The notes under the pieces: generated by a model
What the model saw: the letters and a program-made list of their open reading frames with translations, nothing else
Databases searched by the model: none
What the model was told of the DNA's origin: nothing
Part shown: piece after piece, positions 1 to 64,000 of the stretch
How positions within the stretch are numbered: position 1 is the first letter of the stretch
Layout of the letters: every line of letters starts with the position of its first letter
NCBI RefSeq assembly: GCF_005116675.2
Contig: NZ_CP050699.1
Span: 310,001-374,000 of the forward strand
Origin: Desulfosediminicola ganghwensis
GTDB lineage: Bacteria; Desulfobacterota; Desulfobulbia; Desulfobulbales; Desulfocapsaceae
Direction: 5' to 3'
Length of the DNA stretch: 64,000 bases
Translations under genes and position numbers: made by a program

Positions 1-17
1 CACCGTGTTGTCAGTTG

Positions 18-2540
18 CTAATTTTTCGCGACAATCACCTGAGCCATCAACTCACGACCCGCTTCGAAGGCAGCGTAGTTTGCTGCCCAGATAGCCGGTT
101 TCGGGCTGACGTTCTGCAACGCCTGATACCAGAGTTCCGCCGGGAAATCGGCAAAGGCCGAAGTCGCGGAAAGCGCACCCATCATCACTACATTGGCACT
201 GCGACCGCTCTCATCACCCAGGGCCAGAGCCTCTCCCAGCACATCCACCTCAAGCACAGTATAACCTGAAAGTGACTCAAGAATAGATTCGTAAGCTGGA
301 TAGCTCGATTCATCCACGCCATATGGGAAGACCCTGGTTCCGGCAAGCAGAACGGTACCTCCAGGCTCAAGCATGGAGAGAAAGCCCGGTCGCAACACCT
401 CGCTCATCTCCATGGAGACCAGACAGTCCGCAGTACCTGGCAGGAGGTTTGGCGAGCAAGCCTTACCGCAGCTGAAAGTCGAGATTACCGGCCCACCCAT
501 CTGGGCCATACCATGGGTCTCACCTTTCACGATATTGGTGTCTCCATAACCGGCCAGGAAAGCGAGTTGGGTCAATACACGGCCAAAGAAAAGGTTTCCC
601 TGACCGCCCACACCGCGAATGGCAACTGCCAGCTTCTCCGGCAGGGTCAGATCTTTAGCATTCGGAAGCACTATGTTTTGGGGTGGTTCAGCAAGATCAA
701 CCTTACCCTGCCCAGCGCTTTGTACCGCTTCGGCCGGGGCAAGCGCCCCTACCGGGCACATCTGGGCACAGGCCGAGCCCTGGCTTACGCATCCGGAGCA
801 GATGTTATTGTACGATGGCAGGCCATCTTCATCCGCCTGAATACCGGGACAGACCTGGCAGAGGCCGCACCGTTTACACTTTTCCTCATCCACCATCATT
901 TTGGTGTTAAAAGAAGCTTTCGGCATCCGGCGAATACAGGTTCCGGTAACCACCAGGGTGGTAAAGCTGCCCTTTTCAGCCTGCTGCAGCACTTCGGTCA
1001 ACGCCTTCTTGATCGCCTTGCGGTCATAGCCGTTCACCACAACTATCTCCGCGCCATGGGCAGCAAGTGATGATTGCAGGTTAAATATATTTTCCTCACC
1101 GGCAAAGTTGGTCGGCGATGTCGGACCAGGTTGGCCACCGGTCATGGCCGTCCAGTTATTATCTAGAATAACTTTTACCCCCGGGATCTTCCGAAAGAGG
1201 GTATTTCTGGTGGCATCCATACCGGAGTGCGTCTCGGTACCGTCACCGAGAAGAGAGATACATTTGCCGACTTTTTCCGGATTGGAGAGCACATAACCGG
1301 CACGATTCGCCTCCGATGCTCCCATACAGAGGTTGGTATCCACCGCATCCATAAAATAGAGCAGGGTATTGCAGCCGATATCACCAAAAACCGTCTCGAG
1401 CTTCTTGCGCTTTTTCATCAGCCGCACCTCTTCCCCGAAGAGACGGTACGGACAACCACCACAGATCATCGGCGGACGCATCAACGGCTGGGCCGCAGGA
1501 GGTGTAGCCGTGGCAATCCCGAAGCCAAGTTTTCTCGCGATCATTTCCGGGTTCCACTCGGTGAGAGTATCATATTCAGCCTTACCTGTTACCTCCAGGC
1601 CTTTGCGCTCCAGCTCATCCTGCAGATAGCGATAGCCATCCTCAATCACATATACCGGTCCGTCGATGGACTGGCAGAACTCATTGATCAGCTTCATCGG
1701 CAAAGGAAAGGTGAAACCGAGGGAAAGGATATCAAACTGCTCGCCCAGGGAGTTCTGTACCTCACGCACCATCATATCGCTGACGCCATAGGTGATGATG
1801 CCGATCTTGCCGTTGCCCTTGTCCCAGGTATTAAGGGGGCTGTTCTCCACCATCTCCACCAGCGCAGGCATGCGCTCGCCGAGCACCTTGTCGTAATCCT
1901 TTCTGGCTGTTACCGGTAAGGTGTTGAAAGTCTTGAGGGGCACCTCGATTTCAACTCTGTCGCGTTTTTTCAGCTCAGAGAGACGCACCAACCCCTCACT
2001 ATGACAGAGAGTGCCGCTGGTCATGATCACCACCGGGGTATGAAAAGCACGTCCGACATCCGCCGCCAGTTCCGCCGCGCCATGCAGCTCCTGGTGATTT
2101 CTCGGCTCGTACACCGGCACAAAGCAGCTTTTGATAAATGGCCGCGGGTCAACCAGATGCTGGGTGGAACTCGGGGTGAAATCAGAGGCCAGATAATAAA
2201 CCAGGGCCCCGCGCTTTTCGTTGAAAAATGCGGAGCTTGCAAATGGATCACCGCCCTGGAAAAGCCCTGGGATCTTCATGGTGACTACACAGTCATTACC
2301 CGCCAGCGAATGGCCATGGCCCATAGCCACTGCGGCCGCCTCGTTGACCGACCAGCCGACGGTGATCATATCCTGTACATGATTCAAGCCCTTGTCGATA
2401 ACCTCGGTGCTCGGTGTTCCAGGATAACCGTCAACAGCATGAATACCGCTACGCACACAACCCACTGCAAAAGCAATATTACCCTGCAACACGGTTGCCT
2501 CACCCTCTCCCCTGGTACACAACTGCTTAATCTGATTCAT
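18..2540 (-). CDS. iorAB: Indolepyruvate:ferredoxin oxidoreductase, alpha-beta fusion
   Basis: Oxidatively decarboxylates aryl-2-oxoacids such as indolepyruvate to aryl-acetyl-CoA, passing electrons to ferredoxin; cytoplasmic enzyme of aromatic amino acid fermentation. About 840 aa. The N-terminal part is IorA-like: a pyruvate-oxidoreductase type domain, then the thiamine diphosphate site around residues 385-465 (GDGT ... NNWTAMTGGQ), then two ferredoxin-type clusters (CKRCGLCQVCPG and CSGC ... CAQMCPVGA) near residues 550-600. From about residue 640 a complete IorB-like gamma domain follows (RGVGGQGNLFFGRVL). In many organisms iorA and iorB are separate genes, so this is a natural fusion. 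ATG at 2540 is preferred over an in-frame GTG at 2552 because a GGGG-rich site lies upstream of it. The gene stands alone, with no linked ferredoxin or CoA ligase. Confidence 0.93.
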   Translation of the reverse strand: MNQIKQLCTRGEGEATVLQGNIAFAVGCVRSGIHAVDGYPGTPSTEVIDKGLNHVQDMITVGWSVNEAAAVAMGHGHSLAGNDCVVTMKIPGLFQGGDPFASSAFFNEKRGALVYYLASDFTPSSTQHLVDPRPFIKSCFVPVYEPRNHQELHGAAELAADVGRAFHTPVVIMTSGTLCHSEGLVRLSELKKRDRVEIEVPLKTFNTLPVTARKDYDKVLGERMPALVEMVENSPLNTWDKGNGKIGIITYGVSDMMVREVQNSLGEQFDILSLGFTFPLPMKLINEFCQSIDGPVYVIEDGYRYLQDELERKGLEVTGKAEYDTLTEWNPEMIARKLGFGIATATPPAAQPLMRPPMICGGCPYRLFGEEVRLMKKRKKLETVFGDIGCNTLLYFMDAVDTNLCMGASEANRAGYVLSNPEKVGKCISLLGDGTETHSGMDATRNTLFRKIPGVKVILDNNWTAMTGGQPGPTSPTNFAGEENIFNLQSSLAAHGAEIVVVNGYDRKAIKKALTEVLQQAEKGSFTTLVVTGTCIRRMPKASFNTKMMVDEEKCKRCGLCQVCPGIQADEDGLPSYNNICSGCVSQGSACAQMCPVGALAPAEAVQSAGQGKVDLAEPPQNIVLPNAKDLTLPEKLAVAIRGVGGQGNLFFGRVLTQLAFLAGYGDTNIVKGETHGMAQMGGPVISTFSCGKACSPNLLPGTADCLVSMEMSEVLRPGFLSMLEPGGTVLLAGTRVFPYGVDESSYPAYESILESLSGYTVLEVDVLGEALALGDESGRSANVVMMGALSATSAFADFPAELWYQALQNVSPKPAIWAANYAAFEAGRELMAQVIVAKN

Positions 2541-3194
2541 TATTGACAACACCCCAAATTATGTGATTTATACGTATTTACACCTACCCTGAACTTCTCA
2601 TCGGTTCAGGCAGGATTCGCTTCGAAGTTTTCTGCGACAAATCATAGCAGACTGTTTTCGCAACACAAGACCAAGGCAGATGAGGCGCATAAGCTGACCT
2701 TTCATGAGCAATTCCGGCCAATCACGACATTCTTCCCAAACCCTGGCTGCAGTCAACTACACCCTTTACCAACAGGCCGGACCACCAGCTAGTGCAGACC
2801 GTTCTTTAACGACAGGTCCCGAAAGGTACTGGAAAACCAACCATGGTTGCTATATTTTTATCGATTTTTCTTACCCCAAGGATGGTAATTTGAAAACAGG
2901 CTCAGCGTTTTGCGGAAAGTGGATAACAGATGGGGAGCGCTGAACAGGCAGCTGCCTGTCAAAGCGCGGTGACTGGACAACACGACTGCCCCCTTGTTTT
3001 TTCGTGGTCTCCCTTCTTAATCAGGCGAATCAACATCCCGGGATCTGAATGAGGTTAGCCCGGATCTCTCACGAGCATTTTGTCGTTATGAATTGAATAA
3101 AGCAGCAAGCCATAGAACTGTCTCCCCCCGGACAAACATTTGCCAATCTGCCACGCCTCAGACCTCACTCCTCACCTTTTCAAGTCTGGCGCTA
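2541..3194. other. Intergenic stretch, no gene recognised
   Basis: About 650 bases between iorAB and the PAS membrane protein, whose 3' ends and 5' ends face so that this is upstream of iorAB and downstream of the PAS gene. A 79-codon open frame at 2704-2943 has no ribosome binding site and no recognisable protein features. I see no RNA gene or clear repeat here. Confidence 0.4.
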
Positions 3195-4475
3195 TCAATT
3201 CTTATCCATCTTGTACCACTCTTCTCTACCATACAGTTCTTCAATGCAGACCGGGCAGATTCCATGGCTGAACGACACATCTGAATGTCTTTGCAGATAC
3301 GCCTCAAGCATTTCCCAGTAACCGCTGTCGTCCCTGATCTTTTTGCAGTTGGTGCAGATGGGCAGAATGCCTTTCAGAGTCTTGATCTCTTCCAGGGCAG
3401 TCTGCATTTTGGTGATATCGGAGTGGATACCCACAATATTGCCTGCCGCAGTTCGCCGCTCACGAATTTGCAACCACCTTCCGTCATAGAGTTTTAATTT
3501 AGCATCAATATCGATCGGATAACTGGAAGCAGCCCTGGCATATAACATCTCTATATCTCTTTGCGGTGTATCCGTAGAAACAGCATTCCTGGTGCGCCCT
3601 ATTTGCAGTAACGCCGAGCGGGGTGTTCCCCGTTCCGCCTCCAAATCTGTAAAACGATAGTTTTTCTTAAAATTCTCATTGCATAAAAGAAGCCTCTGAT
3701 CTTTATCGAACAGCACAAAACCTTCAGAGATATTGTCTACCGCATCCCGCAATTGCTGACTGGAGCGTTCCACTTCTTTGTGAACCATTTGTAATTGCTC
3801 AGATATTTTTTTATTCTGAGCAATCTCCCTGTTGAGCAACACCACTTTCCAGAAGTTCATGCGTGATAATCGCTGGGTCTTTCGTGTTGTAAAAAAGCCG
3901 ACGCCATTGGCGAGTGAAATAAAAATTGCCACTCCGGTGATATCAAAAGGTTTCGATTGAATAGCGACCGCCATCACTCCCAGAAGGAAGAATGTCAGGA
4001 ATAGACCGAGGAAAAGTTGATAGCTCAGGCGGAGCGGGAAAAAACAGTAGAAAATGACCACCATTATCACGGTGATCAGTTGATGAATTTGTGCCTCCTC
4101 TATTCTGTAATACGGCACCAGGCAAATTACTGCCGATACAGCAAGAGCAGCGATGAGCATTGTTATGTCAATCAACCTGTCTGATTGCAGGAAAGGGGTG
4201 AACAATGCGGCAGCCAAACTCACCCCACCCGCAATTAGGCGAAGGACCGCAAGCTGATAGAATTCAGCACAAACACCCAGATAAAGATAATCAGCAACAA
4301 TAGTGGCCCAAAAGAGCAAACCGCCCAGAATTGCGAAAAAACGAAGAGCTCTCAAACGTTCGGTTCGGATGCTGGCCGCATAGTCCTTTTCGATTTGCGG
4401 GTCGGCAAAAGTCGCCCCGAACCAGACAAACAACGGTTCTGTATACGCTGGATCAGTTCTGGTTTCTGTATTCAT
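3195..4475 (-). CDS. Membrane PAS-domain sensor with Cys-rich C-terminal motif
   Basis: About 426 aa. The N-terminal ~200 residues contain about six hydrophobic segments. A short coiled region leads into one PAS domain (begins DAVDNISEGFVLFDKDQ, ends with a PAC-like GIHSDITKMQTALEEIKTLKG). The last 50 residues hold the motif ICTNCKKIRDDSGYW, then FSHGICPVCIEELYG: two CxxC pairs with a nearby His, plausibly a metal or redox site. This tail is, from memory, widespread at the ends of PAS and kinase proteins in Desulfobacterota, usually unassigned. No kinase, GGDEF, methyl-accepting or DNA-binding output domain is visible, so it may be a partner-dependent sensor. ATG 4475 follows GGGGTGCTTGAA; an upstream in-frame start at 4562 would add 29 unlikely residues. 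Confidence 0.75.
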   Translation of the reverse strand: MNTETRTDPAYTEPLFVWFGATFADPQIEKDYAASIRTERLRALRFFAILGGLLFWATIVADYLYLGVCAEFYQLAVLRLIAGGVSLAAALFTPFLQSDRLIDITMLIAALAVSAVICLVPYYRIEEAQIHQLITVIMVVIFYCFFPLRLSYQLFLGLFLTFFLLGVMAVAIQSKPFDITGVAIFISLANGVGFFTTRKTQRLSRMNFWKVVLLNREIAQNKKISEQLQMVHKEVERSSQQLRDAVDNISEGFVLFDKDQRLLLCNENFKKNYRFTDLEAERGTPRSALLQIGRTRNAVSTDTPQRDIEMLYARAASSYPIDIDAKLKLYDGRWLQIRERRTAAGNIVGIHSDITKMQTALEEIKTLKGILPICTNCKKIRDDSGYWEMLEAYLQRHSDVSFSHGICPVCIEELYGREEWYKMDKN

Positions 4476-4715
4476 TTCAAGCACCCCTGAAAAGGGTTTC
4501 CGGCCGGCACACAGCACAAGCAAAATTGATAACACGACATCTTCACAACAAACCAAAACCAAAAAACAATGGAATGATAGTTTTTAGAATCTACCACAAA
4601 ATAGGAATGCAAACAGAAAAATCAGATATTATGCTTTGTTATGCGACAAACATATAATCATGAGACAGAATCATTCGGCATAGCCCGCCCAAAAATAACA
4701 CTGCTGTGCCGATAG

Positions 4716-5687
4716 CTAAAAGAGCTTGAGCTGTTTTGATGCAACTGTACAGGCTTTATCTGTTTTCACCTTTTTCACAGATGGCTTGGCATCATACCTG
4801 CCAAGAAGCGAGGGGGACGTGGGATCATGTTCGGAGTAATTTCGTTGGGCAACGTTGAAGCTGCTGGTCGCATAGCAATAGCTGCAACCGAATAGGCAGG
4901 AGTCGTACATACCGATGTCACGACTTACCGCGCAACCGCATTCTGTGCGCTGAGATGGATCTTTTCTGGCAGAGACACTAACCTTGAAGACCTTTCGTAT
5001 CAGGTCATCATCAATACATTTACCGGGAGATACCCCCAAAGATTCCAGGTTCATCTTTTCAGCACAACTCAGCAGCCTTATGTCGTGTGATCCGGCCATT
5101 CGCATCAACTCAGCAACGAGGGGTTCAACCTCCCTAAACCTGATATTGCCTGAGTGATTCACTGTTATGTTTTTTTGTTTGAGTTCATCAATACGCCGCG
5201 ATGCCTTCCGGTAGAAATCGACGAAGCTGATAAAACAACGTTTGGTATACCCGGCAAGTTTCCCGGCAATTCTGCCGAAATTGTCGAGGTGGTAAGAAGC
5301 CGGGGTAATATTGCCCAGGACGATCGGATCATAACGCCAGATCACCCGCTCAGGGCCTATCTTGTCGGCAAGCTCTTGAAAAACAGCCAGCGCCTTGTCA
5401 ACTTTTGGAGAATAGGGGTCTATCTCCCCTGGATTGTTCACCAGAGTAAACAGGAAATAGTAGTTCAAGCCCCTCCCATCCAGCTCTTGCAAATGGGCCA
5501 GAAGTGGTTTGGGGTTACGGGTCCAGAATACTATCGCGTCTACATCTTCGGGCGATAGCGAGATATACGAAATTTGCTTTCGGTTGAACGGGTTGGGCAC
5601 CGCGCAATAGCCTGCTGCGATTCTGTTGATAAACCATTGGGAATAAAAGGCGGGGATATCCGTTCTACGGCTTGCGCTGATAATCAT
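4716..5687 (-). CDS. DUF1848 family protein (putative Fe-S / radical-SAM-like)
   Basis: 323 aa, complete. The N-terminus MIISASRRTDIPAFYSQWF is diagnostic of DUF1848 as I know it. Near residue 250-270 there is a Cys cluster (CAVSRDIGMYDSCLFGCSYC) with a CxxxCxxC arrangement resembling a radical-SAM or SPL-like cluster, and a further Cys in RLLSCAEKMNLESLG. The function of the family is not established. It stands alone; downstream spacing to the PAS gene is about 240 bp with no shared operon evidence beyond orientation. Confidence 0.8.
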   Translation of the reverse strand: MIISASRRTDIPAFYSQWFINRIAAGYCAVPNPFNRKQISYISLSPEDVDAIVFWTRNPKPLLAHLQELDGRGLNYYFLFTLVNNPGEIDPYSPKVDKALAVFQELADKIGPERVIWRYDPIVLGNITPASYHLDNFGRIAGKLAGYTKRCFISFVDFYRKASRRIDELKQKNITVNHSGNIRFREVEPLVAELMRMAGSHDIRLLSCAEKMNLESLGVSPGKCIDDDLIRKVFKVSVSARKDPSQRTECGCAVSRDIGMYDSCLFGCSYCYATSSFNVAQRNYSEHDPTSPSLLGRYDAKPSVKKVKTDKACTVASKQLKLF

Positions 5688-6021
5688 CTGGTACCAGATT
5701 TGAGATTGTGAAACGGGGCCAGGTCTTGGATTGAGACTTTTCGCTATTCGCAGATATTATTTTGCTTACTGTCGAATAACGCAAGCCTATGTGTTTTTCA
5801 ATATAACAGTAACCTGTCAGGGCATTTCCTGCCTCTTCGAAACAGTTCGAGATTTCTTTTACGATTTTTTTGGCTTATTGCAAAACCACCTTTACAACTT
5901 ACCGTAATTGTATATGTAGCCCGGCTCTTTAAGGCTCAGCCTAACTGGAATTCGACGAATACTGCGATAAATGATGCAATGAATACTCTGATAGATACTT
6001 TGACACTACGTGGAGGAAAAA
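5688..6021. other. Intergenic with RAYT 3'-end remnant
   Basis: Divergent promoter space between the DUF1848 gene and the methyltransferase. The only recognisable content is the fragment at 5722-5790, described separately as a transposase remnant. The remainder is AT-rich with no clear feature. Confidence 0.4.
5722..5790 (-). pseudogene. RAYT transposase 3'-end remnant (copy a)
   Basis: The stretch GCAGATATTATTTTGCTTAC with its flanks is near-identical to the 3' end of the better-preserved REP-associated tyrosine transposase copy at 63.1 kb (GCAGATACTATCTTGCTTAC). On the minus strand it encodes a degraded version of the helix-turn-helix tail of that family (AxHIGLHYSTVSKI). Only the last ~20 codons survive. 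Similarity fades after about 5778. Confidence 0.7.
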
Positions 6022-6774
6022 ATGGAAGATTTCCAGCTTTTAGCTGACCTGCATTTACGGCAAAAACGTCAGGGACCGGGGGGAAGCGCTGCAACGAAAA
6101 TGGCAATTGATCTGGCCATGCTCGATCCCTCCGCACCACTCAAAATTGCTGATATCGGCTGCGGTACTGGTGCTTCTACTCTCGATCTTGCACGCCGGCT
6201 CAATGCGGAAATCACCGCGGTGGATTTTCTGCCTGAGTTTATCAAGAAGCTTATCGCAGATTCAGAAAAAGAAGGTCTAGGTGACAAAATAACCGCCGTG
6301 GTCGGTCCAATGGAAAATCTGCAATTTGAGGATGATGAGCTTGATGTAATCTGGTCGGAAGGGGCAATATACAACATTGGTTTCGAGAAAGGAGTTAATG
6401 AGTGGCGTCGTTTCCTCAAGCCGGAGGGGATACTGGTGGCATCTGAGCTTACCTGGATAACCGGTGATCGACCAAATGAAATCCAGGAACATTGGAACAC
6501 TGAGTATGCTGAGGTGGATACAGCCTCGGCCAAGATTAAGGTTCTGGAGGATGCCGGCTATTCTCCGGTTGCCTATTTCTTCTTACCCGAGCATTGTTGG
6601 TTTCAAAATTATTACGGTCCCTTGCAGGACAGTTTTGCCGAATTCCTGAGGCGTAACGCAAACAGCGAAAGTGCCCAGGCAATAGTTGAGGCAGAGAGAA
6701 AGGAAATCGCTCTTTATGAGAAATATAAGGGGTATTACAGCTATGGGGTCTATATAGCCAAAAAGTTGGGGTGA
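6022..6774 (+). CDS. Class I SAM-dependent methyltransferase
   Basis: 250 aa. Rossmann-fold methyltransferase with motif I IADIGCGTGASTLDLARR at about residues 45-60, an acidic motif II loop (ITAVDFLPEF) and a motif III/IV region (LDVIWSEGAIYNIGFEKG) typical of small-molecule methyltransferases of the UbiE/type-11 group. The substrate cannot be read from sequence. ATG 6022 is chosen because GGAGGA sits 4-5 bases upstream; a GTG at 6010 overlaps that site. No operon partner. Confidence 0.85.
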   Translation: MEDFQLLADLHLRQKRQGPGGSAATKMAIDLAMLDPSAPLKIADIGCGTGASTLDLARRLNAEITAVDFLPEFIKKLIADSEKEGLGDKITAVVGPMENLQFEDDELDVIWSEGAIYNIGFEKGVNEWRRFLKPEGILVASELTWITGDRPNEIQEHWNTEYAEVDTASAKIKVLEDAGYSPVAYFFLPEHCWFQNYYGPLQDSFAEFLRRNANSESAQAIVEAERKEIALYEKYKGYYSYGVYIAKKLG

Positions 6775-6810
6775 GACCTGACAAATCAGGAATAACACGC
6801 TCAACGCACC

Positions 6811-7220
6811 TCAAATTTTATGTGAAATTTCAGGCACTTTGACACGATTGAAGTCCCAGGCGCCCTCGCCGAGCCAGTCCTTGAGCATTTTGAGATGATT
6901 CTGGCGCTCTTCATCATCGTCACCAAGATATTTATACATGTTCCCCGGCTTCTGATTGTCTAAACGGTGCAACATCCCGCCTGTTGCCGGCCATACCACG
7001 TAGCTTATGAAATGAAGGTGTCCATCCAGGAACCGACCTCCCTCCTCCTATCCCCTGCCAGTCTCCCATCTTTGTACTCCGGAGTGTCACTACCATGACA
7101 ATCGAGGCAGCGTTGCTCCAGCATTTGCTGAACATCCTTACGCCAGGTGAGTTCCTCTGCGGCTACTGGAGAGACGAAAAATGCAGCAATCACCGCAAAC
7201 AACGGGACAAATTTCAACAT
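6811..7220 (-). pseudogene. Small monoheme cytochrome c, frameshifted by a 5-bp duplication
   Basis: The 5' part encodes a Sec signal peptide (MLKFVPLFAVIAAFFVSPVAA) and a single heme motif CLDCH. The frame stops after GSWMDTFIS at 7005. In another frame the same protein continues as ISYVVWPATGGMLHRLDN and on to a normal C-terminus (EGAWDFNRVKVPEI). At the junction the plus strand carries a tandem ATGAA ATGAA at 7007-7016; removing one 5-bp unit restores a continuous ~134-residue periplasmic cytochrome. ATG 7220 follows GAGGATTTCGAA. Either a true pseudogene, a slipped-strand phase switch or a sequencing error; the exact tandem copy favours replication slippage. Function beyond electron transfer is unknown. 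Confidence 0.75.
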
Positions 7221-7996
7221 TTCGAAATCCTCTCTAACTATTTGATTTTTCCGGTTCAGCAAAACAGGCTCGGCTTTCAGGTCAATTATTGTTTGATCCT
7301 TTCATCGTAATACCTGCTGCTCCGCCAAGGTTGTCAGCTCTGTAAAGGCATCAACAACATGCAAATCGTAGTGGGTTCTTCCTGCCTCCCTGTATGGTCA
7401 GAGAGACTGTATAATCAGGACTTTATACTGTTAAACTTTTAACTAAGCGCCCGAAGACACAAGGGATAATTGAGACTGGAATGCTTTTAAAGAGTATTAG
7501 TGCAGAACACGTTCCATTTGTGAAATGCGCCGATGATTTATCCCGGAAAAAGAGATGGGCAACCCTTGAGTTGCGTATCTGCCGGGTATACAAATACAAT
7601 TTAGCCTTCTTCGCTTATACTAGCCTGGGTGTACGTACCATTACTCAATGTCCTGGCAGGACCGACACCTCAATTGAAGGCCATACTCCATTGCTGCCAT
7701 GTTGCCCAGCCCTCTATCTTTCTGTATAATTTTACATAAAGAGCGTCAGGGACCAGGAGCTATTCGGCAAACCCTAACATCATAAAAGAGTCCGTAGTCC
7801 TTAACCTTTGGGGGCCTTGGAGGGAGGAGTGTTGCACTTATTATCTGAATTCAGCCTTCACCTTTTTGAGTTATACTTTCTCAAGACCTGCGAGAAGTCG
7901 TTTTCGTTCTCAGCCCAAAAGTGGATGATTTTCCTGCAGGTGGTCAAATGTTTCATCCTTTCATCCGGAGTTCGTCCACTTTGAGGTAATCCTCCT
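7221..7996. other. Intergenic, nothing firmly recognised
   Basis: About 775 bases between the frameshifted cytochrome and the RND adaptor. An 82-codon plus-strand open frame at 7481-7729 lacks a ribosome binding site and any recognised motif. No repeat family shared with the rest of the window is obvious. Confidence 0.35.
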
Positions 7997-9073
7997 ATGA
8001 ATCGCCCTCTCTCACTTTTCTTTTTTTGTACGATCACGTTTGCACTGTTTATAATAAATTCTGCGCTCGCAAAACCACCCGTACAGGTGATTATCAGTGA
8101 AGTTGTAGCAAAAGAGTTCGGGGATAAAATAGAGGCACTGGGCACATTACGAGCCAATGAATCTGTGCAAATCACCGCAGCGGTGACGGACACCATCACG
8201 GTCCTGCATTTTGAGGATGGGCAGAGGGTGAACAAGGGGGATGTGCTTGTTGAAATGACCAGTCAGGAAGAGCACGCCCTTCTTGCAGAGGAACAATCGA
8301 GGGTGGCAGAGGCTCAAAAGCAGTATGATCGGCTGAGTACACTAGTCGGCAAGGGGGTTACATCTACATCTGAACTCGATGAACAGCAACGGGAGCTTGG
8401 CACGGCCCAGGCGAGATTGCGGGCAATTGAGTCGAGACTTCAAGACAGGCTGGTTCTTGCGCCGTTTTCAGGCGTGGTAGGGTTGAGAAATATTAGCGTC
8501 GGCGCTTTAATTGAGCCGGGCGACATGATAACTACCCTGGATGACGACAGCGCAATGAAGCTGGACTTTACAGTACCATCCATTTACCTGGCGTCGTTAT
8601 ATCAGGGGCTTCCGATAGAGGCGAAAGCGGCAGCATTTTCCGACAAGATCTTCACCGGTAAGGTCAGCAGCATTGATAGCCGAATTGACAGCTCGACCAG
8701 ATCAATAATCGTTCGCGCCCTTATCCCTAATCCGGAAGAGCTTTTGAAACCCGGGCTGCTGATGAATGTTATCCTGCTGAAAAATCCCCGATCTGCTCTG
8801 GTTGTGCCCGAAGAAGCCCTGGTTCCTGTGGGAGGGAAAAACTTCGTCTACGTGGTGGACCCTTCACAGGAGTCCCCGCGAGCGGAACACCGCCAGATTC
8901 AGACTGGCCTTCGCAGGCAGGGAGAGGTCGAGGTTGTGGAAGGTGTGCGGGAGGGTGAATTTGTCATCACTCATGGCACAATCAAGGTGCGACCCGATCA
9001 ACCCGTCTCCGTTATGACCACAGAAAAAGGGAGTGAATCGCTGAAACAGTTACTCTCAAGCGGAGAGGATTGA
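7997..9073 (+). CDS. RND efflux periplasmic adaptor (membrane fusion protein)
   Basis: 358 aa with an N-terminal Sec signal (hydrophobic stretch to about residue 25, ending NSALA). AcrA/MexE-type layout: a barrel-sandwich half-motif (TLRANESVQITAAVTDTI), a short alpha-helical hairpin (residues ~90-145), the second lipoyl half (LVLAPFSGVVGLRNISVGA), a beta-barrel domain and a membrane-proximal domain. It bridges the inner-membrane pump encoded immediately downstream to an outer-membrane channel. GAGG lies 12 bases before ATG 7997. No TolC-type gene is present in the window, so the outer-membrane component must be encoded elsewhere. Confidence 0.92.
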   Translation: MNRPLSLFFFCTITFALFIINSALAKPPVQVIISEVVAKEFGDKIEALGTLRANESVQITAAVTDTITVLHFEDGQRVNKGDVLVEMTSQEEHALLAEEQSRVAEAQKQYDRLSTLVGKGVTSTSELDEQQRELGTAQARLRAIESRLQDRLVLAPFSGVVGLRNISVGALIEPGDMITTLDDDSAMKLDFTVPSIYLASLYQGLPIEAKAAAFSDKIFTGKVSSIDSRIDSSTRSIIVRALIPNPEELLKPGLLMNVILLKNPRSALVVPEEALVPVGGKNFVYVVDPSQESPRAEHRQIQTGLRRQGEVEVVEGVREGEFVITHGTIKVRPDQPVSVMTTEKGSESLKQLLSSGED

Positions 9074-9081
9074 GGCCAGCC

Positions 9082-12000
9082 ATGATACTCTCAGACATTT
9101 CCGTCAAACGCCCGGTATTCGCAACCGTGCTCTCATTACTTCTCATGGTTTTCGGCCTTGTTGCATTCACCAGCCTCCCTCTTCGTGAATATCCTGATAT
9201 CGACCCGGCTGTAGTAACTGTTGAAACACTTTACCCGGGAGCCTCAGCCAACGTTGTAGAAACACAGATAACTGAACTGATAGAGGAACGGATTGCCGGG
9301 GTAGAGGGAATTTTTTCGATTTCGTCGAGCAGTGAGGACGGCGCGTCGAGCGTAACCGTGGAGTTTACCACTGCAAGAGATGTTGATGATGCCGCTAACG
9401 ACATAAGGGACAGGGTATCAGGTATAATCGACGACCTGCCCGATGAAGCCGACCCGCCGGAAATAGAAAAAGTTGATTCGAATGATGATGTCGTCATGTG
9501 GCTGAACCTCACCAGCGACCGGTTATCCGTCCCTGAGCTCACTGACTATGCGGACCGCTATCTGGTGGACAGGTTTTCGGTACTCGATGGCGTCTCAAGG
9601 GTGCGACTTGGTGGTGGCCAGAGTTTTGCCATGCGTATCTGGTTAAATCGAAACGCTATGGCGGCACGGGAAATTACCGTAAGTGACGTTGAGCAGGCTT
9701 TGCGCCAGGAAAACCTTGAACTGCCCGCAGGGGCAATCGAATCAGTCGAACGCAGCCTGACTGTCCGAGTCAATCGCACCTTTCAGAGCGCCGCGGATTT
9801 CGAGCGATTAGCGGTTACGCGGGGGGAAGATGGATATATTGTGCGTCTTACCGATATTGCCCGTGTAGAACGGGGTACCGTCGAGGATCGTACTTTTTTC
9901 AGGGGCAATGGCGAGGCGATGATTGGTCTTGGTATCATCAAGCAGTCAACGGCGAATACCATAGATCTGGCCCGTGCGGCTAAGGCTGAAACCGAACGGA
10001 TCAATTCCGCCCTGCCGGAAGGGATGGTAATACTGCAGAGTTATGATACTTCGGTTTTTGTTGAAGATGCCATCGCTGAGGTTTACAAAACCCTACTGAT
10101 TGCAATCGGCCTTGTTTTCCTTGTCATTTTTCTTTTTCTGGGCAGCTTGAGGGCAACCATTGTCCCTGCCGTGACAGTTCCTGTATCAATCATTTCCTCT
10201 TTTATCGCTCTCAGCGTTTTCGGCTTTTCGATAAACCTGCTGACATTGCTGGCACTGGTGCTGGCCATCGGCCTGCTGGTGGATGATGGGATTGTAGTAT
10301 TGGAGAATATTCACAGGCGGATAGATGAATATGATGAGACACCGCTTGTTGCAGCATATAAGGGGACACGCCAGGTTGGTTTTGCGGTCGTAGCAACCAC
10401 TCTGGTGCTGATCGCAGTCTTTGTGCCCATTGCATTTCTGGAGGGTGATGTGGGCAGGCTCTTTTCTGAATTTGCCCTGACCATGGCTGCGGCTGTTGCT
10501 TTTTCGAGCGTTGTTGCCTTGAGTTTTTCGCCCATGCTTGCCTCGATTTTGCTCAAAAAGAAGAGAACAGATGACGTCAGAAAACCGTATATCGATCGAT
10601 TTTACAGATGGATACGAAGAACCTACCGCAGGGTACTGAAGCTGTCGTTGAAGCGACCCGGCATCATCCTCACGCTCTTTGCAGCCTTGATAGCTGGTAC
10701 ATATTGGCTGTTCATCAACATTCCGACTGAATATGCCCCGAAAGAAGATCGCGGAGCGTTCTTTATAATCGTCAACGGCCCGGAAGGTGCGACCTACGCC
10801 TACATGAAGGAATACATGGATGAGATCGAGCGACGACTTATGCCGCTCGTGGACAAGAACGAGGCAACCCGGCTACTTGTGCGTACTCCACGATCGTTTT
10901 CCAGTTTTGCAAATTTCAATACCGGCATTGTTATCATAGTGCTGAATCTTTGGAGCGAACGGCGGTCAGCGTGGGAGATAATGGATGAAGTGCGTGGTTT
11001 GCTGGCCGGTTTGCCGGGGGTGCGGGCCTTTCCTGTGATGCGCCAGGGGTTCGGCGCGTCAATTCAAAAACCGCTGCAGTTCGTAATAGGCGGAGGAACC
11101 TACCAGGAACTGGCAGAATGGCGCGACATCCTGCTCTCTGAAATATCGGCCAATAATCCTGGGCTGATAGGCCTTGACTATGATTACAAGGAAACAAAAC
11201 CCCAGCTCCAGATCGACATTGACTACGACAGAGCGGCAGAGTTAGGTGTCACAGTGGCCTCTATCGGCAGAACCCTTGAAACCCTGTTCGGTTCGCGTAG
11301 GGTAACGACCTATATCGAGGAAGGGGAGGAGTACGATGTGATTGTCGAGGGGGAACGTGACAGGCAGCGAACACCCGCAGATCTTGAATCGGTATACGTT
11401 CGCTCACAGCGAACCGGACAGCTTATCCCTCTCTCAAACATGGTGTCACTCAAGGAGTTTGCCGATTCCAACACCCTCAACCGTTATAACAGGGTGCGGG
11501 CCATTACCCTGGAGGCCAATCTGGCTGACGGCCTGGTTCTGGGGGATGCCCTGGATTTTCTGGAAAACCTTGTGCGTGAAAAGCTGCCGGAAAAAGTGCT
11601 GATCGATTATAAAGGAATCTCAAAAGATTATAAAAGCTCATCCCAGTCGATTGTCTTTGTCTTTCTGCTTGGTCTGGTGGTTGTCTTTCTTGTGCTGGCC
11701 GCTCAGTTTGAAAGCTTCATTCATCCATTGGTCATTATGCTTACCGTGCCGTTGGCCATGGCGGGGGGCTTACTTGGACTGTACCTGAGTGGCTCGACTC
11801 TTAATCTCTACAGCCAGATCGGGCTGGTCATGCTTATCGGGCTGGCTGCCAAAAACGGTATCCTGATTCTGGAGTTCATTAATCAGCTCCGCGCCAGCGG
11901 CTATTCCTTTTATCGTGCCATTCTGCAAGCTGCCGAGGTGCGATTGCGCCCCATCGTCATGACGGGGATTACCACTGCCGCAGGCGCAGTACCCCTGATC

Positions 12001-12186
12001 CTCTCCAGCGGTGCCGGTGCGGAAACCCGCATGGTAATAGGTATTGTTGTTCTGGCAGGGGTGTTGACCGCAACCATTTTCACCCTTTTTGTAGTCCCTG
12101 TGGCTTACAGTCTTTTAGCCGGTAAGACCTCGCCTGCCGACGAGCGTGCCAAGCGTCTTGCTGAGGAAATGGCTGCAACCAGATAA
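9082..12186 (+). CDS. RND-family multidrug/solute efflux permease
   Basis: 1034 aa, a full-length AcrB/MexF-type inner-membrane proton antiporter. The start (MILSDISVKRPVFATVLSLL) is the classical first transmembrane helix; twelve TM helices occur in two groups around residues 335-550 and 860-1020, and the acidic proton-relay pair is visible in TM4 (LALVLAIGLLVDDGIVVLEN). ATG 9082 lies 8 bases after the stop of the adaptor gene; a TTG at 9070 overlapping that stop is less likely. The two genes form an operon. Substrate cannot be predicted from sequence alone. Confidence 0.93.
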   Translation: MILSDISVKRPVFATVLSLLLMVFGLVAFTSLPLREYPDIDPAVVTVETLYPGASANVVETQITELIEERIAGVEGIFSISSSSEDGASSVTVEFTTARDVDDAANDIRDRVSGIIDDLPDEADPPEIEKVDSNDDVVMWLNLTSDRLSVPELTDYADRYLVDRFSVLDGVSRVRLGGGQSFAMRIWLNRNAMAAREITVSDVEQALRQENLELPAGAIESVERSLTVRVNRTFQSAADFERLAVTRGEDGYIVRLTDIARVERGTVEDRTFFRGNGEAMIGLGIIKQSTANTIDLARAAKAETERINSALPEGMVILQSYDTSVFVEDAIAEVYKTLLIAIGLVFLVIFLFLGSLRATIVPAVTVPVSIISSFIALSVFGFSINLLTLLALVLAIGLLVDDGIVVLENIHRRIDEYDETPLVAAYKGTRQVGFAVVATTLVLIAVFVPIAFLEGDVGRLFSEFALTMAAAVAFSSVVALSFSPMLASILLKKKRTDDVRKPYIDRFYRWIRRTYRRVLKLSLKRPGIILTLFAALIAGTYWLFINIPTEYAPKEDRGAFFIIVNGPEGATYAYMKEYMDEIERRLMPLVDKNEATRLLVRTPRSFSSFANFNTGIVIIVLNLWSERRSAWEIMDEVRGLLAGLPGVRAFPVMRQGFGASIQKPLQFVIGGGTYQELAEWRDILLSEISANNPGLIGLDYDYKETKPQLQIDIDYDRAAELGVTVASIGRTLETLFGSRRVTTYIEEGEEYDVIVEGERDRQRTPADLESVYVRSQRTGQLIPLSNMVSLKEFADSNTLNRYNRVRAITLEANLADGLVLGDALDFLENLVREKLPEKVLIDYKGISKDYKSSSQSIVFVFLLGLVVVFLVLAAQFESFIHPLVIMLTVPLAMAGGLLGLYLSGSTLNLYSQIGLVMLIGLAAKNGILILEFINQLRASGYSFYRAILQAAEVRLRPIVMTGITTAAGAVPLILSSGAGAETRMVIGIVVLAGVLTATIFTLFVVPVAYSLLAGKTSPADERAKRLAEEMAATR

Positions 12187-12264
12187 AATAGACCACACCT
12201 CTTTCTTGTACCATTTTTTTTGTGCTACAGTCATATCAACAACCCTAACCTGGAGGATGTTCAA

Positions 12265-12699
12265 ATGAGTGCGCCGCCGACCGTTTCCCAAGAACTCAAG
12301 GATATGTTGAATGATGCTATCGCCCGCGAAATTTCCGTCTCAATTTCGTACATATGGCAGCATGTGCTGATGACAGGCTTACAGGGCTTTGCGGTGAAAG
12401 GTGAGATCAAGAAAATCTCGATAGTCGAGATGAAACATGCCGAAGAAATCGCAGAGCGACTCGTTTATCTGGGGGGCATGCCAACAACAAAACCCACCCC
12501 GATTACAATTGGGGAAAACCTGGAGGAGATGCTCACCATCAATCGGGACCTTGAAGCGGATGCCATTGAATTTTACCGGGACATAGCCGACAAGGCTGAA
12601 GAAGAGGGAGATATGGTCACGGCCGATATGTTTCGGAGGATACTGGCCGATGAAGAAGAGCATCACGATACTTTTGCGGGGCTTCTGGAAGCGTCCTGA
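12265..12699 (+). CDS. Ferritin-like / bacterioferritin-type di-iron protein
   Basis: 144 aa, four-helix-bundle ferritin-like protein. Ligand-type residues of the di-iron site are in the expected places: Glu in REISVSISYIWQH, ExxH in EMKHAEEIAERL, Glu in LEADAIEFYRDIADKAEE and ExxH in LADEEEHHDTFAG. Probably iron storage or peroxide detoxification in the cytoplasm. Slightly shorter than bacterioferritin (~155 aa), and no heme-ligating Met is obvious. ATG 12265 follows TGGAGGATG with proper spacing, so the upstream 15 codons of the open frame are excluded. It lies 78 bp after the RND pump and could be co-transcribed, though unrelated in function. Confidence 0.8.
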   Translation: MSAPPTVSQELKDMLNDAIAREISVSISYIWQHVLMTGLQGFAVKGEIKKISIVEMKHAEEIAERLVYLGGMPTTKPTPITIGENLEEMLTINRDLEADAIEFYRDIADKAEEEGDMVTADMFRRILADEEEHHDTFAGLLEAS

Positions 12700-12734
12700 G
12701 TTAAGAGTGATCAGCTCTCGAATCTAAGTATCCA

Positions 12735-12800
12735 TTCTTTTTTAGATACACTGTTTTCTTACTGCCGAATAAGTCAGGCTTTTGTACATCGATATCTGGC
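12735..12800 (-). pseudogene. RAYT transposase 3'-end remnant (copy b)
   Basis: The sequence TTCTTACTGCCGAATAAG and neighbouring bases parallel TTGCTTACTGTCGAATAATG in the transposase copy at 63.1 kb, in the same orientation. Only about 60 bases of similarity survive, much degraded. A REP-like tract (AATTCAAGGCCCGACCCC) follows at 12843-12860. The rest of the 12700-13007 gap holds the terminator listed separately. Confidence 0.5.
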
Positions 12801-12935
12801 TATGCATGCATCCTGATTGGAAACGATTTCAGACAACACGAAAATTCAAGGCCCGACCCCGACCGCCGGCACAGTGAAGGCTTGAAGCGTCCTCCGCGTT
12901 TGGGCAGCAGTGACGGGACGCCTCTTTAAAAAAGG

Positions 12936-12980
12936 AAAAACGGGCAGGCAAACATTCTCCCTGTTCACCTGCCCGTTTTT
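12936..12980 (-). terminator. Rho-independent terminator of the cytochrome/flavoprotein operon
   Basis: AAAAACGGGCAGG (12936-12948) pairs with CCTGCCCGTTTTT (12968-12980): a GC-rich stem flanked by A and T runs, so it can work in both directions. It lies just past the stop codon of the tetraheme cytochrome gene read leftward. Confidence 0.85.
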
Positions 12981-13007
12981 CAATGGCTATGTCAACTGTA
13001 ACCGCTA

Positions 13008-13397
13008 TTACTGTTTGTAATTGGGGTATTCAAATGAATGGCAGCCGGCACACAGAGGCTTACTTTCCTGATGCTCACCATGACATTCCATACAGGGGAC
13101 ATCCTTGCCATAATGCAGGTTGTTATGCGGGTTCTGCCATTTCTCGTCTGCCGGTCTGGCGGTAGCCTCCACCAGCTCATCACCATCATGGCACTCAAAA
13201 CAGGCAAAGTCTGCCGGAAAGGTCTCCGGCTTCGCGTTGTTATGACAGGAATCACAGGATTCTCCATCATAGAGATCAGCATGATAGCTTCTTCCCTTGG
13301 TATCGCCAAACTGCTTCAGGGTCTCCCCGGCAAAAACAGATCCGGCTACGAAAAGAGCGCATGCCGCTATAAGTACAATCTTCAGTCGTGTTTTCAT
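13008..13397 (-). CDS. Periplasmic tetraheme cytochrome c
   Basis: 129 aa with a Sec signal peptide (KIVLIAACALFVAGSVFAGE) and four CxxCH heme motifs: CDSCH, CFECH, CMECH and CAGCH. This size and heme spacing matches the N-terminal cytochrome domain of flavocytochrome c fumarate reductases or the separate tetraheme partner of methacrylate-type reductases. It starts 22 bp after the stop of the Tat-exported flavoprotein (13420-14946), so the pair is very likely an operon in which the cytochrome feeds electrons to the flavoprotein in the periplasm. Confidence 0.92.
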   Translation of the reverse strand: MKTRLKIVLIAACALFVAGSVFAGETLKQFGDTKGRSYHADLYDGESCDSCHNNAKPETFPADFACFECHDGDELVEATARPADEKWQNPHNNLHYGKDVPCMECHGEHQESKPLCAGCHSFEYPNYKQ

Positions 13398-13419
13398 AAT
13401 ACCTCCCAGTCTTCGTCTA

Positions 13420-14946
13420 TCACGCTTTCATCATGCTTCTGGCCGCCGTCATGCCCATGACCATACAGTCAGGTATCGAGCATCTGCCAAGACGGCTGAC
13501 ACCGTGCATTCCACCGGTTACCTCGCCCGCCGCATACAAGCCCGGAATAGGCTTCCAGTTATCAGAACCGATTACCCGGGCAAGCACATCGACCTTGGCA
13601 CCGCCCTGACAATAGTGCACTTTCGGCCAGTTCCGGATCACGACAAAAGGAGCTTCGATATATTTTCCTTTCGCTTTTTCCATCGGTTTGCCGAACTGCT
13701 CATCCACGCCGGACTTCACGTATCCGTTGTACTCCTCGATCTGGGCTTTAAGGGGCTCGATCGGCACCTTGAAGTGCGCTGCCAGCTCCTCAACAGTGTC
13801 AAATTTCCAGCCGACACCATATTTCAGCACCTTTTTCATGGTCGGGTGCTCTTTGGCATGCTTATAGCTCGTAATAGTAATTGGCGGCAGCGGGTTACCA
13901 GCATCATCACGACAGGCCAGTTGCGCATCTGAACGGGTCTTGCGGTCTGCAATTTCGTTCATGAAACGCTTGCCCGTCCTGGTGAAGACAGAGATGGAGT
14001 GGGCAAAATTATAAATGGAATAGTTGGAAACATAGCCGAAGCCGTCTTCATCGGGGGATGCCCAGGGGCCGGTCTGGATATAGGCCATGTGGACTGGTAT
14101 CGCGCCCGCTTTGAAGAGTTCCAGCAAGGCCTCACCGGTTGCACTCGGCGGGTTGGTTGAAGGAACCTCAGCGGTCAGAGTCGGATCCTGAGCCTGCCTG
14201 AGACCAACGTTGCGCGCAAACCCGCCGGTTGCGATCAGTACGCCGCGCTTTGCCTTGATGTTTACCGGAGAGCCTTCCGTGTCCCGACCGAAATAATGGC
14301 CCTTCAGGATTTGTACACCAATCACCCTGCCTTCTTCGTCATGGATGAGGTGATCGAATTTTGCCCGGGTCACCATCTGCACCCCGAGTTTCTTACACTG
14401 CTGAACCAATGGCTGCACGATACCGGCACCGCTGGCACTGGTTGTCTGGTAGGTACGTGGGACCGAGTGACCGCCAAGCTGCTGCAGATAGGGGAAATAT
14501 TCGCTCCCCGCATCCAGGGTCATCCGCAGAGCCTCTTCCGCATGTTTGGCCACATGCAGCAGGAGGTCTTTGTCAGCAACACCTCGCCCGGCCTTCAGCT
14601 GGTCTGCCGTCATGGTCTCGGGTGAATCCTGCACTCCTTCTTTTTTCTGCAGTGGTGAAGCCGGTACGGCAAAAAGGCCGCCATTGTAGGTTGAGTTGCC
14701 TCCGAAATATGGCATTTTGTCATACACCACAACATCTTTTGCACCGAGGTTTCTGGCCTCTATGGCAGCTGCCAATCCGGCAAAGCCACTACCAATGATT
14801 ACAATTTCATGCTCTTCAGCCCACACAGTGGAACTCTCTGCGGCCACGGCTTTCAGTGCCGGGGCTGCAATAGTTGCCGCCCCGACCATCCCCATCCCGG
14901 CCAGAAACTTTCTGCGATCTGGTTGATATTCGTTTGTCTTGCCCAT
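13420..14946 (-). CDS. Tat-exported FAD-dependent reductase, flavocytochrome c / UrdA family
   Basis: 508 aa. N-terminus DRRKFLAGMGMVGAATIAA is a twin-arginine signal. FAD-binding fold IVIIGSGFAGLAAAIEA at about residue 48. Family signatures: GGNSTYNGGLFA, GGHSVPRT, GKRFMNE, PKVHYCQGGAKVD and GEVTGGMHGVSRLG. The catalytic Arg region and the VHY histidine resemble fumarate reductase FccA, but the position that is a C4-carboxylate-binding His in FccA reads YIQTGPWAS, so fumarate is doubtful as substrate. Because the cytochrome is a separate polypeptide, the closest analogues are the two-component methacrylate/acrylate or urocanate reductases. Likely a terminal reductase for an unsaturated organic acid in the periplasm. 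No FMN-binding domain is fused. Confidence 0.88.
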   Translation of the reverse strand: MGKTNEYQPDRRKFLAGMGMVGAATIAAPALKAVAAESSTVWAEEHEIVIIGSGFAGLAAAIEARNLGAKDVVVYDKMPYFGGNSTYNGGLFAVPASPLQKKEGVQDSPETMTADQLKAGRGVADKDLLLHVAKHAEEALRMTLDAGSEYFPYLQQLGGHSVPRTYQTTSASGAGIVQPLVQQCKKLGVQMVTRAKFDHLIHDEEGRVIGVQILKGHYFGRDTEGSPVNIKAKRGVLIATGGFARNVGLRQAQDPTLTAEVPSTNPPSATGEALLELFKAGAIPVHMAYIQTGPWASPDEDGFGYVSNYSIYNFAHSISVFTRTGKRFMNEIADRKTRSDAQLACRDDAGNPLPPITITSYKHAKEHPTMKKVLKYGVGWKFDTVEELAAHFKVPIEPLKAQIEEYNGYVKSGVDEQFGKPMEKAKGKYIEAPFVVIRNWPKVHYCQGGAKVDVLARVIGSDNWKPIPGLYAAGEVTGGMHGVSRLGRCSIPDCMVMGMTAARSMMKA

Positions 14947-15076
14947 ACTTATCCTCCCATGAAGTAATTATTTTCCCGGCCCGGCTTATAATGACCTTCA
15001 TAACCCGGACCGAAAATCACCTGTAGAGAGTGAATGTATCGCGCCTGACGTAATGAATGTAGGGGAGGTATCGGGG

Positions 15077-15108
15077 TATTATCGGGTAAAAAAACATACC
15101 CGATAATA
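15077..15108. terminator. Perfect 12-bp inverted repeat between two flavoprotein genes
   Basis: TATTATCGGGTA (15077-15088) and TACCCGATAATA (15097-15108) form a perfect stem with an 8-base A-rich loop. It sits between the stop of the upstream flavoprotein gene (15146) and the start of the downstream one (14946). No strong U tract follows on the minus strand, so it may be an attenuator or operator rather than a full terminator. Confidence 0.55.
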
Positions 15109-15145
15109 GTTTGTATTTGTTGTTTTTACCCAGCAGCAAAGGCTC

Positions 15146-16588
15146 TCAGTGCATTTCCCGGCAAACATTTTTGCCGGCTATTCGCCCGAAGACAAGACAT
15201 TCAACCACAGAGTTGCTCCCAAGCCGGCTGGCACCGTGGATTCCACCGGTTACCTCGCCTGCAGCATAGAGCCCCTCTATAGGCCGACCGCTTTTGATAT
15301 GCACAACTCTGGATTGGGTATCTATCTTGATCCCGCCCATGCAGTAATGCACTTTGGGGAGCAGGCGAATAGAATAATATGGCGGCTTTCCGATAGGCTT
15401 GAGCCCTGCCTGAAGAGGCTTACCGAACTCGGCATCCCTGCCATGCTGCAAATAAAGGTTATACCTCTCCAGGGTTTCCCGCAGGGCTTCCAAAGGGATC
15501 ATGTTGTAGGTCGCGAGTTCCTCAATCGAGTTGAACGCCTTAACAACACCGCGCTTCAGGCACTTCTCCAGAGTCGTTGCATGGCTTACCCCTTCGGAGT
15601 CGACAATGGCAACAGGCGTGCGGTCATTCATCAGCATCGCATCCGTGCGGAGTCGTCTATCCGACGTCTCGTTGACAAACCGTTTTCCGGTATTGGCATC
15701 CACCATGATGCCGTAGGGAAAACCGGCCAGCAGGGTGAACATGGAGCCGACTCCCCATCCCTTCTCATCAAAAGAAGCCCACGGCCCGAGCTGTATCCAG
15801 CAGAGTTGCAGCGGAGAGCCGCCGATCCCCATGGCGGCGATCAATCCCTCGGCTGTGGCACCGCTGTGATTGGTTGTATCGACCAGGTGTGTCAGCCTGG
15901 GATCTTGAATGGACCTGAAGGAAACATCGCCACCAAAACCACCGGTAGCAAGCACCACCCCTTGACGGGCACGTATATACTGCAATGTACCGGATTCTTC
16001 ATTGGGATGATAATACCCCGCCTGAATGGCTACTCCGGTGACTCGGCCGTCGGGAGCCTGCACAAATTCGGAAAACCGGGCCCTCATTCGCACTTCTATA
16101 CCAAGGTGCCGACATTTTTCCAGCATCGGTTGAATGATGCCGGAGCCCGTACCCGTTTTGGTGATATACGTTCTCGGTACCGAATGCCCGCCGAGCTGGT
16201 TGAGGTTATCTTTATAGGCAACGCCAAGGTAGTCTATGGTCCACTTCAGTGTTTCCGAAGAGTTTGAAGCAACAACATGGGCCAGTTCCGGATGGTTGAG
16301 TTCCATTCCTGCTTTCAGCATATCCTCAAGCATCAGCTCCGGCCTGTCTTCTATGCCATCTCTGTGCTGAAGCGGTGATCCGGCCGCCGCAAACAGTCCA
16401 CCGCTGATCGCAGAGTTCCCGCCGGGTATACGCATCTTTTCAAGAACGATCACCTCACTGCCGCCGAGCCTCGCTTCCAGCGCCGCCGCAAGACCGGCAA
16501 AACCGGAGCCAATGACGACCACATCATACTCTTCAGCCCAGGAAATACCTGCCTCGCCTTCTTGCACTTCATCCATTCCCATATACAT
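15146..16588 (-). CDS. FAD-dependent reductase paralogue without export signal
   Basis: 480 aa, clearly paralogous to the flavoprotein at 13420-14946: the opening SWAEEYDVVVIGSGFAGLAA mirrors VWAEEHEIVIIGSGFAGLAA, and GGHSVPRTYI, IQLGPWASFDEKG, GKRFVNET, PKVHYCMGGIKID and GGIHGASRLGSN are all present. Unlike its paralogue it begins directly at the FAD fold, with no Tat or Sec signal, so it should stay in the cytoplasm unless it is exported by hitch-hiking. No fused heme or FMN domain. ATG 16588 lies 1 base after the stop of the upstream regulator gene, indicating translational coupling with that regulator. The IS insertion in the regulator probably disturbs its expression. Confidence 0.85.
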   Translation of the reverse strand: MYMGMDEVQEGEAGISWAEEYDVVVIGSGFAGLAAALEARLGGSEVIVLEKMRIPGGNSAISGGLFAAAGSPLQHRDGIEDRPELMLEDMLKAGMELNHPELAHVVASNSSETLKWTIDYLGVAYKDNLNQLGGHSVPRTYITKTGTGSGIIQPMLEKCRHLGIEVRMRARFSEFVQAPDGRVTGVAIQAGYYHPNEESGTLQYIRARQGVVLATGGFGGDVSFRSIQDPRLTHLVDTTNHSGATAEGLIAAMGIGGSPLQLCWIQLGPWASFDEKGWGVGSMFTLLAGFPYGIMVDANTGKRFVNETSDRRLRTDAMLMNDRTPVAIVDSEGVSHATTLEKCLKRGVVKAFNSIEELATYNMIPLEALRETLERYNLYLQHGRDAEFGKPLQAGLKPIGKPPYYSIRLLPKVHYCMGGIKIDTQSRVVHIKSGRPIEGLYAAGEVTGGIHGASRLGSNSVVECLVFGRIAGKNVCREMH

Positions 16589-16589
16589 A

Positions 16590-17069
16590 CTACAAACCCC
16601 TGTCTGCCAAAAAAGTGTGTAGATTAATTTCTTTTCCCCGCAATCCCAGTTTTTTGCGAATGTTCTTCCGGTGCGTCTGAATCGTCTCGAATGACAGATT
16701 CAGGGTGTCGCAGATCTCCTTGCCGGTCAATCCCGCCTTGACGAAGCGACAGATGCGAAGCTCGGTTTTACTCAACCTGAGGAGATCTCCATCGAGAGCC
16801 TGGGAAAAATCCTCGGTGAGAGAAATCATCTGCTCCTCCAGCATCGACAAATAACCGGAACGCCATTCGTCATCACGCTCGTTCCTGATACGCGAGAGAG
16901 TTGGCAACAATGAGTTGCGAATTCGCAATGAAAGGTTCTCCTCAAATTCCTTTTTCTCTTTCTCTATGGACTTGAGCACATTACGAAGAGTCAGATTCAT
17001 CTCTTCAGCATGCTGCTTTTGCTCGACAATCCGTGTTTCCAGTTTTTTCTGCTGGGTTATATCTGAGAC
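16590..17069 (-). pseudogene. 3' half of IS-disrupted PAS/LuxR-type regulator
   Basis: Encodes the end of a PAC segment (SDITQQKKLETRIVEQ), a coiled coil and a GerE/LuxR-type helix-turn-helix (LSKTELRICRFVKAGLTGKE ... ETIQTHRKNIRKKLGL). The 5' half of the same gene lies beyond the IS4 element at 18334-19596. Removing the element and one 9-bp target copy joins the codons as ...IVSD-ITQQKKLE..., an in-frame 577-aa protein. This half alone keeps the DNA-binding domain; an in-frame ATG inside the IS end (17102) could in principle give a 170-aa constitutive fragment. Confidence 0.9.
17061..17069. repeat. Target site duplication, left copy
   Basis: ATCTGAGAC, repeated exactly at 18334-18342 on the other side of the IS4-family element. 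It lies inside the host regulator gene. Confidence 0.9.
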
Positions 17070-18333
17070 CACTGCTGTCTCATAGTTAATTCCACAATGC
17101 AAGTTGTGGCGAAAATTGTGTTTTTCCTGGTTTGTCAGGCGGCTTTAACAAGTCAGCCAACGGTCTTCTTTCAAAAATGTTCAATTGCAATAGCCTGAGC
17201 AGTTGCGTGAGCGATCCTTTGAATTTGGCCATGAATTTAAAATACGACAGCATTAGATAGACACAGAGGGCAATCCATAGCTGTGTAAGTACTGCGTTTT
17301 CAGATGTTCCAAGAAACGTCTTCACTTTTAGTTGTTGCTTGATCCACTTAAAGAACAGTTCGATTTGCCAGCGTTCTTTATAAATTGCAGCAACCTCTGA
17401 TGCTTTGAGTTTCCTCGAATTTGTCACAAACTGATACTCAATGCCCGTTTCTGGATCAACATAGATAATCCGTCGAAAAGTGAACTGATATCCTGGAATT
17501 TTTATCTTTTGGTCTTCAAGAACATCAGGAGAATCGGGTTTACGTCGGTTGCCGTAGCGATAGACTTTTGCATTACTTTTAAGCCGTGTTACGAACGTTA
17601 TTTTGCGTTTGTCGAGGGTCTCGTACCAAGTGTAATCGGTGAACCCTCGGTCAAAAACTACACAAGAACCGGCAGGCAGGTTAAGAGATCGTGCCCATTC
17701 GATTTCATGTTTTTTGCCCTCCGTCATATCCATGAAGACTGGAAGATAGCCACTTGCATCAAGGCCAAAATGCAATTTCATGGCACCCTTGGTTTTGCGG
17801 TAGTTAGCCCACGGAAACACTGAGAGACAGAGATTGACCATCGTTGCATCGAGTAAATAAATTTTACCCTTGAACTTGAACCTATGCTTCGGAGCATTCG
17901 CCTGGCACTTATGCAAAAGCTGAAAGAACATGGCTTTGAAAGTCTCATAAGGCTGTTGCTCATTGACACGAGCCAAGGTGGCCCGACTAGTTGGCCTCAT
18001 ACCCAAATGATACAAACGAGACTTTTGAACGGCCAGGTTGCTGACTAAGTCACGAAGGCTCTTTCTGGAAGTGAGTTGGGCTATAGTCATGGCGAGAAAC
18101 TGGCTCCATCTGTTGAAGGAGCGAAACTTTTGTCCATGATGATGCTTTCTTGCCAGTTTCTCAAAATCATGTCTTGGGAAAAATGAAGCAATCTGATTTA
18201 GGATTGTGCTAGAATGAGCCATGGCTCGGATCTCCTTGTTATTATATTGTTTTTCGCAAATTCACTATAACACAAGAAGCTCTCCGAGCCTTTATTTATC
18301 CGTAATCACGTTATTATTTGTGAGACAGCAGTG
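17070..18333 (-). mobile_element. Complete IS4-family insertion sequence, 1264 bp
   Basis: Bounded by 13-bp perfect terminal inverted repeats CACTGCTGTCTCA (17070-17082) and its complement (18321-18333), and flanked by 9-bp direct repeats ATCTGAGAC. Contains one full-length transposase gene. Perfect ends and target repeats indicate a recent insertion. It splits a PAS/LuxR regulator gene. Confidence 0.95.
17086..18222 (-). CDS. IS4-family DDE transposase
   Basis: 378 aa, intact. An N-terminal DUF4372-like region (STILNQIASFFPRHDFEKLA) is followed by the DDE core: first Asp in YLLDATMVNL, second in CVVFDRGFTDY, and the YREK-type motif YKERWQIELFFKWIKQQ carrying the Glu. Length and architecture are normal for this IS4 subgroup, so the element may be active. 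The stop codon lies only 16 bp from the element's left end. Confidence 0.94.
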   Translation of the reverse strand: MAHSSTILNQIASFFPRHDFEKLARKHHHGQKFRSFNRWSQFLAMTIAQLTSRKSLRDLVSNLAVQKSRLYHLGMRPTSRATLARVNEQQPYETFKAMFFQLLHKCQANAPKHRFKFKGKIYLLDATMVNLCLSVFPWANYRKTKGAMKLHFGLDASGYLPVFMDMTEGKKHEIEWARSLNLPAGSCVVFDRGFTDYTWYETLDKRKITFVTRLKSNAKVYRYGNRRKPDSPDVLEDQKIKIPGYQFTFRRIIYVDPETGIEYQFVTNSRKLKASEVAAIYKERWQIELFFKWIKQQLKVKTFLGTSENAVLTQLWIALCVYLMLSYFKFMAKFKGSLTQLLRLLQLNIFERRPLADLLKPPDKPGKTQFSPQLALWN

Positions 18334-18342
18334 ATCTGAGAC
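18334..18342. repeat. Target site duplication, right copy
   Basis: ATCTGAGAC, the partner of the copy at 17061-17069. Confidence 0.9.
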
Positions 18343-19596
18343 GATAAGCGGCCAGAAAGTCCTGTTGTCGAGCGTCATCGAGGTAACCGTGATAAGTGCC
18401 GGGAACTTCCTGCCGTCAACATACAGGCTCTGGGATTCAACTCTGAGTACTTCCCCCTCTTCAAGCTCACGACATGTCTTTGACATAACCAGAAAGCCCT
18501 GCTCATCGGTAAAGGATTGGTAATAGCTGCCAATGAGCACTTCCAGCGGAACCCCATACATCTCACTCGCCATCCGGTTGGCCTGAACGACCTCCAGTTC
18601 GCTATCGAGCAAAAGAATACCTTTGCCCACAGACTGGAAAATTGAATCCAGCAGCTTTTCAGACTTTGCGAGGGCACGGGTCCGCTCTTTGACCCTTTGC
18701 TCCAGAAGCTGCCTGTGATCGACGGCACAGGTAATATCATTGAGGATAAAGAGGAACCCCCGTGCCAGCGGATACAATCTGGATAGCAGCCGTATCTGCA
18801 GATTATACGTTTTCCTGATTCCGGCCACTTCGATAGTCAGTTCATTATTCGTATCGGGTGGATACATACTGAGAATCGACTCAAGTTCGCCCTCTATCTG
18901 CAGCAGCTCGCCGCAAAAACGGCCTGCCAATCGTTCGCCGGAAAACGCGATGTGTACAATTGGGTTCACTTCCAGAATGAGCCCGGCCTCATCAGTTATG
19001 AGAACCAAATTGGAAGTAGACTCGAAAATGCACTTGTATGTCGACGGCCCAATAACGATTTGCGGTTCGATCGCTCCTTCGTCCCTGTTCTTTACTGCCT
19101 GCCACCTGGTAATCATGCTGATCTCGAGGCAATCGGTCACACAGTGCAGGAGGTTGAGCATGAGTGACTTATGGTTTTCTGATGCAGCAACGCCCCGGGT
19201 GTATTGCTCCAGAGCAACCCTCATCATCTTGATACAGTGAACCACCTGAACTACATCCGCGCCCTTTGCAGTAATATCGGTCAGGCTCTTCACGAGGGCA
19301 CTTGTCTCAGCCTCACTGAAACGGGTAGCCCCCCCTCTTTCATCGAGAGTGCAAAGCTTGGTACCAACAACTTTGATCAGCTGTAGAAAGAGAGCGTTCG
19401 CCTCGTGCCGGGAGATGTCTTGAAGGGCAAGGTGGGAGGTATGCAGATATTGCCTCACCCAGATCTCAAGAACTTCCGGGAGGCCATCTTCAAGCTGTTT
19501 TACAAGATCTGCAAGCATAAAAGAAAGAGACGTACAAGAATCTGGTTTATGTTGATCGCAAGCGCCCACAAAATCGCAATTAAATCCTGGAACCAT
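18334..19596 (-). pseudogene. 5' half of IS-disrupted PAS/LuxR-type regulator
   Basis: 421 codons up to the target duplication. The first ~160 residues form a helical N-terminal region resembling RsbR-type sensor domains (LADLVKQLEDGLPEVLEIWV). Two PAS domains follow (CIFESTSNLVLITDEAGLIL; LDSIFQSVGKGILLLDSELE) separated by a coiled coil. After residue 421 the frame runs into the IS end and stops. ATG 19596 follows AAGGTTGAGAT; an alternative ATG is at 19518. The intact gene was a one-component sensor-regulator whose stop abuts the start of the flavoprotein at 16588, suggesting it controlled the reductase genes. Confidence 0.88.
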
Positions 19597-19628
19597 ATCT
19601 CAACCTTCACCAATAGTAAAACGATTCC

Positions 19629-20057
19629 TTGTTTGCGATGAACAGTTCCAGGAAATTGCAGTGGCCAGATCAAGTGTGGTGTGCTGACATTACATATATT
19701 CCAATGCCACGAGGTCATCTTTATCTCGTGGCTATTATAGATTGGCATAGTCGGGCTGTCCTAGCCTGGTGGCTTTCAAACATCATGGATTGTGACTTTT
19801 GTGTTGCTGCCCTGGAGGATACCATCAACCTTTATGGAGTAGCCGAAATCTTCAACACTGACCAGGGCGTCCAATTTACCTGTTTTGATTTTACCAATGC
19901 TCTAAAAACAGCTGGCATCAGCATCTCTATGGATGGCAAAGGGCGTTGGATGGATAACGTTTTCATAGAACGACTCTGGCGCTCGGTGAACTGGGAGTGC
20001 GTATATTTGCAAAGATTTGAAACGGGTTCAGAGTTGAGAAAGGGGCTAAAAAACTAA
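19629..20057 (+). pseudogene. IS3-family transposase (OrfB) fragment
   Basis: 142 codons of an rve-type integrase core: WCADITYIPMPRGHLYLVAI carries the first catalytic Asp, FNTDQGVQFT the second, and DNVFIERLWRSVNWE the Glu. The N-terminal OrfA and the first part of OrfB are missing, and the C-terminus ends prematurely shortly after the ERLWR motif (GSELRKGLKN). No terminal inverted repeats were identified. It lies immediately upstream of the disrupted regulator, so it has probably replaced the ancestral promoter region of that gene. Confidence 0.88.
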
Positions 20058-20520
20058 TTTCGTTTTTAGAATTACCAGATACCACATTCGTTTTTTGATG
20101 GGAAACTGCCAATGGCGGCATTGCCAACAACAGAGATTCCACCTTAATCATGCCCCGAGCCTGTCCAACGAACCGGGACCAATTCTATATATCAATGTTG
20201 AAAGCTATTCAGAATTACATGATAAACTTGTGAAATGTATTAACCACCTGTTCCTGAGCTCCTGCTCTGGTGAATATCCTGTTCTGCGGATCGCAGAATT
20301 ATGATATATTAGGTTCTTATTCAGGTGCTACTAGTGATTACTACTGTTTTCCTTGCACAACTTAGCCACTAAGAGGAGCAACCCACCCACATTTCCGCTA
20401 TCACTCCACCACACCTGTCATGCTGCTTTAACAGGAGGCCTTGCCGACGAAGTATCGAGAATCCAGTGACACCGATTCCCTTGAGTTCTATCTGCACTCT
20501 CTCTGTGAAGGAGGAAGCAT
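20058..20520. other. Intergenic between IS3 fragment and hybrid kinase
   Basis: About 460 bases. A 69-codon open frame at 20095-20304 has no supporting features. The GGAGGA site for the kinase gene is at its right end (20510s). Probably IS3-derived or promoter DNA; nothing else recognised. Confidence 0.35.
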
Positions 20521-23505
20521 ATGTTTAATAGTAACTGCTCGAAAAGAAATGAAAACCTGCTTGAAGTGGTAGGGGAAGCTAAAATCAGACATTTACAGCA
20601 GCGATTCTACGAGGCGACAGGCTTTGCCAATGCATATCTTAGCACCGATGGCCAGCTCATCTCCTATGCGGGTAAACCCGAGTCCGTCTGCATGAACATG
20701 ATACGGACAACCCCCCTGGGATTGCACAGATGCCTGAAATTGCTCCTTAAAGGTCGGCAAGATGCCAATGGCAAAAACACAAATGTCTTTCGATGCCATG
20801 CCGGCATGCTAGACGGCAAAATTCCTATTATCGTCGGAAACGATACCCTAGGCTTTCTGGTCATGGGGCAGGTTTTTGATGCACCCCCATCGAAGAACGA
20901 GGCTCTTTCTTATGCCAGGGAACTCGATCTTGAGCCTGAAGCCTACTGGTCCGCACTACAGAAAGTCAAAGTTGTCCCCAGGGAGAAGATTGAAGCTGCA
21001 GCACTGCTTCTTGAGTTCATGGCCAGTGAAATAGCAACAATGGCATACAACAACATTCAACTCCGAAAAGAGATTGTTGCCAGAAAGAAGACCGAAAAAA
21101 AGCTCCGCCAACTCAACAGGGAGCTGGTTAATGTCAATGAGGTATTAGAACAAGAGCGAAACCTCTTTGTCACCGGAAATGTCGTTGTAATGAAATGGCA
21201 GAATAAGAACGGTTGGCCGACAGAATATGTCTCGCCCAATATCAAGGAGTTGCTTGGATATGAGGTTGATGATTTTCTGTCCGATAAAACCACCTATGCG
21301 GACCTGATTTACCCGCCCCATCTCGACAGGGTAAAAGATGAGGTGCAGTCCTACACCCGCAAGGGGATCAACCGATTCAGCCATCTCCCATACTGTCTTG
21401 TGGCCAAAAATGGACAGTTAATTTGGGTTGAACATTTTACCACCATCCAACGCAACGAGCAGCAGGAGGTAACGCATTACCAGGGATACCTGGTTGATAT
21501 TACATCCCTCAAAGATAGTGAGGAAAAATTTCGCCTGCTTGTGGAACATGCACAGGATTCGATTTTTCTCACAGATACTTCCGGTCGTATTCTGATGGTC
21601 AACCAGCAAGCATGTAGCTCCACCGGCTACAGCAGAAAAGAGCTGCTGACCATGACCACAGATCAGATTGAAGTAGGTTCCTCAAAAGCCGAGATAAAGG
21701 ATATTATCCATGAACTCAACCAGGGGAGGCTGGACAGGACTCTCGGCCTGCACAGAAAGAAAGATGGAACAACATTTCCCGTAGAGGTTGCCCTGTGCAG
21801 TTACACAACCAGGGAAAAGACATTTGTGCTGGGGCTTGCCCGTGACATCACTACGCATAAGAAAGCAGAGCAGGCACTGGTTGACAGTGAAAAAAGATAT
21901 AGGAGCATATTTGAATTCACCCCTATCTCCGTATGGGAACAGGACTTAACAGAGGTAAAAAAGTATATCGATAATCTGGCGGAAGCAGGGATTACCGACA
22001 TTCAGTCGTATTTTAGGTCAAACATCGAGGTCGCCCGGGTATTGGCCCGAACAGTAAAAATAGTCGACATTAATTCCACAAGCCTGAAGCTTTTTGAAGC
22101 AGATACCAGGGAACAGCTGCTCAACGAGTATTCATATGTGTTTACCGAGAAACAATCGCTTCCTCTTTTTATCGAGGCTGTATCAGCACTTGCCAGTATC
22201 GGTTATTCAGAGTCGCAGTTATACAACATTCGCACACTTAAGGGGAACAGGCGCGTAGCCCGGATCAGGGGAGCGATTGTGCCCGGAAGCGAAGCCAGCT
22301 GGTCGAGGGTGCTGTTCTCCATGGGTGACGTGACAGGATTACTTGACGCACAACGACAGGCGGAGATAGCGAATCAGACCAAATCCATTTTCCTTGCCAA
22401 TATGAGCCATGATCTGCGAACACCCATAAATGGAATCTGGGGGACTCTGCAACTGCTTCAGGCAGAGGCGCTGGAAGAGAGCGCGCGGGGATATGTTGAA
22501 ATGGGCATCAACTCCTGCAGGCGTCTGACGGGTCTGGTTTCTGATATACTTGATATCTCAAAAATAGAGGCCGGCAAAATGGCCCTTCAACCGAAACCGT
22601 TCAGGCTCCGGGATGTTCTGGGCGGTATCGATACCATGTTTTCCTTGATGGCTTCGGAAAAGAACCTCACCCTGTCATTTACCCAGCATACAAACGTTCC
22701 GGACTCCCTGTATGGAGATGACAACAGGTTGTCTCAGATCTTGATGAATCTTGTCGGCAATGCAATCAAGTTCAGCCAGACAGATGATATTCACACCGAA
22801 ATCGATACGATACATCGAACCACAAAAAAAGTCTGCTTACTGATCACAGTCTCTGACAACGGCATTGGGATCGCTGAAGATGATATCCCCAATCTTTTCA
22901 ACCTCTTCACCCAAATGAAGAGCAAAACGGGCGAACAGGGAGCGGGGCTTGGCCTTGCTATTGTCAAGCAGCTTGTTCTCCTGATGGGGGGCGGTATCTG
23001 CGTTGCCAGCCAGGAAGGGGTGGGAACAAGCTTTTACCTGAACTTACCATTTTATCTTCAGGAGCAGAGTGCTGATAACGTTTCTTTGCTTAATTCCCTG
23101 GAACAGACAAAAAACATCGGTTCTTTTAATGCCCTGATCATCGAAGATGATTATGTCAGCAGAATCGTCATATCGTCTATGTTGGAGAAAATCGGAGGCA
23201 AAACTGACCAGGCTGGAACCGGAGAGGAAGGTTTAAAGCTGATAGGGGAAAAGGATTACGATATCGCGTTTGTCGACATCCAGTTGCCGGGTATGAATGG
23301 TTTAGATGTAACCAGGACACTTCGCGCCAACCCTATCGCGAGCAAGGCGAATATTCCAATTATTGCGATGACAGCAACTGCAATGGCCGGCGATAAAGAG
23401 AAGTGTATCCAAGCCGGCATGAACGACTATATCACCAAACCAGTCGAGACCAACTTCTTACATGCGTCTGTTCAAAAATATGTCGGTTTACAAACGAAGC
23501 TCTAG
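20521..23505 (+). CDS. PocR-PAS hybrid histidine kinase with receiver
   Basis: 994 aa, no transmembrane segment, so a cytoplasmic sensor. Order: PocR ligand-binding domain (~15-165; conserved Cys in VCMNMIRTT, HRC and [10 protein letters not shown]), PAS (~225-330), PAS (~340-455, GRILMVNQQACSSTGYSRKE), a third PAS-like region (~460-610), HisKA with phospho-acceptor H630 ([13 protein letters not shown]), HATPase ([30 protein letters not shown]) and a C-terminal receiver with phospho-acceptor D919 (FVDIQLPGMNG). No response regulator gene is linked, so phosphate likely passes to an unlinked protein. PocR domains in other proteins bind small hydrocarbon derivatives. A paralogue with one more PAS is at 59485. 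ATG follows GGAGGAAGCAT. Confidence 0.92.
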   Translation: MFNSNCSKRNENLLEVVGEAKIRHLQQRFYEATGFANAYLSTDGQLISYAGKPESVCMNMIRTTPLGLHRCLKLLLKGRQDANGKNTNVFRCHAGMLDGKIPIIVGNDTLGFLVMGQVFDAPPSKNEALSYARELDLEPEAYWSALQKVKVVPREKIEAAALLLEFMASEIATMAYNNIQLRKEIVARKKTEKKLRQLNRELVNVNEVLEQERNLFVTGNVVVMKWQNKNGWPTEYVSPNIKELLGYEVDDFLSDKTTYADLIYPPHLDRVKDEVQSYTRKGINRFSHLPYCLVAKNGQLIWVEHFTTIQRNEQQEVTHYQGYLVDITSLKDSEEKFRLLVEHAQDSIFLTDTSGRILMVNQQACSSTGYSRKELLTMTTDQIEVGSSKAEIKDIIHELNQGRLDRTLGLHRKKDGTTFPVEVALCSYTTREKTFVLGLARDITTHKKAEQALVDSEKRYRSIFEFTPISVWEQDLTEVKKYIDNLAEAGITDIQSYFRSNIEVARVLARTVKIVDINSTSLKLFEADTREQLLNEYSYVFTEKQSLPLFIEAVSALASIGYSESQLYNIRTLKGNRRVARIRGAIVPGSEASWSRVLFSMGDVTGLLDAQRQAEIANQTKSIFLANMSHDLRTPINGIWGTLQLLQAEALEESARGYVEMGINSCRRLTGLVSDILDISKIEAGKMALQPKPFRLRDVLGGIDTMFSLMASEKNLTLSFTQHTNVPDSLYGDDNRLSQILMNLVGNAIKFSQTDDIHTEIDTIHRTTKKVCLLITVSDNGIGIAEDDIPNLFNLFTQMKSKTGEQGAGLGLAIVKQLVLLMGGGICVASQEGVGTSFYLNLPFYLQEQSADNVSLLNSLEQTKNIGSFNALIIEDDYVSRIVISSMLEKIGGKTDQAGTGEEGLKLIGEKDYDIAFVDIQLPGMNGLDVTRTLRANPIASKANIPIIAMTATAMAGDKEKCIQAGMNDYITKPVETNFLHASVQKYVGLQTKL

Positions 23506-23565
23506 GCTCATGCCCGGAGCTGCTGAAAGGATCGTACCCGATATGTGAGGAAGGTTTCTAAATAT

Positions 23566-23877
23566 CCTTACGGAATTGCCTTAAATTGCAGTCATGGTTT
23601 GCCCATCTCGTGCACAACAGTCAAAGAGCAGAAGATAACCGGGGCTGCTGGTCTTATTTATACCCCCTGCGGTTCACCTCCGGATTCACGCTCTTTCACA
23701 TCATGCAAGCCATAAAAGTCGTAAACCGATTAAAAACATTAGCGCTAGAACAATTAGGCGAAAAAGTTCCTGCGATACTCTTTTATTTTGAGCATTACCC
23801 AACACACCTCCAACAATAATTATTGGAGAAAGTACCAGAACAAGGACTAAAACCTGGTCGATGATAATTTTAATCCC
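23566..23877. repeat. Partial duplicate of the 36.35-36.67 kb segment
   Basis: About 310 bp are highly similar to 36353-36668, including AAGCCATAAAAGTCGTAAAC and the neighbouring CGTGCACAACAGTCAAAG. The segment carries the 3' end of a TSUP permease gene (minus strand, see next entry) and ~135 bp downstream of it. Similarity stops near 23877. Confidence 0.85.
23701..23877 (-). pseudogene. TSUP permease 3'-end remnant
   Basis: On the minus strand the last ~59 codons of a TSUP (TauE/SafE-type) permease are readable without stops: IIIDQVLVLVLVLSPIIIVG, then GGVLGNAQNKRVSQELFRL, ending GLRLLWLA-stop, nearly identical to the C-terminus of the intact gene at 36496-37266. No start or upstream TM helices remain. 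Either the relic of a recombination between duplicated loci or of a second full gene that was deleted. Confidence 0.85.
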
Positions 23878-24262
23878 TTAGAATCGGCGTATTGCAAGTG
23901 CCGAACCCGAAGTTTATGCAAGCTATCATCAGTGATTTCTAGTTCTCCAGGCTTATGATTTCCATGATTAACTGCGTATAGACCGCACTGGGACGCAAAC
24001 GAATTTAGATGAGAGCTACGCACAAACTCACTGTGGATCCCAGCTTCCCCCTGCAATGTGGTGCTTGCGACTCTCAGCTGACACGTAATAAACTCCTACT
24101 TATGAGCATAACAAATGCGAACAACTCAAAAAAGCCGGTGACAATCACAATTGTGATGGCACCGGTTTAACCTGATGGAGGCAAATCTAAAAGGGACTGA
24201 CTAAAATTACACGAGTTGATACAAGTAATTCCACTCTGCCCCTTTTTGTTACAAACCATGAA
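23878..24262. other. Intergenic downstream of the HSP70-like gene
   Basis: About 385 bases containing the terminator at 24131-24167 and no coding signal that I trust. Confidence 0.4.
24131..24167 (-). terminator. Rho-independent terminator after the HSP70-like gene
   Basis: AAAGCCGGTGACAATCACAA followed by its near-perfect complement TTGTGATGGCACCGGTTT forms a long stem; read on the minus strand it ends in GGCTTTTTT, a proper U tract. It lies about 95 bp past the stop of the gene ending at 24263. Confidence 0.85.
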
Positions 24263-25540
24263 CTACATATATTGATTGCCGCAAAAGCCGAGCCCCTGGC
24301 CAACACTGGTAAACGCATCTGTATTGATAATCTTCTCTCTTCCGAAGGTGGCGGTGAGATAGCTGTTAATGAGAGGGACATTTGATGTTCCACCTGTCAA
24401 CATCACTTTGTCTATCTGGTTGTTACCGAGACCGGCGCTGCTGACCGTGGTCTTTATCGAGTGTATGATACGCTCGATGTCGTTTGCTATGGTCTCATTG
24501 AATCGAGCGATGGCAACCGGCTGGTGGACTGAAATATTGTAGTCTTTATACTCAATCACCGTCTGCTCTCTGCCGGAAAGTTCAATTTTCGCTTTTTCAA
24601 TCGCCTTAAACAGTGAATAACCATGATTGTGCTCAATCAATGAAATGAGGTTCCGAATGCATTGTGGCTCGTCGGCAAACCGTTCTATTTCATGCAGATA
24701 TCTCATCGTTTTGGGGGTATTGAGCTGCGGAATTAAATGCCATTTTCGCAGTCTGTTCATTATCGAACCGGGCATACTGACCACGTTCTTGGTCATGGGG
24801 TAGGAAAGCTTGACATTTTTACCGAATGTTTTGGCGACCTCCGACCACATCAGGCTTGAATCAAGGGTGTTACCGCCAACAGTACAGCCGCCGAGAGAGA
24901 GGATATCTTTCCTTCTCTCAAGGTAACTTTTTTTATTTCTGCCGCAGGCTTTAAGAACGGAAAAATCTGAAGTACCACCACCAAAATCACAAATGAGAAC
25001 GAGCTGCTCCTGATGAGCGTCTAATGTCTGTTCATAAAAGCTTGCAGCGGCAACCGGCTCATATTCCAGATATATATTTTTGAATCCTGCCAGTCGTGCA
25101 GCATCCAGGAGGCGCTTCTCGGCCAGTTCTTCCTTCTCTTTGTCTTCTGAAAAGACTACAGGGCGACCAATCACCGCATCGGTTATCTCACTTTTAAGAT
25201 GGTTTTCGCCCTTCGATTTTATGTGTTTCAGTACAAGGCTGACGAGCTGCTCCAGTGAATGTGTGGTGCCTGCTATGTCGGTGCTTTTGAAGTTAAGATC
25301 TGGCAGATATGTTTTCACAGACTGAATGTATCTGCCTTCCGCATCAGTTTCTATATATCGCTCAATTGCCTGCTGGCCGAAAAGGAATTCTTTTTCGAAA
25401 TAATCATAGAAGATAATTGATGGTAAAAGTTTTGTGTTGGTGTTGTGTTCATCAAGCTCAATTGCTTCTGTCTGCCCATCAATATTTACTGACAGTGCTG
25501 AATTCGATGTGCCGAAATCGATGCCGAATATTGCACCCAT
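24263..25540 (-). CDS. HSP70-family protein, YegD-like
   Basis: 425 aa. Actin-like ATPase domain of the HSP70 superfamily: phosphate-1 loop GIDFGTSNSALSV, phosphate-2 loop ICDFGGGTSDFSVL, adenosine motif VMLTGGTSNVPLI. Length and the lack of a DnaK-type substrate-binding domain match the YegD group, whose cellular role is unclear (putative chaperone). Start chosen at ATG 25540, 8 bases after AAAGGAG; an ATG at 25546 is too close to that site. Monocistronic, with its own terminator. Confidence 0.88.
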   Translation of the reverse strand: MGAIFGIDFGTSNSALSVNIDGQTEAIELDEHNTNTKLLPSIIFYDYFEKEFLFGQQAIERYIETDAEGRYIQSVKTYLPDLNFKSTDIAGTTHSLEQLVSLVLKHIKSKGENHLKSEITDAVIGRPVVFSEDKEKEELAEKRLLDAARLAGFKNIYLEYEPVAAASFYEQTLDAHQEQLVLICDFGGGTSDFSVLKACGRNKKSYLERRKDILSLGGCTVGGNTLDSSLMWSEVAKTFGKNVKLSYPMTKNVVSMPGSIMNRLRKWHLIPQLNTPKTMRYLHEIERFADEPQCIRNLISLIEHNHGYSLFKAIEKAKIELSGREQTVIEYKDYNISVHQPVAIARFNETIANDIERIIHSIKTTVSSAGLGNNQIDKVMLTGGTSNVPLINSYLTATFGREKIINTDAFTSVGQGLGFCGNQYM

Positions 25541-26122
25541 TACCATAACTCCTTTACGTACTGGCATTTCCGCTGATAAGCGGTTTCACAAATGCTCGAA
25601 TCAATAATGATATGTTAAACACACCCATAAAATGGGCATAGTCCTCAATTTTTCTTGCAGACACAGTGAACCCGGAACACTGCCTTACATGGGCGATGTC
25701 GTGTGCAAATGTTAGTAGCTGCAAAACAGAAGGGGCTGTTTACACTATGACGCGGTAAACAAGTCAAGAAAAATAAGGATTATTTGAATAGTGCAGACCT
25801 ATGCACGTCGCCTTCTGTTCAAGCCATCTACCGGAGACAAAACAGGTTTTTGGTAGCTTTATAAATTTATATCGTGGTCTGACCTTATTTGATTGTGTTT
25901 GATTGGTGTTTGATTGTGACTCCGTTTGATTATCACCCTCCATCCTCATCCCGTCCACAATGATTAATCTGTTTACAGTATTGGCAGCAATGCTGTAGAA
26001 ACACCCTTTGAAATAAGGTCAGGGCGATGTGTCCTGCGTAATGTACATGGCCTGATGTTTGCGTCTTAAATCGAACACTTCTTCCCGGCGCTATTCAACG
26101 GTTCCAACTGAGTGAGGTTATT
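25541..26122. other. Intergenic with inverted-repeat element
   Basis: About 580 bases between divergent genes. Contains TGACCTTATTT at 25880-25890 and its exact complement AAATAAGGTCA at 26011-26021, which bracket ~140 bp holding several TTTGATT repeats (25889-25930). No gene is visible. The bracketed stretch may be a small non-coding repeat element. Confidence 0.45.
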
Positions 26123-26947
26123 TTGTCGACATATATTGTGGGAGATGTGCAAGGCTGCCTTGCTGAACTCAAGCTGTTGCTTGAAAAAGCAGCCTTCAAT
26201 CCACAGCAGGATAGTATCTGGTTCGCCGGCGACCTAGTCGCCAAGGGCCCTGAATCATTGAAAACATTACGATTCGTGCACAGTCTTGGGGACAGTGCAA
26301 CCGTCGTTTTAGGCAATCATGATCTGCACCTGCTCGCGGTCTCCCTCGACCTTGTTCCACCTAGGCCCAAAGACAAAACCGCCCCGATCCTGACCGCGCC
26401 TGATAAAAATCAACTGCTTGACTGGCTGCGTCAACAACCGTTGCTGGCAGAGCATGATGAATTTGTCATGTGTCACGCCGGGATCTCCCCCCAATGGGAT
26501 CTGCCGACAGCCCGAGACAATGCGCGGGAAATCGAGAACCTGTTACGCAGTGAAAACTGGCCATGGCTTATTGAACAGATGTACGGCAATCAACCCGATT
26601 CCTGGGATGAAGAGTTATCGGGTATAGAGAGATACCGGTATATCATTAATGCCTACACCCGGATGCGTCTTTGCTTCAGCGACCAACGTCTGGATATGAG
26701 ATGCAAGCTGTCGCCAGGCAAGATCAACGGCAATGGCCTGCATCCGTGGTTCGCCTCACCTCAACGTATCGCCCTGGAAAAAACAGTGATTTTCGGCCAC
26801 TGGGCCTCCCTGGAAGGATGCCACGACAATGATAACAACGTCATCGGGCTGGATACTGGCTGTGTCTGGGGCAGGTTCCTGACCATGCTGCGCTGGGAAG
26901 ATCAACACTATTTCCGGCAACCGGCACTTTCTGCCAATCCGCAATAA
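26123..26947 (+). CDS. apaH: Symmetrical bis(5'-nucleosyl)-tetraphosphatase
   Basis: 274 aa. Hydrolyses Ap4A to two ADP; calcineurin-like metallophosphoesterase. Motifs: GDVQGC (residues 7-12), FAGDLVAKGPES, VLGNHDLHLLAV, CHAGISPQWD, and the late FGHWASLEG ... GLDTGCVWG characteristic of ApaH. Start is TTG 26123 with AGTGAGG 5 bases upstream; no ATG exists between the site and the conserved N-terminus. Not linked to ksgA/rsmA or other usual partners. Confidence 0.93.
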   Translation: MSTYIVGDVQGCLAELKLLLEKAAFNPQQDSIWFAGDLVAKGPESLKTLRFVHSLGDSATVVLGNHDLHLLAVSLDLVPPRPKDKTAPILTAPDKNQLLDWLRQQPLLAEHDEFVMCHAGISPQWDLPTARDNAREIENLLRSENWPWLIEQMYGNQPDSWDEELSGIERYRYIINAYTRMRLCFSDQRLDMRCKLSPGKINGNGLHPWFASPQRIALEKTVIFGHWASLEGCHDNDNNVIGLDTGCVWGRFLTMLRWEDQHYFRQPALSANPQ

Positions 26948-27382
26948 ACCAGCCACCGCTCATCTGCTAAGACTGCACCATTCAGACAGCGCCACCACCC
27001 AGCGCATCAGCTGTTTTGCATCCGGGCAAGAAACAAGGCCAGCTCAGAATCATCGGTCAGCTAGCCCGCTGGTTGCCGCCCATGATTCAAAATGATTTGC
27101 TTTTTAGTTGATAAATCATTAGTAATTCCACGTTCCGATTGGGGTGTTTTGCAATGTCTGCAGAGCTGAGATCATACCCATCGAACTTGATACAGTTCAC
27201 ACTGTCGCAAGAAATTCGAAGATCGCTTTTCCCGCTGGAATGTTCTTTCCGGCATCGTAGAAAGCTTCCCCTTCCTTAGACAGTCTCGCTATCATGAACC
27301 ATTTTACCTGAAAGAAAAGAGCGTTCATGAAAACCGGAGCAGCCGTTGCTGACTCTCCAGAACTTAAGGAACAGAAGATCCC
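26948..27382. other. Intergenic upstream of the NRAMP-like gene
   Basis: About 435 bases. I looked for a manganese or magnesium riboswitch before the transporter and did not recognise one. A short out-of-frame ATG frame begins at 27327 and overlaps the transporter start; it has no evident function. Confidence 0.35.
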
Positions 27383-28588
27383 ATGCCAGTCAAGTACGTT
27401 CGATATGCAAGAGAGATGGGTCCCGCGTGGATCATCAGCGCAGTTGCCTGTGGGCCAGCGACATTAGCCAGCGTGGCCATTGCCGGTGTCAGCTATGGGT
27501 ACCAGCTGCTGTGGGTAGTGATCCTCAGTGCGGTATTCGGCACCACCGCACAGTATCTGGCAGCCAGGGTAGGCATCCTTGAAGGTCAGGGGATTATTGC
27601 CGCAACGGAAAAACATCTGGGGAAACGCTGGGCATGGGTGCTCACCGTAGACGCGCTGCTGGCAACCTGGCTGGCGGCCATGGTGCTCATGAGCGCGCTG
27701 TCGGGCATCACCTCTCTGGTTACCGGCGTGGACACCCCATTTTGGGGCATGTTGTACGGCATACTGATCTCGGTATTTCTGGTGCGCAAGGGATACCGGA
27801 AATTTGAAACGCTCTGTAAAATTCTGGTGATCTTTGTCGTTGCCTGTTTTGTGGCCACGCTCTTTATGGCGGAACTCTCTCTGCCTGGCATTGTTCAGGG
27901 GCTTCGTCCCAATCTCCCCGGGGGGCTCAACGCGGCCATGATGATGGCGGCTATCATGGGCGGAGCCGTTCATGTCACCATTATCGGCATGCATACGTAC
28001 AATACCAATGCCAGGGGCTGGAAACAAAGCGAGCTTTCGCTGGCCCGGTTCGACACCTTTACCTCCATGGGCCTGGCCCTCGGTCTCTACAGTGTGGCCA
28101 TTTTTCTGGTGGCGGCAGCGGTTCTCCATCCCAACGGCATAGCGGTAACCAGTGCCACGGACGCGGCCCTGGCCCTCAAGCCATTTCTGGGGGACAATGC
28201 GATGAAGATTTTCATGATCGGGTTGTGGTGCGCCACCTTGACCACCCTCTCTCCCACCTTTATGGCCGGGGCCTATTTTATCTCGGACAAGATGGGATGG
28301 GAGCTGGATGTCAGGGACAAGCGCTTTGCGGCCGCCATAATAGCAGGCTGCCTGGTCAGCATGCTCGGCCCTTTCGTAAAGGGCGGCTTTTTCCTGCTCC
28401 TGCCCCTGATGCTGGCTTTAGGCCTTACCGGCACCCCTCTGATCATTGCGATCATTCTCTACCTCTTGAACAGGTCTGACGTCAGCCTGCGAAATTCAGC
28501 ACTGCTGAACCTGATGGGCGGCCTCACCCTGCTGGTCACCTCATTTCTGGCGGTACGGTTTCTGCTTACCAAAATCGGGATCGCATGA
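27383..28588 (+). CDS. NRAMP-superfamily transporter lacking the canonical metal site
   Basis: 401 aa, about eleven hydrophobic segments. The N-terminal fold (MGPAWIISAVACGPATLASV ... GYQLLWVVILS) is recognisably NRAMP-like. However, the TM1 motif DPGN that binds Mn/Fe in characterised transporters reads GPAT here, and the TM6 MPH motif is replaced (GGAVHVTIIGMH). The metal-ligand Asp, Asn and Met are thus absent, so the usual Mn2+/Fe2+ specificity is doubtful; another cation or a different solute is possible. The gene overlaps the next gene by 4 bp (ATGA), so the two products are probably made together. AAGGAA precedes ATG 27383. Confidence 0.82.
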   Translation: MPVKYVRYAREMGPAWIISAVACGPATLASVAIAGVSYGYQLLWVVILSAVFGTTAQYLAARVGILEGQGIIAATEKHLGKRWAWVLTVDALLATWLAAMVLMSALSGITSLVTGVDTPFWGMLYGILISVFLVRKGYRKFETLCKILVIFVVACFVATLFMAELSLPGIVQGLRPNLPGGLNAAMMMAAIMGGAVHVTIIGMHTYNTNARGWKQSELSLARFDTFTSMGLALGLYSVAIFLVAAAVLHPNGIAVTSATDAALALKPFLGDNAMKIFMIGLWCATLTTLSPTFMAGAYFISDKMGWELDVRDKRFAAAIIAGCLVSMLGPFVKGGFFLLLPLMLALGLTGTPLIIAIILYLLNRSDVSLRNSALLNLMGGLTLLVTSFLAVRFLLTKIGIA

Positions 28589-29124
28589 TGACAACTGACC
28601 ATATTGAACAGTATCTCAACCGGCAGACGCTGATTGCAGGAGATGTCAATTCAGGCAAGACCACCAAAACCGGCCTGATTCTGCAGCGGTTTTTAGAGGC
28701 AGGCTATGGCCGGCAGATGGCTGTTCTAGATTTGGCCCCGGCAACGGTTGCCGGAATCGGCGGCAAGCTTGCTCTTGATTCCGGCAACCCGGTTCTCTAT
28801 CTGACCGCCGACATTGCCGCCCCGCGTTCCATGGGCCGGGACGCTGCCCACACCCTGCAGCTGGCCACGGAAAATGCGCGAAAAATAGAAGAGTTGTTAG
28901 AAGAGTTCAGGGGAGACAGACGTGACATCCTTTTTATCAATGATGCCACCCTCTATCTGCAGTCCGGTAGCCTTGAGCTGTTTCTCAAGACGCTGGAGAT
29001 GAGTGCCACCAGGATCATCAACGCCTACTATGGCACAACTTTCGCCGAGTCAGACCTGACCCGGCGGGAAAGACGGCTATCCGATAAATTGATGGACGCC
29101 AGCGACCAGGTGATCCTGCTTTAG
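28585..29124 (+). CDS. P-loop NTPase coupled to the NRAMP-like transporter
   Basis: 179 aa. A Walker A motif AGDVNSGKTTKTG begins near residue 18; a Walker B-like ILFINDAT lies near residue 117; MAVLDLAPATVAGIGG looks like a switch-type region. It resembles small GTPase/nucleotide kinase-like proteins (MobB or HypB-like in the P-loop) but I cannot place it in a named family. The start overlaps the stop of the transporter gene (ATGATGA), giving tight translational coupling. A role in gating or metal delivery for the transporter is an inference from context only. Confidence 0.7.
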   Translation: MMTTDHIEQYLNRQTLIAGDVNSGKTTKTGLILQRFLEAGYGRQMAVLDLAPATVAGIGGKLALDSGNPVLYLTADIAAPRSMGRDAAHTLQLATENARKIEELLEEFRGDRRDILFINDATLYLQSGSLELFLKTLEMSATRIINAYYGTTFAESDLTRRERRLSDKLMDASDQVILL

Positions 29125-29239
29125 CCCAAATTTCTCATGAGCCCATACAGCACAGCCTGAACTGAAGAGGAAACTAGTACACAGGTGGTACAGTTGGCAC
29201 CTCATTTCAAGGCCTGCCCCTCCCCTTCCGGACCCAGAA

Positions 29240-30466
29240 CTAAAAGTTTGATAAAAAGAACGGAATCATCACCGCGTTCACAAGATCTATAAAGAATGCG
29301 CATACCAGCGGCACAATGACAAAAGCCAAATGAGACGGGCCATAACGCTTTGAAACCGAGGACATATTTGCCATTGCGGTTGGAGTCGAGCCGAGAGAAA
29401 TACCGCCAAAACCCGCACAGACGACAGCGGCATCATATGTTTTGCCCATTGCCGGGAAAACGATGAAAAGAGTAACCAGCACTGCAACCAGTAATTGCGC
29501 AGCCAGAATGGCTAATATCGGTCCGGCTAAATCGACCAAAGTCCATAATTGCATACTCATCAGTGACATGGCTAAAAATGTGCCAAGAGAAATATCTGCA
29601 AGCAGGGCGATGGAGGGTTTTCTGCTTGGCCATCTGGTCCCCGACCACCTCGGGAATGATTCCGGTATACAATTCGTGATGATGATACCCGCGAAAAGAC
29701 AGGTGACAAAGAGAGGCAATTGCAGGCCCGCTTTACCTATGGCTTCATTGAGGATCAAGCCGAAGATAATACACACATGAATTGCCAGCACCGAATCGAG
29801 AAATGCCAGATAGTCTATCTTCTCATCAGCTTTGTTTTCATCTGACACCCCGACATCCATTGCCTCCTGCACTGCCGGCTTGAGGTTATAGCGGGTAATA
29901 AGCAACTTACCGATCGGGCCTCCCATGAGACTTGCCAGTATTAAGCCGAAAGTGGCACAGGCAATGCCGATTTCCATGGCATTGGATATTGCATAACCCT
30001 CCGCCACCCGCGGCGCCCAGGCAATAGCGGTGCCATGCCCGCCAATAAGGGAGATAGATCCACCCAGCAAGCCAACCTGGGACTGCAAGCTAAAGAATTT
30101 CGCCACGCTGAGACCGGTGATATTTTGTACAAACATGTACCCGATGGTTATGACCAGGAGGATGATGAGCGGCTTACCACCGTTAAGCAGATCTTTCAGA
30201 CTCGAATTTATACCTATGGTCGTAAAAAAATAGACCAGCAGGACGTCCCGTGCCGCCAGGTCAAACTCAATTTCCACCCCTGTCGCCAGATAGACGACTG
30301 CTATCAACACAGAACAGATCAGGCCTCCTGTGACCGGCTCGGGAATACTGTATTCCCGCAGGACTTCCACAGCATCGTTTAACCGTTTACCCAGAAACAA
30401 TATGACAATACCGATTGTAACCGTCAGAAATGATTTTATTAACAAAACCCCGTCGACGAATTCCAT
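29240..30466 (-). CDS. gltS: Sodium/glutamate symporter
   Basis: 408 aa, about ten TM helices in two inverted halves. GltS hallmarks: LREYSIPEPVTGGLICSVL near residue 40, FFTTIGINSSLKDLLNGGKP, and the glycine-rich LLGGSISLIGGHGTAIAWAP. Imports glutamate with Na+. Single gene with no linked enzyme; ATG 30466 has only a weak upstream GGGGG site. An in-frame alternative was not found. Confidence 0.92.
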   Translation of the reverse strand: MEFVDGVLLIKSFLTVTIGIVILFLGKRLNDAVEVLREYSIPEPVTGGLICSVLIAVVYLATGVEIEFDLAARDVLLVYFFTTIGINSSLKDLLNGGKPLIILLVITIGYMFVQNITGLSVAKFFSLQSQVGLLGGSISLIGGHGTAIAWAPRVAEGYAISNAMEIGIACATFGLILASLMGGPIGKLLITRYNLKPAVQEAMDVGVSDENKADEKIDYLAFLDSVLAIHVCIIFGLILNEAIGKAGLQLPLFVTCLFAGIIITNCIPESFPRWSGTRWPSRKPSIALLADISLGTFLAMSLMSMQLWTLVDLAGPILAILAAQLLVAVLVTLFIVFPAMGKTYDAAVVCAGFGGISLGSTPTAMANMSSVSKRYGPSHLAFVIVPLVCAFFIDLVNAVMIPFFLSNF

Positions 30467-30920
30467 AATCTGCCTGGCCCCCAGCCTTATTTTGTCATCT
30501 CCCGTTGCCTGTCGCTCGGAGTGTTCATGTATATTCCTCAGCGCTCCACATTACACCTCAAAGGATTTCTGACCTCTTTCAGCGATACACCAACCAGCTC
30601 GCACCCAAAGTATATGGTCGCACAGTGGAGTGTCTGTAATCAAGAAGAAAGCCCTCATTCACCGCACGCAGCCTAACGCACTTCTGGTCGAAGAGCCTGC
30701 CCCTCCCTTGGATAGTCAGGATCGTCACGTGAGTTTGTGGCCCTCCCTAGTAATATGGAGAATATGTTCAACCACCTTCCACACATTGAGTGGGATCACC
30801 TTTTATTATGGGGCATCCCATCATCGAGGCACCTGAAAAAGCCGACGGACCAAAAACAACGCGCCCCAGACAACCGCGGCATCAGCAGGAAGGTTCTTCA
30901 AAATAGAATTGAGAATTTAA

Positions 30921-31012
30921 GTATCTTATTAAAATTCTGTCGTATGGCAGGGGCGCTGTGTTTTGGGCTATCTGGTAATAGTTGCAATTCCAGACCTGCC
31001 CCTCGGTTGTTT
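30921..31012 (+). repeat. 92-bp dispersed repeat, copy 1
   Basis: Matches 54644-54735 without gaps, with about 9 differences by eye. Both contain GTGTTTTGGGCTATCTG and CCAGACCTGCCCCTCGGTTG. The second copy lies directly in front of a transposase (RAYT) remnant, so this is probably a REP-type element mobilised by that family. Confidence 0.8.
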
Positions 31013-31035
31013 GCAGATATCTGCAAAAGAAAGTG

Positions 31036-31064
31036 TTGACAAAACCCTTCTGAACTACGATATT
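31036..31064 (+). promoter_or_regulatory. Sigma-70-type promoter of tRNA-Leu
   Basis: TTGACA (31036-31041) and GATATT (31059-31064) with a 17-base spacer, about 16 bp before the mature tRNA 5' end. Confidence 0.65.
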
Positions 31065-31080
31065 CAGGGCCGCTATTGTT

Positions 31081-31167
31081 GCCGAAGTGGCGGAATTGGT
31101 AGACGCGCTAGGTTCAGGGTCTAGTGGGGGTTTCCCCGTGGAAGTTCGAGTCTTCTCTTCGGCACCA
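31081..31167 (+). tRNA. tRNA-Leu (anticodon CAG)
   Basis: 87 bases including encoded CCA. The acceptor stem GCCGAAG (31081-31087) pairs with CTTCGGC (31157-31163). The D arm contains GGCGGAATTGGTAGACGCG, the anticodon stem-loop is CTAGGTTCAGGGTCTAG with CAG in the loop, followed by a long class II variable arm and a T arm with GTTCGAGTC. The long variable arm and anticodon both indicate leucine. Its own promoter precedes it and a terminator follows. Confidence 0.95.
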
Positions 31168-31174
31168 AATTGAT

Positions 31175-31212
31175 AAAGGGCTGCAGTCATTATGATTGCA
31201 GCCCTTTTTTTA
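31175..31212 (+). terminator. Rho-independent terminator after tRNA-Leu
   Basis: AAAGGGCTGCA pairs with TGCAGCCCTTT across a short loop and is followed by a run of seven T. It lies about 8 bp after the CCA end. Confidence 0.9.
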
Positions 31213-31496
31213 TTGTAACCGTTCAGCTGCCCAACCCTACCCGATTCCGGCAAATTCGTTCAACATTCGTTTCCCCGAAGCACTCCCAAGCTGATCAGCC
31301 CACTCAGGAAAACATATACCAGACACAGGCGGATCCTTTAGGATTCCTTGAGATTCCAGGCAAACCTGTGGATCGATAGAGCTGGATATGTCATGCCTAC
31401 TGTTTGATAGACAATCATTATCACCTTCCCATAGAAACTCCCGACGCAAACCTGTCCCTCGGCATGCGCCAGCTCAATAGCATATTCACTCATTAC

Positions 31497-31640
31497 CACA
31501 GAACAAATAAAGGGATCGTCAAGGCTTAGCTTTAATTCGGCTATACCTTGAAAGAGATTACCGAACATCCGGGGCCACATTATTCAACGGTGAGCAAATT
31601 ACTATCCTCTAATAGTGCGTAATTACAATTCAAGACCGTA
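31497..31640 (+). pseudogene. RAYT transposase 3'-end remnant (copy c)
   Basis: Parallel to the remnant at 55.05-55.18 kb: TTCGGCTATACCTTGAAAGA here versus TTCGGCTATACGTTGAAAGA there. In one frame it reads FGYTLKEITEHPGPHYSTVS, the helix-turn-helix tail of the family. Everything upstream is lost. Confidence 0.75.
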
Positions 31641-31672
31641 CTCATTATTTCTTAGTATTTCTTAGCCCCACC

Positions 31673-34338
<2,666 letters not shown>

Positions 34339-34342
<4 letters not shown>

Positions 34343-35184
34343 ATTTTCCTGTAAATCCCAACATCACAGGGCGATTCACGCAGGATCTGCTCAAGCCGGT
34401 TACCATAGTAAAACCGGGATTGCAAAAACCTGTCACTGGCTCCGAGCAGGACGAGTCTGGCATGCAGCCTGGCGGCCTGGATGAGAATTTCCTTGGGCCA
34501 GTCGTCGGACAACACCACATGATCATCGAAGCGAAAGCTCGGTGAATCTGTGGCCGCCACGATCTCTTCCATGACCTGCCGGAGATACAGATTGCCCTTA
34601 TGCAAAAAATCTCGCGCCCTGGCGATGGTCAGATACCTGAACAGCAGCGTGTTTACCGTCATGATCCGCAACAGGGTCAGCGTGTGGATAGAGGGAGCCA
34701 GCAGCTGGAGAAACGGCATCGCCGCCTGAAATCCCCTGGGGTGTCCGCCGAGGGGAAACATGACATTTCCCGGGCGACCCAGCAGCCCCGGATCAACGAC
34801 CCGCAGTGCCAGGGTGTTGAACTTCCTCGCTCTCAACAGCCTCTGCGAGACCGTTCCCGCCAGAAACCCTTTCCCCCTGGAAGTGGCCCGGGCGCCGCAA
34901 ATGCAATAGACGTCATCCCCGGCTGGGATCACTTCGAGCAGGCTCGTCAGCACATTCTGCGTTAAGCGCCGGATCTGGACAGACAGCTCCACATCCAGTG
35001 CCCGCCCTTCACTGGCAATATGCTGCAGCTTCGCCTCCAACCGCTCGGCGCGCATGGAACCATCCTGGATGTGGACAAGCAGCAACCGCCTGTCCGGCAC
35101 CTCACCGGCCATCCTGAGTGCGTACCTGGCCACCCAGTCACCACTGATTGAACCATCGTATGCCAGATATAACGAACGGGCCAT
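34339..35184 (-). CDS. Universal stress protein family, tandem-domain
   Basis: 281 aa. N-terminal Usp-like alpha/beta domain (LYLAYDGSISGDWVARYALR) and a second, more divergent half with ARLVLLGASDRF near its end. The family binds ATP or acts in stress adaptation. Start ATG 35184 follows GGAGG with 6-base spacing, excluding two upstream ATGs at 35199 and 35196. It is translationally coupled to the P-type ATPase downstream, suggesting it modulates that pump under stress; this is inferred from gene order. Confidence 0.8.
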
Positions 35185-35521
35185 CGCACCCTCCATCAAA
35201 CGTATCCCTCGAAAAGAACCGCATCCCGTCCCTTGTCATTATTGTCCTGTAAATGGCCCCGGATGGCAAACTGACAACGTGCAGCGCTAATGCCCCCCTG
35301 GGACAAAGCCCATCGGACATAGAGCAACCACACCACGCCGGCAGTTTGACTCTGCAGGGCAAAGGTATATAAGCTTGAATAGAACAAAACTTTTTTGCCT
35401 ATAAAATCACGGTGACGAATGGCCACTAATACTGTGCGAAAGACAGGTATGTCTGGAACCACCGGCAAAAAAGACACCGGAAACAATGTGACAAAACCAT
35501 TCCGCTCTCCCCCATTCCCCA
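35185..35521. other. Divergent intergenic, stress gene / acetyltransferase
   Basis: About 340 bases. A 108-codon minus-strand frame spans it but has no ribosome binding site or recognisable domain. No repeat found. Confidence 0.35.
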
Positions 35522-36151
35522 TTGATTACCAGACGCTACGGGCATCTTTTTCCTGGGAGAGCATGCGCGGGGAACTACCGGATCGCCCACAGCAAAGGGC
35601 CGGCCGCCGATCGCCTGGCGATTCGTCCCTATCCGCAGGAACTTGAGGAAATCGTTGTTCTTCTGGATGCAACCCAGCTGCTCCTGCGACCAATCCGGCC
35701 GGAGGATGAGCGTGGCCTCCAGGATATCGTTTCCTCACTGCCCCCTGAAGATGTGCGGATGCGTTTCCTGCATCCCATGCGAACCCTGCCCCATGAGCTG
35801 GCGGCCCGGTTCACCCAGATCGATTACGACCGGGAGGTGGCTCTGGTTATCGAAGGAGTCGACAATCAGGGGTGCAGACTCCTCTATAGCGGCGTGAGAA
35901 TAAGTGCAGACCCGGACAACGAGAGGGCGGAATTTGCGATACTCCTGAGAAGGGAAATGACGGGCAGCGGTCTCGGTCCCTTACTGCTGGGGCGGATTAT
36001 CGACTATGCCCGCAACCGTGGCACAGCCACCCTCTACGGTGAAGTGCTCAGCGACAATATCCTGATGTTGCGCCTTGCTGCGGCATTTGGTTTTACCACA
36101 AAGCCGGTCAGCGATGATCCAGGTCTCAGGCTACTGGAACTACGGCTGTGA
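35522..36151 (+). CDS. GNAT acetyltransferase, Pat-type C-terminal domain
   Basis: Up to 209 aa. From about residue 50 a GNAT domain is clear: LLRPIRPEDERGLQDIVSSL, MTGSGLGPLLLGRIIDYA (acetyl-CoA loop) and LYGEVLSDNILMLRLAAAFG. The preceding segment DRLAIRPYPQELEE is the linker typical of Pat proteins, where an acyl-CoA-synthetase-like domain is normally fused upstream. Only the GNAT part is present, so this is either a stand-alone family member or the 3' remnant of a larger gene. The TTG start is weak: no Shine-Dalgarno is visible, and the first ~25 residues are not conserved-looking. Lies divergently from the stress protein/ATPase operon. Confidence 0.72.
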   Translation: MITRRYGHLFPGRACAGNYRIAHSKGPAADRLAIRPYPQELEEIVVLLDATQLLLRPIRPEDERGLQDIVSSLPPEDVRMRFLHPMRTLPHELAARFTQIDYDREVALVIEGVDNQGCRLLYSGVRISADPDNERAEFAILLRREMTGSGLGPLLLGRIIDYARNRGTATLYGEVLSDNILMLRLAAAFGFTTKPVSDDPGLRLLELRL

Positions 36152-36239
36152 CGCCCTTCTCCACCTGCAGCAACTCTACCTAATAACGGCGGATGTAGTT
36201 GATACAACCGTTGAGGCTTCCCAATAAGGGATTACACGG

Positions 36240-36302
36240 TTAACCCGTATCTCTCGAAACAGGGGCAGGAGAAGCGGCAATGATACCAATTCACAATCGA
36301 TT
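36240..36302 (+). pseudogene. DUF504 gene 5'-end remnant
   Basis: AGGAGAAGCGGCAATGATACC followed by CAATTCACAA closely matches the ribosome binding site and first codons of the intact DUF504 gene at 55231 (AGGAGAAGGGCAATGATACC). After MIPIH the frame is lost. It lies immediately before the duplicated TSUP-end segment, marking a recombination scar. This covers most of the 36152-36495 gap. Confidence 0.75.
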
Positions 36303-36352
36303 GTCATGACCTTACCCCGTATGTGCGTATGTCCCGAATGTGATGAAGTTTT

Positions 36353-36668
36353 CGCAATATCCTTCCGGAATTGCCTTGAACTGCAGTCATGGTTTACCCA
36401 TCTCGTGCACAACAGTCAAAGGGCAGAAGGTAACCGGGGTTGTTGGTCTTATTTATACCCCCTGCGGTTCACCTTCAGATTCACGTTCTTTCACATCATG
36501 CAAGCCATAAAAGTCGTAAACCGATTAAAAATATTAGTGTAAGAACAATTAGGCGAAAAAGTTCCTGCGACACTCTTTTATTTAGAGCGTTTCCCAATAC
36601 ACCTCCGATAATAATTATTGGAGAAAATGCCAGAACAAGGATTAAAACCTGGTCAGTGATAATTCCAA
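36353..36668. repeat. Segment duplicated at 23.57-23.88 kb
   Basis: The intact-gene copy of the repeat described at 23566-23877. It includes the last ~60 codons of the TSUP gene and about 140 bp downstream of it. Confidence 0.85.
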
Positions 36669-37266
36669 TCCCTGAGTAAGCAAAGATTTTGAACAGATTG
36701 ATCAGGGCGAAAAAAAGGACCAGCGTGCCTACAAAAGTTCTCGGGTTTGACCTTTTCTGCAGCATATATACTGACATCATAAGGCCACCTGCGTGAGCCA
36801 CGGTGCTGGCAATTCCGCCTAGAAAGCCAAACAAAACCGTATAGGTCCGACTCTGCATTCTCTCTATGGACGTTCCTGTTTTCGTTTCAGCAGGATTGAA
36901 ATACCGGATTCTGATTGTTTTTACGATTTGATGGGATGCAAATAGCAGGGCAAAGACTCCAACCCCATGCTTGAAAACAGTGTCCGGAGTAATTACCACA
37001 AGGTAACTACCCAGCAGAACACCGAGAGCAGCAAACGGCATCAATATCAGCAGCTCCTTTTTATCCCACTCCCCCCAATAATTCCGGACACCTATAATAT
37101 CAGAAATCAACATGGCCGGTGCACCAAGTCCTAGAGCAACTTTTGCCGGCAGCACAAGGGCAAGGAAAGGAAGAAGAAAGATTCCGGCACCTACACCGAC
37201 ACCATTCTTTATGACTGCAGAACCGAAAACTGCAAACGCAATAATAATAATGTCAGTGTAGCTCAT
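36496..37266 (-). CDS. TSUP (TauE/SafE-type) anion permease
   Basis: 256 aa, about eight TM helices. Typical sulfite exporter TauE/SafE-family architecture with a Gly/Pro-rich first repeat (GVGVGAGIFLLPFLALVLP) and second repeat (LGGIASTVAHAGGLMMSVYM). The family moves organosulfonates, sulfite or sulfoacetate; the specific anion cannot be told. Single gene; the 3' end is duplicated elsewhere (23701-23877). Confidence 0.87.
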   Translation of the reverse strand: MSYTDIIIIAFAVFGSAVIKNGVGVGAGIFLLPFLALVLPAKVALGLGAPAMLISDIIGVRNYWGEWDKKELLILMPFAALGVLLGSYLVVITPDTVFKHGVGVFALLFASHQIVKTIRIRYFNPAETKTGTSIERMQSRTYTVLFGFLGGIASTVAHAGGLMMSVYMLQKRSNPRTFVGTLVLFFALINLFKIFAYSGIGIITDQVLILVLAFSPIIIIGGVLGNALNKRVSQELFRLIVLTLIFLIGLRLLWLA

Positions 37267-37527
37267 GGTCTCACCTATTGTGCCAGCATTGCAGCGAATT
37301 ACTTTTGCCGTTCCAGCGGATGTCGATTACGATACTGTTATATTGTGCTGGGCAACCAGGTGGCGATGGCGGGGAATACTACTACCGGCGCAAACAGCAT
37401 GAGAATTGCTGGAATAAAAATAGACTATCAATCTGCAAATATTATTAATCGTGGTATCTATTGCAACTTCGCAAAGAACATGAAGGTTGCCAGCAAACTT
37501 CCAGTCCGGTTCGATCGCCAATTATAT

Positions 37528-37956
37528 TTATTCCATCTTATTGTAATATTCCTGTGGCTCAAGCCTTCCGCCACACTCACATTGAGATTCAGATGAGTAA
37601 TAGATACTTTTACATTCTTTGCAAACACAACAATATGATCCATCAAATAGATCTCTTTTTCTTGCTATTTGCAAAATGTGGAAAAAAAATGTTGAAAAAA
37701 CGCCACAACATGATGCAAAAATTAACACTTTAATTGTTGGTCCATTAATTACACTGCTATGTTTATTAGGCAATATAAAGCCAGCGATAAATGCAAAAAC
37801 AGTAACAAACAAACCGATCAGTAATGGCGTTTTTGAACGAATAGCACGACTCAACATCATCCTTTCAATGTCTTTTATCTCTTTATCAGTTTTACGTGCG
37901 TAGTTCATGTAAATATAACATGGACATTGAGTCCGACAGGTGGAGTGACCAGACAT
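37528..37956 (-). CDS. Small membrane protein with C-terminal zinc ribbon, unknown
   Basis: Up to 142 aa (126 if ATG 37908 is used). Two TM helices (TPLLIGLFVTVFAFIAGFIL; TIKVLIFASCCGVFSTFFFH) are followed by a treble Cys pattern: CCVCKECKSIYY ... CECGG, a likely zinc ribbon. No family recognised. Noticeably AT-rich compared with its neighbours and with no good Shine-Dalgarno, which could indicate recent transfer. Confidence 0.55.
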   Translation of the reverse strand: MSGHSTCRTQCPCYIYMNYARKTDKEIKDIERMMLSRAIRSKTPLLIGLFVTVFAFIAGFILPNKHSSVINGPTIKVLIFASCCGVFSTFFFHILQIARKRDLFDGSYCCVCKECKSIYYSSESQCECGGRLEPQEYYNKME

Positions 37957-38029
37957 GCTTTGCCCAGTGTTCCTTAGTGGGTTGTCGGTAATGTTTGTGT
38001 TGTTTTATACAGTGCAGACCCTGGTTAGG

Positions 38030-38063
38030 TGAGTGAGCTGACGCCATATCGTCAACTCACTCA
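38030..38063. terminator. Stem-loop after the fumarase beta gene
   Basis: TGAGTGAGCTGACG (38030-38043) and CGTCAACTCACTCA (38050-38063) pair with a single mismatch around a 6-base loop. It lies ~50 bp past the stop at 38114 on the minus strand. No U tract follows leftward, so it may be an mRNA-end stabiliser or inefficient terminator. Confidence 0.55.
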
Positions 38064-38113
38064 ATTTTCCATATTCAGTCTGTTACATGTATTCTATTAC
38101 CCCATTAATTATT

Positions 38114-38704
38114 CTAGGTGATTTGCAGTCTTTTATAGATTTCAGGAAGCTTTCTGCGGGTCTTCTCCTTGACTTCTTCAAAAAGATTTCGTCCATGACT
38201 ATCCATTGCCACCGTCAGGGGGCCGAAATCTTTTACCCGAAATTTATAGAGTGCCTCCGGGTGGAGATGCTCCCAATAGACCTCTTCAACTTCCTCGACC
38301 TGCTGGGTCTCGAGTGCTGCAGAACCACCAACGATTGCCAGGTATACAGCTGCATGTTCCTGCATTGCCTTCAAGCTGCCTTCATAGAGGCCACCTTTAC
38401 CAATTATCGCCTTCACACCATATTGACCGATCAGGTCCGGGGAAAAACGGTCCATTCGAGTGCTCGTTGTCGTTCCGACACATATCTTTTCCCATTTGTC
38501 CCCAACTTTTTTCAAACTTGGAGCTGTGTGAATACAGGGCATTCCCGCAAGACTGACCGGCGGTTCATGATTCTGGTCAAACATGTAGATCTGCGTCAAA
38601 TCCCTAATGCCAAAAAGCGTCCCGTCAAAATAGACGATATCTCCTGCTTGAAGCTTTCTGATCGCTTCATCTGTGAATGGGGTTGTTAGGTGGTGAGTTG
38701 CCAT
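38114..38704 (-). CDS. Class I fumarate hydratase, beta subunit
   Basis: 196 aa. Corresponds to the C-terminal domain of class I fumarases (DIVYFDGTLFGIRDLTQIYM, KICVGTTTSTRMDRFSPDLI, AIIGKGGLYEGSL). Converts fumarate and malate reversibly together with the alpha subunit encoded 20 bp upstream. AAGGAGGG precedes ATG 38704. Last gene of the sdh-bc-fum operon. Confidence 0.93.
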   Translation of the reverse strand: MATHHLTTPFTDEAIRKLQAGDIVYFDGTLFGIRDLTQIYMFDQNHEPPVSLAGMPCIHTAPSLKKVGDKWEKICVGTTTSTRMDRFSPDLIGQYGVKAIIGKGGLYEGSLKAMQEHAAVYLAIVGGSAALETQQVEEVEEVYWEHLHPEALYKFRVKDFGPLTVAMDSHGRNLFEEVKEKTRRKLPEIYKRLQIT

Positions 38705-38724
38705 TCTGATTCCCTCCTTGGTAG

Positions 38725-39606
38725 TTAATATCCGTACTCAACATTGCCGTTTGGATAAATCTTTGCACGAGCCCGCCGGGCTGGCCAACACTGGGTATTG
38801 ATGGCAATCGGGTTTTGGGTAATATGGGTATAAGCAGTCTCGATATGAACGCCGAGTGTGGTGATCTTGCCTCCGAGTCCCATTGGGCCCCGATCCATTG
38901 AATTGATGGCCTCTTCAAGCTCTTCTTCCATCTCTGCAATTTGCGGATCCGGATGCCTCTGGCCGACGGGGCGAGCAATTGCCTCTTTGGCAAGTTTCAT
39001 CACCAGGTCCGCCGTACCACCGATACCAATTCCAATGATCCCTGGGGGGCACGGGTTTGCTCCGGTCTCAAAAACGGTATCAATTACGAACTTCTTGAGC
39101 GCGGATATCCCATGCGCTGGGTAAAACATCTTCATCGTGCTCATGTTTTCCGACCCAGAACCTTTTGGGATCATGAGGATATCGAGATAATCGTTTTCCC
39201 CATCAAAGTCATAGTGCACAACGGGTAGCCCCTCGCCAACGGAGGTTTGTGGATTGATCCTTGTCAGTGGGTGGGTGGAGCTTCCCCTGAATGGAAACTC
39301 CCGGGTTGCACGCTCGGCTCCCTTCGCCAACCGTTCTTTTATCTGGTAGCCGTTCCAGGGAAATTGGGAACCTACCTTAACCATATAGATAGGGAGACCG
39401 GTATCCTGACAAATCAGTGTCTTGTTTTTGTCCGCGACCTCAATCGTCTTGAAGATGGCTTTGAAGATCTCTTTAGCCGTCGGGTTTGTTTCCCGGTCAT
39501 GGGCCTTTTTCAGGGCCTCCCGCACATCGGGCGGCAAATCGCATAACGCCCGTATATAAAGCTCCTTAGCGACATCTTCGACAATTTGATAATCAAGATC
39601 AGCCAT
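38725..39606 (-). CDS. Class I fumarate hydratase, alpha subunit
   Basis: 293 aa. Carries the three cysteines expected to hold the catalytic [4Fe-4S] cluster: CQDTGLPIYM, NPCPPGIIGIGIGG and NTQCWPARRARAK. Oxygen-sensitive fumarase of anaerobes. ATG 39606 follows TTGGAGGTACACCC; an in-frame start 11 codons upstream is excluded by that site. It follows the cytochrome b-c fusion gene by 91 bp and precedes the beta subunit. Confidence 0.94.
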   Translation of the reverse strand: MADLDYQIVEDVAKELYIRALCDLPPDVREALKKAHDRETNPTAKEIFKAIFKTIEVADKNKTLICQDTGLPIYMVKVGSQFPWNGYQIKERLAKGAERATREFPFRGSSTHPLTRINPQTSVGEGLPVVHYDFDGENDYLDILMIPKGSGSENMSTMKMFYPAHGISALKKFVIDTVFETGANPCPPGIIGIGIGGTADLVMKLAKEAIARPVGQRHPDPQIAEMEEELEEAINSMDRGPMGLGGKITTLGVHIETAYTHITQNPIAINTQCWPARRARAKIYPNGNVEYGY

Positions 39607-39697
39607 GGGTGTACCTCCAATAATGTTAATCCAGCTCAACTCTAGAATGTGATGTAACGCTTTCTCGTGGAACCATCGTTATGCCGAGCTTCGGTAA

Positions 39698-41155
39698 TCA
39701 ATGTCCCGTAACCAGTGAAACACTCTCTTTTGCTTTTCCCTGCTCGAGTACTTCGCGTTTTTCAATCAGGCGGCCAGCATTGTCCCGGAAGTCAAGAGCC
39801 AGCATGAATTCGGCCAAAGCATCTAATTCATCTTGTTTCATTGGGTATTTCGGCATGATGGAAAAGGAGCTCTGAGCCTGTGGATCCTTGACATACGCTG
39901 CGAGATACTCCTTGGTTCTTCCCTTGGGATTTAACCTTGCCATATCAGGACCAACCCTCCGACCGCCTTCACCGCTGGTCTGATGGCAATAGGCACAATC
40001 CTGTTTCACATATATCTGCAACCCTGCGTTTTCGGTTTCGGTAAGATTTCGCTCAGGTAAGAGGATCTCCCCGCCGTAATCCCGAGCAGCGGCGAATGCG
40101 GTTATCGTGAGATAGACAATGACAACAGCGCTGCTCACCCCGACCGCAGTCGCGAGGGGACGTTTTGCCATCCCAACATGTTTGGATTTTTCAATAAATG
40201 GCAGCCCCAGAAGGACAACTGCACAGAGTGTTGGAATACCCAGGCTTCCGATAACCTCCGTTGATCCGGAAAAAAACGTCAGAAGTTGGAATATCCACAT
40301 GAAATACCATTCCGGACGGGGAAGGTAGCTCTCGTCGACGGTGCCGACTATGCCTTCTTTGGGAATATCAGCAAAGATCGATAAATAAATAATGGCTCCA
40401 AATACTGCGATAAATACCAGGGTGCTTCGTCCGCAATGTTCTGGGTAAAAACGATAGAGCTTGGTTGTGGTGGCATGGTTGGCTGCAGCGTCAAGCTCAC
40501 CCTTGGCTTTTGGCTTGTGATCACTTACGCCGTGTAACCTCACCAGATATATATGCGCGGCAATCAGAACAATCATAACCGTCGGCAGCACGAGCATGTG
40601 AATTGCGTAAAACCTGGTGATGGTAAATCCGGAGACCTGGCCACCGAGAATCAGGCTGGTAATCCCCTCCCCGACAACCGGGATATCTCCGGGTATTGCC
40701 GTTGCGACAACAGTCGCCCAGTATGCCTTCTGATCCCACGGCAGCAGATAACCGGTAAAGCCGAGACCGAGTGTCGCAAACAGCAAAAACACACCGACAA
40801 TCCAGGTCAACTCACGCGGCGCCTTGAATGAACCATTAAAAAACACGGCATAAAGATGAAGGCAAACTGCCAGAACCATTGCTCCGGCACCCCAGTGATG
40901 AATCCCCCGAAGAATATCCCCCATGGGCACATCATTCATGATATACTCTATCGACTGATAGGCCTTGTCAGGAGAAGGGCTGTAATACATAGCCAAAAAC
41001 ATCCCGGTGACCGCCAGCAAAACGAACAGCATCACGCAAAGACTGCCAAGAGTCACAGACCACCCAAGATTGGTGGGGAGTTTTTTGTAAAGAAAAGGTT
41101 TTAGGTGAACATCCCAACCAATGCGCTGCAAGAGTACTTTCTGAAAATCTGTCAT
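39698..41155 (-). CDS. Cytochrome b fused to C-terminal cytochrome c (bc-type complex)
   Basis: 485 aa. Residues 1-360 are a full-length cytochrome b with 8 or so TM helices: low- and high-potential heme ligands H86/H100 and H186/H201, the quinol-site motif PEWY at 281-284, and the b6-like turn TGYLLPWDQKAYWA. After the last helix a cytochrome c domain follows with CAYCH (387-391) and a candidate axial Met at 434 (SIMPKYP). So the b subunit and the c1-like subunit are one chain. Its Rieske partner is fused to SdhB in the gene just upstream; only 2 bp separate that stop from this ATG, implying coupled translation. Oxidises menaquinol and passes electrons to periplasmic cytochromes. Confidence 0.93.
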   Translation of the reverse strand: MTDFQKVLLQRIGWDVHLKPFLYKKLPTNLGWSVTLGSLCVMLFVLLAVTGMFLAMYYSPSPDKAYQSIEYIMNDVPMGDILRGIHHWGAGAMVLAVCLHLYAVFFNGSFKAPRELTWIVGVFLLFATLGLGFTGYLLPWDQKAYWATVVATAIPGDIPVVGEGITSLILGGQVSGFTITRFYAIHMLVLPTVMIVLIAAHIYLVRLHGVSDHKPKAKGELDAAANHATTTKLYRFYPEHCGRSTLVFIAVFGAIIYLSIFADIPKEGIVGTVDESYLPRPEWYFMWIFQLLTFFSGSTEVIGSLGIPTLCAVVLLGLPFIEKSKHVGMAKRPLATAVGVSSAVVIVYLTITAFAAARDYGGEILLPERNLTETENAGLQIYVKQDCAYCHQTSGEGGRRVGPDMARLNPKGRTKEYLAAYVKDPQAQSSFSIMPKYPMKQDELDALAEFMLALDFRDNAGRLIEKREVLEQGKAKESVSLVTGH

Positions 41156-41157
41156 GA

Positions 41158-42474
41158 TTACACCATTGCTATTAGTATATTTCCGTTCTCAACCCGATGT
41201 TCGAGTGTAGCGAGCGGCCGAGGGGGCGGACCTGCTTTTACCGATCCATCGAGTTCAAAAGCTCCTCCATGACAGGCACACAGAAAGAGTTTCTGTCGAG
41301 CGTCCCAATGAACTGAGCAACCTAAATGAGTGCAGCGGCTGTCATACACTACGACCTTGTCTTCTTCCTGGTTGCGGTAGATCATTACCGGCTTTACCCG
41401 TTCCTGGTTGTAGAAACCGACATTCTCAACATATCGAAGGTTTACCGTTGTCACGTCGCCTTCCTTGAGATCACCAAGCTTCCCCGCCGGCACCCATACC
41501 GGCTCCTTCTTGTCCAAGGACTGGCCCACAAATGTTGAAGCAAGAACGCCACCTACCGTGAGGGCGGAAACTGCACCGAGACCAACCGTGACCTTGGCGA
41601 GAAAATTCCTCCGACCGGTATCAAGGTTTTCATCACAACCACATTGACCAGCCTCCCCTGAAGCATGCGCCGCACATGGTTCAGCAGCGACATTCTCCCC
41701 GTGCGCCGGCGCTGAGGCAGCTGCTTCAGCTTTACTTTTTGCTTTTGCTCGGAAGGGCTCCTTGATTGCCAGGCGTTGGATAAACTTGATTGATCTGGTA
41801 CAGCTGATCTCCTTCGGGCACACTTCAGTACAGTTGAACTCAGTTCGGCAGTTGTAGCATGACTGTAGGACACGATCCAGCCGCTCTTCGTACAGCGCAT
41901 CCCGACTGTCCAGCAACAGCGTGAACGCACGGTTCAGCGGGGCGGGGCCGGCATAGCCATCGTGATAATTGACCATTGTGCAGCTCGAAACACAGCAGCC
42001 GCAAGCGATACATTCAGTTGAAAAACCGATTGCCCTCCGCTCTATGGAGTCCGGTCTGATAATAGCCGGCTCCTCACTCATATCCCTGGGTTCGAAAAAC
42101 GGTAAACACTCCTCGTATTTTTCAAAAAACGGCCCCATATCAACAACTAGGTCCTTAACCACCGGGAAATGATTCAACGGCCTGATGGTCAGATCTTTAG
42201 ATTCAGCAAAATCCGACACATTGGTTTTACAGGCCAGCCCTTCCCGGCCATTTATGACTACAGCGCACGATCCGCACATATTGACCCTGCATGCATAGCG
42301 AAAGGCCAGGGTCGAATCCTGCTCCCTCTGGATTCGCAGCAATACATCAAGGATCGTGGTATTGGTCTCGTCCTCTATGTGGAGATCGTAGTGGTCATAA
42401 TGACCGTCCCCTCCCACCGTTGGATCATACCTGTATATTGCAACTTTTCTTGTGTTCCCTTGTTCTTGAGCCAT
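41158..42474 (-). CDS. SdhB iron-sulfur subunit fused to Rieske protein
   Basis: 438 aa in one uninterrupted frame. Residues 1-240 are a complete succinate dehydrogenase/fumarate reductase iron-sulfur subunit: [2Fe-2S] Cys 62/67/70/82, [4Fe-4S] CIACGCC at 155-161 with C165, and third-cluster C209, C215, C219 (CRTEFNCTEVCP). Residues 241-286 are an Ala-rich linker with extra Cys. TGRRNFLAKV at 286-295 is a twin-arginine-like motif before one TM helix (~293-316). Residues 330-438 are a Rieske domain with CTHLGC (381-386) and CACHGG (399-404). Predicted topology: SdhB in the cytoplasm, Rieske head in the periplasm. This physically links complex II to the bc complex encoded next. Preceded by sdhC (30 bp). 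Confidence 0.95.
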   Translation of the reverse strand: MAQEQGNTRKVAIYRYDPTVGGDGHYDHYDLHIEDETNTTILDVLLRIQREQDSTLAFRYACRVNMCGSCAVVINGREGLACKTNVSDFAESKDLTIRPLNHFPVVKDLVVDMGPFFEKYEECLPFFEPRDMSEEPAIIRPDSIERRAIGFSTECIACGCCVSSCTMVNYHDGYAGPAPLNRAFTLLLDSRDALYEERLDRVLQSCYNCRTEFNCTEVCPKEISCTRSIKFIQRLAIKEPFRAKAKSKAEAAASAPAHGENVAAEPCAAHASGEAGQCGCDENLDTGRRNFLAKVTVGLGAVSALTVGGVLASTFVGQSLDKKEPVWVPAGKLGDLKEGDVTTVNLRYVENVGFYNQERVKPVMIYRNQEEDKVVVYDSRCTHLGCSVHWDARQKLFLCACHGGAFELDGSVKAGPPPRPLATLEHRVENGNILIAMV

Positions 42475-42504
42475 AAGATGCCTCCTCGTTTTAGAAGTTG
42501 ACGA

Positions 42505-42843
42505 TTACATAGCCCGCCAGATCAGTCCGGCAATAACAAGCCCAAGAGCGGTAAGCCCCCAGATCAAAGCACGTTGATACTTGACATTGACCAGGTTGAA
42601 GTCGAGGAGGATTACCCGCAACCCAAGTGTTGCATGGAAGGTTACCGCCAGCAGCAGCAGAAACTGCAGCCACGGTTTATAGGTAAGTGTGACATGCAGG
42701 CCGAGTAGAAAGATGATCGCAACAGCCGTGATACGCTGCCACATCCAGGCCCACATCCCGACAAACATGTTACGATGCCTGTTCGGATCAAGTTCACCCC
42801 ATTGAAGCGGTTTACGATAATTGTTTACATTTTGCTGTTCCAT
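42505..42843 (-). CDS. sdhC: Succinate dehydrogenase cytochrome b membrane anchor
   Basis: 112 aa with three TM helices (ITAVAIIFLLGLHVTL; LQFLLLLAVTFHATLGLRVI; ALIWGLTALGLVIAGLIW). H50 and H70 are positioned as heme b ligands. Sequence HRNMFVGMWAWMWQRITAVA is a quinone-site type segment. Only one anchor gene is present where some complexes have two; a partner sdhD is not seen, so the anchor may be a homodimer or the Rieske-linked TM helix may contribute. 48 bp after sdhA. Confidence 0.87.
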   Translation of the reverse strand: MEQQNVNNYRKPLQWGELDPNRHRNMFVGMWAWMWQRITAVAIIFLLGLHVTLTYKPWLQFLLLLAVTFHATLGLRVILLDFNLVNVKYQRALIWGLTALGLVIAGLIWRAM

Positions 42844-42891
42844 CTTGGTTTCCTTTTCTTTTAGGTGGCTCTTAGGTATTTCGATTTCGAT

Positions 42892-44619
42892 TTATTTTTT
42901 GTGATTTCTGCATTCCTCGGCGGATTTATATTTAAAATCAACCGGTTCAGAATGAAGCGTAGGTAAACCATTGTCACCAAGGGTCAGGTATGTGTTGAAG
43001 AGGCCGATCTCATCATTTTGATCCGGGAAGTCACTTCTGTAATGAGCAGCTCTTGATTCTTTGCGTGCAAGTGCACTGGCAACAACCATGTCTGAGACAT
43101 CGATCATGTTCGTCAAATCGATGTAGGTGTTCCAAACCATGTTGTAGTTGTCCCCGCCAGTCACTTTGACTTTTTTAGACTCTTCTTTCAGGAAGTTGAT
43201 TTCGCCTATTGCTGATTCCATGTCCTGACCGTTACGAACAACACCGACCTTTTTCCAGTTACATTCCTGCAGCTGCCTGCGGAGCTGGAATACATCTTCC
43301 GTGGAGCCGGATCGCCCGAATGGTTCGGTGAATTTTTTCTTGAGTTCATCCACCAGGCCAGGTGCGGTCTCAGGAGGGGTAGAGGAGTTGGTCCTAAAGA
43401 ACCTGGCCAGGGATTTACCAGCCTGCCGGCCATAGACGGCAGATTCACAAATACCGTTTCCGCCGAGACGGTTGCCGCCATGAACGCCGCCGGAATCCTC
43501 GCCGGCAACGAATAAGCGTCGGAGTGAGGTATGACAATTTTTATCAATGTCGGCACCACCCATAACAAAGTGGGCGGTCGGGGAAATGGGTACTCTCTCC
43601 CGTGCGAGATCGTAACCAAACTGCCGGCAGCGAGCTGCCATGCCAGGAAAATTCTTAAGGACAAATTCCGCACCCATATGTGCGGCATCGATCTGGATGC
43701 CACCCTCCACGCAGGCCCTTCCCGCCAACATTTCAAGGAATGCTGAACGACTCACCACATCTCGTGTTGCACGTTCTTCTGCAGGGTCGTACTTATGCAT
43801 GTAGCGCTTTCCCTCCCCGTTATAGAGGTGCGCCCCGGCTCCACGCAATCCTTCCTCGAGAAGTGAACCAGCCACTACGCTTCCGGGGATTATCAGTCCC
43901 GTAGGATGAAATTGAATCATTTCCATATCCCGCAATCGGACACCGGCACGGTAAAGCATCGCCAGGCCATCTACAGATTTTTCCGGGCCGGGAGCATGGA
44001 AACTATACTGGGTAGGACCGCCACCGGTTGCCACCAGTGTTGCGGCAGCCTCAATAACGACGAATCGTCCCTGTTTCATATCCAGCATCAAAGCCCCTGT
44101 GACCTCATCCCCTGAATCGTCAGTAAGAAGGTCCACAGCTCTGCATTCCTCGAGAACTTGGATATCCCGCTTCATGATCTGCTCAGTCGTGCGACTGATC
44201 ATTTCAATACCTGTCAAGTCTCCCTTGTGCACCGTCCTATCGAACGACTGCCCCGCAAACGGTTTCTGATGGATGGTTCCGTCAGGGTTGCGATCGAAAA
44301 AGCACCCAAATCGTGTTTCCATCTCTTTTATGGTTGGAGTTGCTTCTTCAACGAGAGTCCTGGCAAGATCCTGATCATTGACATACTGACCACCCTTGAG
44401 GGTATCCATCAGGTGCTTTTCGTGGGAATCTGAATCGTTTAAAACGACATTGAGGCCGCCCTGAACCATTCGGCTGCAGCCCCCTTTCCCCTTGAGCGCC
44501 TTCGTTACGATTGTGATTTTAAGATCAGGATTAGCGTCATACGCATAGAGAGCTGCTAATTGCCCCGCAGCACCCATCCCGAGAATTAGAATATCTGTTT
44601 TTAAAGTTTCGTGAGACAT
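42892..44619 (-). CDS. sdhA: Succinate dehydrogenase/fumarate reductase flavoprotein subunit
   Basis: 575 aa. FAD fold ILILGMGAAGQLAALYAYDA at the N-terminus, substrate/catalytic regions FHPTGLI, EGLRGAGAHLYN, PTAHFVMGGADID and GNRLGGNGICES. In most SdhA/FrdA proteins a His in the sequence (S)H(T/S)xxAQGG binds FAD covalently; here the aligned segment is GGCSRMVQGG, with C48 where the His would be, so FAD is likely non-covalent or held differently. First gene of the operon; AGGAGTG lies before ATG 44619 and a sigma-54 promoter lies 43-57 bp upstream. Confidence 0.93.
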   Translation of the reverse strand: MSHETLKTDILILGMGAAGQLAALYAYDANPDLKITIVTKALKGKGGCSRMVQGGLNVVLNDSDSHEKHLMDTLKGGQYVNDQDLARTLVEEATPTIKEMETRFGCFFDRNPDGTIHQKPFAGQSFDRTVHKGDLTGIEMISRTTEQIMKRDIQVLEECRAVDLLTDDSGDEVTGALMLDMKQGRFVVIEAAATLVATGGGPTQYSFHAPGPEKSVDGLAMLYRAGVRLRDMEMIQFHPTGLIIPGSVVAGSLLEEGLRGAGAHLYNGEGKRYMHKYDPAEERATRDVVSRSAFLEMLAGRACVEGGIQIDAAHMGAEFVLKNFPGMAARCRQFGYDLARERVPISPTAHFVMGGADIDKNCHTSLRRLFVAGEDSGGVHGGNRLGGNGICESAVYGRQAGKSLARFFRTNSSTPPETAPGLVDELKKKFTEPFGRSGSTEDVFQLRRQLQECNWKKVGVVRNGQDMESAIGEINFLKEESKKVKVTGGDNYNMVWNTYIDLTNMIDVSDMVVASALARKESRAAHYRSDFPDQNDEIGLFNTYLTLGDNGLPTLHSEPVDFKYKSAEECRNHKK

Positions 44620-44661
44620 AGCGTCACTCCTGAGGTTAAATTGGAAATTACAACAGATAAA

Positions 44662-44676
44662 GCAACCTCTATGCCA
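44662..44676 (-). promoter_or_regulatory. Sigma-54 promoter of the sdh-bc-fum operon
   Basis: Minus strand TGGCATAGAGGTTGC: GG and GC doublets separated by exactly 10 bases as required for -24/-12 elements. Predicted transcription start about 44650, giving a ~30-base leader to the sdhA ATG. A sigma-54 activator gene is divergently encoded next to it. Confidence 0.7.
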
Positions 44677-44773
44677 ACGAACACTAAAACATCCAACACC
44701 TTGTTATTACGGATTATTGAAAGGCTAGACGAAACCAGAACCCAATCCGGGCCGAAACTTTCAGCCTCAAAAC

Positions 44774-44796
44774 TGGGCCCGGGCCCACTTTTGGGC
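44774..44796. promoter_or_regulatory. Putative activator site upstream of sdhA
   Basis: TGGGCCCGGGCCCA (44774-44787) is a perfect 14-bp palindrome, followed by CTTTTGGGC. It lies ~110-120 bp upstream of the -12 element, the usual position for enhancer-binding proteins. The composite GGGCCCAnnnTTGGG recurs at 47715 before a second sigma-54 promoter. Confidence 0.5.
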
Positions 44797-44937
44797 TTGC
44801 GTAATTATTCTAAAGTAGTAGAAGAAGATGGCGATCATAGCCTAAAGGTAATGGAGATTACCTTTTACGTAGACTCTTCGATCAGGCGAATGGGTCAACC
44901 TATTGAAATATAGGCAAAACATAAAAAATCAGAAAAA

Positions 44938-46473
44938 ATGCGCTGGGACTTAGCAACACGTCATAAGATTCTCTTGGAAGTCAACAATGCGGTAATCACC
45001 AACTATTCCATTGATGATTTTTTCGGATCACTCTCAACCGAGCTGAGAAAACATTTTCACTACGATCGATTATCCATTTTCATTTATGATAACGAAGCTG
45101 ATTCACTCACTTATTTAACGTTGGCTGATGGCGTTCAGCCTAAAGGTTTCGAAAGAAATGTTCGTCCGCTCGCCAGCGGTGCAGTTGCAAGAATGGTGAT
45201 TCAGTCCAAACAGAGGATAACCATCAAAGAACTATCTCGTTACACCGACCAACAGTCAATTCTTGCGATGGTCAATGCCGGCCTCGTATCAACGATGGCA
45301 TTTCCCCTGATTGTGCGTAATCGAATTCTTGGAACACTACATATGTCGTTTAAGAAAGTTCCGAGAGACTTTTCTGAGCTTGCTGATATCCTCACCGAGG
45401 TTGCTAATCAAGTGGCAATTGCCGTAGGCAATATGGTTACAATCTCTGAATTGGTTGAGGAGAAACAGAACCTTGAAAGAGAAAAGCATTTTCTGATAAA
45501 CAATGCAGACGATTATCAACCTGCAAACTTCCTGTATACATCACCGGCCATGAGTGATCTCATGCAGCTGGCTCGAAGCGTTGCTGAAATCGATGCACCC
45601 TTGTTGATAACCGGCGAGACTGGAACAGGAAAAGACTACGTTGCCCGCTATATCCATTCAATAAGTCACCGAAGGGATCGTCTCTTTGTCAAGGTAAATT
45701 GTCCGGCCCTTACCTCGTCACTTTTTGAGAGTGAACTTTTCGGCCATGTGAAAGGTGCGTTCACTGGTGCGGACACTCCTCGAGTAGGGCGATTTGAGAT
45801 GGCCGATAAGGGGATAATTTTCCTGGATGAAATTGCTGAGCTCCCGATAGACCTTCAAGCAAAACTCCTACAAGTACTGCAAGAACACCAGATTGAACGT
45901 GTGGGCGACAACAGGGTGATCAAGACTGATTTTAGACTGATTGCCGCTACCAATCGAGATCTGTCAGAAGCCATCGAACAGAGAAAATTTCGACAAGATC
46001 TTTATTATCGCCTGAATATTCTTCAAATCCATATTCCGCCCCTTCGCGAACGGCGGGAGGATATACCCTATTTGATAGAAAAATTGAATGAGGCTGAGTC
46101 ATTGTCCCTTAACAGGCCAGCGCCAAAATACACACCTAGAGTTATCGATTTCCTGTCAGAATACCAATGGCCTGGAAACGTCAGGGAACTTAAAAACCTC
46201 GTAAAACGTTTTGTCATACTAAAACCGGGAGAGGTGTTACCCCTACACGATATCCAAAACCTCGTGGGCACTGTTGGTCAGCGTACCCCTCTATATAAAG
46301 GAAATAATGGATCGATGGTTAAGTCAGAGCAATTTGCTATTGAACAGGCTCTTATAGAAAGCAAAGGCATGGTTGGTGGTCCCAATGGAGCTGCAAAGAT
46401 TCTGGGTGTTCCAAAATCTACCCTGCAATACCGTATTAAAAAATACGGACTCCGCCCGGGAAATTATGCTTAG
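44938..46473 (+). CDS. GAF-domain sigma-54 activator (NorR/FhlA-like)
   Basis: 511 aa. N-terminal GAF domain (residues ~20-165, FSELADILTEVANQVAIAVG at its end) as signal input; AAA+ core with Walker A GETGTGKD (~226), the sigma-54 contacting loop GAFTGA, Walker B IIFLDEIAELP and sensor RLIAATNRDL; C-terminal Fis-type helix-turn-helix (GAAKILGVPKSTLQYRIKKY). Encoded divergently from the sdh operon, whose promoter is sigma-54-type, so it is the obvious candidate regulator. The start has a poor Shine-Dalgarno. The GAF domain lacks any motif that tells the ligand. Confidence 0.93.
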   Translation: MRWDLATRHKILLEVNNAVITNYSIDDFFGSLSTELRKHFHYDRLSIFIYDNEADSLTYLTLADGVQPKGFERNVRPLASGAVARMVIQSKQRITIKELSRYTDQQSILAMVNAGLVSTMAFPLIVRNRILGTLHMSFKKVPRDFSELADILTEVANQVAIAVGNMVTISELVEEKQNLEREKHFLINNADDYQPANFLYTSPAMSDLMQLARSVAEIDAPLLITGETGTGKDYVARYIHSISHRRDRLFVKVNCPALTSSLFESELFGHVKGAFTGADTPRVGRFEMADKGIIFLDEIAELPIDLQAKLLQVLQEHQIERVGDNRVIKTDFRLIAATNRDLSEAIEQRKFRQDLYYRLNILQIHIPPLRERREDIPYLIEKLNEAESLSLNRPAPKYTPRVIDFLSEYQWPGNVRELKNLVKRFVILKPGEVLPLHDIQNLVGTVGQRTPLYKGNNGSMVKSEQFAIEQALIESKGMVGGPNGAAKILGVPKSTLQYRIKKYGLRPGNYA

Positions 46474-46823
46474 CGTTCTCATTAGCCATACGTTCCAGAA
46501 AATAAATCCCGTCCTGCCTGAGCACGCCCCCATGTGACAGATAGAACATTTCTCTCATGGTTCGGTATCACATGCCAGGCTGTTCAGTACCCGGAAAATT
46601 ATCGCCAGACGCTCTCACCACAGGCTGTCTTGCCGAAGTCGCATTGCCGATCCCAAGGAGGACGTCCAACGGCGAAGACTGGCTGTTCCCCGGCTGGCCA
46701 CAGAGTCACTTCTTGAGTCAGGCACTCTCATGCAGCCTGGTCATTATCAACTCACGATGCCCAGGCAGTTCTGCCGCAGTCAGGCGACCGTTAGCGGCAT
46801 GGAAACAACAAGAAAAAAGCAGG
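46474..46823. other. Convergent intergenic, no gene
   Basis: About 350 bases between the 3' ends of the GAF activator and the LarA-like gene. Short open frames overlap on both strands, none with a ribosome binding site. Nothing recognised. Confidence 0.4.
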
Positions 46824-47489
46824 CTAGTATCCGAAAGCGAAAAATTCCGATAAAAATGACTTCACCGAGGTCATCATTGAACTTCCCCCCTTGTTGCACT
46901 GAAACAGGCTGATAATATTGCCGATTTCATCAAATTTAATATTTTCCCTGCTGTCTACCGGGGAAGGCACCGGGTAATTTTTCATATCTTTCAATAACGA
47001 TGGAGAGACTACAATTTCATTATAATATTTCGCATCTTTTACATATACCAACTTGATATCGCGGACTGGTACCTCATCGATTGTTTTGAAACAAGCCTTC
47101 AGGACTTCAACGTCAGTTTCATAATAGATGGGCGTTGCCCCTATCCTCGGATCGGATACTGCAATGCTCGCGTTATAGGTCTTTAAACGATCTGTTTTTT
47201 GCACAACTCTAGCCGAAACAAAATCGGCATACCCGACACCTGAACTATTCCCCCCTGCACCTTTACTTAAATCCCTGATATAAATTCGCCTGATATTGGT
47301 ATTTTCTGCATGAGCCTTCATAGATTCAACAACATCCCTGGTGTCAGTGGTGAGTGACCCTAACGTGTCGATTATCAGCAAATCTATCCTGCCCATGGGA
47401 AGACGTGAACTCATGATTTTTGTTGTTTTGAAGAGTCGTGCCTGACTACTGGTACACTCATTAAGGGAAATAATTTTTGTCTGATCCAT
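46824..47489 (-). CDS. Half-length LarA/DUF2088-like protein
   Basis: 221 aa. The segment GRIDLLIIDTLGSLTTDT, the pattern IRRIYIRDLSKGAGGNSSGV, GYADFVSARVV and IYYETDVEVLKACFKTIDEV resemble, as I recall, the C-terminal half of ~420-residue LarA-like (DUF2088) proteins; the N-terminal catalytic half is absent. ATG 47489 has a GGAG 10-12 bases upstream and the gene has its own sigma-54 promoter, so this short form is probably real and not a decayed gene. It might work with a partner elsewhere. Family assignment is tentative; no enzymatic activity is claimed. Confidence 0.5.
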   Translation of the reverse strand: MDQTKIISLNECTSSQARLFKTTKIMSSRLPMGRIDLLIIDTLGSLTTDTRDVVESMKAHAENTNIRRIYIRDLSKGAGGNSSGVGYADFVSARVVQKTDRLKTYNASIAVSDPRIGATPIYYETDVEVLKACFKTIDEVPVRDIKLVYVKDAKYYNEIVVSPSLLKDMKNYPVPSPVDSRENIKFDEIGNIISLFQCNKGGSSMMTSVKSFLSEFFAFGY

Positions 47490-47582
47490 TTATGATATCT
47501 CCGTATCTTCAAGCAATAACCTAACCAGGTTCAAAGCTCCAGTAACCTCAGAGCATAGGGTCCATCACCTGCCTGTGTACAA

Positions 47583-47597
47583 GCAATAATGGTGCCA
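47583..47597 (-). promoter_or_regulatory. Sigma-54 promoter of the LarA-like gene
   Basis: Minus strand TGGCACCATTATTGCTT: near-perfect -24 (TGGCAC) and -12 (TTGCT) elements with GG-N10-GC spacing. The predicted start is ~80 bases before the ATG at 47489. Confidence 0.75.
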
Positions 47598-47714
47598 TTT
47601 CTTTCTGGATCAGAGTTAGACTGATTTCACTGTGCTATATCTAAGAAATTTCTATACTGCGATACTATCTGGTTTGGCAAAATATTAACGATACAGCCGA
47701 TTATTGGTCTTGGC

Positions 47715-47733
47715 GGGCCCAAAATTGGGTCCC
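47715..47733. promoter_or_regulatory. Putative activator-binding site
   Basis: GGGCCCAAAATTGGGTCCC contains two overlapping palindromes (GGGCCC; TTGGGTCCCAA) and lies ~130 bp upstream of the sigma-54 promoter at 47583. Shares GGGCCCAnnnTTGGG with the site before sdhA. Confidence 0.5.
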
Positions 47734-48010
47734 AAGAAGGGACACCTATTTCTGGAATTGTCATTATTTACCTTAAAGGTTGCCCAGTCTCTTCGTTCAT
47801 GCCGACATGTATATATCAGTGAGATATTCAATGCCGGCAGGGATGAAAGCCTGGTATAGTCATCATTTCATTACAACATGATTTCAAATATGGTAAAAGT
47901 TGGTTGCCGGCACCAATAAATCTTTATGATTTCAGGTCAATTTTCGACATTTGTTTTTGTCGGATGGACTCAAAAATCATTTGACTTCACCTCAATACAT
48001 TGTGGTTGCT

Positions 48011-49750
48011 ATGCTTTCTTCTAATGATATTAAATCCATATCTCTAAGTTTAGATTCATCGCATAATGGAATCATAGTCATAAACCGTGATGGAATAATT
48101 CTGATTTACAACAAGTCAGCAAAAAGAATATTTAATGACGGTGAAGCTGATTTTGAAGGCCGAAAGATTAAGGATATTCGACCTGAAGCTTGGGATGATC
48201 TTGAAGCTATTTTTAAGACAGGACAACCCCAGATAGGTAAAAAAATAACCCTTGATAGAGCAACTATTATAACAAATCGTACTCCCATCGTTGTTGAAGA
48301 CAACGTTGTCGGTGTCATAACTGTGTTCCAGGATGTATCAGAACACGAAGCTATTATTTCTCAACTTTCTAATTACCAGAAATTACACAAAGAATTAGAG
48401 GTTATTTTTGAGTCATCTTACGATGGCCTGTTTGTCTCTGATGGGAGTGCCAATTGCCTTAGTGTCAACAGATCTTATGAAGAGATTACCGGCACTAGAC
48501 GTGAGAATTTGATAGGTAAGAATACGAAGTCGCTCGTTAAAGATAAGATCGTTGACATTTCCGTTAGCTTAGAAGTCCTAAAACAGAAAAAACAAATTAC
48601 ATTGTTGCAGGTAATCAATCAGAAGAGGGAGGTGATCGTTACCGGGACACCAGTATGGGATGACGACGAAAATATCTCTAAGGTGGTGGTCAACGTTCGT
48701 GATATTACCGAACTCAGTGAGCTCAAGAGACAGCTTGCGGAAACTCGTAAAAAGACGGACTATTACTACCATACACTTCAGGAATATCAGGATACCGAGC
48801 ATGCGTTGCAGGTTATGGTTGCCAACAGCATGTCAATGCTCAAGATTTTAAGAAAGTCTATTAAAGCAGCGAAGTTTGAAGTGCTGGTTCTCTTGACTGG
48901 AGAGTCTGGAGTTGGAAAAAGCATGCTGGCCAAGTTGATACACAAAATGAGCCCGCGAAAGGACCAACCCTTTGTTAAAATTAACTGTGGAGCAATCCCT
49001 CCCAATCTTATGGAAAGTGAACTCTTTGGCTACGAAAAGGGTGCATTTACTGGTGCTTCGTCGACAGGAAAGATGGGGCTTATTGGAGCAGCCCACAAAG
49101 GAACCGTTTTCTTAGACGAAATTGCTGAGCTTCCCCTTGAGATGCAAGTTAAGCTGCTTGAAGTTATTGAAGATAAACAGTTTAAACCAGTCGGGGCAAC
49201 CCGAACGACTACAGTCGACGTCAGGATTATAGCCGCCACTAATCGAAATCTTTTTGAGCAAGTTCAAAAAGGTCTTTTCCGGGAAGACCTTTATTACAGG
49301 CTCAATGTTGTACCAATAGTTATCCCGCCTTTACGGCAGCGACGAGATGATGTTCCGGCTTTGTGTGAAAATTTTCTTGAGAAAATCAATCGTAAAATGG
49401 AGGGAAAAAAGCGCTTTCACCCGATTTTAATTGAATTGTTAAGACAATATGACTTTCCAGGCAATGTCAGGGAATTGTTTAATATTATTGAACGGATGAC
49501 CGTCTTCAGTGAGGGAGAACTCCTGACCCCCGATGACCTGCCCTCTGAAATTAGAAAAAATTCTACAATTGATTCCAATGAGATTGTAGAGATATCTCCC
49601 CTAAAGCAAGCTCTGACGAGTTATGAAAAAAAGCTCCTGAAGAAGGTCCTCAAAGAGAGCGCATCTCTTCAACAAGCTGCAGATATGTTACAAATTCACC
49701 CCACAACCCTATCAAGGAAACTGACAAAGCTTAACCTTGAGAAACCTTAA
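48011..49750 (+). CDS. PAS-domain sigma-54 activator
   Basis: 579 aa from ATG 48011; a TTG at 47951 would add 20 residues. Two PAS domains (SSHNGIIVINRDGIILIYNK; FESSYDGLFVSDGSANCLSV), a short coiled coil, then the AAA+ domain: Walker A GESGVGKS (~297), GAFTGA loop, Walker B TVFLDEIAELP, sensor RIIAATNRNL and arginine-finger region; C-terminal Fis-type helix-turn-helix (LQQAADMLQIHPTTLSRKL). Type typical of catabolic regulators in anaerobes. It precedes the TRAP/alcohol dehydrogenase operon in the same direction, whose leader has a sigma-54 promoter and palindromic upstream sites, so it most likely controls that operon. Confidence 0.92.
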   Translation: MLSSNDIKSISLSLDSSHNGIIVINRDGIILIYNKSAKRIFNDGEADFEGRKIKDIRPEAWDDLEAIFKTGQPQIGKKITLDRATIITNRTPIVVEDNVVGVITVFQDVSEHEAIISQLSNYQKLHKELEVIFESSYDGLFVSDGSANCLSVNRSYEEITGTRRENLIGKNTKSLVKDKIVDISVSLEVLKQKKQITLLQVINQKREVIVTGTPVWDDDENISKVVVNVRDITELSELKRQLAETRKKTDYYYHTLQEYQDTEHALQVMVANSMSMLKILRKSIKAAKFEVLVLLTGESGVGKSMLAKLIHKMSPRKDQPFVKINCGAIPPNLMESELFGYEKGAFTGASSTGKMGLIGAAHKGTVFLDEIAELPLEMQVKLLEVIEDKQFKPVGATRTTTVDVRIIAATNRNLFEQVQKGLFREDLYYRLNVVPIVIPPLRQRRDDVPALCENFLEKINRKMEGKKRFHPILIELLRQYDFPGNVRELFNIIERMTVFSEGELLTPDDLPSEIRKNSTIDSNEIVEISPLKQALTSYEKKLLKKVLKESASLQQAADMLQIHPTTLSRKLTKLNLEKP

Positions 49751-49763
49751 AGAATTCAAGCAC

Positions 49764-49795
49764 CTGCAACATTGCAGTTATCTGCAACATTGCAG
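49764..49795. promoter_or_regulatory. Twin palindromic activator sites
   Basis: CTGCAACATTGCAG at 49764-49777 and again at 49782-49795, 18 bp apart centre to centre. A third copy, CTGCATCACTGCAG, is at 49863-49876. They lie ~170-190 and ~95 bp upstream of the -12 element, as expected for binding of a hexamer-forming sigma-54 activator. Confidence 0.7.
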
Positions 49796-49951
49796 AATAA
49801 TGATTATGACAGCAATATTCTGAGCTTTTTGTCAGAAATCTCTCCTTACCCCCTCTAACATTCTGCATCACTGCAGCTTATCTCGAAGCTACCACCTTCC
49901 ATCAATCTCTATTTTGCCACCACTACAGGCACTTAGCATTGCCCATTCCAA

Positions 49952-49967
49952 TGGCATAGATAGTGCA
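49952..49967 (+). promoter_or_regulatory. Sigma-54 promoter of the TRAP/ADH operon
   Basis: TGGCATAGATAGTGCA with GG (49953-49954) and GC (49965-49966) separated by 10 bases; strikingly like the sdhA promoter (TGGCATAGA...). Predicted start near 49978, giving a ~180-base leader. Confidence 0.65.
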
Positions 49968-49996
49968 CCTATGCAGCGGAGAGCAGGATTAGTCAA

Positions 49997-50074
49997 ATGG
50001 TCATGACCATCTTCGATGGAACTTTTGACCGACCAGTATTTTCAATGCTGTTATTGATCCTCAAAAATACTGGT
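49997..50074 (+). promoter_or_regulatory. Inverted repeats in the TRAP operon leader
   Basis: ATGGTCATGACCAT at 49997-50010 is a perfect palindrome just after the predicted start. ACCAGTATTTT (50032-50042) pairs with AAAATACTGGT (50064-50074) around a 21-base loop. They could be an operator and a leader hairpin. Confidence 0.4.
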
Positions 50075-50158
50075 TGGCAACTTGAAGCCACTACGTCTTA
50101 GATGGGATTGATCTTTCCCCCCCATTGATCCTATTGGGAACATGTAAAGGAGAGCATC

Positions 50159-51379
50159 ATGAAAAAACGAGATCAAAAGATGGTAAACAACCTGGCTCGA
50201 CGCGATTTTTTACGCTTATGTGCGATATATGGCACAACTGCCGCACTGGGGGGGGTATTAGCAACAGCTGCTACTGCAGGAGAAAAAGAACTCAAGCAGC
50301 AAATCTCCATTCAGGCTGAGCAAGAAGCAAAGAAGGCTGCAGTTGCCAAACACACTATGATCTTAGCGGTCGATGGGGTTGGTAATCGCTGGCCTGATGG
50401 AGTGGTGTGTACTTCGACCATGTGGAACATCGGGGCATGGAAACTTAAGACTAATATAGAAAACCATTCCAAGGGCGCCATCTATGTCAAGATAGTCGAA
50501 GGCGGCGCACTGGGCGGGCAGGTCAAGGCAGCCAGGAAAGTCCAACAGGGCATCCTCCAGGCTTGTACTGCAAGCACCCAGAATATGGCCGCTTTTGCCC
50601 CGGTTTGGAATGTTACAGACATTCCATATGCTATCGGTCCCGTAGAAAATTATTGGAAGCTTCTCTATTCCAAAGAAGTTAACGATTCACTCCGTAAAAA
50701 GAGCATGGAGCAAGGAGTAATGAACCTTGCCACCTTCCCACAAACACGATGGCTTGAGTTGAAAATGGGGCTTTCCAATGAAATTCGTTTTCCCGAACAG
50801 CTCAAGGGTATGAAGATTCGTGTGACTGGCTCAAAGCTTGAGCAAGCAATTTTTGACATCTTACCATCCAGCCCAACCCCAATTGCCTGGGGAGAAGTAT
50901 ATACAGCCATGAAAGAAGGGGCTATTGATGGCATCCACGTCGGTCCCGCTTCCGTAGCCGATGCAGGCATTCACGAGGTTGTCGGCCAGCTAGTAAATAC
51001 TGAATTTATGTATAATGCCGACACAGTTTGGGTGAATACCAGATGGTTTAAAAAGTTGTCAGCCGTCTTACAAGAAGCTGTGTTAGAAGCTTCATATCAG
51101 ACCCAGCTCTTCATCGAAGGAATTTACGAGCCGCTCCATGCCATGCAAGCGGGGCTTCGACCGAATTCGCCCTCCGACGCCATCTGGAAAAAAGCCGGAA
51201 CTAAGCAGGTCATTTTAACCGCTACGGAAAGAACTGCCTGGTATGATTATCTTTCTTACGAGAATAATAAAGATCGTTTTGATCCGATGGTGAAGAGATT
51301 CGGGAAAACAGAATTTGAAATCGTGCAACAGGTTGCACAAGCAGGTGACGTAGAAAGACAACGATGGTGGAAATCGTAA
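50159..51379 (+). CDS. dctP: TRAP transporter substrate-binding protein, DctP type
   Basis: 406 aa. N-terminal twin-arginine signal (ARRDFLRLCAIYGTTAALGG), then a periplasmic DctP-like fold; GSKLEQAIFDILPSSPTPIA and AWGEVYTAMKEGAIDGIHVG are the family's ligand-binding core, including the Arg region IRVTGSK. Binds an organic acid and delivers it to DctQM. Ribosome site GGAGAG before ATG. First gene of an operon with dctQ, dctM and an alcohol dehydrogenase. Confidence 0.92.
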   Translation: MKKRDQKMVNNLARRDFLRLCAIYGTTAALGGVLATAATAGEKELKQQISIQAEQEAKKAAVAKHTMILAVDGVGNRWPDGVVCTSTMWNIGAWKLKTNIENHSKGAIYVKIVEGGALGGQVKAARKVQQGILQACTASTQNMAAFAPVWNVTDIPYAIGPVENYWKLLYSKEVNDSLRKKSMEQGVMNLATFPQTRWLELKMGLSNEIRFPEQLKGMKIRVTGSKLEQAIFDILPSSPTPIAWGEVYTAMKEGAIDGIHVGPASVADAGIHEVVGQLVNTEFMYNADTVWVNTRWFKKLSAVLQEAVLEASYQTQLFIEGIYEPLHAMQAGLRPNSPSDAIWKKAGTKQVILTATERTAWYDYLSYENNKDRFDPMVKRFGKTEFEIVQQVAQAGDVERQRWWKS

Positions 51380-51497
51380 CAAGAAGTCGCATGGATTGTG
51401 AGTGGGGTAGCTACTTATAATTATACGCCTCACTCATTTATAACTAGCTGCAACAGGTGCTTAATCGTGTGTTACACATGGGCTTGGAGGTCTAGTT

Positions 51498-52016
51498 TTG
51501 GGAATACTTTGGAAATCAATTAAATGGCTCGACGAGAATGTCGAGTACTGGCTTTGTTTTGTCTTCTATTCATACATGGCTGGAATAATTGTTGTGGAGG
51601 TCTGTCGCCGATACTTCTTCAATGCCAGTAGTTCCTGGGGAGAGGAAACAGCAATTTATGCCTTCATATGGATGACATACTTAGCTGCTGCCCGCGGTGT
51701 TCGAGGCCGCAAGCACCTTTCAGTAGAAGCTTTACGTCACCGGATGACCAGGACACAAAAATACTGGGCATTTGTACTTAGCGATGTCTCTTTTCTTATT
51801 TTAGCCGTTACGGTTGCCTATTATTCGCTCATCCCAGTCACCAATAGTATTCAGTATGGCCACACAATGTTTGGGATAGATCTCCCTCTGGCACTCGCCA
51901 CCTCTTCAATTACTGCAGGTTGGATTCTAATCGCGATCCGGGTTGTCCAGCGCTTTTTGGATACCCTGCGACGGTTTCGCATGGGCCTGCCGCTTGCGGA
52001 AGAACAGGTGTTCTAA
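51498..52016 (+). CDS. dctQ: TRAP transporter small permease, DctQ type
   Basis: 172 aa with four TM helices (WLCFVFYSYMAGIIVVEV first; SIQYGHTMFGIDLPLALATS late). Contains SSWGEETAIYAFIWMTYLAA, the usual DctQ signature. Start is TTG 51498, 7 bases after GGAGG. Confidence 0.88.
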   Translation: MGILWKSIKWLDENVEYWLCFVFYSYMAGIIVVEVCRRYFFNASSSWGEETAIYAFIWMTYLAAARGVRGRKHLSVEALRHRMTRTQKYWAFVLSDVSFLILAVTVAYYSLIPVTNSIQYGHTMFGIDLPLALATSSITAGWILIAIRVVQRFLDTLRRFRMGLPLAEEQVF

Positions 52017-52072
52017 TCGTTACGATTATCGGTGTCTTTACCCTTAAGTGTTAACTGTGAGAGGAGAATTAC

Positions 52073-53350
52073 GTGGAAACCTTAGCATTAGTTAGTCTAC
52101 TGATTACAGCCGTGCTGTTGTTGCTAGGTGTTGAAATACTGGTTTGCCTTGGTGGGGGAGCAATTTTAATGACGCTCATGACTGGGGCTTTTCCTATTGA
52201 AAATGTTGGTTTTACTGCATTCAGTTCGATCAATATCTTTCCCTTACTTGCCATGCCCCTTTATATCCTGACGGGTGATTTAGTGTCGGCTGGCGGCATT
52301 TCGCACATGTTTGTCGTGCTTGCCAAGTCTCTGGTCGGTTGGGTGAGAGGGGGCTTAGCTGTCACCACTATGGTAGCCGCCGAAGGTTTCGCAGCGATTA
52401 GTGGCTCCAATTCTGCCACCGTTGCTGCCATGGGCAGAATAATGGTCCCGGAACTGAAAGAGGATGGTTACCCTGAGGACTTCGCTGCCGGCACAATAGC
52501 TTGTTGCGGTACGATCGGGATAATAACTCCCCCCAGCATCGTTTTTATCCTCTATGGTGTTACTGCTGGTACCTCGATTGGTGACTTATTCCTTGGTGGC
52601 GTCCTCCCAGGTCTAATATTGGTAACTGCCATGTCAACTGCCGCCCTGACAGTTTGCTGGCGTCGTGGATATGGTAGTACCTTCCCATTCGATCTCGGGA
52701 CAGCGCTCCGGGCGGCCTGGAAAGCCAAACTGGCTTTCGGTGCTATTGCAATCATCTTGGGCGGTATATATGGGGGGTTATTTACTCCAACGGAGGCGGC
52801 TGGTATCTCAGTTTCTTATTGCCTTTTGGCCGGACTTTTTATCACCAGAGAGATTAAAGTAAAACAGCTCCCCGCAATCATGGCTCAAAGTTCCGGTGTA
52901 AATGGAATGATCGCACCGATTATTGCAATGGCCATGATCTTTTCTGAACTCCTGGCTGTAACCGGGCTCCCCCAAGCCGGAGTGAGTTTTCTTCTGGGAT
53001 TTTCAGAAAACCCGACCGCTGTGATGGGGTTGGTCCTGCTGATACTCCTCATCGCAGGGTGCGTTATGGAGGCCACTCCAAACATTCTTCTCCTGACCCC
53101 GCTTCTGGTTCCAGTTGCAAATAGCCTCGGGTATCATCCAGTCCACTTTGGTGTGATTATGGTAGTTACCCTCGCCATAGGATTTGTGACTCCCCCACTT
53201 GGATTAAATCTCTTCGTTGCAAGTAGCGTTACCGGAGTTTCCTTTACTCGTATTGCCGTAAGAGCCATTCCATATATCATCGCCTTGGTAACAGGTCTTT
53301 TGATTATATGGCAAGTCCCTTATCTCTCCCTGATCTTTTTAGAACATTGA
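52073..53350 (+). CDS. dctM: TRAP transporter large permease, DctM type
   Basis: 425 aa, about twelve TM helices. DctM signatures: NIFPLLAMPLYILTGDLVSA, AISGSNSATVAAMGRIMVPE and GTIGIITPPSIVFILYG. Start is GTG 52073 with GAGGAG upstream. Together with DctP and DctQ completes a Na+-coupled uptake system. Confidence 0.92.
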   Translation: METLALVSLLITAVLLLLGVEILVCLGGGAILMTLMTGAFPIENVGFTAFSSINIFPLLAMPLYILTGDLVSAGGISHMFVVLAKSLVGWVRGGLAVTTMVAAEGFAAISGSNSATVAAMGRIMVPELKEDGYPEDFAAGTIACCGTIGIITPPSIVFILYGVTAGTSIGDLFLGGVLPGLILVTAMSTAALTVCWRRGYGSTFPFDLGTALRAAWKAKLAFGAIAIILGGIYGGLFTPTEAAGISVSYCLLAGLFITREIKVKQLPAIMAQSSGVNGMIAPIIAMAMIFSELLAVTGLPQAGVSFLLGFSENPTAVMGLVLLILLIAGCVMEATPNILLLTPLLVPVANSLGYHPVHFGVIMVVTLAIGFVTPPLGLNLFVASSVTGVSFTRIAVRAIPYIIALVTGLLIIWQVPYLSLIFLEH

Positions 53351-53409
53351 TCAAGATGTAGAGCAAAATGTGACTTATAATAGACAATTAGACACGGAGA
53401 ATTGCTTTA

Positions 53410-54576
53410 ATGGTGAATCAAAACTTTGAACTGTATTTTCCCACCAAGATGATGTTTGGTGCAGGTAAATCCAAGGCTGCTGGTGAAATCATTCATTCCC
53501 TGAGAGGTCGAAACGTTCTGGTGGTTACAGATCCAGGCGTGGCTGGGGCGAACCTGCTTGACGGAATCCTCTCATCTCTCAAAAAACAAGGCCTGTCATA
53601 TAATGTCTTCTCTGATGTTGGACACGAAGCCACGTTAAACAAGGTCCAGGAAGGATTGGATGTGGTGAAGGCTAAAGGGAGCGATATTCTTCTTAGTGTC
53701 GGTGGTGGTAGTGTAATGGACACGGCCAAGGGTATCGGTTGCCTGGCGAATAATCCTGGTAACCTGGCAGATTACGAAGGGCCGGAAAAATTCAAGAATC
53801 CACCTCTGCCCACCGTAGCTGTGCCCACCACAGCTGGAAGCGGGAGCGAATTAAGTTTTGGTGCCGTAATCTCGGATACGGAGAGAAAATACAAGTTTTC
53901 TTTCAGGAGTTCGATGCAGATACCTAAGGTGGCGATTCTTGATCCTGAACTGTTGCGGACTACACCGCCGAAACTTGCCGCTGCCTCCGGAATGGATGCC
54001 CTTTCCCATGCTCTGGAGGCCTATGTATCAAAATGGTCGAACTTCATGACTGACGCTTACTGCAGGCAAAACTTTCAACTGGTTGGGAAATATTTGAGGC
54101 GTTTTGTTGCTGACCCATCGGACATCGAAGCAGCATCCGGCATGCTTCTAGCGAGTTCGATGGGTTCCATGGCCTTCAATGTAGCAAGACTGGGGCTTGT
54201 ACACGGTATTGGTCATCCCGTCGGGGCCAATTTTCACTTGCCCCATGGAGTAGCATGCGCGCTGCTAATGCCGCATGTAATGCAGTTCAATCTTAGTTCA
54301 TGCCCTGACAAATTTGCGGATATTGCTGCTGGGCTGGAAGGAGCCGTGAGCGATAGTACACCCGAGCAGATGGCCCAATCTGCGGTTGATGCGGTTTTAA
54401 GGTTGACGGATGATCTTGGTATCAAGGCAGATTTCAGTTCATACGATATTACTGAAGAGTTATTGTCACGTCTTGCTGATGAAACACTGAGTTCTGGCAT
54501 GCAATTGACAAACCCTCGCGATCCCGACAAAAATGATATTTTGGATATCCTGCGTAAATTTTTCGAGACAAACTAG
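53410..54576 (+). CDS. Iron-containing (group III) alcohol dehydrogenase
   Basis: 388 aa. NAD(P)-binding GGGSVMDTAKGIG, metal ligands in MDALSHALEAY and HGIGHPVGANFHLPHG, consistent with an Fe-dependent alcohol/polyol/lactaldehyde-type dehydrogenase. Fourth gene behind the TRAP transporter (59 bp gap), so it likely oxidises or reduces the imported substrate or its product. In some anaerobes such enzymes act on sulfoacetaldehyde or 1,2-/1,3-diols; the substrate here is not determinable from sequence. Confidence 0.9.
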   Translation: MVNQNFELYFPTKMMFGAGKSKAAGEIIHSLRGRNVLVVTDPGVAGANLLDGILSSLKKQGLSYNVFSDVGHEATLNKVQEGLDVVKAKGSDILLSVGGGSVMDTAKGIGCLANNPGNLADYEGPEKFKNPPLPTVAVPTTAGSGSELSFGAVISDTERKYKFSFRSSMQIPKVAILDPELLRTTPPKLAAASGMDALSHALEAYVSKWSNFMTDAYCRQNFQLVGKYLRRFVADPSDIEAASGMLLASSMGSMAFNVARLGLVHGIGHPVGANFHLPHGVACALLMPHVMQFNLSSCPDKFADIAAGLEGAVSDSTPEQMAQSAVDAVLRLTDDLGIKADFSSYDITEELLSRLADETLSSGMQLTNPRDPDKNDILDILRKFFETN

Positions 54577-54609
54577 TCGATACTGAAAAAGGCTATATTG
54601 ATTTCTACT

Positions 54610-54635
54610 AAGTGGTCCTAAAAGCGGGACCACTT
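54610..54635 (+). terminator. Possible terminator of the TRAP/ADH operon
   Basis: AAGTGGTCC (54610-54618) and GGACCACTT (54627-54635), a 9-bp perfect stem with an 8-base loop, 34 bp after the dehydrogenase stop; the following T stretch is weak (TCTATTTG). Confidence 0.6.
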
Positions 54636-54643
54636 CTATTTGA

Positions 54644-54735
54644 GTATCTTCTGAGAATTCTGTAGTAAGGCAGGGGCGCCGTGTTTTGGGCTATCTGATA
54701 ATAGTGACAATTCCAGACCTGCCCCTCGGTTGTTG
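54644..54735 (+). repeat. 92-bp dispersed repeat, copy 2
   Basis: Ungapped match to 30921-31012. Immediately followed, after ~90 bp, by a RAYT transposase remnant. Confidence 0.8.
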
Positions 54736-54822
54736 ATTAATACGGTACAAGGAGAGCAGAAACAGGATACCAGACAGTAAAATCAAGTTTTTGGGACTAT
54801 GTTTTAAGGGAGATCCCGTTAT

Positions 54823-55180
54823 ATGCAAGAAAACGCTATAGAGAGTTCCTTGGGGATGGTTGCCTCAAGCCACCGTCTCCATGGGAACAACTCAGGGCAC
54901 AGATTGTGTGTGGCAGCGTTTCTTTTGGAAAATGTTTACAAGTGTATCTTGAAGGGAATATTACCCAAAAAGAAGTCCCCAGAGTCGAGGGATATACTGG
55001 AAGAGCTCTGCTGAGTCGGTTGCTACCGATTTCGCTCAGAACAGACAAGGCCCCAAAGAAATAGCGGGCTCGTCAAGGCTCATCCTAAATTCGGCTATAC
55101 GTTGAAAGAGATTACCGAACATGTGGGGCTACATCATTCAACAGTGAACAAAAAAATATCCCTCTAACAATGTGTAGTTG
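54823..55180 (+). pseudogene. RAYT transposase 3'-half remnant (copy d)
   Basis: Plus-strand codons read ARKRYREFLGDGCLKPPSPW and EQLRAQIVCGS, matching the family sequence KAIARQRYIEFVHDGCLNPS in the other copies. A stop follows KAPKK, and the helix-turn-helix tail (FGYTLKEITEHVGLHHSTVN) continues in a shifted frame at ~55085-55155. The 5' catalytic half is missing. Confidence 0.8.
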
Positions 55181-55230
55181 CAATTCAAGGCCCGCCCCCA
55201 TTATTGTGAAACAGAAGCAGGAGAAGGGCA

Positions 55231-55488
55231 ATGATACCAATTCACAAACTGTTGGATCGTATCCGCTGGGATACCGAATATGCCAAAGCTGACTTTAAGA
55301 TTGGTTATTACGACAGGATAGAAGGAAAGATCATAATTGTTCCCCTAAAACAGGTCTGCTTCGAATCAAGCAACCACTTCTCTCTTGACGTGTTAGATGA
55401 CTCAACCGAATTGCACATGATACCTCTCCATCGAATCAGGCAAGTTTACAAGGATGACGAACTTATCTGGGAGCGGCCCATTGATTAA
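55231..55488 (+). CDS. DUF504 family protein
   Basis: 85 aa, complete. MIPIHKLLDRIRWD at the start, IGYYDRIEGKIIIVP in the middle and IPLHRIRQVYKDDELIWERP at the end are characteristic of DUF504, a small conserved family of unknown function found in archaea and scattered bacteria, sometimes near RNA-repair or nucleotide genes. AGGAGAAGGGCA precedes ATG. A 5'-end remnant of a near-identical gene is at 36240-36302. It stands isolated among transposase relics, consistent with horizontal movement. Confidence 0.87.
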   Translation: MIPIHKLLDRIRWDTEYAKADFKIGYYDRIEGKIIIVPLKQVCFESSNHFSLDVLDDSTELHMIPLHRIRQVYKDDELIWERPID

Positions 55489-55778
55489 AGATTGAGCAAA
55501 GTTGCTCCTTGATAAGTGCCTGATACCCATTAGAAGAGACCGTTAAAACGCGGGAGCCTCATTCCCCGATTTTGCGCTGTGCAAGTCCCAACCAACAAAA
55601 ATGACCGATTGCCTTGCCTGCAGCATTGCTTCATGCAAAGCTTTGAAAATAGACTTCGCCATCAATCAGGCAGGAGGCACGATGAGCTTTTTAAAGCTGC
55701 CAGCAGTTCTCTTGCGGTTTGAAGAGGTTTTCCACCTCATCCTCCTGGGCCATTTGGAGATTGGAATCCAGGCAGTTC

Positions 55779-56795
55779 CTATATATCTTTGTTTGCAGAC
55801 ATGACTGGCCAAAGGGCAAAATCGTTGTTTTTCTTATAGCCCACCCCGACGGCTCCTTTAACCATATAGAGAACATAAGCCCAATCAGTTTCAAACGAAC
55901 TGGTGGTTGATGACCAATAGGCTTGCTGAATATCAGAAAACGGGTGTCCCCCGGGAAGAGCTGGGGAATGGGTGGATGCATCGACAAGACTCTCCAGCTC
56001 ATTGATGGTCGGCATTCGCCAGGGCAGATTCGATTTTCTGGCATAGATGCTGATTGTTGAAAGTGCCTCACTCCAGGAGGCTGCCTGTTTGCCCAGATTG
56101 GCTTTTGTGTGCCAGATAAGACCTGTCAATACATCCAGGATGCCAAATTCCGATTGCACAAAGCGGGGGTTAGGCCAGGGAGCGCCGAGAACCAGCGAAC
56201 CATCCTGTCCACCCCCATCGCAGGGTATGATAGAGCCCAGTTCATCGTAGCAATTTTTCGCTCCGGTAGAGGGGAGTCTATCTGTGTTGCCGCTGACCGA
56301 CCATAGCCAGGAGTACCCATCCTTGTTGCCATAAAACATCCTGCCCCCTTCAAGATGAACGTACCAGGCATACCGCGGGGCAATAGCGGCTGTCGTCGAT
56401 GTCCAGAACCAACCTAGAAATACATTCTGAAAAGGATGGCCTTTGGTGAGTGCTGGATTTTTCGAGCTGTGATCAATTAGGCTTCTCATTTCTCGTCGAT
56501 TCGGCATCCGCCAGTCTTTTCTGCTGTATTGCTCTTTTTCATTCATCCGCCTCACGAGTTCCAGTCCTTCCCGCCAGGTTACGGGAAACTCAGAGATGCA
56601 GCAGTTTCTTGTCCAGATAAGATCCGTTGCCCTGTCCAAAACAAGGTGCTCATCAATCATTTCAAAACGCTCAGCAGGCCAGTTGATTCCAGGTAAAAAT
56701 TCAGCATCCTGACCGGAACCATGGCATTCAATCACCTCACCGTTTTCATCGTAGCAATGTCTCAAACCGGTTGACAGAATATGACTGGAAATCAT
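55779..56795 (-). CDS. DUF1566 (Lcl-type) protein with two tandem domains
   Basis: 338 aa. Two copies of the DUF1566 fold, about residues 45-165 and 210-335: the first has LDRATDLIWTRNC, DWRMPNRREMRSLIDHS and WFWTSTTAAI; the second LDVLTGLIWHTKANLG, WRMPTINELESLVDAS and YWSSTTSSFETDWAYVLY. No signal peptide or membrane segment is apparent. The family occurs in surface and cytosolic proteins of unknown role, sometimes as collagen-like lectin tails. No linked genes suggest a function. Confidence 0.85.
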   Translation of the reverse strand: MISSHILSTGLRHCYDENGEVIECHGSGQDAEFLPGINWPAERFEMIDEHLVLDRATDLIWTRNCCISEFPVTWREGLELVRRMNEKEQYSRKDWRMPNRREMRSLIDHSSKNPALTKGHPFQNVFLGWFWTSTTAAIAPRYAWYVHLEGGRMFYGNKDGYSWLWSVSGNTDRLPSTGAKNCYDELGSIIPCDGGGQDGSLVLGAPWPNPRFVQSEFGILDVLTGLIWHTKANLGKQAASWSEALSTISIYARKSNLPWRMPTINELESLVDASTHSPALPGGHPFSDIQQAYWSSTTSSFETDWAYVLYMVKGAVGVGYKKNNDFALWPVMSANKDI

Positions 56796-57268
56796 GTCTC
56801 TTCACTGCTCCTTGGTGTGCCTTTTATTGTTTCATATTGCTTGATTTCGAAAGAGCTTGGTAACAACCCATAAAACAGGAACAACTGATAATAGATGGCC
56901 AATATTGATCCGCACGTTGACTATCCAACATTGGCCGATACCTCGTCCCTGGGCTGCCTAAAGAAGGATTCAATCTCTCCAGGCCGCTTGTGGAAAGAAC
57001 ACATAATTATCTTATAGGGTAAGGACAACTCTAAGCCGTGCCATGGAGGAAGGAGGTTCTCTCCCTTGTGCTGGGGAACGAACATACGATCATTTCTTGG
57101 CAGGGTGCCTTTTGGTGGGTGCCCCCTCCTGTTTTGCCCCAGCATGTTTTCAACGACAAGCATTCACGACTATTTACACAAGCATATAAATGCATATTAA
57201 AATAATTATAGGATGATTTGGTTGAACCTTGGGCCTTACTGCTCATCAAACTGAAATAAGGTTTCATT
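56796..57268. other. Intergenic, divergent, nothing recognised
   Basis: About 470 bases upstream of both the DUF1566 gene and the ribbon-helix-helix-like gene. A 78-80 codon minus-strand frame lacks start signals and domains. Confidence 0.35.
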
Positions 57269-57553
57269 ATGAATGAAAAAATAAGTCAAATGGCTTCAGA
57301 GTATGCAGATCGGCCAACCACCACAGTAACGCTGAAAATGCCTATTGAATTCTTTGAGCATGTGAAAGAAGTGGCGGCCCTGGAGGAGACTGAATATCAG
57401 ACAATTATTAATTATTACGTCCAACAAGGTCTGATTAACAGCAAGGCTGAGGTCAAACGTCTGCAGTTCGCGGAAAATGCAAAAAAAATTCTAGAAAAAC
57501 ATGGCACTCACCAAGATGTCATTGATGAGATTTCCAACATGTTTTTGCATTGA
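57269..57553 (+). CDS. Small ribbon-helix-helix-like protein
   Basis: 94 aa. The segment TTTVTLKMPIEFFEHVKEVA followed by ALEETEYQTIINYYVQQGL has the strand-helix-helix pattern of CopG/Arc-type DNA-binding proteins, with a C-terminal helical tail (KKILEKHGTHQDVIDEIS). No toxin gene is next to it, so it may be a solitary regulator or an orphan antitoxin. Family is a weak assignment from pattern only. Confidence 0.5.
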   Translation: MNEKISQMASEYADRPTTTVTLKMPIEFFEHVKEVAALEETEYQTIINYYVQQGLINSKAEVKRLQFAENAKKILEKHGTHQDVIDEISNMFLH

Positions 57554-57616
57554 TATTGCCCTGTGGTGAAGAGGCCAGGTCTATTATTAAGGAGTACGCT
57601 GCTCACCTCAATGACT

Positions 57617-57783
57617 GGTCAGGTCGTGAGTTTTGAATCTTCGCTGTTCGCAGATACAATCTTGCTTACCGTTTAATAATGCAAGCCAAAGTGCGTGGCT
57701 GTCTGCTTCTGCGTGTACCGAATTCCAGTTGGGCCTTGATGATGTCGGCACCTCTTTGAGCCTTACCTTCCCTGCCCGCACCA
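57617..57783 (-). pseudogene. RAYT transposase 3'-end remnant (copy e)
   Basis: Very similar to 63067-63232 and to copy f; on the minus strand it covers the last ~50 codons of the family. It shares with copy f a one-base deletion (GTACCGAATTCC, where the 63-kb copy has GTACCCGAATTCC) that destroys the helix-turn-helix frame. This occupies most of the 57554-57853 gap. Confidence 0.85.
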
Positions 57784-57853
57784 AAATTCATGACCTACCC
57801 CTGCACGCGAATGGCGCCAACGTTATGCCCCGGACGCTGGCGGCCACATAAAA

Positions 57854-58420
57854 TCAGAGCAGCCTGAAAGGACTGGCCTTGTTGGTCCAACTGCTGTCGG
57901 GAAATTGGTGGAGCAATTTTTCGTAGGCTTTTTTTAATTCAGCTGGATCATTCTTATGCTTATAACGGCTTACCCCGCTGAAAAATATTGCTTCCGGCAC
58001 TACATTTTCCTTTGGAAAGTGATTGAATATTTTTTCGAAATGTACCTTGGCAGTGTCGTATTCCCCGACAGAAAAGTGAGTCTTTGCTATGCCCAAATGC
58101 ATGGCTGCTATAAATTGATCAGGATTGAGGAAGCCGATGGAGCGGTGAGCCTCATGGCCCTTATAATCTAGAATAATCAGTGTCGGAGTCCAGATAGCAG
58201 AGTAGCGTTCATATGATGATTTTTTTTCGATATCCACTCGTAGAGGTATCAGGTGCTTTTCAACAAACCTGATAACCGTATCCGACGAATACGTGGCTGC
58301 ATCCATTTGTTGGCAGCCTATACATTGAGGATCAAAATAATAAAACAAAATCGGCTTTCTTGCCGAATATGCTGAGTCTTCAGCATACCCCAGGGCCGTT
58401 TGCCATTCAATCGAAGCCAT
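57854..58420 (-). CDS. Thioredoxin-fold protein with helical tail
   Basis: 188 aa. Thioredoxin-like fold: KPILFYYFDPQCIGCQQMDA places a CIGC active site near residue 34, and WTPTLIILDYKGHEAHRSIG carries the cis-Pro type strand. After residue ~110 a TPR-like helical region (AKTHFSVGEYDTAKVHFEKI) follows. No signal peptide, so cytoplasmic. The CxxC and fold suggest a thiol-disulfide or thiol-peroxidase helper; the TPR-like tail suggests protein binding. ATG 58420 follows AGGTGAGG; an upstream ATG at 58432 is less likely. Confidence 0.78.
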   Translation of the reverse strand: MASIEWQTALGYAEDSAYSARKPILFYYFDPQCIGCQQMDAATYSSDTVIRFVEKHLIPLRVDIEKKSSYERYSAIWTPTLIILDYKGHEAHRSIGFLNPDQFIAAMHLGIAKTHFSVGEYDTAKVHFEKIFNHFPKENVVPEAIFFSGVSRYKHKNDPAELKKAYEKLLHQFPDSSWTNKASPFRLL

Positions 58421-59484
58421 ATGACACCTCACCTTTTTTGTTTTGAACTCATGGAGCTTCCGTCCGAAACGGTGCTTTTCCCCATCCCGTAGTTCTCCAC
58501 CACTTCAGTGTACAGCACCCACCTGTTATTGAACATTCCTTTACGAACTTGGAGCAACCCAGGTGCCAACTCCAGCACTCTCCGGAGACTGGAAATCCTC
58601 CCTCGAATGATATTTCATTCCACGACAGCAACTTCTCGCAATCAGCAACCGTCGAGGCGAACGGATCGCCTCTCGAAGATGTCTCGCAGGGCAGCATAAT
58701 CCTCCAGCTTGTTGGTCCTTGCTACTATAATCATAGCATACAGCAGGGCGCTTGTTTCAGGGCAAGAAAGGGTCTGGCCTTGAATTGTGACTCTTCGCTG
58801 TTTGCATATACAATCTTGCTTACCGTCGAATAATGCAAGCCAACGAGAGTGGCTGTCTGCTTCTGCGTGTACCGAATTCCAGTTGGGCCTTGTTGATGAT
58901 GTCGGCTTCTTTTTGAGCTTTACCTTCCCTGGCCGCACCATTGAACAACTCAGTGAGTTGCAGCCGACCTGCATGCCTTTGCACTGTGGGGATTTCCTCA
59001 GCCAGGGCTTGCCCCTGGAGATGCGAACGCAACCCATGCAGAAATGGTTCGCTGCCATAGACAACCTGGGCCCGGAGATGTTCCCATGGTGATGAGGGAT
59101 TGAGGCAGCCATCGTGGACGAACTCTATATAACGTTGTCTGGCGATGGCCTTTTGTGGAGCAAATTGCTTTAAAACCCAGTCCACCATCAAAAACTTCTC
59201 TTTCTCTGTAAACTTCCCCGTAGCCTGATAGCTGCTCCAGCTCCACTTCAAAATGGTGATCGCAGATCCTGACACGCACAAGAGGTAACATACCGGACTG
59301 ACTCTTTTTCTGCAGATGCCTTCCAGCAACCAATGAAAAAAGCGTTGGTTTTTTCGATTCTGTGTTAGGATATACCCCAATCTGAAAGATGGGTAGTAGG
59401 TGAAATCACCAAGAAGTTCTGCACCGGCAAGCGTATTCCGCCGCGCCCCCACGCTGAAGGTTACTCCTTAAACCCGAGTGTACT
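58421..59484. other. Gap with RAYT remnant
   Basis: About 1060 bases between the thioredoxin-like gene and the hybrid kinase. Contains copy f of the transposase (58767-59285). The rest, including 59290-59484 upstream of the kinase, has no recognised gene; the kinase start has a weak Shine-Dalgarno. Confidence 0.5.
58767..59285 (-). pseudogene. RAYT transposase remnant (copy f)
   Basis: Minus strand reads FTEKEKFLMVDWVLKQFAPQ, KAIARQRYIEFVHDGC, LNPSSPWEHLRAQVVYGSEP and AEEIPTVQRHAGRLQLTELF, the C-terminal half of a REP-associated tyrosine transposase. The tail is frameshifted by a one-base deletion (ending GTRRSRQPLSLACIIRR), and the 5' side has a further frameshift before KWSWSSYQ. The catalytic Tyr/His region is gone. 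Confidence 0.88.
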
Positions 59485-62400
59485 ATGTCGCGTCTCTTTA
59501 AGATATTACAAGAAAGCCAAAAATCCACCGATGCCGGCCCGACGATAAATAAGGGGGCGGACAGCCATGGCCAATACCCCCGCCCCAACCTGCTGGAGCT
59601 GATAGAGCCCGACAAACTCCAAAAAATGCTGGACCGGTTTCAAGATGTTACAGGACTTGCCATCGGCTGCCTTGATCCTGGAGGAAACCTGCTGGCCAAT
59701 GCCGGTGAAACAGAACCTCTCTGTATGAAAATGATCCGTCAATCCCCCATCGGCATGCAGAGGTGCCGGGATCTGGTGACAGAGATCATCCACAAGGAGA
59801 ACTACGACACTCCCCAGGTCCTTACCTGCCATGCCGGTATGCTCGACGGCCTCATTCCTCTTCAGGTGGAAGAGGAATATATCGGTTTTCTCGTTATCGG
59901 CCAGCTATTCGATGAGAGGCCCACCAGAGAGGACGCCTGTTCCTATGCCCGCGAGCTTGGCCTTGATGAAGAGCTGTACTGGCAACAGGTACAGCGGGTA
60001 CGAGTTGTCTCCCGGAAGAAAATAGAGGCAGCTGCCCGACTGCTCGAGTTCATAGGCAGTGAGATTGTCAATCTTGCTTCATCAAACCTCCGCTACCAGG
60101 AGGAGATCCAGCACCGAAAACTCGTGGAGGCTGAACTCAAGGAACGTGAAGAACAACTGCGGTTGCTCTTTGAAAATACACGGGATGCCATCTTCCAGTT
60201 CGATGTGGCTGGAAACATCCTGTTGGTGAACCGCCAGGCCTGCCTCTCCACCGGCTACAGCCGCGAGGAGCTGTTGTCCATGACCACAGAGGAGCTGCAG
60301 GTGGGCTATTCCCTGGAGGGGCTACAGGACATCAGGCATGAACTCTGTGAAGGAAAATCATTTCGAAAAGCTGGCCAACACAAAAGAAAAGACGGGACCA
60401 CATTCCCGGTCGAAGTCGAATTATCCGGTTACTTGACCCAGGGACAGTATCGTCTGCTGGCCGTAGCCCGTGATATCAGCGAGCAGAAAAAGGCAGAGAC
60501 GGCTCGCGAAGCGTTGATCGAAGACTTGCAGAAGAGTGAGAAGAGAGAGAAAAACATCAGCAGAATGCTCCGGATGATCTGCGACAACGTACCGGATATG
60601 ATCTGGGCAAAGGATCTCGAGAGGAAGTACACCTTTGTCAATAAGGCGACGTGCAAAAACCTGCTCAAGGCAGTCGATACGACAGAGCCGCTGGGCAAGA
60701 CGGACCTCCACTTTGCCGAACGGGAGAGAGCACGGTATCCGGAAAATCCCAGCTGGCATACTTTCGGCGAAATATGTCGGGATTCTGACACCATAATCAT
60801 GGACACCGGAGCACCCGGAAGATTTGACGAGTTCGGCAACGTCTCCGGCAAACACCTCCACCTGAGCGTCCACATAGCCCCGTTTTTCGATGACAACGGC
60901 AAGATAATCGGCACAGTTGGTTGCGGCCGCGACGTCACCGAACAGAGAAAGGCAGCACAGATCCTGAAAAACGAACAACAGTATCTCAGTGATCTGATCG
61001 ATTCCTTTTATCTTCCGGTCAGCGTAAAAGACGAAGCCGGCCGGTATGTAACCTGCAACCTTGCATATTGTAAGGAAATCTGCCTGGAAAAGGAACAGAT
61101 TATCGGCCGAACGAATCGCGAGCTTTTTCCCTACGATATCGCACTGGTCGTTGACGCCATGGACCTGGAGGCCCTCCAGGCAGGGGAAACGGTGACTTCA
61201 GAGCTGGAGGGGATGAGCCCATTCGGTGATTGGCGGGCCTACGAGTTTTTCAAAACCCCTTTTGCAGGGTTGGAAGGCGGCCCCTGGCTTCTCACTGTTT
61301 CCCACAACACCACCAAGCGTAGACTGGCGGAACGGTCCCTTGAGGAAAGCGAACAGCGCTATAAAAGTATTTTTGATATGACGCCGTCTCCCATTTGGGA
61401 GGATGACCTTTCACAAATCAAAATCCGTCTTGACGCACTCCGGCAGCAAGGAGTTACCGACCTCCCCGCCTACCTCAAGGAGAATCTTGACATAACTTCC
61501 GAATTATTGCTGAACAATCTCAAGATTATCGATATCAATCCGGCCGGTGTTGAACTTTTCGAGGCGGACAGTAAAGAGGAGTTATTGGAAGATCTTTCCC
61601 AGATCTTGACAGAAGAATCACTGCTTTCATTTACCGACTTATTGCACCACCTGGATAAAGACGGTCACTCCTTGTCCCAGCCGTTCAAGCTCAAGACGCT
61701 CAAAGGCAGCCCGCTTATCGTTCTGGTCAATATGGTGTTCGTGCCGGGATATGAGAACGACTGGTCGAGAGCGCTTGTTGCCCTGGTGAATATTACGGAA
61801 CTGCTTGAGGCGAAAAGCCAGGCAGAGGTTGCCAATCAGGCCAAATCACTCTTTTTGGCCAACATGAGCCACGACCTCAGAACCCCGATAAACGGCATAA
61901 TGGGGATGTTGCAGCTCCTGCAGTCGAACACTCTTGAGACACAGCAGCAAACCTATGTCGAGATGGGAATCAGTTCCTGCAAAAAGCTGTCGGACCTGCT
62001 CAATGACATCCTCGATCTCTCCAAGATCGAGGCGGGGAGGATGACACTGACACTCCATCCGTTCTCGCCAAAGCATATTCTTGAGAGCATCAACAGCATG
62101 TTTCTGCTCGCCGCCAAGCGAAAGGGCATACAGCTCTCCTACTCACTGGAACCGGAGGTCCCGGCCCTGGTGATCGGGGACGAACAACGTTTCTCGCAGA
62201 TTCTGATGAACCTGGTGGGAAATTCGATCAAGTTCAGTGAACAGGGCACGATCCAGGTGAGCGTCAGTGCACCGCAGCACAGCGGCACAGATGGTGTCCT
62301 GCTGGTGGAGGTTTCCGATTCCGGCATCGGTATTAACCTGGAAAAGCTCCCCAACATTTTCGAGTCGTTTACCCAGGTAGACACCGGTACGGCAAGGCTG

Positions 62401-62958
62401 GGCTCAGGCCTTGGGCTGGCCATCGTCAAGCAACTCGTGCTGTTGATGGGTGGTGGGTTATGCGTTGACACCGAAGAAGGGCGCGGCACGGCCTTTTATA
62501 TCCACCTGCCCTTCAGTTTCGCCGCCAGTGAGACTGAGTTGCCCATTCAGCAGCGTGAGGAGCAAGCAGAAAATCCGACCTTCTCACCGTTCCGGGCCCT
62601 GGTGGTCGAGGACGATCCCGTCAGCGGTCTGGTCATAACAACCCTGCTCCAGAACATGGGTGGCAAAGTTGATCATGTGGTCTCGGCCCTGGGGGGCCTG
62701 GAAAGACTCAACAACAGCTCCTACGACATTGTGATCCTTGACGTCCAGCTCCCCGATCTCAGCGGGCTGGAACTCGTGAAGAAAATCCGCCTGGACCCTG
62801 AGCTGCAGGAATACAGTACAACCCCGGTCATCGCCATGACCGCCAACGCCATGCCCGGTGACAGGGCAAAATGCCTCGCCGCCGGGATGACTGACTATAT
62901 CTCCAAACCGGTGGAAAGGGATCTGCTGGTTACCACGCTTTCCCGGTATCTGGATTGA
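59485..62958 (+). CDS. PocR-multi-PAS hybrid histidine kinase with receiver
   Basis: 1157 aa, no TM segment. Order: PocR domain (~40-190; [13 protein letters not shown] and [10 protein letters not shown] share Cys with the paralogue), PAS (~215-335), PAS (~350-490, [19 protein letters not shown]), PAS (~490-610, [19 protein letters not shown]), PAS-like (~620-775), HisKA with H796 ([13 protein letters not shown]), HATPase ([32 protein letters not shown]) and receiver with D1086 ([11 protein letters not shown]). Closely paralogous to the kinase at 20521 but longer by one or two PAS domains. Both have transposase relics nearby. No cognate regulator is adjacent. Confidence 0.92.
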
Positions 62959-64000
62959 CAGGAGACCGCAATAAGGCTGTTTGGTAATCCGGTTTTCCTG
63001 AAAGCGATGGGCTGTGCTTCAACATAGTCGTATTCCATCAGCAGAGCGTGCGAGTTGGGATCACGAGTTGGGGTCAGGTCGTGACTTTTGACTAATCGCT
63101 GTTCGCAGATACTATCTTGCTTACTGTCGAATAATGCAAGCCTATGTGCGCCGCTATCTGCTTCTGCGTGTACCCGAATTCCAGATGGGCCTTGACGATG
63201 TCGGCATCTCTTTGAGCCTTACCTTCCCTGCCCGCACCATTGAACAACTCCGTGAGTTGAGGCCTACCTGCATGCCTCTGCACTTTGGGAATTTCTTCGG
63301 CCAGGGATTGCCCCTTGAGATGCGAACCCAACCCATCCATAAATGGTTCGCTGCCATATACAACCTGGGCCCGGAGTTGTTCCCATGGTGATGATGGATT
63401 GAGGCAGCCTTCATAAACGAACTCTATATAACGTTATCTGGCGATGGCCTTTCGTGAAGCAAATTGCTTTAGACCCCAGCCCATCGCCAAAAACTTCTCT
63501 TTCTCTGCAAACTTCCCCGTAGCCGTAGCATGATAGCTGCTCCAGCGCCATTTTACAAGGTGATCGCAGAGCCTGGCACGTACAGGATTGAGAACGATAT
63601 ATCTGCACAGCTCGAGAAGATGTGAATCCTTTTCCACCAGGATCGACGTATACCTGCCCTGGAAAACATGCCCGACAGTATTATGTGCTCTATTGGTATA
63701 CTGGGTGTACACACCGTTGAGCTGCCGCATGCCGGCAGAAAGATTCCCATCAGGAGTCTCAACAAGAAGATGGCAATGGTTGTCCATCAGGCAGGAGGTT
63801 TATCTTGTCCCAAATTCAATGAGTAGTTAGCAGTAGTGTCTTTCACGATTTCAGGTGAGTTGCTGTGACATGAAAAATAGTTAAAAGATGCTGAATTTGG
63901 TTAAAAATGGAGTGGATTAGTATAATTAGTATACTGTCTATAAATGTGCACAAGGGTAGTTTGAAATACTCCTTCACCAAGGACTGTTAGGCGATGCTGT
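62959..64000. other. Window end: RAYT copy and unassigned tail
   Basis: Holds transposase copy g (63092-63798). The last ~200 bases (63800-64000) are AT-rich and match nothing else in the window; a gene may begin beyond the end. Confidence 0.4.
63092..63798 (-). pseudogene. REP-associated tyrosine transposase (RAYT), best-preserved copy g
   Basis: Minus strand, one frame throughout: LMDNHCHLLVETPDGNLS holds the HxH metal/catalytic motif of Y1 transposases, then GMRQLNGVYTQYTNRAH, GHVFQGRYTSILVEKD, LELCRYIVLNPVRA and the tail to HIGLHYSTVSKIVSANSD. Two defects: a TAA at 63434-63436 replaces the CAA (Gln) codon seen in copy f (KAIARQRY), and the first ~70-90 codons before LMDNH are missing, with similarity breaking near 63798. 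Downstream of the stop is a REP-like GTCACGACCTGACCCC. Confidence 0.9.

Follow-up and report, generated by a model that had tools for sequence, protein, structure and literature searches.

The window, a stretch of 64,000 nucleotides from the sulfur-cycling bacterium Desulfosediminicola ganghwensis, carries on its minus strand an operon in the order sdhA, sdhC, a fused sdhB-Rieske gene, a cytochrome b-c gene, and the genes for the alpha and beta parts of a fumarase-type hydro-lyase (Table 1). As read from the DNA, SdhB and a Rieske protein form a single chain, adjoined by sdhA, a three-helix sdhC and a gene for cytochrome b fused to cytochrome c. The sequence-only reading of this stretch had proposed a complete SdhB and a complete Rieske domain in one open frame. 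This was borne out: the frame contains no internal stop, and both the Pfam domains and all cluster motifs are present in the 438 residues.

Table 1. Features of the operon and its surroundings (window positions unless residues are given).
Feature	Position	Strand	Remarks
Fumarase-type hydro-lyase (class I), beta part	38114..38704	-	Pfam Fumerase_C, 109 bits
Fumarase-type hydro-lyase (class I), alpha part	38725..39639	-	Pfam Fumerase, 310 bits
Cytochrome b with C-terminal c-type heme domain	39698..41155	-	Pfam Cytochrome_B, Cytochrom_B_C, Cytochrom_C
sdhB-Rieske fusion gene	41158..42474	-	ATG start, 438 codons plus stop, 438 aa
Fusion: SdhB part	residues about 1-240		Pfam, motifs, AlphaFold2 model
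Fusion: linker	residues about 241-286		
Fusion: Tat motif GRRNFL	residues 287-292		RR at 288-289
Fusion: TM helix, hydrophobic core	residues 295-313		
Fusion: Rieske domain	residues about 321-438		
SdhC	42505..42843	-	112 aa, 3 TM helices, H50 and H70; Pfam Sdh_cyt 33.5 bits (cut-off 25.8)
SdhA-type flavoprotein	42892..44619	-	GKGGCSRMVQGG replaces the covalent-FAD His stretch; LLEEGLRG at the place of the substrate Thr
Sigma-54 -24/-12-like site	44661..44676	-	TGGCATAGAGGTTGCT, one mismatch; upstream of sdhA, 42 nt from its ATG
Divergent activator, likely regulator	44938..46473	+	GAF and sigma-54-interaction domains (Pfam)

Three Pfam domains were recognised in the fused chain: Fer2_3 (residues 9–117, 110.7 bits, cut-off 27), Fer4_8 (residues 152–222, 32.6 bits, cut-off 27) and Rieske PF00355 (residues 326–423, 46.5 bits, cut-off 20.3). 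The SdhB part passes the SdhB/FrdB family profile TIGR00384 (201.8 bits, cut-off 88) and scores slightly below the cut-off of the narrower SdhB model NF004616 (225.5 against 228 bits); the Rieske subfamily models TIGR01416 and NF045928 score below their cut-offs for the fusion. No single model among those of Pfam and NCBIfam spans both halves. The SdhB ligand motifs were scored as those for the [2Fe-2S], [4Fe-4S] and [3Fe-4S] clusters; in the window fusion the first is C62-x4-C67-x2-C70-x11-C82, the second CIACGCCVSSC starting at residue 155, and the third CRTEFNCTEVCP starting at residue 209. The Rieske box runs from CTHLGC at residue 381 through CACHGG.

The AlphaFold2 model of the fusion (31 rows) has a mean pLDDT of 83.6 and a pTM of 0.56. 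The two domains are mostly confident and a single helix is formed by residues 285–320; the linker is of low confidence at residues 259–281 (pLDDT below 50). In Foldseek comparisons, the SdhB half of the model resembles the SdhB chains of solved complex II and the Rieske half resembles Rieske chains. Among the 57 chains matched, no solved structure contains both parts, the best stretch of each covering one part only. A match spanning both parts, the only one among the 50 listed of 694, was to 9gy6_M, and was disregarded on account of its rmsd of 23.8 and TM-score of about 0.2. Sequence and model together support the two-sided topology proposed earlier, with SdhB in the cytoplasm and the Rieske head in the periplasm. 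Over residues 1 to about 240 the fusion has the fold and the three cluster motifs of SdhB/FrdB (TIGR00384; PDB 1nek_B, 1zoy_B), but its chain extends about 198 residues further, through a TM helix into a Rieske head. It has an arginine (CRTEFNC) at what we take to be the position of the quinone-site histidine of E. coli SdhB, whereas that histidine is kept in L069 and in the four fused proteins of the second type described below. With the Rieske proteins of bc and b6f complexes (PF00355; PDB 8hn2, 1nyk, 2e74) it shares the fold, the CTHLGC...CACHG ligands, the Tat motif and one TM helix.

A search with the whole protein for relatives aligned over both parts, as the sequence-only reading had suggested, yielded 18 fused proteins in 18 genomes, spread over six family codes within one phylum; this total takes the genome G835 of the family search to be the same as L006, because their positions agree. 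Fourteen are of the window type (type 1) and four belong to a second type (type 2). Full-length, stop-free fused matches were found in 3 of 93 genomes of the window's family, in 8 of 395 genomes of a sample of the phylum (the window's genome included), and in 2/63, 7/199, 4/155, 1/17 and 1/1 genomes of five classes, which overlap with the 395-genome sample. No additional fused protein was obtained when a type-2 protein was used as the query over the same 395 genomes. The whole-genome searches covered one phylum; their E-value limits, 1e-44 to 1e-68, are strict enough that diverged fusions may be missed. A scan of contigs, whose reach is limited to close relatives, yielded one locus, L006 (Desulfocapsaceae bacterium). 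The fusion is thus dispensable, given its patchy distribution (3/93, 7/199 and 2/63 genomes) and its absence from most genomes. Where it occurs, it is well preserved: the SdhB ligand motifs, the RR motif and the Rieske box are kept in all 18 proteins, and in 15 of them the TM helix of the Rieske part is above the hydropathy cut-off (L069, L071 and L107 fall below). The linker, counted from CPK to RR, varies from 45 to 88 residues and is in frame throughout. Between the window and L006, dN was 0.095 for the SdhB part, 0.57 for the linker and 0.26 for the Rieske part, with synonymous sites near saturation.

The earlier claim of a tie to the bc complex was upheld by the gene order, in which cytochrome b directly follows the fusion gene at all 18 fused loci, that of the window among them; the attached heme c motif was found in 17/18, the contig of L072 stopping inside cytochrome b. 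The window cytochrome b has seven hydrophobic segments, both Pfam halves, two pairs of heme histidines (by eye), PEWY at residue 281 and CAYCH at residue 387. The features of a bc complex are therefore all present: the four heme histidines, the PEWY of the Qo site and the c-type heme, together with the Rieske box and its partner cytochrome b gene. Next to sdhA, SdhC appears to be the only small anchor. No second anchor gene is present in the window operon, and the tight packing of the genes leaves no room for one. BLAST found one small anchor in each bc-linked operon, where outside the window a diverged second may escape, and two anchors in the loci L077, L078 and L080, which lack bc genes. 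H70 of SdhC is conserved in 19/19 sequences, and at least 90% of the aligned rows have H50. The SdhC fold matches SdhC/SdhD chains with Z of about 7–10 and unrelated helix bundles likewise, so that the fold alone is no proof of kinship with SdhC; the Pfam match does support it. Other complex IIs have more than this one three-helix anchor. With one such anchor only, the placing of the heme and the quinone path is guesswork.

Eight of the 14 window-type loci, the window included, have a sigma-54-like site with 0–1 mismatch close to the start of sdhA; in the other six the best match has 2–4 mismatches, and the site was scored as missing. None was found in the three type-2 loci with upstream DNA. 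Over the whole window, 33 such sites were counted against 39 expected, which is not above chance, so only its position and its recurrence in relatives speak for the site upstream of sdhA. The region 47951–54576 holds a second sigma-54 activator, with PAS domains, the TRAP transporter genes DctP and DctM, and an iron-containing alcohol dehydrogenase; the activator and the TRAP genes fall within 47951–53350. Elsewhere, the genome contains other SdhA- and SdhB-type genes and a separate cytochrome b-Rieske pair (L119). It also encodes one heme-copper oxidase subunit I, a possible end acceptor for the chain.

The flavoprotein of the operon leaves the nature of the substrate less certain. Window-type SdhA (22 sequences: 14 from fused loci, five from unfused loci with bc genes and three from loci without) has GKGGCSRMVQGG and no covalent-FAD histidine in 22/22 cases, the window included; RSH, with the histidine, was present in all 11 other SdhA in which the stretch was found. 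The place of the substrate threonine is taken by glutamate in all 22 and by threonine or serine in the others, and the window SdhA has LLEEGLRG where the active-site Thr-Glu pair would be expected. Four of the five E. coli substrate sites, presumably His242, Thr254, Arg286, His354 and Arg399 of E. coli SdhA, align by eye. The best NCBIfam profile was that of TfrA, the flavoprotein of thiol:fumarate reductase, at 521.8 bits and under its cut-off of 718. According to the passages available of PMC5773532, variants of complex II without the covalent FAD ligand kept fumarate reduction and lost succinate oxidation. Since both the histidine and the substrate threonine are missing from window-type SdhA, succinate as its substrate is not certain: the invariant cysteine might bind FAD, a different dicarboxylate might serve as substrate, or the enzyme might run in the opposite direction. 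Succinate oxidation is safer in type 2, where the covalent-FAD histidine was found in 3/3 SdhA in which the stretch is present, and where the locus L071 adjoins genes for succinyl-CoA ligase and 2-oxoacid:ferredoxin oxidoreductase, which is the TCA setting of a succinate dehydrogenase.

It is conceivable, if rather unlikely, that the window-type complex reduces fumarate or acts on some other dicarboxylate, menaquinol then supplying electrons to fumarate as well as, via Qo, to cytochrome c. The missing histidine with its published effect and the TfrA match agree with this direction; however, a bc complex, like a c-type heme, has its role in quinol oxidation, and the presence of the histidine in type 2, with the TCA neighbours of L071, also argues against it. 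The surroundings of the type-1 operons likewise fit the oxidation of dicarboxylates. Fumarase genes were found in 13 of 14 type-1 loci, the contig of the fourteenth ending, TRAP transporter genes in all three loci examined with Pfam (the window, L065 and L067), and L067 and L066 have nearby genes for an Ldh_2 and an RraA-like protein, respectively. In one lineage, represented by L067 (2282–8339) and L068 (5496–8338), genes for an extra SdhA-like flavoprotein and for an Fe-S/FAD protein separate cytochrome b from fumarase; the L067 insertion also holds DctM and NMT1_3 transporter genes, the latter TAXI-like on reading. Two adjacent minus-strand ORFs at 13420–16588 of the window (genome 323408–326531) match a profile of fumarate reductase flavoproteins weakly.

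The two fused types differ in gene order, which is sdhA-sdhC-[sdhB-Rieske]-[cytb-c] in type 1 and sdhA-[sdhB-Rieske]-[cytb-c]-sdhC in type 2 (the contig of L072 ends within cytb). Unfused relatives occur in three arrangements: Rieske-[cytb-c]-sdhA-sdhC-sdhB in five loci (L073–L076 and L079), sdhC-sdhA-sdhB-Rieske-cytb in full in four loci (L115–L118), and sdhA-sdhB-Rieske-cytb in L144, L146 and L152. In the second arrangement sdhB and Rieske overlap by 4 nt (L115, L117 and L118) or 11 nt (L116), and no heme c motif was found on the cytochrome b of these four loci. Rieske and cytochrome b ORFs were present in all 13 unfused loci of one class-level search. In L144 sdhB and Rieske are in frame and 12 nt apart; in L152 (1492–2691) the sdhB stop at 2218–2220 is immediately followed, in the same frame, by the Rieske ATG at 2221, so that the loss of one stop codon would make a fusion.

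The SdhB tree rejected a single clade of both fused types (lnL lower by 22.95, p-AU 0.002), and the SdhA tree joined the first unfused group and a bc-less group to type 1 (support 100), apart from type 2. On these grounds, the fusion probably arose twice, onto different SdhB lineages and perhaps with related bc modules. A single fused clade was not rejected by cytochrome b (p-AU 0.44) or Rieske (p-AU 0.56), so that the case for two origins rests on SdhA and SdhB. SdhB also rejected a clade of all bc-linked SdhB (p-AU 0.0019) and one of F2 plus U2 (p-AU 0.020), though SdhA joins the latter (support 92), and in the Rieske tree the 14 window-type rows do not form one clade. Long branches were flagged in every tree. 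Alternatively, the fusion may have arisen once and the SdhAB part been exchanged afterwards. The first SdhB tree was built from 69 of 74 rows and the cytochrome b and Rieske trees from 43 of 48 each, the same five duplicates being left out. The second set used 58 of 74 rows for SdhB and 54 of 71 for SdhA, without the duplicates L090, L091, L093, L097, L100, L054, L055 and L060, the diverged L016–L021, L061 and L064, and one SdhA of less than 350 aa.

The Tat-like motif was confirmed to be internal, as had been noted earlier, its arginine pair lying behind a folded Fe-S domain and not, as in bc and b6f Rieske proteins, at the protein's own N-terminus. The unfused neighbouring Rieske proteins examined have the same kind of Tat motif at their N-terminus, so the internal motif is most simply an old N-terminal signal inside a longer chain. 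In the accessible parts of PMC5449189 and PMC13186574, actinobacterial QcrA is described as having an internal Tat signal that moves a C-terminal Rieske domain by a dual Sec-Tat route, which is a precedent for the topology proposed for the fusion. In QcrA the signal comes after two Sec-inserted helices, in the fusion after a 240-residue cytoplasmic Fe-S domain. The mechanism set out below takes the chain to stay whole after export. We know of no Tat precedent with a folded Fe-S domain ahead of an internal signal.

Cleavage of the linker after Tat export would leave ordinary, separate complexes II and III and make the fusion a convenience of translation or assembly. The low model confidence, fast evolution and variable length of the linker would allow this, but visual inspection of nine aligned fused proteins showed no conserved cleavage motif, the RR motif is retained throughout and the TM helix behind it in most of the proteins, and the probable double origin suggests that the tether itself is useful; we regard cleavage as improbable. 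An internal start giving a separate Rieske protein was considered and rejected. The window's linker has no in-frame ATG, GTG or TTG, and none of the in-frame starts in the other fused linkers (18 loci examined) has AGGA, GGAG or GAGG 5–16 nt upstream, so no candidate with a Shine-Dalgarno-like stretch was present in any of the 18, which argues against separate translation of the Rieske part. A missed stop or frameshift joining two genes, for which one could point to unfused neighbours in the same gene order, has a negligible probability: the frame is open here, where the sequence-only reading had looked to the linker for such an error, the same open frame occurs in other genomes of the family at 71–75% identity to the window, and the 18 fused proteins have linkers of differing length that are all in frame.

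Mycobacterial Sdh1 (class F complex II, PDB 7D6V) also combines complex II with a Rieske-type cluster. The sequence-only reading had set it apart as a different architecture, rightly so, as the parts consulted of PMC10238741 place the cluster inside a single six-helix membrane subunit; in the window the Rieske head is of the periplasmic type, is attached to SdhB and has a bc partner, and SdhC has three helices and no cysteine. Complex II likewise lies beside complex III in the supercomplexes I-II-III2-IV2 and CII2CIII2CIV2 (passages of PMC10238741; title of PDB 9fq7), and the same 2023 review, in the passages seen, describes complex II as conspicuously absent from structures of respirasomes (PMC10238741). 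The fusion differs in that its link, known here from the genes, is covalent. In complex II-containing supercomplexes the partners are separate polypeptides. No SdhB-Rieske fusion was found in the open-access literature searched, including the passages available of PMC2700814, PMC5317091, PMC10238741, PMC5773532, PMC10308238, PMC5449189 and PMC13186574, a body of text to which most subscription papers do not belong. The parts are known; a covalent II-III link is absent from the open literature covered and from the solved structures matched.

The architecture of the fusion is real, conserved and unusual, and from it we infer a mechanism. The operon probably encodes one obligate complex II-III enzyme that would carry electrons from a C4 dicarboxylate to a periplasmic cytochrome c. 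By analogy with the families concerned, SdhA and the SdhB half would sit on SdhC at the cytoplasmic side and the Rieske head in the periplasm, with one helix between them and the linker running to the old Tat signal. SdhB would fold first; Tat would then export the folded Rieske domain, and the signal helix would remain as an anchor. Docking of the Rieske head on cytochrome b would give two tethered SdhABC units per bc dimer. The substrate is most likely succinate, oxidised to fumarate, which the neighbouring fumarase would remove. Electrons would pass from FAD through the three Fe-S clusters and the heme or hemes in SdhC to menaquinone, and the menaquinol would be oxidised nearby at Qo, the Rieske cluster and the attached heme c delivering electrons to a periplasmic cytochrome c. 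The tether would fix the stoichiometry of both complexes and shorten the quinone path, and a sigma-54 activator probably switches on many of the window-type operons as part of dicarboxylate catabolism. All 18 fused heads have HGGxF (HGGAF in the window), with neither serine nor tyrosine beside the cluster, whereas among seven stand-alone Rieske proteins of the window's family HGSxF was found in six and HGGxF in one. Rieske mutants without this serine and tyrosine have a lowered potential, and the HGGxF of the fused heads thus points to a lower potential, which would suit a menaquinone chain.

A further-reaching proposal is offered tentatively. Complexes II and III may form one indivisible dicarboxylate:cytochrome c oxidoreductase. 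Quinone would then pass from SdhC to Qo without leaving the particle, and the role of the missing second anchor would fall to the Rieske helix or to cytochrome b; in the window type, the flavoprotein would in addition have an altered active site and an FAD that is either free or bound other than through histidine, perhaps through cysteine.

Complexes II and III normally float apart, and there is an old dispute over the channelling of quinone in supercomplexes and over the usual exclusion of complex II from them. A natural covalent link between the two would make the question of quinone channelling directly testable, in relatives that differ by one stop. The fusion also suggests a Tat signal that lies behind a folded cytoplasmic Fe-S domain, and it draws attention to a subfamily of complex II flavoproteins without the histidine deemed necessary for the oxidation of succinate.
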